The translations under genes were made by a program, and so were the position numbers. From Heliopora coerulea (lineage: Eukaryota; Cnidaria; Anthozoa; Scleralcyonacea; Helioporidae): 64,000 bases of DNA. This document shows positions 1 through 64,000 of this stretch, piece by piece; within the stretch, counting starts at the first letter, position 1, and the number at the start of each line of letters is the position of its first letter. Location of the stretch: positions 248,001-312,000 of the forward strand of contig JASJOG010000072.1 of assembly GCA_030142905.1 (NCBI GenBank), in the 5' to 3' direction. Under the pieces are notes generated by a model. That model was not told the DNA's origin. It made no database searches and saw only the letters and a list, made by a program, of their open reading frames with translations.

Positions 1-356
1 GAAATTGAGTTTTCTGTCATGCAGCTTAGCTAAAGTATTTAGGTCCGGTCTATAAGCAATGTGAACCCCATGCAATGAGAAAAACTGAGCTTGAGTAGTT
101 CATTTTGACTGCCAGTGTATATATAATGAGAGTTGTAAGTACTCTCTAGTTTGTACTTATTATTCTATGCCCCTCTAATCTATTGTTATCTGTATAGTAT
201 GTTCATATGTTCTGTATCTATTGTATTATAAACTTACATATATGGAATTCCTCATAAGTAAACAAGGGCCATTTGGGAGAATACTTCTTTAAAGGTAAAA
301 AGGTAGCAATTGCCCTTGAAAAATATAGTTGATTATTATTATTATTCATTGTTTAG
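1..356 (+). other. Intron of the SLC27A gene
   Basis: AT-rich sequence with no coding signal, ending in a TTTAG acceptor at 352-356. No recognisable element is seen. Confidence 0.8.
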
Positions 357-928
357 AGGACCCAACACGCCGTTTTGACGGGTATCTAAATAAAACGGCC
401 ACCGCGAAAAAGATTGCTCATGATGTGCTGAAGAAAGGGGACCAGTGGTTCCTCAGTGGAGACTCTGTCGTTTGCGATGAACTGGGCTATGTGTATTTTC
501 ACGATCGGCTTGGCGATACATTCCGATGGCGTGGCGAGAATGTGTCGACTACAGAAGTCGAGGGCATGATGTCGAAAGTGATTGGCTTAAGTTCGGTAGT
601 GGTTTATGGGGTTGAGATACCCGGATGTGAGGGCCGTGCTGGAATGGCGGCAATCGAAGACCCTGGTGACGTAGTAGACGTCAAGTCTCTGGGACGTAAG
701 CTTTCTGAGGTTCTACCGGCTTACGCGCGTCCAGTTTTTCTAAGAATTACCAATACCGTCGACACAACTGGCACGTTTAAGTTTCAAAAGGCAAAACTTC
801 GCAAAGAAGGATTTAACGTATTTATCATCACGGATAAGCTATTTTACATGGATCAAAAATCTGGCGAGTATCATGTTTTGACCAAGGAAATTTATCGGAA
901 GGTCGAGGGTTCCGAGATGCAATTTTAA
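357..928 (+). CDS. SLC27A: Long-chain fatty acid transport protein, C-terminal exon (SLC27A family)
   Basis: This is the last coding exon of a fatty-acid transport protein / very-long-chain acyl-CoA synthetase. The family takes up long-chain fatty acids and activates them to acyl-CoA using ATP at the plasma or ER membrane. The exon starts after a pyrimidine-rich acceptor ending in TTTAG at 352-356 and ends at TAA 926-928, coding about 190 residues. It contains the family signature DRLGDTFRWRGENVSTTEVE (about residues 46-65 of the exon). It also has the downstream VYGVEIPGCEGRAGMAAI and LPAYARPVFLRI blocks and a terminal TGTFKFQKAKLRKEGF block, all in the order known for FATP1/4-like proteins. 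The AMP-binding core lies in exons outside the window, so 1-356 is intron. The stop position fits the usual end of the family. Which paralogue (FATP1, 4 or other) cannot be decided from this exon. Confidence 0.93.
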
Positions 929-1090
929 TTTTCTTGAACTAATTTGAAAGCTTGTGGAAGATAAGGGTCCGCAAGCAATTTTGGATGGGATCATGACTCT
1001 ATATGGGGAAGGGATGACGTTGTATGCAACATTCGTGCACAAAATTTTCCTGTATTTATATAAAATAGACTGTTTTGCGGCGTTCATTTT

Positions 1091-1480
1091 TAGGAGTGAC
1101 TCCAGGGATTCCCTGACGAAGGGGGCTAAGATCCCCGACGTAAGGGGCTAAGACCCCCGACAAGGGGGCTAAAGATGAGGAGGTTGGACCACGCCCCCTT
1201 TATAATTTCCTTATTTGAAGGTCGGTAATATGTTATTTTTAGCAAGAAATAATCGAAGCAACTGACTAAAAACGTTTATTTTTAAGTTTATGACGTGTAG
1301 AGAATCATATATTATCTTACTTGGCGAAACCAATTACAAATACTTATAATTCGTACGAAATATAGATGTGTTATCATCAGTTACTATTCTTCGACGAATT
1401 GTTAATTTTCCCCGACAGGGGGGCTGAGGTTTCCCGATCGGGGACCGTAGCCCCCTGCCTCCCTCTGGCGTCACCCTGGT
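1091..1480 (-). repeat. MITE-like element, GC-ended family 1, copy A
   Basis: A segment of about 390 bp whose ends are inverted (GGAGTGACTCCAGGGA on the left, CTCTGGCGTCACCCT on the right). The ends carry repeated short G/C blocks of the type GGGGGCTAAGACCCCCGAC and the middle is AT-rich. It matches, in opposite orientation, the copies at 23526-23892 and 43305-43655. Shared internal landmarks include the 'cctt(c)aaataa...ttataaaggggg' block and a 'cgattattctt' block. No transposase is present, so it is a non-autonomous element. Confidence 0.75.
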
Positions 1481-3483
1481 TTATTCATGATCACGTACGT
1501 TCATATGTAATAATTTACTCTAAATTGTCTATCTTTATATTTGGATATTATTCAACCATGTATCATTCCTGTTTCTGCTGTTAGAAACGAACTTTCATGG
1601 ACTGGTGAAGTTATCTGCTGTAAACTGTAGGTTTTAAATGCAGAGGGGTTTTGAAGTGGAAGTTCCCCTGCGAAAAAGCTGTGAATTTGTTGAGACACGT
1701 TCATGAAGATCTAAAGTAGTGAAAGGCGCATGTTACTCTTCGGCCCGAATTCGACTTCTATTATATTACTTAAGCCAACGCTAGATGATTTTAAAATTAG
1801 ATAAATTCTTTTTTTAATTTTTATTCTATTTTTTAATACTTAAAATAGAATCAATTGAAATATAATAAAGCTAATTTAATTTTATTCTCATTTTATTTTT
1901 ACTTTATTTTCATTGTTATTTCAATCCTGGGTCAGCACTGATCGTGCTTTGAACAGCCGGCCCCAGGCCTTATAGGAAGTTGATTATTGGCGTTTTGATT
2001 GGCTGACGGTTGTCCCGCCAAAACATGTTAGACAAATTCGCATGGCAGTGGATCTCGTTTTATTAACCGTATAAGCTCCAAAAGGTCAAGAAAAGGCAAA
2101 TATAACGAACAAAAATTTCACTGAGAATAATTCTAGGAAGAACTTGAAGGTAGGAGACTCGGTTGTATCGCAAACATTGTGCACATTTGGCACGGAAAAC
2201 GTGTTGGGGAAGTGTGTTGACATACAGTAGCATTGTTGATCGGCTGGGTTTACTTTGAAATTTCAATACCAATCGGTAAATTCGTCGAACAAAAACTAGG
2301 TATACACTGCAGATGGTTTTATTTTCTTGTGGCATAAGTTTTGCTCGTACATCTCTTTCGTGGATAAAAACCAATACGAGTTTAAACAGGGTATCTTTAT
2401 ACCATATAAGCAACTTACAACGGACCAACTTGGTGGGTTGCTTCAAATCTGTTCAAGTCGGTATCAAGATGTATTCCTACTTTTTTGTAGTCGTTGAGAC
2501 GTGTAGAACTGGTTGTTCGAGTCCGGACAATCTGTAACGAAGCTAAGTGTATCGGACTTGCTGCAAGTCGTCTCAACAACTCTAATATAGTATGGGTCTT
2601 TGACGAAGCAAGTTGGCTTCATCAAGCTTGTTGCAGTTTGATGAAACAACGTGGTTGTGATAATTTGCTCACAGACTTGGTAGTTGGTACAAGCCCGTTG
2701 CGAACAGATCTTTACAAGCTGTGAGATCCTTGCGGGTGCAGTTTTCCCAAATATAAAAACTCCAACCCACGAACTCAAAACCTTGCAAGGCACATGACTT
2801 GCCCCATAATAAGTAAATGCATCTGCAAGTTCAGATCTACCTACTTTATTAAAAACACGAACTATTTGTTGGGTAGGGCAGACGAAGCAGTTACAGGCCC
2901 ACACCTGCTCTGGTCTCCCCACCAAAAACAGTAGGGCGCCAACCCCCCGCTTCCGACACCCCTGCGTCTGACTAGTACATTTCTTCTGTGGACGCAAACC
3001 GATTAAAAACTTCAAGTCTAACTTTATTCCGTTGGTATGTTTCGTCAGTGTTATATCAAAATTACCTGGACAGGGTTATTCTTCCATTGTTTTACCCTGG
3101 CTAAGCCCAGATTATTTTACTCAGGCAAACGCCAAACGATTTACTCGTCGAGGGGATGTATCCTACCGGGAAAGGGTTATTTCCTTTTATTTTTATGATA
3201 GTGTACTCGATCCATTGATCTAAAATTGATCTACATTTTTCGTCCTCATTTTTGTCGTGAAGGGAATCATATACACACTCCAGTTAGTGACTCAAGTACA
3301 CGAAGTGTCGAGAACGTAAGAGATACCGAGAACGGAGGCTCCGTTAGCCAGATAAATCCCGAGGGATGTATCTGGCTAAGAGCCGACGTTCGAGGTATCT
3401 AACTGACTTAGTTCACATTAGAAAAGCTTTCCTCTAGGGAGAAATTACACAATTAAAAAATTATTACAGCGGGTGTATGTTTT

Positions 3484-3718
3484 AAGCCTGGTTCACATGT
3501 AAGCATAAGCATAAGGACAAGAAAAAAGGCAAAACAAAGTTATGAAGTCAAGGCTGCGACATAAGGATCGTCGTAATCATAAGCCAAGAGCTGAACAAAA
3601 GACGAAACAAAGAAAAATTCTTGTTGTTTTATCTTCGCAAGTCCCAGAGGATATGTCATGCTTTGTTTTCGTATCGATCTCGTCCTTATGATTATGTAGC
3701 TCGTGTGAACCAGGCTTT
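3484..3718 (-). repeat. MITE, GCCTGGTTCACAC family, copy 1
   Basis: About 235 bp with terminal inverted repeats (left AAGCCTGGTTCACA, right GTGTGAACCAGGCTT). Internal sub-repeats 'cataagcataaggacaag' are also inverted towards the other end. It is in reverse orientation to the copies at 5806-6062 and 12668-12921: the internal 'tcttcgcaagtcccagaggatatgtcatgc' segment is their reverse complement. Confidence 0.85.
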
Positions 3719-3783
3719 ACTCTGCATGAATAACTTTGATGTTATTCCTGTCCCCGAATATGCAAATTGTGTAGCTTCGCCTC

Positions 3784-3789
3784 TATAAA
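3784..3789 (+). promoter_or_regulatory. Possible TATA box of the 3835 ORF
   Basis: TATAAA lies 46 bp upstream of the ATG at 3835. The position suits a short 5' leader, but the assignment rests on the motif alone. Confidence 0.35.
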
Positions 3790-3834
3790 GTACTTTCATT
3801 TGGAAAATTAAAGTCAAGCTGTTGGTTATACGTT

Positions 3835-4320
3835 ATGGCAGAGTATAGCAGTGACGAAGAAGTATACTTGACTCAAAATATTTTATGTAGCGAAGAAAGT
3901 GCACAAAGCTGTAATTTCATGGATGTATTCATAGAAATACGACAGGCAACTGCGAAAGCAGGCGAAGAAGAATCAAGCAATACAGCTAATCAGGTTCTAG
4001 AAGATCTAACACGTGAGCCAGAATTAAGAAGCGTCACCATAATTTCGGACGAAGAACTTAGTAAATTGAACAAGAAAAGAACCCGTGAAGGTACGAAAGG
4101 AAACACTGCTTGGTGGGTAAGAGCTTGGCAGGAATGGGCGCAGGAACGAAATTGCCGAAGTGAGATGTCGACGAGTGATTTGTATAAGCATGTCGACCCC
4201 GATATTTTGAAACTAAACGACAATGAGCTCAATTACTGGCTAAGCAAGTTTGTGGTCGAGATAAGGACAAAGAAAACCCGCGGAGAAGTGTATCCTCCTG
4301 GTGCGCTGTTAATAAATTAG
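3835..4320 (+). CDS. Crypton/DUF3504-like N-terminal domain protein, probably a truncated transposon-derived ORF
   Basis: A 161-residue open frame with an ATG in good context (gttATGgca). The first ~75 residues are acidic and serine-rich. The second half (about residues 82-158) has the pattern KRTREGTKGNTAWWVRAWQE, then NELNYWLSKFVVEIRTKK and GEVYPPGALLIN. As I know the family, this is the region preceding the tyrosine-recombinase domain in Crypton-type transposons and their domesticated relatives (KIAA1958/QRICH1/ZMYM-like). Proteins of that family continue into a recombinase catalytic domain; here a TAG stops the frame and the next 80 codons (4321-4563) show no such similarity. The ORF is therefore either the first coding exon of a longer gene, an independent short DNA-binding-like protein, or a truncated element. 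A TATA-like box lies just upstream. Family assignment is by memory of motifs. Confidence 0.5.
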   Translation: MAEYSSDEEVYLTQNILCSEESAQSCNFMDVFIEIRQATAKAGEEESSNTANQVLEDLTREPELRSVTIISDEELSKLNKKRTREGTKGNTAWWVRAWQEWAQERNCRSEMSTSDLYKHVDPDILKLNDNELNYWLSKFVVEIRTKKTRGEVYPPGALLIN

Positions 4321-5805
4321 ATGGAATGGATAATTAAGAATTCACGGGATGTATCTGGATACATCCCTGGTCTGTATTCGTATACATCCTGCAAATTTTT
4401 GATCATTAATTTCAATTCATCAACCCCGCTTTTCCCTAGAGAATGTCAAATTCCTCCCCAGGTTTTAGTAATGTATGGGAGTTACATCTCTATGAATAAC
4501 ATAGAAAACCGACTCAAACGTGAACTAATGACAATTATGATCAAGCGATCTGCGTCACGTTAACACAGTTTGTTCAGAACTGATCACTCTTTCGTTGAAA
4601 AAAAGCTTCCAAATCAGCTAAAACACTTTAACTGCCGGAAACATTTTTCAGGAAGGAAACAGTGCTTTCGTGATTTATTTCAGCGAGACAAAATGTCTGG
4701 TGGTCAGAGATTTCGAACACAAACCACGTGCAAAACGTCTGTCATACAGTGCTGTAAATCGTGGGGTTGCTGGGCTTATTTTATGTTAGATCTACAGCCA
4801 TTCTTTGGATATTCACTGAGATCAATGAGCTACATCTGGTCGTCGTTTTTGCGCTATTTTGCACCGCATGCGACAGATGTGGATGACAAAGTCGCGTGCC
4901 AAAGTATTTCACTGGTATTTGTTGTAATTATGCCAAAACATATTTTACGTGCCTTCTTCACGCTATAATGAAGATCTTAACGCTGAAGGATCCTTTCAAA
5001 AAAAACCCGAAAAAAAACAAAACAAAACAAACCAGTCAAGGTATTGAACTCACCACCAGGTCATGCACTCTGTCATTTACTTTTATTTTTGATGTGTCTT
5101 GACCGAATTTTTCGCAGATGGTTTACAGGGGCATAGCTCAATTAAAAAGGTCATTTTATCCAGGAGTTGGCAGCCAGCAATGTAACATACCTGAAAAAAA
5201 AGGTGCTAGTGTACACTCGTTCATACAACGCTTCTCCATATCTGGGGATAAACCAGATGACAGTGAAATGTTTAATTACAGTCCTTTCGAAAAGCGCCAA
5301 ATTCGAGAATACCAACATTTTATCAGAATGGAACTCGAATAGAAATCTCGATCTCCGCGTGGCAGTAAATATTGATAACTTGAAAGGGTTAAGTTCGGCC
5401 TTAAATCCTCTTCTAAACTGTTTGAAAGGCAATTAGAAGGGAACATGTGGCTGTAACACAAATGATCAAATGAATTTTATGAAAGTTTATTTCCAAACCC
5501 TCACGCATAGCAGTTAATTTTCCATTGGAATTAATCCTCGGCCGTGACACCCGTTCACACCTATTGAGCAAATCCGGCTTTCAGGAAAACACCACATCGA
5601 TGTTGTTTTTATGTAACTTCTGAACTTCAGAAGGAGTTTGGAAAGGTTACTGCAGAAAATTTGTTTATTTGTGATGTTGGCGAATCGTAAAACTAATTTA
5701 TTAAGAAGAGCACTCTTGAAATTTAGCAAGGCCACGCCTTCCAACATCAGGATTAATAAAAAAAATGAGGACAGGATACTATCGGATCACCCCTGTAATT
5801 TTTAA

Positions 5806-6062
5806 AGCCTGGTTTACACGAGCAACATAAGCATAAGGACAAGATCAGTATGAAGACAAAGCATGACATCTCCTCTGAGACTTACGAAGATAAAACAAGA
5901 ATTTTTCTTTGTGTCGTCTTTTGTTTGGCTCTTGGCTTATGCTTGGACTATGATCTTATGCTTATGATTACGACAATTCTAATGTCGCAGGTTTGACTTA
6001 ACTCTTTCGTTTTGCCTTTAGTTTGTCCTTATGCTTATGCTTATGTTCACGTGTGAACCAAA
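5806..6062 (+). repeat. MITE, GCCTGGTTCACAC family, copy 2
   Basis: About 257 bp starting AAAGCCTGGTTTACACGAGC and ending CACGTGTGAACCAA. The internal sequence is nearly the same as 12668-12921 (ataagcataaggacaagat near the left end, ttgtccttatgcttatg near the right). The 3' terminal repeat has diverged (AACCAAAT instead of AACCAGGCT). Confidence 0.85.
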
Positions 6063-7070
6063 TGTAACCCTAAAGATTTAGCCCTGCCGACTCACCCAAC
6101 CTGAAACATCTTCAGCCGCGCCATCCCAAACCTCAGGAGGAACGCTTTGGTAAATCCTGAAGTCGCGGGAATAGTTTAGTAAAATTCACGTAGAAAAGAA
6201 TTAATTGTAAAAGATTCCAACAGCAATTGGGTTACTGGTCAATTTTTGAGGACCGAGAGACAGAATAATGCACCATATGGGTCAGCGTATTTGATTGCCT
6301 CGTACTTCAAGTAAAAAAAAAGTTTTTCTGTTCTGAATTGGAAAACGAATGCATGCTAGTTCGGCTTGATGTCGAGACAAGAGATATGTTAGTTTTTACT
6401 CATAAATTTGTGATTATTGAGTGTGGAGTAAGGGCCCTGCACCTTTAGCTTGGCATGGGCTTCTCGTTTTGCTTAATCCAGTGCTGTTTGAGGCTCTCGT
6501 TCACAACGTTTCCATTAATCCTTCTAGATTTACACCGGGTTATAATAACTGATGAACCAAGTTAATTTGGAACAATGCAAGTTTTCGTTGTCCTATGCAC
6601 GACCGATAATTCTCTCACGACAACGTACAGAATATTCCTAATCTGCGAAGATGTGGGACCTTACATTTCTGTTTTGAAATATCACTCTCAGTCAGGGAAA
6701 CATGAAGACGATGATTCAATGGTGAACCTTGGGCCAATTCTTGGTTATGAAATGGCGACTTTTTTTGATCGATCGGTATATCGAGAAAGATGGCTTTACT
6801 TCGGTTCGTTTTATGCGTATGTTTGGAAGAAATCTTGTACAAACATAAAAGGTAAGTGCTACAAAAACACATGCATTTTCGAAGTATAAACGTACAATGG
6901 ACGTCTTACGCTTGGTCATAAGTCCGCTGACCATCATAACGAAGAACTTCATTTAATGTAAGTATAGTGTCTCTTAATCTAATTGTTGCTAATTCTCTAC
7001 ACGGTAATCTTCCTTGCAAGAGGAGCAAGGTATTGTAAAGCACTCTTATAATATTATTAAGAATTCATGA

Positions 7071-7335
7071 GGAAATTACAAAGGAAAATCATAACCGTGT
7101 TGTGTCTACATATGTGATGAAGACACAGGTACGTTATAGGTGAAGTTGATTTTTCGGCTTACAAAACATAAATTTCCAAACTTTCTTCACAAACTAGCGT
7201 ATTAAGAGGTGGATTTTATAAGACATTTAAAAACCTCGCAGTACGTGCTTTATGGGGTCTAAAACACTCGGCTAGCTGTCGCCTTGTGTCTTAAATCCCG
7301 ATAAAGCATTCCTGCTCGGTTTTTAAATATTACTT
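7071..7335 (+). repeat. Dispersed repeat, copy 1 of a 7071/32702 pair
   Basis: Shares a long collinear match with 32702-32910, including aggaaaatcataaccgtgt, acaaactagcgtatta and gctcggtttttaaatat. This copy has about 60 extra bp (7236-7300) before the last block. A more distant reverse-oriented relative lies at about 61880-61950. Confidence 0.7.
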
Positions 7336-7472
7336 AACGATCGCTTCGTTAAACTGTATTGTAGGTACGACTCAATTATCCTAACATTTTTGTTACAATA
7401 GTGTCGCTCTGCTTACCAGGCAGGAATCCTGGTTCAAAGTTACTTATCGAATTAGCTGAGTGGATAACATTG

Positions 7473-7632
7473 AAAAAGGGCATGGCTGGAACACAATGTA
7501 AATGCAAAATATATGCTCTGGCTAAAACTTCGTTGCTGAGTAGACAACATTTAAAAAGGGCATGGCTAGAACACACTGTAAATGCGAAATACATGCACTG
7601 GTTAACGCTTCGTTGCATGAATCATCATCACC
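7473..7632 (+). repeat. 80-bp tandem duplication
   Basis: Two adjacent copies start with aaaaagggcatggct at 7473 and 7553 and run through 'gaacacantgtaaatgc', 'atgcnctgg' and 'cttcgttgc'. They differ at scattered positions, so the duplication is not recent. Confidence 0.8.
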
Positions 7633-8782
7633 TAACATTCATGGTCCATCGATACTGGCTCTGGAGACATACAGATTGAAACGAAGCCGGGGGAGGGGCC
7701 GGGAGATCTACGTCATGAGACCTCTGATGCTCAACAGAGGCAAGGTTTTCCTTTTGGAATAAAAAGAGGTGAACCCTAGACCTTGTTTAAATAATTGTTC
7801 CATTCTATAGTCAATCGTGTATAATAGTTGTTTAGTCTCGCAGAGTACGCACAGCCTTTTTCAAGCCAGTGGAGTGCCCTTCGGTTTTAGTTTGGTACCA
7901 GGTGCCCCCCCCCAATAAAGAAAAAAGAACTTGCTCAGCAACGACCTAGTTGGTGGACCGCTTAACTCCACTAGCTTTTTATCGTGGCACAGAGTTTGGT
8001 AGTGTGGTAAAGTATGGTACAGGGTTAGAAGAAGTTGATTTTACGTTTAGAAGGGGCTGTTTGTTTGAAAATGTGAAAATACTACACAATCGGTTGCTTG
8101 TTTTAAAAGCGAGACGATCAAATGACTGCAAGGCTGCACCTGAACAGAAACGGACAGACGCTACTTCAATCCATCTTCAAAAAATCATGTAGCTAAGTGA
8201 CATCTAATTGAATTAAATGGTTTAGGAAATAATTTATTAATGCAACTATAAGATTGTTTTTTTCGGTCTGATCCGTTCTTAGGATGTTTAACTCAAGAGC
8301 TTTTCCTTTAGTCGCCGTCACCTCGCGGTCCGAAAACTATTTCGCTTATTCACCAGCTTTTGTTTACAAGAGGATTGACCTCAACAAGAAGAATAAAGAG
8401 ATCTGAGAGTTCGGCTAAACAAACAGACAATAGTCTGCCTCGTCGATGATCCTCGTCTTCTGATTGGTCTGTAAATATACAATTGCGGTAGTCACCTATG
8501 GCGGATATGACAGGTTTTTATTGGGGAGTTCATAACTGAAGTTGGCACAAACTACACCCTACATCCCAGACCATATGTCGTTATTTTTGTGCTGCGCCCG
8601 TCCAGCGTCGAAGTCCCAATTCCAGGTCAGTCCCATTGATCGAAACGCTGATATTTTTACAAATCTATCGCTTTTGTTGCGCGAAAACTCCATAACCGCG
8701 CGATTGCACTGAAAAATGGAATTCGTGTCGTTTCCTGATAAATCAAACTTCCAATTAAAAGTGACACATGAGTGTCGGGCGT

Positions 8783-8799
8783 TTGACACGTCGTGTCAA
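8783..8799. promoter_or_regulatory. Palindrome upstream of the receptor start
   Basis: TTGACACG-T-CGTGTCAA, a perfect inverted repeat with 8-bp arms about 170 bp before the receptor ATG. It could be a dimeric transcription-factor site. Nothing else supports function. Confidence 0.25.
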
Positions 8800-8968
8800 C
8801 CGCTGAGAATCGACCCCTGCAGCATACCGGCCATTACTTTCTTATCTGCCCTATATTAGTTCAAAACCTTGCCGCTTCGGAATCCTATGCTTGTGCTCCT
8901 CTTCATGCGACGTCTCCATTGCAAGCGACAAGGACTCGGTTTCTTCGAGCACTCGTTCTTCCACGTAA

Positions 8969-11900
8969 ATGGCTCTGCTGTCTGGAGACCTTTCTGCCCT
9001 GTTGTTGTGCTTGATCGGTCTCACAGGTGAGATCGTTTTTTCACTACTGATTTATTGTAACATTAGATTCTACCATCATTTGTTATCCGTAATAGGTCCC
9101 TGACGGAGAACTTGTTCACACTGAGTACCATTTGTCAAACTCAGTGACACGTTCGAGTAAACGGAGTCTTTCCGTTTTATCACTGTTCTCTGCCCATTTC
9201 GACTAGGCCGGATAGTATTCTTTTAAATGGGGCTAAGCGTCAAGGATGATGAACGCCGGACAGTTTATCATCATTGCCCTGTGCTTGTTGAAAGGCCTCG
9301 CAGTGTGACTGTATGAACGCCAGGACCGTGGGTTTAGGTAAATGAAGGAGTTGTTCTCGCTGAAGTGCTCAGAGGGAATTGAATCATGGCAGACAGTGCT
9401 ATTATGAGACACCGTCAGCTTTATAAGACAAGGTATCGACTGAGCGGTTGCCAGTCATTCATGGCGGACGCGTCTTTTAAGTAAATTATAAAATGTCTTG
9501 TCTTTCCTTGATATCAAGGAGTTAAAGAGTGCTTGGTTTAATATCTAAACAAAACTCGGCAGTGGTAAAGTTCTTGCACGAGTGGAGTGCAACTCTGCGA
9601 TTGTTTACGTTCACGCTAGGCTCGTTCACGGATTTGTACAACTTCGATCAGCGTGTCAGCAACGAGAGCCATAAATCATGCGAGCTGTCGTCTGCTTAAT
9701 TTCGATAAAATTCGCACATCACTGCCCTTGATTTAAGTTGAATTAGCAGCCACGCTGGTCAAATGCATATGGATACTGGTCCACGAAATGACTCAAGTTA
9801 TTTTCCTCAAACCAATCGTGAGAAACATCTGCCCTAAATGAAAAGTCGCTCAATTAGGGCGTTCCAAACCGGATGAAAAGGATCGCGTGAAGTTTTGTTT
9901 CATTTGCTTACCGTTGATGCTCAAGGATTTTAAAACGTTTTCTTGGTTGATGAATTTGCGCAAAAACTTACTTTGAGATTGTTAGCTTTTCAACATAGTG
10001 AAAAATCTACATCTTACCTGGCTTAACCAGTTTTTCTTAAATTTGTTGCGCTTCAGCGTGGTGTTGTTTTAGCCGAGTCGGCATCTTGTTGGCCTGATGG
10101 ATGTCATGCCACTGGGACCAACGAGAGATTGGAAACAGTACTGCGTCGTCCGTTTGAAAACTTGAGAACTTCAAAAGGGCAGGAGGTTTTTGCGCGCGCT
10201 GAGAGCGTGGATTGGCGTTCTAAGAGGAATAAGAACCTTCGTGACGCGCGATTTGGTTTTCTCATTAACTCAAAAAGTTACAACACAACAAAGTTACGGT
10301 GTGGCTAATTCAGAACGAAGTGTTTTGTCACTCCTAATTATCGCTTTTTCCCAACACACCCAACTACCTATTTTCCCCCGAATGTTTTAGATCGAACCCC
10401 ATTTTTTGAGCATAAGTGTTTTAAGGAATCAGATTTAGTTGCCTTTTAGATTTGCTTGGCACAAACCATTTAAACCTTATAGGCAAAAATGTCGATATCA
10501 AGATATCAATGCAAAAAGGAGTAAGGTGTTCGTGACTTTGGAATTAGCCTTTGGCAAGAAGAACAGCACACTTATGCGCTAGAGAGAAAAGATTTCCTCA
10601 TCGGTTTAATATCGGTACGATTCATTCGCCATGTTAAGATTAGAGCATTTAAAATTCGTCTAGTGCAAAGAAAGAATTTTCGAACCCCATAAACCATGAA
10701 GGGATTTTTTTGGAAGTCTAACAAACTTTAACAGAAATAATTAATTGTACTCTTTATTCGTTTTACGTAAGGAAATTCATCAAACGTTGCTTGTTTAAGC
10801 GACAATGTCTTCGTCACTGATGATATGCAAAGTCAACCACTGCTTTTGGCATTGCTTGTTTTGGAAAATGTTTGTGAGCGACAGAGCTTGGCGATCAGCC
10901 GATAATAAATGCCGCTTTTTCCTTTCTCATAACTTGCCGCTTCGATCTAGAATTGGGCAATTTATGAAGAGTAGTTTGTACTAAGGCAGATTATTTAGGT
11001 AGATTTTTTTGTCAAGTCATTTGGTCAAAAGAGTAACTCCAAATTCCTCCCTTTGCGAAAAGTCTACAAATGGTTCAACACTGTCCAACTTTTAACAAAG
11101 TTTTAAAACACGTATTCCACAAGAAATTAATGTGGCAATGTAACACACTTGAACAAATTTTATGGTAGTTCTGTTGTGGTAAGGTGTTCCGTTAAAAAAT
11201 CGCGGATATAAGTCGATTCACTGGAAAATCACATTAAGCCATCTGGTCACGCAATTCCCGCATTGTCTCAGTTTGTTGGCACGTGTGATTTTTAATTCTT
11301 TGCTAAACCGTGATCGTGAGTTGTTAAGTTTCTTGTTAAGAGCTCTTTAAGTCTTTCATTGACTCTTGAAATAATCCCGGCGTTTCCTGCCCATACAAAC
11401 ACAAGAGTTCAACGCAAGGTAAAGGCTTCAAGCGAGTGAAGCAAGCTTAAGACTGTAGAGGCCAAGAGCTATTAGCCTCTTTATGCTTGCGCCTTTTTCA
11501 CTCCAGTTTTCCTTGCAACGCAAATACAAACGAAAGCGCGATAAAGAGGCAAATTAGCTTTGTTGTTGCTTTTAAGAATACCTGTGTTAAACCATCTAAT
11601 TATGTACTGCCCTGTTATCAGGGATAGAGATTGAATAACGAAGGAACGGAAAGAATCGCTCGCATACGCTGAAGAATTAAAACATTAAATGCAAAGTGAA
11701 ACTTAAAGACATCATGAAAGGCTTGCTTCCTTAATGAAAATGATCGTGCGTCTGTGTGTTTGCAATTTTCCTGACGCTTTATTGATGCTCTCATGAACGG
11801 ACACAAAAGACAGGAAACAAGCGAAATTGTTTCTAACTCTAGTGGAGGTTGAGTATTAAAGTTTGTGATGATAATTTTCACTATTACGTTTTGTTTGATG

Positions 11901-14900
11901 TTATTTCGTGTCAAATCGTATATCCCGAGTTTTGTTACTTAGAGCTTGCGTGGTTTTTCTGAAAGGTCTTCGTCGAAGACGACCGTTCCAACTTCGCACT
12001 TCGGGTTCAAATGAGAACCATGCGTTAACAGTATAGTTATCTGTTTACATCTCCGTTAAAGCTTGTCCAGACGCTTATGGCGTCAAAAGTACGACTGTGC
12101 AGCGCTTAGACAGCATGTTTTCCACCTGTTGCAACAGCGCTTTCTTCGTGGCGTCCCGTTTTACTTACAATCAGTGAATTTCCTCACCTCTAACATTCCT
12201 CTTCCTCTTATTAGGTGTTAGTTTATTTGCACAACTGTAGTGGCCATTTCACACCAAGTCGCTGGTATAATCTTTTAATCCGATAGTTCAGCTTAGCTGA
12301 GCGTTTTTAACATAAATCTGTGCTTGAGCATGTTCACTATGATATACGGTCTAGACTAAATCAAGTTTCTGTCTTTTACTAAATTGTATTTCGGGGATAT
12401 TAGAAACCAAACCTTTGATAGTTTCTCTACTGTAATTGTCGCTTCCTGATTTTCATTTTACTTCGGCTTGTGCTTTGCAACCTTTTAAACGTAATCTCAT
12501 TTCGTATTGTTTATGAAGAGTCTTTGAAAATTACTCCTGTTTCAAGGTTCACAAGATTAAACAAAATAGAGCCAGTGTTTCTATATTTTCTATGGTGTAT
12601 TTTATAAAACCGTGCTAGTTCCTCGTCCTGCAGGCCATCTAACTAGAAAACGTAATAGTGGCAGCTTAAAGCCTGGTTCACACTAGCGACATAAGCACAA
12701 GGACAAGATCTATATGAAAACAAAACATGATATCTCCTCTGGGACTTGCGAAGATAAAACAACAAGAATTTTTCTTTGTTTCGTCTTTTGTTCGGCTCTT
12801 GGCTTATACTTGGACTATGATCTTATGCTTATGATTACGACAATCCTTATGTCGCAGGCTTGAATTCATTCCTTTGTTTTGCCTTTTGTTTTAACCTTAT
12901 GCTCAAGTGTGAACCAGGCTTAAGGACTTTAAAAACCGACGAGTATATGCGTAACCATCTTTGAGTAGATGGGTACACTTTCAGTTTGTTGTTCGATGCT
13001 TTTTTTCTTTTTGTACACAAAGGTAGCTTTGACGTGGCACATTTATTGGGAACTAACTCCTGGAGTCTCTATGAAATTACGTCTTCATCTTAACATTGAC
13101 ATGCTTAGCATGTCTTGTTATCAAGGCGTGTTCCCGGTTGCTTCCTTTTTCTGTAAAAAATGTTAAATGACTACAATTTTTCGCAAACGCATTATCGCGA
13201 ATCGATATTTGAAGAACATCCTACGTAAGATGGGAGGGAAAGGGCTTCAGTTCAGACATTGTGTATATCGAATGACCCAAGTGGCGTCCGTCAGTCTCAG
13301 TCTTCTTAAACTTGTGAGTTTGGTTCGACCCTAAGTTTTGTGTTCCTCTTTTTTCAAAGAAATTTCCTTACAAAACACTCCCACACAAAACTGACAGCGC
13401 TAACAAGGTCCGACTGAGGAATGATCAATACCTCATCCTTTCTGCGGTTTAGTGCATCAGCAAGGGTCAAGTAGGTTTTAAACAGACGCGATTGGATGAC
13501 AAAACAAACCTGTCGACATATGCTTATCTTAACCAAAAGAAGAAAGTATCCATTACGGTCTTATCACATAGTCGCCCTGTCCACTCCTAGTTAGCGTAAT
13601 CTTTCACAACTAGAGCGCTGTTTTGTAGCTTTAAATTTTAAATTTTTTTGGAACGCAGATCAACCGTTTATTTAATTCTGTCGTTAAAAGTTGTCCTTCA
13701 GCGAAACGTGGATGAACAGTAAGGATATTTACGTCTTCAAGAGACCATCTCTGCATTCTCTGAGATGGGCGAGTCGGGAGTTATTTTCGGCCGTGGTTAA
13801 CGAGGTTCTAAATGTGACAAGATTTCAAATTCTCACATGTGGGAATCACTGCCACATTTGGATTTTGGAAAGAACATCATTAACCCATTACGAGCAATTC
13901 TCGAATCCAACCTCGACTGATGTCGAACGAAGAAATGAGAGCGATTCGATTTGAACGAAGGAACAGAAACGTTCACAGATAGACTATTACAGAGGTCAAG
14001 CAAACTTGAAGCTCGGACACACCACAAGCAACGGAATGTTGCGTGAAATGCTTCTGGGGGCCATTTACCTGATCCGATTGTTGTAGACGATTGTTCCTCC
14101 TGGATTATGTAATGTTGTCTCAAAGGCTTAATTCCTGTTTTCGATTCACCCTGTAATAGGGACCTTATGATCTAAGACGTCAACTTGAACGACGACGACT
14201 TTTAAAATGTCGGCATTTGAAGAAACCATAGTTTATTGACCACCATGTTTGATACTTGTGGCTTGTTTTATGACTACTAAAACGCTCCAGTTCTCCTAAA
14301 ACGAGCTTAGTCTCCAGTTAAATTCAATGTTAAGTAACACCCTCCTTTCACTCAGCGGGCTGACGTCGTCCTTAACCCTTTAGCGGCAATTTTCCAAGAG
14401 GTCTCCATTTGATAAGTAAAATTGTCTGGCGTTAGACAGGTTAAAATATAATAAGTTGCGGAATAAGTTGCAAGAGTACTACGTAAAAGGCTAACAAAGA
14501 TAGTTTAACCCTTTACGTGGGAATTTTTACGGGAGATCTCCATTTGATAAGTGAAACTGTCTGGTTTGAGACGGGGTAAAATATAAGTAGCAGAATTGCA
14601 ACAGCGCCACATAAAGGATTAGGTGAAAACGGTCTGGGTGACTTATGGAGAACGACGGTGGTGTTGAGGATGCTCTGGTGAATGAAAATTATCCACTTTC
14701 TTCGTTTTGCTTGAAGAAATCGTATGCGACAATGTTATCGTATAAATAGGACCTCATTGTATACACGAGAATAATATTGGCTTGGGAATGTGTAATCCTT
14801 AGAGTATCCTGACCATTTTTTTTTCCAATGCTTGCCTTAACCCGAGGTCTCAAATGACAACGTTGCTCGCTGATTTTAATCTCATTCAGGTCTCTGTTAT

Positions 14901-17900
14901 TTACCACCAACATGCATTGCTTGATTTAGGCGAGCTCTGGTCAGTATTTAAGCACGTCAATGTTTTAAGGGAATTTCGTGATAATAGCTCCCAGCCTGAC
15001 GAAGATTCTCGCCAAAATAACCCTAACTCGCGTTTGCGACGCCGAGGATGAGCAAGGTTTCGTTAGTAATTCAATGTCACTTTACAGGTGTCTTTATATG
15101 TTAGAGGTTAAAGTTTAGCGATGAAAACCGCAACAGATTCATAATACTTACTGTGAGTGTAACTTTTGGACCACAGAAAACCTGCTTAGATTAGCGTGGG
15201 CGACTAATCTCAGAGGTAATGCAACGATGGGTGGAAACCATGTTGATGTAATGAGAGCTGAAGAATAGTTAGGAATAGGAAGATAACGTTCTTGAATATC
15301 ACATTTATCTCGCCTAAAAAATTCAAATTCAAATTCTAATTCTGTTTTTCTTAAATTTTTCAGTTGGAAGTGTAGCCAATTCCACGAAACCGAAGAAAAT
15401 TAAAATTAAACTAGGCTTCGTCGTCCCTCTTGACAACAGACTAGCAGCTACAGCAACGATTGGAAGGGAGCTTGTAAGTTTGTAGAAGGTTGTTGCAAAT
15501 AAGTAGAGTGAAAAAAGGACAGTACATGGCAAGGTGTTTGTTGAAGCAATGGCCTTGTAATAAATTCTCAAACTCTCTTTCGTTTTAATAAGTCTTGTAA
15601 TGTTTCACTCACTCAAACGCCAGACGATTTTATTCTGATTAACACCACATGATGTTACCCTGTCAAACCACAGACGATTGTACTCTTCCTAATCCAGTTT
15701 CACCCGTCATAGAATGACGTCTGAATTGTAGTGAGTTAAAGATCTCTTAAAGTTTAGACTAAATTCCCTAAACGTTGCTCAGACATACAGTTAGGTAATA
15801 ATGTCGTAATCACGTTTCATTTGTTTGGTTGTTTCAAACGTTCTGTCATCGTGTTTTCTGTCTTCAGGAGTCGGCATTCAGATTGGCCGTAGAACTTATT
15901 AATAATGACGCAAAAAAGCATGGCAGCAAAATAGAACTTGCTACAGATTTTTCAAGTACGTAAAACGCTTTCTTTGGGAAAACTACTGTATTTTCAATGA
16001 GAAAGTGTAAACATTCGTGGGCGTGTAGTTATTTGCAATTGATACTGCTAGTAATATTTAGCTAGTTTGTATCGTAAATGGAACAAGGCCATTGGGAAGC
16101 ATATCAAGAAATTTTGGTTAAAATGTGCGAAAATACCCTCATGAAATAAGGGATTATTGTTGTTATTACCGTTATCATTATCGTGATTATCATCATTATC
16201 ACTATCTCAATCATTATCATGATCACTGTCATTATCATTGTTATTGTCATTATCATTACCATTATCACTATTATTATTATCATTATCACTATTATTGTTA
16301 TTATTATAATTAATGTTAAGAAGTAATATTTCAAGTACGAGTTGATGTTCTTCCTCCGATTTCTAGATACCGAGAAACTCGTTAAAAAACTCGGCTTGGC
16401 TTCGTTTTTCAACTCGTTTCTCGGTATCTAGAAATCGGAGGAAGAACACTAAACGAGTGTTTGAAATTACTTCTCAAACGAACCAGTATTTTAGGCGAAA
16501 ATCCAGCCGAAAGTTGGAAAAATTCAGCTGTAATCTTCCTCCAATTTCTAAATACTGATTAATTATGTATTTCTTTTGTTTTTTCTTCGTGAATTATTAA
16601 TGAGTTTGAGAAAGTATCTTACCATATTTTGTAAATAGAACTTGTATGGTCATTTTAAGCTTGCAACATGTCGTTTTGATTTTTTGATGTCTGTTCACGA
16701 GACAGTAGGTGATTCTTACATTTCTCATGCCATTTTCTCCTTCCAAGGTCAAGTAAAAGATAGTGGATATAATGACCAGTACCAGTGTCAACAAATAGCC
16801 AAGCAGTTTGCCGCCGACCAGGACATTGTTGGAGTCGTCGGCGCTTTCAGATCAACTTGTTCCATTGCATTAAATCAATATTTTAAAACAAAAGGTATGA
16901 GGAAACATCGACTTTTAGGTGTAACTGGGGTCGAGAGGGACACCAGGATTCCTGAACGGAGGACAAAATAAATAATCATTTCCTTAAATTACAGAATGTT
17001 GTAGAGCGATATCCCGAGTAATTTTTTTTTATTTAAAAGCCGGAAAAATCAAATCCTCCAGCAATGCATATCCCGGAGCAAATATTGTAAGCACAAATCA
17101 ATTTTTTGTTGGAACATTGATTTTTTACGTAAACGAGGAAGGGAGACAAGTCCCCATTGTCTGCTTCTGTAGGTCAGGGAATAAATCAGTTTGATTAATC
17201 GCAATGTGTAAACATACCTTGAGCAAAAAACTTCAGCAGAGATTCAAACCCAAGTCCTTTGGGATTTTAGTCTGAAATCCGATTGAGCTTTAAGGTCAGA
17301 GTTTGACCTTGATCATGGGAAGATGGTGTCTACATCATGGCTTACCTGCATAAAATATGCTTATGAACTTGCGGGCTGTAATGATATCAGCCATTGTCGT
17401 AGCCTATGGGGAGGGGGCAGTTGCTCGCTTACTTTTTGTCATATTAAGGTTTGTTACAGATTTTTTCCAAATTCTTGACTATGATTGGTCAAAAACGTTG
17501 AGAAAATTCTCAACATTTTTCAGCACTTCTAGGGGCATTAACCGCTGAAATTGTCCTTTTTTAAGCCCACGATGCTATTATCCGCAGGCAATATCTTGTT
17601 AAACAAATCGATATCATGCACGTGCTGAGCTCATGCCACTGATGAGTTGTCCATCTTGTGCAAAGCTTGCCACTAGCCACAAAATAAAATTTCTAAGAAT
17701 TTTAAATCTTTTTTTTTTTCCAGTTCGTTTCAAATGGACCAATCTGTATTTATCCATTGCCTTAAAATGTAACTTAACAAGCTTGAAGATGTTTCTTGTC
17801 AACGAATGCCTTTAAGTGTGTGTTTTTGCTTGTTTAGCACGAACTCTGACCCAAATATCCTATGGTTCAACAGCGACAGAACTGTCCGATAAATCAAATT

Positions 17901-20900
17901 ATCCAAGATTCTTTCGAACATGTCCAAGTGATCGTTACCAAGCTGAAGCCCTGGCAGACATCATCAACATGTACAAATGGAAAAAGGTAATTGTTTTACT
18001 GAGCGATTCTCACAGTGCCTGGAAATTGAAATTCAGATTATGGGTTTAAAGAAGAATTATTAGAAATCAGGCTGTGTGGCTATCGGAAAACGTAAATGCA
18101 AAATAAAGATTAGAGCCCAGCTTAATTCTTTGCTGAGGGGATAAATATTAGATATTATACTATCAAATCTTTGATTTTTTCTAGGTCAGTACAATTGCCA
18201 CAAGTGATCGTGACGGCCAAGACCTTGCTAACTCTTTCCAAAAAGATCTTCAGAAACGAAGGGTTACAGTGATGGACTCAGCCCGATTCAATCGAGGTGA
18301 CTCCTCAAAAATTGTTCAACAGAAAGTGGAGCAGGTTGGTGATAGCTATTAAGCGTTCATACGGCCAATCCGCTGATCTCTCCACAAGACTGAATCGAGC
18401 ATCCTATCGTTGGAAAGGCCAAAGGGCCAGTCAGCGAAATTTGACCTGCACCTTTACTAAGGAACCAACGTCGTTGTAAATCTTTTTGCCCAGCACTTTC
18501 AAAAGTGTTCCCTGATCCTCTGTATGGCAAAATTGAACGAGTTCTTAGATCGAAAGACGGCTTTATCAACAGAAAACCCTATATAAGGACCATAAAGAGG
18601 TCGCACAGTTGGTCCCTTAGCAACGGCCGCCGGAATTCACTTCCGGCTTCATTTTCTGAACATGGGATGCTCGATCCAGTATTCTCTAGAGATCAGTGGT
18701 CACTCCCACAGGGGTAGTTTCCTCCCTGTAGTTAGGGGATCCGTCGGACTTGGTCCTAGTCACTTACAACCGTACTCGAAATAATGTCATTGCTAATCCC
18801 CGGGGATAGTGACCCTGGTCAGTTATCTCTAGAGATGAATGATCCCTGTAACTTTATACTTCTTTAATAGTTTATAAAGTCAAACAAACCACTGTATCCT
18901 AAGTCTATTTACACTGAACGAGATCTACAAGAATGGCGCCTAAAAAGTTTTAGATCAGGGTACCGGATGTCCAGGTATCGAAATCCGGGTAGGGTGTATA
19001 TCGTCACAATCCCCGATAGTTAAATATGACGCCATGATAAAGCATAACCAAACCTTAATCCTGAAAATCAGGACTGACAATCCTAATTAAATATCTAGGT
19101 CTAATCCAGAGTTGGATGACGAAAGTGTTACTTATCCTCATAACACTTCCGGCCTCTGAATTTCATGCAAGTCACTGGGTATCCACGCGAATTTTTGGTA
19201 GATTTATCGGGAGTTGAAGTAGCGTCGGTCATTTTGTTTGCGACGGGAAAGTGAAAACGATTCACTGTATGGTTACTTTGTCAGTGATTTTGATCGACAA
19301 TGCTCGTGGATATTAACTCTTATTTCGAAATAGGAGATATTTTTCTTAGAGTATGGCCTCGCTTAACATTGTCATGACAGCTTTAGAACAGAGAGTTGGT
19401 AAAAGAACACTAGTGAATTTCCTTTCATTCTTGCGAAATGTTGTTTCAGGTAAAGAAAGCCGAAACAAGGATCAACCTGATTAGTGCTCTTCCTAACGAC
19501 GCGCTTACAGCATTTCATCAGATCCAACAGCTGGTAAGTGTCAAGGTAGCATCTTCTCGTAGCCTAAAAAGTAATTATTTTGTGTAAAAAATGAACGATG
19601 ACCCAAGTTCATAAATAGGTCCATTTTGACGATATTCTCCCTTTAGGTCTTACTTGATCATTACCAAATCACTGTTTTCTTTCATTCGTTGTTAGGGCAT
19701 GATAGGCGAAGGCTGGGCTTGGCTTGTATCTGATAAAGTCACCGCCACATCGTTTAGAAATGAACCCACATTACAGCAAGCCATGGAAGGCTTAGTCGGC
19801 TTAACTGTAAAATGTGAGTTTTTATGTAACGTGTTTCTCCCTAGTCCAGCTTCTTCTCGACTCTTTTTACATTCTAACGGACATTTTTACACTGTGTTAT
19901 CGTAAAGGGGTCAACATTTTTCGAATGTCAGAGTGTATGTCCGTGTGAAGTTGCCTTCGCAGAAGACATTTTAATCCTTTCATGCCTGAGACGTCTCACC
20001 TCGACGAGTAAAATCGTCTGGCGTTAGCCAGAGTAAAATAAAGTCGGCCACGGACCGGAAACGGTTAACACGTGAAAGATGATAAGATAACTCTACTATA
20101 GGTTGAAAGAATTCTTTGAATTCCTTTCGGTGAAGTTACTGTCGTGAACTAAACCACCAAAAGAGAGTGAGCTCTGGTAAGATGAAGGTGTACCAGGTTT
20201 TTATTTCTCACAATCTTTTTTTTTGTTCTCACTGTAGCTGGTAGTGGAATGCGGTATCTGGATTTACTGGTGTTGTGGTTGGAAAAAGTTGAAGGTCAAT
20301 ATCCTGGTGTTATATGGTCTGAAAATGTAAGTAAAACAAAGTTATATATGATGGTGTTAAAACATTAGAAAGTTTAGAATCGGCAAAGTCAGACTTCAGG
20401 ACTTATGAACTTGGCCCTTACGAACTGTCTATTAGTCTGTGTTTTAATCTGCCTCTGTCTGTCCATTTCCTGTCTATCCGCATGTCTACCCCTGTATGTT
20501 TTCGTCGGGTATTGTCATTCTTAATTTGAACAATTTTCTCTCTTTTCTTGTCTGTCTTTCGATGCCTCTTTTCTTTTTTTAAATATTTAATTTCTTTCGA
20601 AGATAATTTCAACTAAGCTTTAGTAAGCGTGTGAACCGTAGTGAATAGTGCAAAACCTACGTGAAAGTTCTCAAAAGAACTGTAGCAATGCTATAACAAG
20701 AAAACTGTGACAACTGTGCTTTGTAGTTTTACAGTTTTCTTGTTAGCATTGCTACAGTTCTTTTGAGAACTTTCACGTAGGGTTTACACCATTCATCATG
20801 GTTCATACGCTTACTAGAGCTTTGTTTAAGTTTGTCACCACGGCAAAATTGTCATTTTACTATAATTTAAACTACATTTTTTTCAATTTTTCAGCGGCGG

Positions 20901-23900
20901 CCTAAAACATCCACTTTCGTCTCTCAAGTATATGATGCTGTCTTCGCGTACTTCAAAGCTTTCGACAAACTTGCTAAAAAAGGGATTATCCAACCGGTAT
21001 GAAAAACCGAAATTGTACAAGCCACTTCGTACAGACGCTTCTTCACTTCAATTTATTGAATACGTCGTCCTCCCCACTCCTTCGATTCTTTATTCTTGCT
21101 AATAAAAGTTAACTTGTTCATTTTTTTCCTGCTTTTTATTCACAGGGAGAGAGCGTAAGCAGACTGCGGGATATCGTCTTCGACGAACTGAAAAGTTTTA
21201 ACGCTCCCACTGTCCAGAACGGTTTTCTTAGTGCCACAGGTGAATGGTTACATTAAGTTTGGAGAACGTTTGAATTTGAGGAAACTGCTGAAGGGCTGAA
21301 TTCCCTGACCTCGCGCTCTCATTTAAATTCCCCTCCTGAAATCATTACGAAAATTAATTTTATTTAAAAAAAAATATTTAAAGGCGGAAATATTCAGCCA
21401 GATAACACTTTCTTATGAATTAAGCCCAAACATTCGAAGGTTTTTGGCCTCCATTCCAAAAATTATCGTTTTCCTTCTTAAAATTTATTATACTAAACAG
21501 TTAAACCGTACAATTGGAAATTGCCATCCCAAACAACATATATGGAGACGCGTCCTCATCACACCAGATGACTTATAAGTTTTTGGTAAATAGAGACTTG
21601 CAGACTGGCGGTAGATATATAACACCATGACAAACCAACGCACATGTCATCCTCTCTACTCGCCTGCAGAACTTGATTAGTTCCAGTATAGTTCGAGCAT
21701 CTTAACAAGAATCAGAATATCAGTCCTTGTCAGCGGCCTGGAAGACTTTTAAATTAACTAGCCGTAGGGTGCATGGTCGGATCCAGAAGCAACGTTTACA
21801 GAGAGGCGCAAAAAAGATTTACTCTTCCCATGCCCATGTCTTCAACTGTATATATTTTGTATTTTCAGTGTTCAGCAAGTCATAACCCATTTAGCTCTTC
21901 CTTAGATCTTCCTCTATCAACTTTTTCCCATTGGCATAGGACTTCTATTATGTCGCTTTAGCTAACGCCAGACGATTTTACTCAAGGGCAGAGCTCCTGC
22001 TGTGAAAGAGTTATAGCGATTTCAGTTAAGCCATGTACATTCAAAAGTCCAAGATGTCCCTACCATCGCATTGGTACTCACACATAGTTATAATTGAGTT
22101 TTAATGTTACTGCTGAAGTCATAGAAATTCGTAGGAATACGAGTATTAGAATAAAGAAATTTTTGTTGGAATTTTATCGCCAATGTCAGCGATCTTGTTG
22201 ACGATTTTCAGTCACCTGTTGAGTAACAAGATTACCTGGTTGTCATCAGTTTACCCAAATTCAGTTCGCTAGCGTAAAAATCACAGTCAAAATTAGAATG
22301 TAGGATCTGCCTTGAAATCATCAGTTGCAGTTGGTTTGATGTTTCATGGTTTATTATACGTCTTATTTATGTTTTATATCAGTTGTAATATCATTGTTAC
22401 ACCGCGCGCTCTTTAAGTTTTCGTTATCTTTTCTACTATTTTCTTAGGTGGCTTTCTTTATTTCGATAAACATCAAGATGCTCCTCCTTATTACAACATC
22501 GTTAACTTAAAGGTAGATGTCTTTCAGTGGATCAAATAAATGTAACTTAAAGAAGATCTCCCTTGGGTTAGATGAATGACTTATAAGAGGCTAAAAGAGT
22601 TGAAGGATAAACGAAAAAGGTTGAAATGATGCGAAGGACAACCAGCGAACGAACGAGATGACAAATGATGAAAAGGATGGAAGGGGAGAGGCGGAGGAGA
22701 GAGAACAGAAGGGAAAAGAAAGAGAAGGGAAGGACAGCAGACGAAAGGTGGAGAGAAGAGGAAGTGTAGGAAGGGCCACGAATGAGATGAGCTGTGGTGG
22801 AATGGAATGGGATAGGACGGGGGAGAGGAATGAGAAAAGGATGGATGGATTGATGGTAGGGAAGGGGAGAAGGACTAAGGGAAGGAAGGAATGATGGAGA
22901 GAAAGAGGAGCAAACGGACAAAGAAATGAATAGGATGTGAAGGAGATGGAAGAAGAAGGCAAATGAAAAGAAACTAGAGGTGGGAGAAAAGAGAGTTAAG
23001 GAGGAAGTAGGAAACGAAATGGTGAACAAACGAAGAAGTGAATCCATGTCAATGAAAAGAACTTATGATTATCCTGATTTCTTAATTTTTTCCTTATCCT
23101 TCGCAGAATAAAAGATGGGAAAACGTTGGTTTCTGGAGCAGGTCCAGGTCTGGTCTGTCTCTTCAACCAGGTCAAATAAAATGGCATGGTGACACTATGC
23201 AACCGCCTAGTGATGAAGGTAAACCTGGAAAGATCACCATGAAGATTGGTTTCATCACTCCATTTCATCCTGAACTGACCGGTCTTGCTCACCTTGGTCG
23301 ACAATATCTTGAAGCCTTCCAAACCGTTCTTGAAATGCTGAACAACGACGACTCCCTTGCAGTTGACTTTATGGGAATTGAGAAAGATTCAGGACCAAAT
23401 CCTTCTCAGACTTGTCAGGATGTAGCGAGGTCGTTCGCCAAGTCTGGTGTCGCAGCTGTTATTGGTGGTTATCGATCGATTTGCTCTATGAAAGCTGCGG
23501 ATGTACTGGGTAAGGGTATTGAATCAGGGGTGGCGCCCGAGGGGGAACAGAGGGGGCTACATCCCCCTGTTGGGGAACGTTAGCCCCCTGTCGGGGAATA
23601 ATTAACAATCCGTTGGGGAATTTTCACTGATGAGCACATTTATGTATTGTACAAACTATAAGCAGTTGTTATTGATTTAGCCAAGAAAGTTAACAGACTC
23701 TTATTTTTTTGTCAAATCTAAAAGTAAACTGTTTCTAGTCACTTGTTTCGATTATTCTTGCGAAAAATAACGTGATGTTTTCGACCTTCAAATAACGAAA
23801 TTATAAAGGGAGCATAGTCATGGCCCCTCTGGTTTCTGCCCTCCTGTCGGGGACTTTGGCCCCTGCGTCGGGGAATTCGTGGGGCCATCACTGTATTGAA

Positions 23901-35038: not shown

Positions 35039-35265
35039 ATGGTCTGCCATTGCACTAGAGGGGTCTTTCTAGTCGGAACAACGTTTGAAATTGCCGGAAC
35101 GGACTTCGCTGGGCCAATCAAGTACAAGCAAGGCCGAAAAAAGGAAGGGAAAGCCTATATAGTAACCTTGGCGTGCAGCCTCTGCAAAGCTGTGCACTTG
35201 GAACTACTGGAAAATCAAGAAACAAAATTGTTTATCCCCTGTCTCAAATGATTTATCGCGCGATT
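35039..35265 (+). pseudogene. BEL/Pao integrase core fragment, inverted
   Basis: Plus-strand frame with TTFEIAGTDFAGPIKYKQG, then KAYIVTLACSLCKAVHLELL, CLK, a stop, and FIAR. This is the start of the integrase catalytic core of BEL/Pao elements (the D of TDFAGP is the first catalytic Asp). The rest of the element reads on the minus strand, beginning directly at 35253. The two pieces face each other across the palindrome ATCGCGCGAT (35255-35264). Confidence 0.75.
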
Positions 35266-35558
35266 GTGGTACGCTCTTCCGGTAACATGCTAGGTGCTGG
35301 TGTCGCTGTTGCTGTCGCACTAAATCTCTTGCATCCGTAGCACTGCTTTCTAACGCGTTCAACTAGACGCCTCAACTTTGGAAACCAGTACTTTCCTCGA
35401 ATACCGGCCACTGTTAGACCAAATCCCCCGTGGAAAGTCGCGCGATGAATTTGTTGGATCAATTTTTCAGTGAACTTGCCATCTCTTGGAAGATATATTG
35501 GATGTGCCCCTTGTATTCGTCCACGGCAAGTTTCCAGACCGTGAACATTAAGACGCAA
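35253..35558 (-). pseudogene. BEL integrase zinc-binding (HHCC) segment
   Basis: A 101-codon frame with H-x3-H (HRATFH) about 29 residues before C-x2-C (CYGC), the GKYWFPKLRRLVE spacer typical of BEL/Pao integrases, ending LPEERTTIAR. The frame stops exactly at the inversion junction with 35039-35265. Confidence 0.85.
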
Positions 35559-35939
35559 GTCGTGCTGTTCATTGATCTTGAAGTAGTGCGGCTGCTGTCT
35601 TTCTTCTTCTTGAATTCTTCTTATCCACCAATTTCTTTAATTTATTTATATCTTCTGTGGTTATATGGCCAATTCGCTTTGTCGGGTTTCTGCAGTTGTT
35701 TATAAATCTCTTGATTCATACCCAACCCTAAGCATGCGTTGCAAATTACTTCGTTCCAGGAGATCATCGAAATCATCACTGTTCGAGTTGGTCTTCGCCA
35801 CGTTGAACATTTCTCTTACCACTTTGGCTTCGTCCTCAGAGGTTGGTGACGCCTTCGTTACCGGATTTTCTGGCCACTTGCTCTTGTCTTGCAGCCACTT
35901 AGGACCTCTTTCCCAAAGTTTGGAAAATTTGAGTGGATC

Positions 35940-36233
35940 ACCTCTGCTTGCGATGTCGGCAGGGTTTCCTTTCGTCGGAACGTACCTCCATTGTATTTCC
36001 GAACGTAGTTGAATCCTAGCAATCCAGTTGGCTACGAATTGTCTATATTAACCACTGCCTTTGATCCAGTTTAGTACAACTGTGCCATCCATCCATCCGT
36101 ATGTTCGTGGTGTTGGGACCTTATCGAACGCATTTCTCACGTTCGTCAGCAAGTTTGTAGCCATATGCCCAGCGACAAGATGTCGGCGAGGTGTGGTCAG
36201 TCCTTTCTTAGCCAAACGACTTTTCGCTGCCAC
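35940..36233 (-). pseudogene. BEL RNase H segment with a stop codon
   Basis: Reads RKSRLAKKGL-like and WMDGTVVLNWIKGSG, then TAA, then in the same frame YRQFVANWIARIQLR, WRYVPTKGNPADIASRGD. The 'tDS...WI' and 'V-P-x-x-N-P-A-D' blocks are the RNase H end of BEL/Pao elements. The stop interrupts it in the middle. Confidence 0.8.
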
Positions 36234-36689
36234 TAACCGTTGGGTATTTCCTGCGCGTTGTCTAGCTGCTACATAAATATCTGCTCCTACCCCTTGTGCT
36301 GATGCGTATCCAAACCCGTGTAACTCAATTTCCTCGATCTTCTCTTAGTGGTCTACGATTGGTTGTGGTACCAGTTGCTCTCGAGGTAATTGCTGCTCCC
36401 ATTTTTGCCATCGCTGTAGAAGGTCTTTCCTTAGTGGAACGTTCCGCGCTGCTTTGTCCTCACAAACGGTCTCAGTAAATCTGTTTTCCAGCCAGGGTTA
36501 ACGGAGCAATCATCCCAAAAGGGTCATACATGCGGGTCAGTTTTTGAAGAATTCCTCGTTTCGTTCGTTCCGCTTTTCCATCAGGAATCACTACACTTAG
36601 GGCTTCTTGTAGTTTGTTCCACTATAGTCCAAGAATTTTTGATTCATTAGGTTTAATGCTAACTGCTGTTTTGCGAAGGTTTCTGCTGT

Positions 36690-37130
36690 ACCTTCCACTA
36701 CCTGACCGTCTTCTAACTCACTGACATTTGAGCTCCATTCGTGCAATTGGAATGTTGCATCATTCACAATCTTCACAGTTTCTTGTTTATTTTGTTTGGC
36801 TTGCTCGACAGTCTGCCCACCAGTTAACGAATCGTCGACTTACCAGCTTTTTCTGAGCTCCACAACTACGTCCGGACATTTTTCTTCCCAAGGATCCAAG
36901 TGGGCTTCCAATACGCCGTTTAGCAAGAAAGGAGACGGTGCCAATCTGAACAGTAAACGAGTGAAGCAGAATGTCTCTATTTCTTCCTCTTCGTTTGACC
37001 GCCAATGAAACGTCAGCGCATCTCGCTCTGTCTCTCGAATTCTTATTTCCAAGAAGGCTAGTCGAATATCTCCCGTCACAGCAATTGGACAGGCTCGCTG
37101 ACGTACAAGGACGTCCCAAAGATGGCACAA
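36690..37130 (-). pseudogene. BEL reverse transcriptase, C-terminal half
   Basis: Frame from CHLWDVLVRQRACPIAVTGD through FRLAPSPFLLNGV to LRKSW, then a TAA at the position of the Tyr of the catalytic YVDD, followed by VDDSLTGGQTVEQAKQNKQ. The stop is in the catalytic box itself. Interrupted upstream by the insertion at 37131-37350. Confidence 0.82.
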
Positions 37131-37350
37131 AAAGTTAAGAGGTTGATAGACTGCCGAATTTATGATAAGGAATTCTAACGTTTCGAGCTGTATGGCCCTT
37201 CGTCAGGGAGTGAAACGAGTTCTAAATGAGAAATGGCAATTTGACTAGGTTTTATTCTAAAGCAAAAATTAACCAATGAAATATGAGAAATAAAAACAAA
37301 CAAATCGACGACCTAGCAACGACAAGGAAGTCACTTGCTATATTTAACGG
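37131..37350 (-). mobile_element. Nested insertion with hammerhead-ribozyme-like core
   Basis: About 220 bp separates two reverse transcriptase segments that would otherwise be contiguous (PGPPLQN at ~37360 and CHLWDVLV at ~37130). On the minus strand at ~37210-37175 it contains CTGACGAAGGGCC - loop - GCTCGAAAC, the conserved CUGANGA / stem II / GAAAC arrangement of a type I hammerhead core. Penelope-like retroelements are known to carry such motifs. The stem I pairing is not convincing by eye. Confidence 0.5.
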
Positions 37351-37640
37351 TGATTAGTAAATTCTGTAGCGGTGGGCCGGGGTTCAGACACTCGTTAAGC
37401 AATGGGGGCTTGTGGGGAAGCACGTGCCAACGCATCGTAAACGATACGTAACTTGGTTATTGCTGATGTTTCACGTACAACCGCTTTATGGGGAACATAG
37501 AACTCTTTACGTTTAACTTCTTTAGGCACCTTTTCGATTATGTTGGCTGTGAATTGTTCTCGTATTACTTCGTTGTACGCCTCGGTTTGGCCATTACGTT
37601 GTTGTCGTCGCGTCAAACTCTCCAAGCGTCGCAAACTTTC
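37350..37640 (-). pseudogene. BEL reverse transcriptase, N-terminal half
   Basis: Frame with AYNEVIREQFTANIIEKVP, FYVPHKAVVRETSA, TKLRIVYDALARA, then (frame-shifted) LLNECLNPGPPLQN. This is the fingers region of BEL reverse transcriptase. It is cut by the nested insertion. Confidence 0.82.
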
Positions 37641-37839
37641 ATACTCATTATTAGGTAACTCACGATGGTTTCATACCATCCCTCGTTCGCTCGACGAAGC
37701 TGTTCTTTAAATTCGGCATGCACCACTGCTTGGTCGTTTTCTGATCGGTCCTCTAGCTCGAGAACGTCCAACTTGCACAGTTGCTCGAAATCAATTTGTG
37801 AGGTTTGGGTTAGCAGCATGGTTTTCAAACGCCGCGCCT

Positions 37840-38330
37840 GGACTCATGATGAACCATCCCATTTTGGTACGCTCCGCAATTGGTTCGCCGTCGCTGCCAA
37901 CCAGTGGTTTTGTTTTGTTCTTCTTCGAGCGTATTCGCCATTTCCGAGGATAACGTGTACAGGTAACTTGCTTTTTATGTCGTTGTCAGTTACTGCTGCG
38001 CCACATAAATCACCATAATCACGGATTAAATTCCGGTAATTCGGATTGTCAATCGTTAACAGCTCACCTTTATCAACTGTAATTAATCTCACTTGCAATT
38101 TGTGCTTTCCATTGACAGATTCCACGTTTAGTTGATGTGTTTCCATGCGCATTCTTTTGGACGACATCAGCATTTCTACTTCTTTGGTTTGGGTCTCCAC
38201 TGGTTTCGTTCTCAAAATATTCACAAGCTTCGCTGAAATATACGAACTTCAGGAGCCCGTATGAATTAACCCTCGACATTGGACACCAGTGACCTTGATC
38301 ACGATGACAAGGAGTATGCCCTCAGATGGC
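37840..38330 (-). pseudogene. BEL aspartic protease segment, active site lost
   Basis: In one frame: ILLVIVIKVTGVQCRGLIH-TGS, a TGA stop, SSYISAKLVNILRTKPVE. The family active site D-T/S-G reads H-T-G here. Downstream the block PNYRNLIRDYGDLCG and KSKLPVHVILGNGEYAR is the usual end of the BEL protease region. Confidence 0.8.
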
Positions 38331-40132
38331 TGATTAGTTGCCAAGGCCTTTTCTTTGGAACTCGACCCGTCGCAAATTGAGATGTGTTGTTTTCCATCGA
38401 TTGTTTTTCAACGAATTGGCCTCAAAATCTCGGCCAATCTTGGTAACTACCACTGAATTTTTAGATAACAAGCTTCGGTGACTTGGCCATTCTACTACTG
38501 TTTAGCGTGGTGGTATCGAGTGACTGACCTAAACTTTGACCAGTTCTGCTTGAAACTGCATTCTTGTTTCGTGTGGTTTCATTTCTTGGTCTCTTCTGCG
38601 TTGTTCAAGCTATTCTCGCATTTGTTACATGTCGACATCTGTTTCAGAATGTTTCGCGTTCACTTGAGAGGTCCACTACCTTAATTCTTCCATTTCGACT
38701 TTCGCTTCGATTTTCTTTTCTTCGACGTCAAGACGCACTTCCTCGATGCTGTCCGTAATAGCTTTTAACGCATTGCAGTGTCTTTCGATCGCTTCCTGGC
38801 GATTTAATTCTGACAGCGTTTGTTCTCTGCATCATAACTGCGAGTTGCTTCAGTTTTACTTCCAGCTTCGCGGTAGCAGCTTCCGTTTTTATCGTTACAT
38901 AATCCCGTCGGAGGTGCCACTTGTCGTCAACAATGTCCGCGTGTTCCAACGCTTGTGTTTTCTTTCCTATTTACTCGCCTTCAACTCTATCACGTGATCA
39001 CACTCTCTCTTACCCAGTTCACAACAAAAATTTCAACCTGCTGTTGTGTCCATGATTAAATTTGACCCTTGTAATTCTGATACAGTGACCAATTTCTGAA
39101 GGAGTCACCTTCAGCAAATCCACCAACTATCGAGAATAAAACGGTATTTCAATGATCCTTAGCCGAAAAGTTTGGTAGGTGCTTTTGGTAAGTCCTCCGA
39201 ACCGACACTACTGTTTTCGAAGACAATAAACAAACAAATCGTGGAGGAAGTCTCTTGGAGAGAAAATTCAAGCGAAGTTAAGAAGGTAAGCGTAACGGAC
39301 TCATCCTCTGCATTGTAACTGAAGTATCTGCTGATAAAGCCTGTATAAGTGATCTAATGACCAATACGTGTGACTTGTGATTAATGCCCTGGCCAAATGA
39401 ATGCAACATCGCAATTCAACATCGTTCGACATTGTTGAATGCAACATGTTGAACTCGTTTGGCCACCACGTTACATGATGTTGCATGGTGTTGTATGATG
39501 TTGAACGAAGTTTGATTTCCATTAAACATTTGCAGCATCGTTCAGCATTTTTGCAGTCGCGCACGCGTGGCAAGTCATGTCATAGGCAAGGGCAACGGGC
39601 AGTTTGGCCTACTAAATCAGTGAGCGATAGCGCAGGCCGAACAGTCGTTTACTTCAATCGTATCATGTAAACGGGTAATTATAATTCTAGTACAGGTAGC
39701 CGGGATGAGATTAACCACACAACCATCCTAACTGGCTAACATTAGTGCATGGCTCGTTGAGACCCAGGTGGTTAATTATAATATAATTAACAGCCATTAT
39801 ACGAAGGCGTTCGTGAAGCTTAATCCGATCCTGAGTTCCGAGAAAGACCTAAGATCTGAGCTGGATAAACGTCCACTCACCGCAGAGAGTGAGGTACTGA
39901 AATTAGGATTCCGAACTTTGTACATCCGAATGAGAGCAGTTAGTATCACTACACCAGTGAATGGTGGAAAATCCCGCTTGGTAATGTATTGAAAACTACG
40001 TACTATTTCCTTATAATCACCTACACGGTGAAAGCATATTTACACAAGATGGAGGCGACATTTGTAAATTTTACCGAGGAATCTTTAAAACTACTTGCTG
40101 AGTGGCGATAGACGTTCCAGACGGGAAGCGAA

Positions 40133-40236
40133 TTCTCGTGGTGAATATTATTGCCCAGCAGATAACTTAAAAAGACCCATTGCGTTTTTATGGGTCTTTT
40201 TAAAGTTATCTGCTGGACAACAATATTTGTCACGAG
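40133..40236. repeat. 47-bp-arm inverted repeat
   Basis: Arms 40133-40179 and 40189-40236 (tctcgtg...cagcagataactt-aaaaagaccca) pair with few mismatches and a 9-bp loop. The outer sequence also carries a direct repeat 'aatcacctac' at 40016 and 40266. Confidence 0.85.
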
Positions 40237-40370
40237 AAGTACTTACTGAGTATTTTCTTTCAAATAATCACCTACCTAATTATACTAAAAAATGACACCT
40301 TCCGTGAATAATTGTTAAGCGTTCTCAAACTCACCAAAAATTCTTGGAAACACTCCTCAATAATCTATCA

Positions 40371-40617
40371 AGCCTGGTTCACACGAGCGAAGCAAGAACA
40401 AACAAAATTAAGGTGGGACAAATTAAGTGTTCCCGTAGCCTAGGACAACGCAAGTATCAGCACGAGCCCACGAAATAGGCTCGAGCACAAGCACGAACAC
40501 AAGAGGAAGAGGCTTCTTTTTCTCGTGCTCGCGTTTGTATTTGTTGTAAATCGGTTCACTCGTAAATTTTGCTAGTGCTTGAGCTGAGTTGAGTTTGCGT
40601 CACTCAAGTGTGAATCA
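40371..40617 (+). repeat. Relative of the GCCTGGTTCACAC MITE
   Basis: Starts CAAGCCTGGTTCACACGAGC and ends near AGTGTGAATCAAAG, with the same kind of ends as the other copies but an unrelated interior (gcacgagcccacgaaataggctcgagcac). Confidence 0.6.
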
Positions 40618-41716
40618 AAGTATACGTCTTGCGCTTCGAGAGCCATAAGAGACCATTAATTTAGTAAGGTATTAAGACAACAGGGCATCCATTGATAACA
40701 GCTACGCCTGACGGATTTACCCTGGTAAAATGTTAGTTTATTATTATTATTAAAGAAAACGTAACTTACCTTCTCTAAGGAGGATTAGTAAGGTAAACAA
40801 TCGAACATTGTTGGGATCTACATCGGAATGATTGTTTTTGCGGGAATGTTAAAATGGCAGCAGTTATTCGTAGAAGGAAGACACTGGCAAGTGGCAGCTA
40901 TTGTTCTACGGGAGTTGTTGACTGATAAAAGCTCTCATCGACTGAAAAAATCGACGTAAGCAAGCAAGGTCTTCCTTCACAGCAATGGTTCAACTTTTTA
41001 ATAGTTTCATCTTTCCAACCCTTTCTTCCCTTCGGAACTACGACAATCATTTTGACGTCCTTGGCTGGACAGAAGGAACCTGGGCAGTTAAATTTGATTG
41101 GTTGTTTAGTGTTCATTAATAATCGGATAGTTGGAAAGCCAGCTAAACGTTCCAACGTTAGTGGCCTCTCATCATTTGTTGGGCTAAATGTTTGATGCAA
41201 AGCAAACGTTCATTCAACATTCAACCAGAAAAACGGCTAACACGTAGTTCTTAACTGCCTAACATTGTTGGACCAGCAAGTGTTGGTCAATGCTTGTTGA
41301 GTGACAGCAATTGTTGAGTGGCATGGTAACTGTGTTATTATTAGTAGTTTATTAGGTAATTAATTAGTTTAGAATTATATACTGTACTGGGGTCACGTGA
41401 ATTTGAAGCACGAGGTTTTAGGATATATGTCAGTTTTGTTCCGTTCTGTTTGCTATTCTGAATGAATTTAAAGTTAAAGGGGATCTCAGAGGGGTATTGT
41501 CACAGAAGTAAGTTCCCTTTGTTGTTATATAGACGTTTATCTGTTACATATATTTTATAATTTTATTTTATTTTATCGTTTGTAATATGTTTGTATTATA
41601 GATCAAATTGCATTAATAAATACGATTGAAATATTCCTCTGTTACTGTCAAGTTAACAATGTTCGCGACACGTTATATCGTTTAGCCGCGGCTTAAATGT
41701 CGGTGTGCAGCATAAT

Positions 41717-41810
41717 TAACCGTTTCTGGTCACTCTCCCCGTAACGAGTGAAATTGTCTAGCGTTCGTCAGGCTAATTTAAGAAGAAAAAGTGGAATTCG
41801 GCCGACCGAA
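41717..41810 (-). repeat. TTAA-family short repeat
   Basis: TTAACCGTTTCTGGTC at the left and the core 'gtaacgagtgaaattgtctagcgtt', ending near 'gaattcggccgaccgaaaag'. Immediately upstream of the sulfotransferase exon. Confidence 0.65.
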
Positions 41811-41873
41811 AAGAATTGATGTAATGTTGTTTTGTTTTTTTTAGTGTCGCATTATCTAGTTCATGGTCGATAT

Positions 41874-43023
41874 ATGATGTGCGACATTGGTCTTAGGAGA
41901 AGAAAAGGTCTTTGTTTAGTTTGGCCTTGTCTGTTAATTCTGCTTACGTTTATTTGGAACTTCACCGACGAAAAGCATCCAATCTGGGTCAATTCAAGGT
42001 TCAACAATAATCCCAATGTCTACCATGAAAAGAAAGTTGTAGCACGTTTTAACATCTGGAAGACATCAAAAGGGCTTATTAGCAAAACAAACCATACTTC
42101 AGGGAATATCATATCTGTTAACTCTGAGGGACGAATCAATCATTCCAATCGAAAAAAAGTTCTTATAATCAGTCGTGGGCGATCTGGTTCTTCATTTCTC
42201 GGAAAACTCTTCGATGAAGACCAAAAGCTTCTGTATTTGTTCGAGCCTCTTCGTTCCTTAGCCTCCAGCGCATATCCGAGGAATGATACGAAATCATTAA
42301 AAATTCTTGACGAAATTTACGGTTGTCAGACAGTGGACAATGTCTACCTTGATTTTCTGTTAAAGAACGAGGCGTTCAGGTTAAGGAGTAGCCGTCTTCT
42401 ACCGTTTTATCAAAAAATGCCAGTTATTACCCGAAAGAGCTTGCCTAGCGCAGTTGTTAAAAAAAGAATGTGATCAAGCCACTGGCATTGTGACCAAAGT
42501 TCTAACTCATCGTCTTCCTGAAGGAGGGCTTTGGGGGGTCAAGAAATTAATGGAAAAGCCAACCAATAGTAACCTGAAAATAATTCATCTTATTCGTGAT
42601 CCTCGGCTAGTTGTTTACTCCATGATGGACACCGGCTGGTTTAGAGGGCAAAATTTCTCGGAAAAAACCCAGCAAATTTGTGATGCTGTTTGGGAAAATG
42701 TGGAGTATGCTCGCAGAAATGCCGTGTTTTTTCAGGGCCAGTACAGACTCATTGTGTTTAGAGAAATGATAAAGAATACGCGTTCGATGATAATCAGTTT
42801 GTATGAATTCTTGGAAATGGCACCTGTCCCTGATAATGTCTTTTCTTGGATTGAAACTAATACCAGAGTGTCGGATTTCAACAAGCCTTATTCAACGTCT
42901 CGCAACTCGACGGAAGTTTTAAACAAGAAAACTAATTTTACTGAAGAAGAAAGCGCCATCGTTGACAAGTACTGCAGCAATGTAATAAAGTGTATACAGA
43001 ACGATGAACATCTGCATAGCTAG
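41874..43023 (+). CDS. Carbohydrate sulfotransferase (CHST1-7-like), one frameshift
   Basis: Golgi type II membrane enzyme that transfers sulfate from PAPS to a sugar hydroxyl (family: Gal/GlcNAc 6-O-sulfotransferases). ATG at 41874 (a second ATG follows directly). A short basic N-terminus (RRRK) and a hydrophobic anchor at residues ~13-28 precede a stem. The 5'-phosphosulfate loop RGRSGSSFLGKLF is at ~101-113, followed by LFEPLRSLA. The 3'-phosphate block IIHLIRDPRLVVYSM and the FREM block lie in the second part. The single coding exon has one break: residues up to 'LPSAVVKKRM' are in one frame, and AQLLKKECDQATGIVTKVLT onward to the TAG (43021-43023) are in the +1 frame. The shift falls in AAAAAAAG at ~42457; one A fewer joins both frames. 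With that, length is ~382 residues, normal for the family. An acceptor-like TTTTTTTTAG ends at 41843, so a 5' UTR intron is likely. Substrate sugar unknown. Confidence 0.87.
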
Positions 43024-43304
43024 CGACAAAAATATTTTCCCTAGATCCCCCAAACCGGCCCTTCATTGGCGGCTTGGAGCATTTTCCGGAGTCGGAAACC
43101 TCAGGGAAATATATGTCTACAGGCGTCTGCCTCCCAGCCCGTAGATAACATATGTATATATGAAAATAAGATGGAGAATGTAGGTTCACGCACACCCACA
43201 TGTTCTTGAGTTATATAATAACATGAATAATCTATCACTAACGTCATTTAATGAATCAAAGAGTTATTTTAATAGTTTTACTTATGTACGTTAGTTACTT
43301 TTAG

Positions 43305-43655
43305 ACGGGGGTGGTGGCAGAGGGGTACACCCCCGTCGGGGAACCGTTGTCCCCCTGTCGTGGGAAAATCAACTTATCGGGAGTTTTTCCTGATGATAAC
43401 ACATTTATATATTGTTCAAACTATGAGTACTTGTGATTGATTTAGCCCAGAAAGATAGCAGACTCCTCTCTTCATGTCAAATGTAATAGTTAACTGTTTC
43501 TAGTCAATTGTTCCGATTATTCTTGAGAAAAATATCATGTTTTTGACCTTCAAATAAGGGAATTGTAAAGGGGGAGTGGTCCCCACCTCACTGGTTTAGC
43601 CCTCCTGTCGGGGACTTTAGCCCCATTGTCAGTGAATTCCTGGCGCCACCCCGGG
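43305..43655 (+). repeat. MITE-like element, GC-ended family 1, copy C
   Basis: Starts ACGGGGGTGGTGGCAG, ends TGGCGCCACCCCGGG; same internal order as the copy at 23526-23892 (gatgataacacatttatatattgt, tgattgatttagcc, gttccgattattcttg, accttcaaataag, attgtaaaggggg). About 350 bp. Confidence 0.8.
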
Positions 43656-45203
43656 TATTAGGTATGTTACGCCGAAATAGTAAGTTCAAGTTTATTTCAG
43701 AGTTTAGTGATGAAATAAGTTCCTCTCATTTCTCTGGAAATTCTATTTGAATTGTTACAGTGATAAATAGGATAGATTGGTACAACTGTTCAAATGACCA
43801 CTAACTTTGAGGTGTGTGTATTTTTGGTGTTGGATTTGTTGTTTGTGTAATGTTACCTACTTTATCAAGCTCTCCTTTTGCTTAACTGAAAAGCTTTCGC
43901 AATTTTGACAGATTATTGGGTAGATTACGTGATTTACTTTGCAGGTTATTGGCGACTTTATCATCCAAACTTTTCCGTTTTCGAAATTCGAAAAGTATCG
44001 ACCTTCCTGTGGTAAATATACACATTACGCCCTGTATCTTTTTTCTTAACATTTGGAAATTGCACGTGATCTTTCTCACAAACAGAATTCAGTTTTTGTT
44101 ACATAATGTTTTAAGTTCCTTCGTTGTCGCCGACTGGCCGCAAAGTTTGTTTGATCCAATACAGTTTTCAATCTGCCAAATTTTGAAGGAACGTTCGGTT
44201 TCCTCTGATCTTACTGGTTATTGTGGGTCGTTCGGGTTGTGGGTGATAAAAAGTGAGATATTGTTATTGTCGGTCTCTTTTCTCTTTGATCTTAGATCGA
44301 GAATTTCTTTCAATTTTGCCTTTTGTATTCCGGTTCCTTTGTTATTTGAGTTATTGGGTAACTCTGTCTTTGAAAAACGTTTCCGAGCTCTTTCTGGTGT
44401 TTCTCGTCTAAATCTTTGCTTGTGGCGGTAGCGCGTCTTCTTACTAGGTTGTGATTTTTAATTTCCTGCTGTGGTTATTCAGCTTACTTCGTGGCTTATT
44501 ATCAAAATTTCACCTCATAGTTCTTCTCCTTTAGTAGCGTATGTGGGTGCTTATTTTTTCTCATTGCTGTGCCCTGGATTGTTTGTATTTTATACCGTCA
44601 AACTGAAATGTATTTTCTTTTAACATGAGAGATATTACCCATAGAATGAAATCTTTGAGTAAAAGTCGTATTGGTAATGCCAGAGCATTTGTCTAACCCG
44701 TATGTGATTGCTGCAAGTCTCGAGTCGCGTGGAATGTTTGGGTATAGGTTGACCAGTGGCGTTGCTAGGGTTAATTTATTGAGGGGGGGCCAAAATTATG
44801 GCATACTCTGAGGTTTTACAACTTTTTAATGATGAAATCAATGCTCACCACAAAGTAACATCGTTTGGGATCACTGGGTAAATGGCAACGAATGTTTGTT
44901 CGATATCTCACCAAGAAAACCTTGGTGGTAGAAACGAATGTTACCGAGATCCAGAACACCAGGCAATAATTTAAATTGTTCAACGGTTCAATATACTGGT
45001 ATGAAATGGGGGCACCAGGCCCTCCAAATTTACGCTTCGGGGGAGGGCTATGACCCCCTATCCCCCTCTCGCGAGGCCTATGAGGTTGACCAAGTCTAAA
45101 GACACAAATATGTGTTGTCTTCTATTTCTTCGGGAGTTTTGTCTGGGAAGTCCATGTCCTTTCGCATGAAATTCGGAAGTTCTTGGCACAATGGTTTTAG
45201 AAT

Positions 45204-45301
45204 CAACCCTTTCCGGTCCGTTCCCGTCTTTTTAATTTTTCTCTGGCTAACGCCTGACGATTTTACTTGTCAAGGGGAGAGGTGACGGACAATAAAGAGT
45301 T
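45204..45301 (+). repeat. TTAA-family short repeat
   Basis: From CAACCCTTTCCGGTCCG to GACGGACAATAAAGAGTTAA with the core 'ctggctaacgcctgacgattttacttgtcaagg'; the ends GGTCCG/CGGAC are inverted. Confidence 0.65.
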
Positions 45302-45621
45302 AAATCTATAAAGTAACTTAGTCCGTGTGTGAGGCTTGTTGGCTCTGCAAAGATTGGTGTCACTTTCAGATCTGCTGGTTGTGGTAATTTTATCTTTTCG
45401 GTATTCCGTTCTTTGACGGCGCATTTAATGGACTACCAAAAGTCCAGAAATCCGAAATAATATTTAATAGAAAATATAATATTTGGTAGCTTTTGACGTA
45501 GTCAACCTGTACATAAACATTCCACAGAGCTTGGAGCTTGAACAATCCTTTCGTCAAAATTACAACGTTTTTTGTTTGATTTAAATATAGGAAGTACTAA
45601 AGGGAGATCTTATGTAAAAAA

Positions 45622-45806
45622 AACACAACACCAAGGGAGGGATTCTCGCTTGTTACAATCGGAAACAGATAAAAATATTCTATCCTCGACGTTTCGAGGA
45701 TACTAACTCTCCAGACGAAGGGCCTTTGCTCGAAACGTCGAGGATAGAATATTTTTATCTGCTTCAGATTGTGGCAAGCGAGAATCCCTCCCTTTGGTGT
45801 TGTGTT
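45622..45806. repeat. 77-bp-arm inverted repeat with hammerhead-like centre
   Basis: Arms 45622-45698 and 45729-45806 (aacacaacaccaagggaggg ... cctcgacgtttcgag) pair with about five mismatches. The 30-bp centre and right arm read CCAGACGAAGGGCCTTTGCTCGAAAC, like the hammerhead core at 37175-37210 but with A instead of U in the CUGA box, so catalytic activity is unlikely. Confidence 0.8.
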
Positions 45807-45879
45807 GTTGCGCCGCTGCCTACGCTGGACCAGCCTTGTTGTTGATCTTATGTAAAAAAAGATTTAATGGTCCTAATAC

Positions 45880-46655
45880 TTGGTGAGATATGACAAACAT
45901 ATTACAAACACTTGCAAGAGACGTAGTCAACGTGTTGGAGTTCTAATGAGGCTCAGGAACTTAATACCCAGAGACACGAAGCTGAAACTTTTCAAAGCTG
46001 CCATTCTCCATTTTGGCCTACTGTCACCTTGTTTGGCATTTTTGCCACGCAAGTGACTGTAGGGAACTTGGACGTATTCAGGAAAGGGCACTAAGGGCAA
46101 TTTACTGTGACAAAATGTCCAGTTATAATGAGTTGTTGAACAGGGCAAATTTATGCAGCCTACAAAACGGAAGATTACAAGATTTGGCTATTCTTAAGTA
46201 TAGAGTTAAGAACAACGTATGCCCTAGTTATATTGTAGACTTATTTCAAAGATTAAATGCGAAATACGATTTAGGTAATAAAGAATTTACCGTTATTAGG
46301 TTTAATTCAGCGACATATGGTAAACATTCTGTCAGATACTTAGGGCCTAAAGTATGGGATATTGTATCCAGTAATATTAGAGAGTTGCCAACGTTATTAT
46401 CTTTTTAGAAAAACATCCGTAATATAGATTTAAATTCTTTTTTAGTTGATAACCAATGTAAAAAGTGTATTTTATGCACTACTTAATCATCTTAGTGAAT
46501 CTATTCATTCTTATACCCGTTTATTTTTTTAATTTAGTTAGGTGTATCTTACATTTGTAACATATTATTTAGTGTCCCCGTTTAGTGGTTATCTACTGCC
46601 ATTTCAGCTAGACACTTAAATAACGTTATCTATCCATCTATCTATCTTTGCGCGT
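45880..46655 (+). pseudogene. LINE retrotransposon 3' end
   Basis: C-terminal part of a LINE ORF2: RVGVLMRLRNLIPRDTKLKL, a frameshift near 46005, then YCHLVWHFC, RIQERALRAIYCDKMSSYNE, LCSLQNGRLQDLAILKYRVK, GKHSVRYLGPKVWD to a TAG at 46406. In the same frame after the stop, KNIRNIDLNSF and CKKCILC continue to the usual cysteine-rich end. About 200 bp of 3' UTR follow and end in ATCT repeats (46622-46648), a common LINE tail. Confidence 0.85.
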
Positions 46656-47798
46656 TCCTCGTTTGTCACTGTTCGACACGGAGCTCTCAACAGCACTCGA
46701 CAGTCGATGAAAGCTGCCTTGAACTAGAGATTAGCCAGATGCTTTAGCCCAGTGCTTCTTAACCATTTTTACGAGCTAGAATCTAGCCATTGAGCAATAA
46801 CAATTCAGATGGTTGGGGAGTGTTGCTAAAGGTCACGTGCAGACAGCCTCATTCAAAGTTGGTGTGGGAGCACTGGGAGGAAGAACCAAATGTACGTCAA
46901 TGGGACGTCACGGTCAGCCAGGGTCACGTCTATATCATCATCTTCACTGCACGCTCAGAAATATTTTGAACATATTCGTAACCAAAAGGTTTTTTCGAAA
47001 ATTCTGACCTCTTTTAGTGTAAGATAATGTAAAATGGGTAAAATCAAACAATTTCTTGTTCCCAGTGGACCGGTCAATACCTCGGTTTGTGAAGAAGTGA
47101 CCTGAAAAACCCGATAGAGTAGCGGAAGTCTAACCCACTGCTGTTTTAACTGTGATTCAAAATTGTTTTGAAATACCGATTTCAACTTTGAAAATTACAG
47201 ATAATTTGGTCCACCGTGCGACCAAGAATTTACTTTAGAAAAATAAAAAGTCGAAATAAATCCCACATTCCAATATGGGGGCAGGAATAGCCGGTGTGCT
47301 GAGAGACCCTGGTCTCTTAGTTTCCAAATCAGTGAGAGGCGTTGAGAAAAAGCATTAATTAGGTTTGACCTTCCAAAAAACTCCCCCGCCTTTAAGTGAG
47401 GGCTGATTTTCTTTAGTTATCGGTGTGCTCTTGATTGCCTCAGAGCTAGGGCTTTAGGTTAGGGTTCGGACATGGCTTGGGGTCAGTTATATTTCATAAT
47501 TTTTGACCCGTGAACCTTTTAGCGGGTCACCCACTTCTACCTAAGGGTGAGTCACCGGTGGATCACCTATCACTTGGGATTATTGACTGATGATCATTTA
47601 CCGGGGTTATTCATCCCTGTCAACTGGCCGAGGTCTCAATATCAACATCCGCCTTGCTCTCATCTTAAAACAAGTGCTGTTTATAGAGATAGGCAGATCA
47701 TCCTTTGTGACCTTCTTGGACGGGAGAAGTGGATAGCCGGCCAGAAACGTGATATGGTCGTGAAAGAGTGAAATAAGTAAAGTCTTTAACCTGCTGAA
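46656..47798 (+). other. 5' flank of the Na+/H+ exchanger gene
   Basis: About 1.1 kb without a recognised gene. Short open frames at 46813-47007 and 47547-47771 show no domain. Expected to hold promoter and 5' UTR; no TATA box is obvious. Confidence 0.4.
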
Positions 47799-50700
47799 AT
47801 GATGAACGTTACTACCGGCGCTCTTTTGGTATTCCTGCTGACATTTCAACAGCTCCACGGCAATGCGTTTTCAAAATCAATTGGCATGTCTGTTGAAAAT
47901 TCTTCAAAGACAAACGCTGAAAAACATGGCAATGACACTCATTCGGACAAACACCTCGAACCTCACAAAATAAAGGTGGCTAAATTTGACTTTGATAATA
48001 TTGCTACGCCTTTCGTTGTGGCTTTATGGGTCTTGCTAGCAAGTCTGCTGAAATTAGGTAAGTAAACAGCACATAACAAAATAATTTTTTGCCATAATAT
48101 TGGTGTTGAGTAGTTACTCATCAGTTGAATATTGTATGTCTTATAAACTATCTAGCTATAGTATGTTTGAGAGAGCTCCTTGAAGCTGTTTTAGCGTTTT
48201 GTAATTTGTGATTTGGTAAAGCATACCATGTACCAGATTTAACATGTTCGTTAACTGATGAGCGAAGATATAAATTTCCATTGGAAGGTAATTTATTTGT
48301 AGGTTTACGTGATGTATAGTATCAGTGTCAGATATAGAGTTCTGCAAGCCTGCGATCAAAACCAGAATAATCTGTTGTCAGAAACAAACCGAAACTGGTT
48401 CCCATCTTCGTATTGTCTGTCGTTGTCGTGTTCCGGAAAACAGACAATTAAAATTATGTAACTCTCAAATTGACAGCTGTTGCTCTTTCTCGGCGGCGGT
48501 GTCACATCTATCAACCGCTCTTTTTACCTCCAGGGGGCCAACCTTATAAAATAGTCATTAACTTTAACTATCATTAACAATAACTACTATATAAACTACG
48601 TAACTATGGTTAGCTAACAACATGATTTAAGTCATTAAATCGTGTTGTATATAGTGGCTTCTTGAAGTATTTTTAAGTTATGGAATGGTGAATTATGTAG
48701 GCACAACCTGGGTATCAAATGACACTGAAGTGAAAAGTGAAATTAATCTGTCAAACAAGGAGGAAAAAGTTAATGTTTTGAAACAAAAGCAGTTACTGTA
48801 GAGTTGGAAAGATGGTATACCCAATAGTTAACTGATAGGCTATGGTCTCTCTGAGCAGATGTAAGTCACAAATTTGGCTCTCCTGGTAACCAATGCAATC
48901 AAATTACACCAAAACAATAACCCCAAGAAAAAGTATTGGAATTACTGAATTATTTAACCAAACATGTTGTAGTTTTGACAAATACATCTTAGGATGGTAC
49001 TTCAAGCTTTACAATTCACCATCATCACAAAGGGTATCCCCCAATATCTTTATAGCTTTGCCTCAACTGAGGTCTCAGTGAAGACTACCTTACTCTACAG
49101 AATGGAATAAAAGTCCTCAATGAAAATAAAACGAAACTTCACAATTAACCTACACTGCTGAAGTCAACTGAAAAATGTTGACTCCACCGGGATTTGAACT
49201 CGCACCTTAATTGTGAAGTTTCGTTTCTTAATACCCTGAGGATGATTCTGAAATACAATGAAAATAAGAGAAGTGTTAATATATTGGAAAGCGGTCTACG
49301 TGCACCCCTGCAAAGACAAGTTGGCAATCTTGAATTACTATTGGTTTATTTTTCAAAATAACTTTCAGTTGTTAAACTTCACTTGAAAATATGAATGTTA
49401 ATATCATCTTGTGATGTCATTGAACACTCAACAAGAATCTGCCATAAATATTTCTTTTTCAAAATTGATCACCATTATGAGGGGGATTTTGTTTAAAAAC
49501 ACCCCATGGCTAACTTTCATTGCAATCTATTAACATGATATTTAGTAATATGCAAGTTTTTAAAAATTGATCTAATTTTTTTTTTTATATTCCAGGTTTT
49601 CATATGTCACACAGACTGTCAAAATTTGTTCCAGAATCATGGTATGTGCAGCATTACATACAAAGAACTGTCTCTTAATAATGTGTATCCTTGGTGTAGT
49701 ACATCTAATTATAACATCCTGGAGACAAAATTCATAACAACTGCCAGTTTAAATATTCATTAATGTGCATCTTAAGTAGCCTCACTTGTCTTGTTTAGAA
49801 ACAAAGATTCTTTTGGATTAGAACACAAGGATGACACCTGGGAGGCTAATTCACTAGCTCATAAAGAATGTTTTAAATAGCTACCGTTACAAATTAAGTC
49901 TATGTATCCATAGATAGGTTTATATGTTTATAGGAATTCATATTTTATTAATTTATTTATTTATTTTTTGTCAGTGTAATTATTCTACTTGGAGTACTGC
50001 TTGGTGGATTGTTCGAGTACGGTAAACTAGAATTATAATGCTGTAAACTTTATAAAAACTCAGATCTTTTATTTACCCTCAACTTGTCCCTTGGAAGCGC
50101 AGTACTATATAGTTTTAATGAAGGTGGGAAATGTTAGGGCTAACTCATGAAACAAAGCTGTAGATACAGAACTGTTACTCTTAGATATGCTGTACACTCT
50201 TGCTTTTCAACAGACAATTATATGCCTTTATAAACTATATACATTTCAAAAAGTACCAATATTTCAATACAAATTCAGGAAAACATGCTTTGAACTAAAA
50301 TACTAGACTAGTCCACCTGCTGCCATAATTGTCCCTCTGAAAGTTAGTGCCATCCAGTTTATTTGGTCCCTAAGCATCTACTCCATTAATTTTTTTGTCC
50401 ATAATTTCTCTCTAATTTCTTATTTTCCCATATTTTTGCTAACACCCCGAATTGTTGTCCCTGCCATTGCCACTAGGTTACATTGTTATCTGGAAGATAG
50501 GAAGTTGAGGTTGGGGAGGACAGAGTGGAGGAGTTTTCCTGTCACTGTTCATGGACATAGATTAAATATATAAGGAAGTATAAGATAAGAGAGACAACAA
50601 AAAGAAATTAGAGACCTCAAAAGAACCTAGAGAAAGTGATGGTAGTTGAGATAAAGACAAATGTCAATAATTTGTCATCTTGAAAGTAACAAATAGTTTT

Positions 50701-53700
50701 CTTTGTGCACTGCTGCAGATAAAAACCAGAGTTGAAATGTCCTGTTATACTTGTGTTTATGTAAGCAAGACATTAATGGCAGCTAATTTTTATTCCAATC
50801 TTCTAGTTTAATTGATTATGAAGAGCATGTCACAAAACTTCCTTTCTTTACCTCAAGAATTTTCTTCTTATTCTTGCTTCCACCGTAAGTAGATATGATT
50901 TTTTTAATGAGATATTTGGGTCTAGAGCAACAGAAATATTGAACTGTTGTGTTATATGTCATTTAGAAGTAAAATCTGTCTAAATTTTATAAATTTTACT
51001 AGATTTTTTGTAAATTAAATCTGGCCCAGGCCAACTTACTTCATTTATAAAAGTGAGACATGTGGCAAGCCAGTTGATTACAAAATTAAATCTTTGTTGT
51101 TTATTCTATTTATAGAATAGTATTAGAGGCAGGTTATTTTCTTCATACCAGAGCATTCTTTGATAACATTGGAACTATATTACTTTATGCTGTTGTGGTA
51201 AGCAAGTTAATGAACTTATAATTAATTTTATTCTTGTACCAGAGCAACAGAAGACACATTTTTGTTTGTTCTGTGCTGTTACGACAGTATCAATATGTGC
51301 CTCATGTTACTGATAATATTACTTTATATATAATTATTATGCTTTCTTTCACAGAGGAGTATTATACCTGTCCATTGCATTTGGGACAGCTTGATTAAAT
51401 TTTAATCTCAGAAAGGAGCTCAGCCTGATGTTTTTCCTGTAATTCACAATGGTTTTCCACATTTAGAACAATGCTACAATAACATGATGGACAGAAATCA
51501 CTAGAATGAAAAAGAGAATTCACAGTTTTCTGTCTTCTGTCTTCTGTCTTATAGGGGACAATTTTCAACACTTTTACTGTTGGTAAGTAGATGTAGCATA
51601 TAAAGGCCACATCCAGGACTTTTTGAAGGACATGGAGTGGGAGGGAAAGATCTTCCCTTATATTCCCTGCCAAGCTACACGAGGACTGAAAATGAGAACT
51701 GTTTGATCTGATTGTGTGAAGATGCCTTAAGAATAGCACTTGACCAGTTCTTCTTCAAAGGCAAATTGACCAAGCTCTTATGATTAAAAGCCTTGAAAAA
51801 TTACTGTTTGAAGGAGCACTAAATGTTTATTCCTTGAAAATTTTTTTTCATAAAAATATTTAAAAGATAAAAACAAAACAACAAAATATTTCATTTTAAA
51901 AATGGGCACACATGTTTAGGAGATGGTGTGTTGTATACCCCCAGCATCTGTTAACCACCCGACCCAAAGATCTACGCCCGGTAAGAATGCAGATTTCTTC
52001 CAAATTAGCCAAAGTCTGAAGAAAAGGTTGGTGATGGGAAACTAAAAAAATACAGTTCTTTGATTCACATAAAACCGAAGGGTAGTTATGTTTATATAAC
52101 AAGGAGAGCTGAGCTTTCATTTTGTTGTCTAATTAAGTTTGCATTCATACAGCTTTGAATTTGTTTTTTGCTTGGAACTTTGAAATGAATTATGGATTTT
52201 TGATGTTTATGGCTTTAATTGAAGACCAGTAAATGGAAAACCTATTTTGTTGATGCAGCATGTTCATCTTAGGTTATTTCTTCTAATCTCATTCCAAAAT
52301 GGGTTTTCTTTTCCTCTTCTAAGCTCCCTGTATTTGAGCCCATTGTAAACCCTTTTCAAAGTTAGTTATGGTACTTATTTGTCCTCATACTGTATGTTTT
52401 AGGTTTGACTCTTTTTGCTTGTACTGACCTCAACATCAGCTTAATACAGATGCTCTTATTCTCATGTCTAATTGCGGCAGTTGACCCTGTGGCAGTAAGT
52501 ATATTTATGTATATGTACTGTGTGTACTGATTACTTATTAAACTAGTCACTAATTACTAGTGTGGGGTCTGTGCAGAAAAGTATTTGCCTGAGGTTTTTG
52601 TTCAGGCCAAGCTACGAAGGAGCGAGGTATATATGGTAAAAACGGAAGGCAAATACTTTCCCGTACACACCGAATAAACCAGATCAATATGGAATTTATT
52701 CTATAGCTGTTGGTTCCTTCCTTGATCACTTCTAACGAACATTGTTTTGCGATGTAGCGATGTAGATTTACTGACTAAGTTTTTACCTAAGACTTTTTGT
52801 TATTTGTATATGTTTATCTAGTTTTGTACTTAAAGTCATCGTTGAGAGATTCAACTAAGTCTTTACCCATTTGTTGTTGTAAATCTTTTGTAAAACATAC
52901 CAGGATCTGATTTGTTTGTCTTCAAATGAACTCAGAAATTTCCCTTCCAAAAGTTGCTGCTCTGTACGAAAAACTTATTGCATGGCTAGGCAGCCAATCA
53001 GTGTGCGTCATTTGGCGCACAGACTGGATAGCGAGCTCAGCCATATAATAAATGTAGATATATGTAAGTATATGTATATTGTTGCAAAACCTTAGTGGAC
53101 AGAGTTTGTTTTTTGAAACTTCTTAACAGGTTCTTGCTGTGTTTGAAGAAGTGCATGTCAATGAAGTGCTGTATATTTTAGTTTTCGGAGAGTCGTTATT
53201 GAATGGTCAGTACTGTGTTTTTAATTCTTAGATTCATTAATCTCTTCTCCTTTCTTTTGTCTCCCCTCCCTATCATATTCCTTTCCCCCCCCTTACCCTC
53301 TCTTTTTCATTCTTTTCCAAGTTCCGTTGCCCTATTGGTTCCTTTTCATCCTCCCTTCCTCTCACTCTCTCTCTCCCTCCTTCCTCCAACCATTTCTTTC
53401 ATCCATCCATCCATCCATCCATCCATCCCTCCCTCCTTCCCTCCTTCCCTCCTTCCCTCCTTCCCTCCTTCCTTCCTTCCTTCCTTCCTTCCTTCCTTCC
53501 CTCTATCTCTCATTCCCTCCTCTCCTTCCCTCCTTCTCTCCCCCTTCCCCTTCCCTCCCTTTGCTCTCTTCCGTCCGTCCGTCCGTCCTTCCTTCCTTCC
53601 CCTTTCTTTAATTTGTTTCCTCTTTCCCTCCGTCCGTCCTTCCCTTCTATTTCTCACCTCCTCTTTTCGTCCCTTCTCCTTCCTCTCTTCCTTTCACCTT

Positions 53701-56700
53701 TTTCAATTTCTTTTATCAGTTCCTTTACTTTCATTCTTATTCTCCAGTTGATTGACCTCATAATTTCTCTTCCATGCTTGTGTACAGTCGACCCCACAAG
53801 CACGTAAACCATTGCAACAACTTGAACTGTTCTTTGTATTAGTAAAAAAATAAGTGATAGTCCGTATATCCAATGTAGATGCTGTCACAGTTGTCTTGTA
53901 TCGGCTTTTTGAAGCCTTAGTTACCCAGGAAACAATTAAAGTTGAAGAGGTGAGGAAAATCCAACTCTCTCTATATATATATATACCTGTGTAAAACGTG
54001 TCAAGATGAATTGTAATTGGAAGTTCTTACTATGACCCCTCAAAAATTTTGGACGCTTTTGATTTTGGTTATAAAGTTCATCTTTTACGTATGCACTAAT
54101 TATGTCTTTGAAACTGGAAATAAAATCCTCGAATTGCTTCCAAGAATTTGCTGCCTGAAAAGAAACACGTCCAGAAATTGGGGCTGAAACTGTAAAGAGT
54201 TTCATATGAAGAGTAAAGATATGCGCCCAGCTTAAAACTGTAAAGCGAAAAGCCATAACGACAGTTTCAAATGTTTTAAAGTAAGTTAACTAGCGTTTCG
54301 TTGCAAGGTGCCACATCTTGAGAGTACTGTATTATAAAAATATCAGTGTCTATTTATAATTATTCTCGCATGTAAATATAAAATTCTTGCCGGTATATAT
54401 AGACATTGATAACTTTGTAATACTACACTCTGAAAATGTACACCGTACGTTGCAACGGAACGTTCATAAATTTATTTTAAAATATTTCGAATTCAATAAA
54501 AAGCACAAGGATTTGCGGTAACGTCATGTCATTTATTGTTACATTTTGTTAGACAACATGACGTTACCCCACACTCCTGTGCTTTTTAATGAATTTATCG
54601 TCATGCCAAGCTTTAAATCTCTTATATTTCAAATTGTCTTTACAGCCTTAATTTTGAGCTGGGCTGTTACCTTTATTTTTCGCTTACGTCTTCCGCCCGG
54701 AAAAATCTATCGCGACGACTTTCGTATGAGTGACCTTTTTCCTTATCTGTCGAGTTTGTTAATTAACACACGTCTGTTATTTTCAGGTTTTTGTTGGCGT
54801 CGCGGCATTTTTCGTTGTTAGTTTGGGAGGGATAATTATCGGAATTTTCTGGGGATTCCTAACCGCATTCTTAACCAAATACACGGATCACGTAAGAGGT
54901 GAGAGCTTGGGCACCAATCCGGTGGGGTGATGTGTCACCCTGTTTTTTGGTCAAAGGGGATATTTATGTAACTACCCTCAACTTTTTCCTATTAACAGTA
55001 TATCACAAATTGAACAAACATCCTATGCACGCTCTGATTGGACGAGCCTCATTTTCTCTCAGAGTAAGGAGACACACTGACGTCATCTTCATTTTGTATC
55101 AGAGTACAGAAAGATGGATGAGTTCATGAAACTCGAAAAACCTTGATAATTTTATAAAACAAATAGAAAATTGCTGGAGTGTCTCAGTGTCGTAAAAGAA
55201 ATATTCATGGCGCCATTTCAACCGTACAAGCACTAGAAAACACTTGGCTACGCCTCGTATTTTCACTAGGTATTTTGCAGTTGAAATGACGTCATTCATG
55301 TTTCTTTCACGACACTGAGACGCTCAAGCAATTTTCTATTTGTTAATTACATGTGCACCGTATGACCAGGACGATACGGTTAACTCCCTGGCTGCGGTAT
55401 CAAACCCTTATACCATATTTACTCGATTAAACGCCTCCCCCGATTAAGCGCCGCATATAAGAGCAAATATATTAAAGAGCGCCCTCCGCGAATAAGCGCC
55501 GCATTTATTCACAACAATGTGGCGCTTAATCGAAGCATCATGAGACGAAATTGTTCGAGGAGCCAAACGAAAAAAAGCAAGTACGGTACAACTGAAGCTA
55601 AACCAACCTCGGAAATTTATTCTCCTTATTACAATGTTTTTCATTTGCTAACATTTGCTTGTTATCGTTTACAAATGTTACGATTTTTTAAAGAGCACCG
55701 CCCTCAAACGCCGCCCCCGAATAAGCACCGCATCCGAAACACTAAAAATTTAAAGAGCGCCGCGGCGTTCAATCGAGTAAATACGGTAATTGTACTCTGG
55801 CTAGCGTGAGGCAATTTTACCCCACCCGAAGCCAGACTATTTTGCTGCACCGAACGTGGTGTAAAATTCTTGACAATTTTAATTCCCATATCCAACCCCC
55901 TACCAAACTTTCGGCGCGGATTTATGCCCTTGGGTGAGAAAGCAACACATGTGAACCAGTTTAAAGACTTTCTGTTCCCACATTGGTCAAACGTGTTTTT
56001 GATGTTTTTCAGTCTTGGAACCAATCTTTGTTTTTGGTATGAGCTACATGTCCTATCTGAATGCAGAACTCTTTCACTTTTCTGGGATCATTAGGTGAGT
56101 CTTGGTAAAAGTGACGTGGTCGCTTTCTACGTCAGTCGTCGTTAGACAACACGACTCCCCATTTCCGAATGTCTAAGGGAGTGTTTTACTCCTTTTTCCC
56201 ATTTTTAGCGTATTCTCACGCCAATTTTCACAGGTTTAGAGGGAAGTGGGAGTGCCGTATTTGATATTTTATATTTCGCAGTGCGGCATTTGGTATCTTA
56301 TATCTAGATTAATGATAACTACCTCCCCCGCACATTGCTTGGCAGATTGTGCGTATTGTGGACGTTCCATTTTTATCTTCTACTAAGCAATCTGATTTGG
56401 CAGCCATGAATGACAGACCGAATAAATTGGCGTAAGTGGACTGCATTAGGACTCGACAATACACCCAAAAATTTGTTTGGATAATTTCACAGAATGTCGT
56501 GTTACTGTGACAATCTGTCATTCGGCTGCCAATATCCAGTTTACCGAGGAAGTCCTGAGAATGAGTATAACTGTGAAGCGTTACAACTGCTGTAATTTGA
56601 TAGTTAGAAAAAAATCTGTACGTCTCGTGAGTGTCTAAGTGTTAATTCAATATGTTAAGTTTTGCATTGCAATTAAAATATTCTCGGTAAATAGAATCCG

Positions 56701-59700
56701 CGTGTGTTTTTCAAGTACGTACATAGTCCCTTGACATATTAAATTTTGGAGCTACCAACTTTCGTCTGCAATCTCGGACCCAGGATCTTTGTCCAGCGTG
56801 AGAAAAACAGGAGCGGGGGATAAGACACTGAGTCCGAGGTTGCTCTTGCCTGATTTTTTACTTACTTAGTTTATAATTTTTTTTTTCAGCATTGTCACAT
56901 GCGCTATCGTTATGAAGCCATATGTTGAGGTGAACATCTCGCAGAAATCCAGAATCCCGGTGAAATATTTCATGAAAATGGCCAGGTACGCGAGGATATC
57001 TCCTGTAAACAACCGTAAACAACTCTAAGTTCATAGAAAAGTACATCGTGGTGAGGATTTGGTAAAGTAAATAAATTTCTGAGAATGTTGGTTACGCATG
57101 GGGCGGGAAGTTAAGCGAGGCTTAGATTTGCTGGAGGAATCTTCTCAGAAAGTAGAAAAGTGAAGCGAACCATTATTTAAGAAATACCAAATGGATTCCC
57201 GTGTTTGGATACTGTGATCGAAACATGGGAATCCATTTGGTATTTCTTTTATAGAATAACGACAGATGAAAAGCAGTTTCCTTAATAAACACAATGATGA
57301 TGTGGGCAATTCTGCCAAAAATCATCAACTACTATTCAGAGCCAAGCTTATGAAGATCGAACTTTGGTCAACAAAACAAAGCCACTTCAACGCAGTGACA
57401 AAGAGGAAAAAAAAGGGTGTTTTTTGAAGCTATTTGAAAGTCAACCAACGTACCAAAGTTTTAAATCACAGTATTCAAACACACGAAAACCGTTACGTGC
57501 TTCTTTTATAAAATAATAGACTGAACGTGCAAAACAAACTTTTTGGCCGTACATTTTTGGCGGGAAGTTTTCCGTGTTTGGATACTCTTATCCAAACGCA
57601 GATATTAACCAATCAGAGCTTGCGAACGAGTCACGTTATTTTGTAGTCCTAAATACTGTAATTGGCGTCATTTTTGTTATTTTTCGAGTGGGCAATGGGG
57701 AAGACGGGGCGCTACTAGAGACGTTTGCCCCTGAGCGTCGACAATGTTCAATTTGCCACTAGTCCCTGTCCAAGTATCTCTATTACTGACCTTGATAGGT
57801 CTGAGGTTACATATTGGGAATTACTGTTTATTTGTGGTAATATTAAACCAAGACACTCGTGATTTTTGAATTACTTACAGCACGATTTCTCATTTGCAGT
57901 TCTCTCTCAGAAACGATAATCTTTATGCTGTTGGGAGTGATCATATTTAACCGTCGTCTGGAGTTCAGAGCTGGCTTCATCTTTTTGACCATCCTTTTTA
58001 TTACAATTTACAGGAGTCTGGGTATGTAACATGTCAATTACAACATTTCGTATATTTTTCTTTGTTGTACAGTTCTTGTCCTTATGTTGTTGGCAGTACC
58101 GTGTCGAGCCGTGATGTATTAGAGATCTGCCTACTGATTACTTACTAACCGACTGTAAGATCTGTGCGGGAAAGTATTTTCCTGAGGTTTTCATACAAAT
58201 CGAAATACATGACAAACGGAAAAGCCGTAACCTTGTTGGTGTGTATGCGCGTGTGCGCTTGTCTGTATTTGTGTTTGTGTCAAGATTGGTGTGTCTGTAT
58301 CAGTGTCGATGTCTGATCAAGGTTGGCACGTGTGTGTTTGGGTACGTGTGGGATCGTCAGAGCTGGTGTATACGGCAATGCTGGTGTGTGCACTACTTCA
58401 ACCAGTTAAATTTTCAGAGTGAATAACGAGCCCTGTAAATTTGTTGGAACAAAACGTATTCACAAGTCATTCTCCTCCATCCTCCATACCAATGTTGCAC
58501 TGCAAGAAAAGAATGTTCTCTGGAAACATCTTTGAGAGAGGGAAGCTGGGCTTAAATTAATCATATCCATATTTCATGCAATTGCAAGGAAGCTTTTTAA
58601 CCTGTTCGAACTAAATCTGTCCATTATTGTTGGAGTGATTTTACTCACGTTATTTTCAATGTTACGTCTAGGTGTTGTTTTACTTACATGGTTGGCCAAC
58701 AAAATCGGACGATTGAACAAGTTGGGAAAAGTTGACCAATTTGTCATGGTAGTGTCATACATGTTTTTTACTTTACGTTTGATTTTAGCATCTTGACCGC
58801 AGCTTCCTTCACTGGGCCTTGCGATGTGTCATGGGAATAAAAAACATCAAAACTTTGCGACTCTTAGGTCGACATTTCGGTCTCTTTGACAGCAAAGAAT
58901 AAACGGGAGAGCTCAACAAAAGACACGAAATACTGGCATTATAAAATTGATTGATTATATCAAACGTTATTTTGCATCGTGCAAGATCATCAGAGAATGA
59001 GTGATAGGTATATCACACAGGTTATATATTCATACGATATTATAACCAAAGAATCCCGAAAATAGTGGCATTATTACATTACTCGAAAATAAAAATCGTG
59101 TATACAAACGCATATATACTTTGGTGAGAACAAAAAGTTTCAAATGAAAGGAATTTAAAATTTGTTTAAATTGTTTTATTGAACTCGGTGAAAGTTTTTC
59201 ATTCATTTAATCTTTCAGGCTTACGGTGGACTTCGGGGCGCTGTTGCATTCTCTTTGGCAACTCTTATAGATGAAAACCACGTCCCAGCTAAAACAATCA
59301 TGGAAACAACGACAATTGTAGTGGTATTTTTCACTGTGTTCTTTCAGGTTAGCTTTGTTGAGTATTTTTTTTAAAAGCGGCTTTCTTTTGGGACTATTCT
59401 GGAACACGAATTCTTGGAATGAATAATAATTGGATTCTTTTCGGATATATCCTAGTTTAGGAATTCACCGAGTGGCGGTCTGGCTGTTGTAAGGGACGTT
59501 CTTTGGGGACTATATCCGGAAATAAAACACGATTAAGTCGGTTTTCTTTGTTCTTTCGAGGGTTTTATCCTCCGTGGAAACCTATCTAAACAAAGGAGCG
59601 TTTGAAAATCTGAAGGGATAGTATTTACAATCTGTGACAACAATTAATCCAAGAAGGAACACAAACTGAAAACATGTTTTACACTTTTCAAAACAAAACG

Positions 59701-62700
59701 AACTATGCCGCTTAACATTTGTCGAAGGAAACCTCCTTTAATTGTGTTTTAAGACAGGTAAAGGTAAAGTACCTTTATTTATACTGGATAACCCTATCAG
59801 CTACCTAAGCTGTTCTCCCTAGAGGTCCAGTAAGGGCCGCCCCTTCATGGGTCCAGTGTTACTACAGGAGGAAACCGGAGTACCAGGAGAAAACCTGCGA
59901 TGCTTGGTAGAGTCAAGCTAGACAACATTCTTTTCACACGTGACCAAGGTAACTTTAATCGGATAACTGTACGGAGCCGGAATCGAACCCTAGTCACAGT
60001 GGTGAGAGACACATGCACTACCACTGTGCCACCAACACCCTTAGCTCCCTTCGACCCCTCGAGATGTCTCTGGCTAAAAGTCGATGTTCGAGGTATTTAT
60101 CCTCCTATGCTAGGGGCACCTGGAATGAACAGATTTTATGTTCCTTTGGGACTTACTACGCTTTACACCTGATTCGTAAAGCGTTATGTAGCGGATTAAT
60201 GCGGAGTATTGTAACTCAAACGCCTATCCGATCGGAAAAGTATTTCGATACGCAAGCAAACCGGTATGGTGTAACTAGGGCCTTAGTAATAGACATAATG
60301 AAATTCAGGCTGATTTGGGGGATGTTCTTTTGAGACTGCTTCAGAATAATGATGCACAGAATGAACAGATGTTGCGTTCATTGGGGCTTATTATGGTTTA
60401 GTAATAGACATAATGAAGTTCTGGCTGATTTGATGAACGTACTTTTGGGACTACTGCAGAATAATGATGAACAGAATAAACAGACTTTGTGTTCTTTTGG
60501 GACTTAATGGTGAACGAATAAATTTCCAACGCAGCCAGATGAAGAATCAGACATAGTTTTTCGCTACTCTGGCTTAAAAAGTTTTGGACGTAGTTTACAG
60601 AACTACCATTCATGACCTTACGTTTCTACACTGCGATCTAGTGTCTCTATTTTTAACAACACTATTTACGTTGTCACTGGCTAACGCTAGCTATATTTGA
60701 TTTTAGGGCACTACAATCAAACCAATTGTGGATTTACTCAAAGTAAAGCGCTCTGTTAAAAGAAAGGAAATAATGCTTGGTGAAGTGAATGATAAGGTAA
60801 TCAACCGACACTGTGGCCTCAAATTAAAACAATTTGGATGTACAGTTGTCGTTGATCAGTTTGTTCCTTACTTCTGGATTTGCACCATTTCTAAGAATTG
60901 ATGACTGGCACATTCACTGAGCTGATCTTATCGTGCTTTCAGGCAGGGGCATCGTTTATGAAGGGTGTGGCTGTGTGACGTCCCCCCAAAGTTGATAATA
61001 AAATTAGAAAATTCAGGCAAAGTAGACTTGGAGCATTAAAATTCGGACAAAATTTGGTTTGGTAAGGTGGTTCAAACTCCCTTCTGGTTACCGATCTATA
61101 CTTAATACACGTACTAGAGTTGAGGAAACCAGGCTACACCATACATGGCCTGAACGCGCGTCAGTTTAAATTCGGGCAATTTTTGAATGACACGATATTT
61201 GGGTAAATTAAGCCTGGCACACCCCCACCAAACAAAGTGGGTTAACTATGCCTCTGCATTCACGTAATGACGGTGTGCTCAGCATTTCCAAGAATGGGTG
61301 GTTTTGAGTAAAGTGATTGTCTTGGGTCGTCTGGAAGCATACTTCTTCAGGAAATCTTGAAATGTTAAGATCTCTAGAAGGTCATTCTCTCTTGTAGTAC
61401 AAAACGTAAGTACTTCCTGAGCGTGAGATGAGAAAAAAATACTTTTTTTCTTAATATTTCTAAGATTATTTGAGCGTTAAGAATGGACGTATTGTTTAAT
61501 AGTGGAATTCAAGTGAAAGTATCTGAAAACAGTTTTTTAAAACGCAACTGATCTAAAACTTTTTTCTATTTTTAAATAAAAATCACCCGTTGATCATATA
61601 TTTCCTCCTTGAAACCTACTGTAGTAAAAAGGTTGGGTAAAATGTCAATTTGGCAATATGTGCCACACTCACTTCCCTCACTTCACTTAAGTGCTTTATA
61701 CCGATTTAAAACACGGTGCGAAAGCAGAGTGTTTTTGATCCGATAAAGCTGGTACTGCGAGTTTTTGAAATGACGTCAGAAAGGAACTTCTTAGAACGCT
61801 AACTCGCAAAGAAAGTTTGTAAATCAATATTTTGTCAGCCACAAAAATTTGAGGAGAAAAGTAAGTGTTATCACATTTAAAGATACGACACGGTAGTGAT
61901 TTTCATTTGTATTTTCCTCGTGGATTATCAATGAGTTTTTAAAGAAATGTTGCCACACCCTTGGAATAACCTACCAGATTTATTCCTCCCCTCCTTAGTT
62001 CCACTCTTCGGACTAATCCGCTTGCTCCTTTCAATTGCTGTGTGCTTTGCAATTGTAGATGCTTGATCACTTGCTTGGTGGTATTCAGGACGTTATTCAA
62101 CATAGGGGACATTATTACTGGAAGGTATTGTGCAACTGTATCTTGCTCACGAGAGTTCTACCTCGACTGAACCTTAATCTTTTACTCTGAAATGTTTAAC
62201 TCTTTCCTGGCGTCATAAGACTTCAAATAGTTTAATCTGACCAACGTAATCCATGGGTTTGTTCTCTTGCGTGTTTCAACAATAGAAACGCCACGTTTGA
62301 GTACCACAAAATTGAGATCATATCGTATCGTATTGTATGATATATCTGACATGTATCTGGCATGTATATGATATATAATTTATATATTTATGTCGTATAA
62401 CATACTATAGAAAATAAAACCAATTCCGAAAAATGTCATTCTTAACTTGTGATTCAAGTAAAAAAAGAATAGATATTTTATTTATTTTTTTGGTTTGATA
62501 ATGACCCTGAAATAGAGTCGAAATATTACCGTGTAACTTCTTGTCTATTCTTTTTTTTCTTGAACCACAAGTTAAGAATGACATTTTTCGGAATCTGTTT
62601 TATTTTGTATTGGCTTAAACTGTCGGCCGGTTATGGTTTTTGGTCAAATAACATACTGTCATATACGATATTTTGTATGGTATACCAGGACATATGGTAT

Positions 62701-64000
62701 ATGACAGTATGGGAGAAATTCATGAAAAGCGAAATGATGGCTTCTCTGATTTGGTTTTCCTAGGGAAATGTGGTTCATATAGCTAAAAAATCCTGTTTCT
62801 CAATATTATTGGCTCAGCACGCAAACACAGAGTATCCTGTCGCATGTATCATTTTCATAAAGATGCATTCTTGCTCCACATCCTTGACATAAGGTCTCGT
62901 AATTGACTCGTGCATTCGATTCTTAAGCTAAAACATAAGTGCAAAACTCGAAGATTCAGGCATTAAAATTTCTTAGATTAAGACGTATGTTGTCTACGAT
63001 ATTAACTTCACTTACCCTTTTTTCAGAACCTGTATCAATATGTCGATGTCAAATACCTTCGTCGATGGTTCATGCGTCATTCGCGTCATCAAGCTATTGA
63101 TGAAACAGTATTAAGTGTTTACAGAAAAATTTCCCACAGGTTAGATGATCAGTTACGACTGAATGTAGAATATAAATAGTCCCAGCGGACAGAAGTGACA
63201 AATGTCGAGAACACTTTTAACAGCAACGGCATTAGGAGAAACAGCAATAACAACCAGAGTAATAACAACAACGATAACAACCAGAGTAATGACAACAAAA
63301 ATAACAACTACTACAACAACAACTACAACAACTACAATAACAACAACAACTACAACAACAACAACTAGAGCAACTACAACAACAACAACTAGAGCAACTA
63401 CAACAACAACAGCAACTACATCAACAACTACAACAACAACATCAACAACTACAACAACAACATCAACAACTACAACAACAACAACAACAACAACAACAAC
63501 TACAACAACAACAACTACAACAACTACAACAACAACATCAACAACTACAACAACAACAACAACAACAACAACTACAACAACAACAACTACAACAACAGCA
63601 ACTACAACAACTACAACAACAGCAACTACAACAACAACACAACTACAACTACAACAACAACAACTACAACAATAACAACAACAACTACGACAACATCAAC
63701 AACTACAACTACAACAACAACAACTACAACAACTACAACAACTACAACAACAACAACAACTACAACAACAGCAACTACAACAACAACACAACTACAACAA
63801 CAACAACAACAACAACTGCAACAACAACTACAACAGCTACAACAGGAACAACTACAACAAGTGCGTTGGGTTTAAACAGCGACAATGCACATGAGCTTTG
63901 TAACCGTTATTAAATGTATCGTTGCATTTTTTTATTTCAGAGAAGCAATGACGACTGAGAAACAAAGGATATTATCTGGGTTCAGTGAATCTGAGTATGA
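47799..64000 (+). CDS. SLC9A: Sodium/hydrogen exchanger, SLC9A1-5-like, 3' end outside the window
   Basis: Electroneutral Na+/H+ antiporter of the plasma membrane, regulating intracellular pH and volume. Exons: 47799-48057, 49596-49641, 49975-50016, 50807-50884, 51116-51197, 51555-51582, 52403-52494, 53130-53205, 53879-53949, 54787-54898, 56013-56094, 56890-56985, 57900-58021, 58672-58748, 59219-59347, 60707-60796, 62059-62124, 63027-63139, 63941-64000+. Together they code ~573 residues in consistent phase. ATGATG start with a signal-anchor-like N-terminus and a glycosylation-rich loop, then [24 protein letters not shown] at 135-143 corresponds to the amiloride-sensitive segment. [13 protein letters not shown] leads into FGESLLNDAV with E230 and D235 (equivalents of NHE1 E262/D267). 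[10 protein letters not shown] (E359) and [10 protein letters not shown] (R427) follow. The start of the cytoplasmic domain ([24 protein letters not shown]) is present; its regulatory C-terminus lies beyond 64000. All key residues are intact. Confidence 0.94.
48058..49595 (+). other. Intron 1 of the exchanger gene
   Basis: 1.5 kb. Holds a fold-back with arms 49129-49148 and 49207-49226 (AAACGAAACTTCACAATTAA). Between the arms, on the minus strand, is a tRNA B-box-like GAGTTCAAATCCCGG, so a tRNA-derived SINE remnant is possible. Confidence 0.5.
50017..50806 (+). other. Intron 3 of the exchanger gene
   Basis: About 790 bp. The phase-compatible donor is GTACGG at 50017; the stronger-looking GTAAAC at 50022 would put a stop codon after the junction. 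Nothing else recognised. Confidence 0.55.
51583..52402 (+). other. Intron 6 of the exchanger gene
   Basis: About 820 bp, AT-rich. No element or exon recognised. Confidence 0.6.
52535..52690. repeat. Dispersed fold-back repeat, related to 58130-58230
   Basis: 'ggtctgtgcagaaaagtatttgcctgagg' here matches 'gatctgtgcgggaaagtattttcctgagg' at 58158. Within this copy the right end (ggcaaatactttcccgtacac) is the inverted form of the left, so it is a fold-back of about 130 bp. Confidence 0.65.
53240..53760 (+). repeat. Polypyrimidine tract with CATC, CCTT and GTCC arrays
   Basis: About 520 bp of nearly pure C/T in exchanger intron 8. Includes (CATC)n at 53398-53428, (CCTT/CCCT)n at 53429-53506 and a short (CCGT)n at 53572-53588. 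The open frames here are compositional. Confidence 0.92.
53950..54786 (+). other. Exchanger intron 9 with a hairpin
   Basis: Contains inverted repeat arms 54499-54529 and 54556-54586 (AAAAGCACA...GGTAACGTCATGT), about 31 bp each with several mismatches. Otherwise no feature. Confidence 0.6.
55158..55344. repeat. MITE with ~48-bp terminal inverted repeats
   Basis: Left AACAAATAGAAAATTGCT, right AGCAATTTTCTATTTGTT; the arms extend through 'gtctcagtgtcgt(a/g)aaagaaa'. Total 187 bp, in exchanger intron 10. Confidence 0.85.
55411..55788. repeat. MITE, TACCRTATTTACTCGATT family
   Basis: Left TACCATATTTACTCGATTAA, right inverted form (cgatt replaced by gaaCGAG) ending ATCGAGTAAATACGGTA; 378 bp with internal sub-repeats of 'gaataagcgccgcat'. 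Directly follows the 55158 MITE in the same intron. Confidence 0.88.
57179..57248. repeat. 28-bp-arm inverted repeat
   Basis: Arms 57179-57206 and 57221-57248 (AAGAAATACCAAATGGATTC) with a 14-bp loop 'ggatactgtgatcg'; the 'gtgtttggatact' motif recurs at 57571. In exchanger intron 12. Confidence 0.85.
58130..58230 (+). repeat. Dispersed repeat, partner of 52535-52690
   Basis: Shares 'acttactaa(c/-)...' and 'tctgtgcgggaaagtattttcctgaggtttt' with the copy in exchanger intron 7. Lies in intron 13. Confidence 0.6.
59348..60706 (+). other. Exchanger intron 15
   Basis: 1.36 kb. Holds the SINE at 59756-60044, the 60060-60110 block resembling 3345-3400, and unclassified repeats of 'cttttgggact...gaatgaacagat' at about 59390-59490 and 60330-60510 (three loose copies). 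Confidence 0.55.
59756..60044 (-). mobile_element. tRNA-derived SINE
   Basis: On the minus strand the head reads TGGCACAGTGGTAGTGCATG (A box) followed ~35 bp later by GGGTTCGATTCC (B box, perfect). The body carries GGTTTTCTCCTGGTACTCC followed by a CGGTTTCCTCC block, a conserved central motif seen in many invertebrate SINEs. The 3' end is an imperfect ACCTTT tail (59757-59776). About 290 bp, in exchanger intron 15, antisense to the gene. Confidence 0.85.
60797..62058 (+). other. Exchanger intron 16
   Basis: 1.26 kb. 61680-61950 is a diverged reverse-oriented relative of the 7071/32702 repeat (gacacggtagtgattttcatttgtattttcc). No exon seen. Confidence 0.5.
62424..62593. repeat. 50-bp-arm inverted repeat
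   Basis: Arms 62424-62473 and 62544-62593 (TTCCGAAAAATGTCATTCTT) pair almost perfectly. The loop carries 'gaccctgaaatagagtcgaaa'. In exchanger intron 17, after TA-rich sequence (62330-62400). Confidence 0.88.
63230..63870 (+). repeat. (CAA)n/(CTA)n microsatellite
   Basis: About 640 bp of ACA/ACT triplets with interruptions. The plus frame 63202-63675 translates to almost pure threonine, but it has no splice link to the flanking exchanger exons (63139 donor, 63941 acceptor) and is read as intron. Confidence 0.92.

What the first reader, a model, noticed from the sequence alone, without database searches (positions are those of the whole stretch)
8969..33993. Receptor with three tandem Venus-flytrap domains, one TM helix and almost no cytoplasmic domain
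The sequence gives a continuous 29-exon frame of 1350 codons: signal peptide, three complete ANF_receptor-type domains, one helix (1298-1323), 27-residue tail. Known families with this fold usually have one such domain per chain, coupled to 7TM (class C GPCRs), guanylyl cyclase (natriuretic receptors), an ion channel (iGluRs), or a short tail (NPR-C). I know of no characterised receptor with three in tandem and a short tail. It might be a pseudo-dimeric or trimeric ligand trap, a clearance receptor, or a co-receptor needing a partner.
Basis: partly seen in the sequence, partly recalled or inferred. Interest (0 to 1): 0.88.

Follow-up and report, generated by a model that had tools for sequence, protein, structure and literature searches.

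The report
Triple flytrap receptor without signalling domain
A coral gene encodes a cell-surface protein with three linked amino-acid-type binding clamps, one membrane anchor and almost nothing inside the cell; relatives exist in corals, anemones, a jellyfish and a sponge, but I found no report of what it does.

Summary
Each third matches the ANF_receptor profile over nearly its full length. Exons 2-28 align to an octocoral-like relative at 59-96% identity; the tail exon matches its C-terminus weakly but in place. The signal-peptide exon lacks homology support.

This is a family, not an oddity of one genome: 18 related proteins, 7 of unnamed origin, the named ones from octocoral, hexacorals, a jellyfish and a sponge. 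In 17 of 18 one helix and a short tail follow; none has an annotated 7TM, cyclase, kinase or channel domain. The three domains were distinct before Anthozoa and Medusozoa split.

All three are predicted to fold like amino-acid-binding flytraps. The five residues that hold an alpha-amino acid in mGluR1 are kept in the membrane-proximal domain in 16 of 19 sequences, sponge included; domain 1 is degenerate. The tail is barely conserved between classes. A distant triple-flytrap protein carries a tyrosine kinase.

Most likely this is an amino-acid-binding single-pass receptor that lost, or never had, an effector and works through a partner. Ligand and partner are untested. New variant of a known kind.

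The parts
8969..9026 (+). exon 1, proposed signal peptide (aa 1-19)
   Evidence: splice model; only candidate in the restricted scan; no homology support (20% to P0001)
15364..15473 (+). exon 2, start of flytrap domain 1
   Evidence: 81% to P0001
15868..15955 (+). exon 3, domain 1
16748..16894 (+). exon 4, domain 1 (Cys99, Cys123, Ser121)
17838..17986 (+). exon 5, domain 1 (Thr146, Asp166)
18185..18334 (+). exon 6, domain 1 (Asp194 where mGluR1 has Tyr236)
19450..19533 (+). exon 7, domain 1
19696..19813 (+). exon 8, domain 1 (Asp275)
20238..20326 (+). exon 9, domain 1
20895..20996 (+). exon 10, domain 1
21146..21239 (+). exon 11, domain 1
22448..22512 (+). exon 12, last part of the domain 1 profile match
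   Evidence: 59% to P0001
23107..23509 (+). exon 13, closing strands of domain 1, linker and first part of domain 2 in one exon
   Evidence: 78% to P0001
23993..24153 (+). exon 14, domain 2 (Thr567, Asn588)
24333..24482 (+). exon 15, domain 2 (Tyr616)
25264..25465 (+). exon 16, domain 2 (Asp697)
25936..26015 (+). exon 17, domain 2
   Evidence: 96% to P0001
26702..26959 (+). exon 18, last part of the domain 2 profile match
27677..27865 (+). exon 19, closing strands of domain 2, linker and start of domain 3 in one exon
   Evidence: 89% to P0001
28324..28443 (+). exon 20, domain 3
29343..29717 (+). exon 21, domain 3 (Ser954, Thr977, Asp997, Tyr1025)
   Evidence: also found by PF01094 in the whole genome
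30263..30346 (+). exon 22, domain 3
31530..31745 (+). exon 23, domain 3 (Asp1105)
32228..32317 (+). exon 24, domain 3 (weak acceptor, added by homology)
   Evidence: 87% to P0001
32445..32597 (+). exon 25, last part of the domain 3 profile match
33166..33224 (+). exon 26, closing strand of domain 3
33302..33355 (+). exon 27, closing strand of domain 3
   Evidence: 84% to P0001
33712..33853 (+). exon 28, stalk and transmembrane helix (aa 1298-1322)
   Evidence: helix in the model of a P0001 piece
33931..33993 (+). exon 29, rest of the 28-residue cytoplasmic tail and stop codon
   Evidence: aligned with the C-termini of P0001 and P0002; top but weak row for P0001 (E 0.55)

Best explanation
A cell-surface receptor of an octocoral with three tandem amino-acid-type flytrap domains on one transmembrane helix. 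Shown: the gene structure, the family and the conserved pocket residues. Predicted: the folds. Inferred: the membrane-proximal domain D3 closes around a free alpha-amino acid or close derivative. D2, and D1 where intact, bind a second ligand or only shape the assembly. Closure changes how the chains pair, and that change is read by a partner protein, because this chain has no effector of its own. In short: an effector-less amino-acid-binding co-receptor, perhaps the counterpart of triple-flytrap receptors that still carry a kinase.
Against: No ligand, partner, expression or localisation data. Pocket residues do not prove binding; which residues of CaSR and mGluR sequences are the pocket was recalled, since mGluR1 itself was not in my alignments. 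I could not place the glutamate-selecting Lys409, so the ligand is open. Tails are conserved within each class, so a tail function is not excluded. pTM of the two-domain model is 0.53, so the arrangement of the domains is not known. The best PDB sequence relative, CaSR, also senses an ion.
Confidence: 0.45

Rival explanations
1. Clearance or decoy receptor: it binds an amino-acid-like ligand and removes or buffers it, as NPR-C does for natriuretic peptides, without signalling.
For: No effector domain and a poorly conserved tail; NPR-C works as a clearance receptor without a cyclase (PMC10212560, passages seen). A kinase-bearing relative exists, as the cyclase-bearing NPRs exist beside NPR-C.
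Against: Three sites on a large chain are a costly sink for freely available amino acids. The one internalisation motif tested, YxxPhi, occurs in 2 of 19 tails. 9 of 11 hexacoral-type tails end in a hydrophobic-x-Val PDZ-like sequence, which suggests anchoring (motif recalled).
Confidence: 0.22
2. Self-sufficient signalling receptor: the short tail recruits adaptors or a G protein.
For: Tails are conserved within classes: YVN, a Grb2-type SH2 motif (recalled), in 3 of 3 octocoral-type rows including the window; hydrophobic-x-Val ends in 9 of 11 hexacoral-type rows. NPR-C's tail carries Gi activator sequences (passages).
Against: I see no motif shared across classes; tail identity to hexacorals 17%, to medusozoan-type rows 13%. 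Short motifs arise by chance.
Confidence: 0.15
3. Ligand-independent use: the flytraps serve as adhesion or spacer modules, or sense an ion or another small molecule.
For: Pockets of D1 and partly D2 are degenerate in several lineages; the best sequence relative of D3 in the PDB is the calcium-sensing receptor.
Against: The complete D3 amino-acid set is kept from sponge to corals, which adhesion alone would not require.
Confidence: 0.15
4. Artefact: separate genes, or a 7TM or cyclase domain spliced on downstream.
For: The signal-peptide exon has no homology support; the donor at 33853 is strong and exon 29's acceptor weak; exon 29's match alone is weak (E 0.55).
Against: Exon 29 lines up with the C-termini of P0001 and P0002; 17 of 18 relatives keep the helix and a short end, although P0013 lacks parts of D1 and D3 and a few others lack the N-terminus. 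Seven relatives sit on contigs of 4.6-5.7 kb, too short for introns like these (P0001: 1348 aa on 4762 bases), as expected of transcripts. Junction exons join the domains.
Confidence: 0.02

Closest known systems
Uncharacterised cnidarian proteins, e.g. Dendronephthya gigantea LOC114530333, Nematostella vectensis LOC5515302, Exaiptasia LOC110253659, Acropora millepora LOC114950055
   Same: Similar length, three flytraps, one helix, short tail; 76% identity to Dendronephthya, 46-47% to the three hexacorals named.
   Different: Tails differ between classes; domain-1 and -2 pockets vary. The Dendronephthya record is marked LOW QUALITY.
Class C GPCRs (mGluR, CaSR, T1R)
   Same: Flytrap fold and amino-acid-binding residues.
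   Different: Three flytraps; no NCD3G and no 7TM found in the protein.
Venus kinase receptors (VKR)
   Same: Single-pass, flytrap ectodomain; several VKRs are activated by amino acids, one by calcium (PMC3703292 and PMC2680970, passages seen).
   Different: Three flytraps, no kinase. The kinase of the triple-flytrap relative P0033 best matches EGFR- and Eph-type kinases; no insulin-receptor kinase is in the 60 of 358 rows shown.
NPR-C (natriuretic peptide clearance receptor)
   Same: Flytrap ectodomain, one helix, short tail (passages; single flytrap and tail length recalled).
   Different: One flytrap only; binds peptides. The pocket set here is of amino-acid type.
P0033, unnamed triple-flytrap tyrosine kinase
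   Same: Three PF01094 stretches, a hydrophobic helix at 1493, collinear with the window protein at 24% over 1317 positions.
   Different: Has a tyrosine kinase match (144.1 bits) that stops at position 147 of 258, where the protein ends; organism unknown.
P0019, unnamed triple-flytrap 7TM protein
   Same: Three flytraps.
   Different: 7TM of class C (146.5 bits); its domains form their own clade (100/99), so the tripling looks independent.
EvgS-type bacterial sensors with tandem flytraps
   Same: More than one flytrap before a single-pass anchor (paper listing only; rest recalled).
   Different: Bacterial histidine kinases with two domains (recalled).

Membership tests
ANF_receptor (PF01094) flytrap domain | Profile match above the curated cut-off over the full length | tested here: met
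   162.7, 145.9 and 208.1 bits against a cut-off of 25.4
ANF_receptor (PF01094) flytrap domain | Two-lobed periplasmic-binding-protein type I fold | tested here: met
Class C GPCR | 7TM domain (PF00003) | tested here: not met
   No match up to E 1 in the window protein; none among precomputed Pfam domains of the 18 relatives; the C-terminus lines up with those of P0001 and P0002. The stretch after 33993 was not scanned exhaustively
mGluR/CaSR/T1R subgroup | Cysteine-rich NCD3G domain after the flytrap | tested here: not met
   No PF07562 match up to E 1; visible in the mGluR- and T1R-type rows but not here
Venus kinase receptor | Intracellular tyrosine kinase | tested here: not met
   28-residue tail, no kinase
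Natriuretic receptor guanylyl cyclase | Kinase-homology and cyclase domains | tested here: not met
   No match up to E 1
NPR-C | One flytrap, one helix, short tail | tested here: not met
   Helix and short tail present, but three flytraps
NPR-C | Natriuretic peptide binding and clearance | not testable with these tools
   Needs binding and uptake assays
iGluR | Ligand-binding S1/S2 and pore domains | tested here: not met
   No PF00060, PF00497 or PF10613 match up to E 1
Cnidarian triple-flytrap single-pass family | Three flytraps, one helix, short tail, orthologous domain order | tested here: met
   D1, D2 and D3 fall with the D1, D2 and D3 of other cnidarian rows (100/99, 99/96, 99/98; 100/99, 99/98, 100/99)
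Cnidarian triple-flytrap single-pass family | Common origin of the tripling with sponge (P0018) and P0033 | tested here: inconclusive
   Long branches; sponge and P0033 domains do not fall cleanly into the D1, D2 or D3 groups
Amino-acid-binding flytrap | Counterparts of Ser165, Thr188, Asp208, Tyr236, Asp318 of mGluR1 | tested here: met
   D3 has all five; D2 has Asn for Asp208, D1 has Asp for Tyr236; residue set from PMC2680970, their places in the aligned sequences recalled. Met in sequence only; binding not tested

The most novel reading that the evidence does not exclude
Triple-flytrap single-pass proteins are an old animal receptor class for free amino acids or gamma-glutamyl peptides, present in a sponge and cnidarians, in which the same three-domain sensor is used with a tyrosine kinase in some lineages and with no effector in others. 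The cnidarian form would be the missing sensory subunit for feeding responses to dissolved glutathione and amino acids (glutathione response in Hydra: PMC8067216, passages seen; amino acids recalled).
Probability: 0.1. Interest if true: 0.85.

Novelty: new variant of a known kind. Interest (0 to 1): 0.62.

Why it matters
Flytrap receptors are normally defined by one flytrap coupled to one effector. A family kept in corals, anemones and at least one jellyfish, with three flytraps and no effector, shows that the sensor can be multiplied and cut loose. It gives a clear test case for effector-less receptors in early animals, an ectodomain that can be made and assayed for amino-acid binding at once, and a candidate for amino-acid or feeding-stimulus sensing in corals, whose receptors are, as far as I recall, poorly known.

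Tried and rejected
Downstream 7TM or cyclase: rejected on homologue C-termini. Ten ORFs of the window outside the gene were scanned with Pfam and none matched a 7TM or cyclase; these are 10 of the 176 ORFs, on both sides of the gene, so the downstream stretch was not scanned in full.

Another signal-peptide exon with homology to P0001 or P0002: the best matches lie in the frame running into exon 2 (15324-15419, E 1.9e-05 for P0002), where most of the identity is exon 2 itself and the frame upstream holds no ATG. No convincing alternative was found.

One common origin of the three domains in cnidarians, sponge and P0033: not resolved. All 30 family domains stand together at 97/91; with P0033 and P0034 added, family plus P0033 stand apart from the class C, P0019 and P0034 rows at 89/90.

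Wider search with an alignment (16 proteins) gave six of the same family and ten ordinary class C receptors. Search from the sponge protein (5 proteins) gave P0033, an algal cyclase and two plant proteins besides itself; cnidarian rows were missing, and only the candidates sharing most words are scored.

Weak other Pfam matches of the three thirds, all below their cut-offs (SOAR, Fe-ADH, RVE6, BNLF2a, Peripla_BP_5), were taken as chance or overlap; Peripla_BP_6 was above its cut-off in all three and overlaps the flytraps.

Papers: searches aimed at the family listed nothing whose title or shown abstract describes it; 30 and 77, by gene identifiers, gave 0 papers. Passages of PMC12716839, PMC3703292 and PMC12225738 did not mention such an architecture. 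Searches had other aims. The library holds open-licence papers only.

Paralogues in the same genome: the protein search did not complete. The PF01094 search found 61 matches, a lower bound, of which the three on contig C690 are this gene. A second triple-flytrap gene is not excluded.

Rows and labels: P0001, P0006, P0008, P0010, P0011, P0016 and P0017 have no named organism and were put into classes by similarity; P0015's organism is not given either. P0013 (model lacking parts) was left out and of the means; P0009 (cut tail) and P0015 (apparently wrong C-terminus) were left out of the means and kept. The trees used 10 of the 19 family rows.

Full report
What is there. The window lies in a 430-Mb genome. 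The gene's closest relatives are octocoral: 76% to Dendronephthya gigantea LOC114530333 (a record marked low quality), and 79% to P0001, an unnamed protein 87% identical to it. The score is 227.5 against 10.8-28.2 for four controls, though the codon table was trained on this gene. Exons 2 to 28 align to P0001 at 59-96% identity with at most one gap each; the tail exon aligns at 50%; exon 1 has no support. The tail exon was the top row for P0001's C-terminus in the window but at E 0.55 only. Exons 13 and 19 each contain the closing strands of one flytrap and the start of the next, so the domains belong to one gene.

Domains. Each third of the protein matches PF01094 over nearly all of the profile. 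No 7TM, NCD3G, kinase, cyclase or channel domain appears up to E 1. AlphaFold models of P0001 pieces give D1 with pLDDT 90.9 and pTM 0.92, and D2-D3-helix with pLDDT 84.6 and pTM 0.53. Foldseek ranks the calcium-sensing receptor and mGluRs first for D2-D3. With VIA-align the top rows for D1 and D2 are mGluR flytraps, with plant glutamate-receptor-like and bacterial amino-acid-binding proteins close behind, and D3 is represented by a leucine-binding protein. The relative placement of domains is not reliable at pTM 0.53, so I make no claim on intramolecular pairing.

Family. 22 proteins matched; I take 18 of them (P0001-P0018) as the family, 17 of these being 1282-1410 aa long and P0013 (1109 aa) lacking parts. 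By inspection of the alignment, 17 of 18 keep a helix after D3 (P0015 does not and seems mispredicted). Tails after the helix are 16-63 residues in those 17. Seven unnamed relatives sit on contigs of 4.6-5.7 kb, too short to hold a gene with introns like this one, which is what transcripts would look like; that these are transcripts is inference. In a tree of 44 domains from 10 of the 19 family rows plus other receptors, the cnidarian D1, D2 and D3 form separate clades (100/99, 99/96, 99/98) that each hold anthozoan rows and Rhopilema, so the three were distinct before that split. The family domains together stand apart from mGluR-type receptors and P0019 (97/91). With P0033 added, sponge and P0033 domains are long and unresolved, and family plus P0033 stand apart from the rest at 89/90.

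Pocket. PMC2680970 (passage seen) names the five main residues of mGluR1 that bind glutamate's amino-acid groups: Ser165, Thr188, Asp208, Tyr236, Asp318. Their counterparts here were set by alignment with CaSR and with mGluR-like sequences, where their places are recalled, because mGluR1 itself was not aligned. D3 keeps all five in 16 of 19 rows; the exceptions are P0012 (His for Tyr), P0015 (Asn for Asp) and P0013 (four of the five not covered). D2 keeps all five in 12 of 19 (the three octocoral-type rows have Asn for Asp208; the four medusozoan-type rows depart too). D1 keeps all five in 8 of 19 (octocoral-type rows have Asp for Tyr236). On 18 rows the five D3 positions are all among the 82 of 372 columns with at least 94% agreement; for D1 it is 2 of 5 (45 of 388 columns) and for D2 1 of 5 (62 of 380). 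So D3 is the domain under strongest constraint to bind an alpha-amino acid. I could not place the mGluR1 glutamate-selecting Lys409, so the side chain preferred is unknown.

Tail. The tail is 17% identical to hexacorals, 13% to medusozoan-type rows and 14% to the sponge, against 47-49%, 31-39% and 21-30% in the flytraps; to the two octocoral-type rows it is 48% against 76-82%. Within classes it is conserved: YVN in 3 of 3 octocoral-type rows, and hydrophobic-x-Val ends in 9 of 11 hexacoral-type rows. These look like adaptor motifs (recalled), but short motifs are weak evidence.

Relatives with effectors. P0033 has three PF01094 stretches, a hydrophobic helix at 1493 and a tyrosine kinase match that stops at position 147 of 258, where the protein ends; it aligns collinearly with the window protein over 1317 positions at 24%. 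Its kinase matches EGFR and Eph kinases best. P0019 has three flytraps and a class C 7TM, with domains that form their own clade. Tripling therefore seems to have happened more than once, and triple sensors occur with different effectors.

How it most likely works. Shown here: one gene, conserved architecture, conserved D3 pocket residues, no effector domain. Predicted: three amino-acid-type flytraps. Inferred: D3 binds an amino acid or derivative; closure alters chain pairing; a partner reads the change. Clearance, tail signalling and non-ligand roles remain open, with the weights given above.

Known or new. The searches aimed at it listed no paper that describes it (listings, not full reading). 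The nearest described kinds are class C GPCRs, Venus kinase receptors and NPR-C; it fails a defining feature of each. It is a new variant of flytrap receptors. Related sequences are already in public databases as uncharacterised proteins.

Noticed in passing
35253-38248, - strand: Fragments of a retroelement just downstream of the gene; one ORF (35253-35636) has an Integrase_H2C2 domain at 38.8 bits. By eye it looks like a BEL/Pao-type element.
   Followed up: partly
41820-43023, + strand: Two overlapping ORFs in different frames; the second has Sulfotransfer_1 at 38.3 bits.
   Followed up: partly
329-928, + strand: ORF resembling the C-terminal part of an AMP-binding enzyme, 21.2 bits, below the 24.5-bit cut-off.
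   Followed up: partly
3775-4317, + strand: ORF with a QRICH1 domain, 42.7 bits.
   Followed up: partly
63199-63894: Long trinucleotide-type repeat tract, open in several frames on both strands.
   Followed up: no
33712-33853: The helix exon is open in a second frame that reads as a cysteine-rich stretch; homologues support the helix frame.
   Followed up: yes
protein residue 994 (exon 21): A third, apparently unpaired cysteine next to the D3 pocket is present in 18 of 19 rows.
   Followed up: no
genome G000, contig C601:85071-196279: Seven PF01094 matches in open frames of 860-921 aa lie close together, apparently an expanded intronless flytrap cluster.
   Followed up: no
L001:1276-2916: Open frame of 546 aa with a complete flytrap (248.5 bits) and no effector domain in that frame at E 0.001; L002 is an ordinary NCD3G-7TM receptor.
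   Followed up: partly
P0034 (Chloropicon primus): One flytrap with a protein kinase and a guanylate cyclase domain in a green alga.
   Followed up: no
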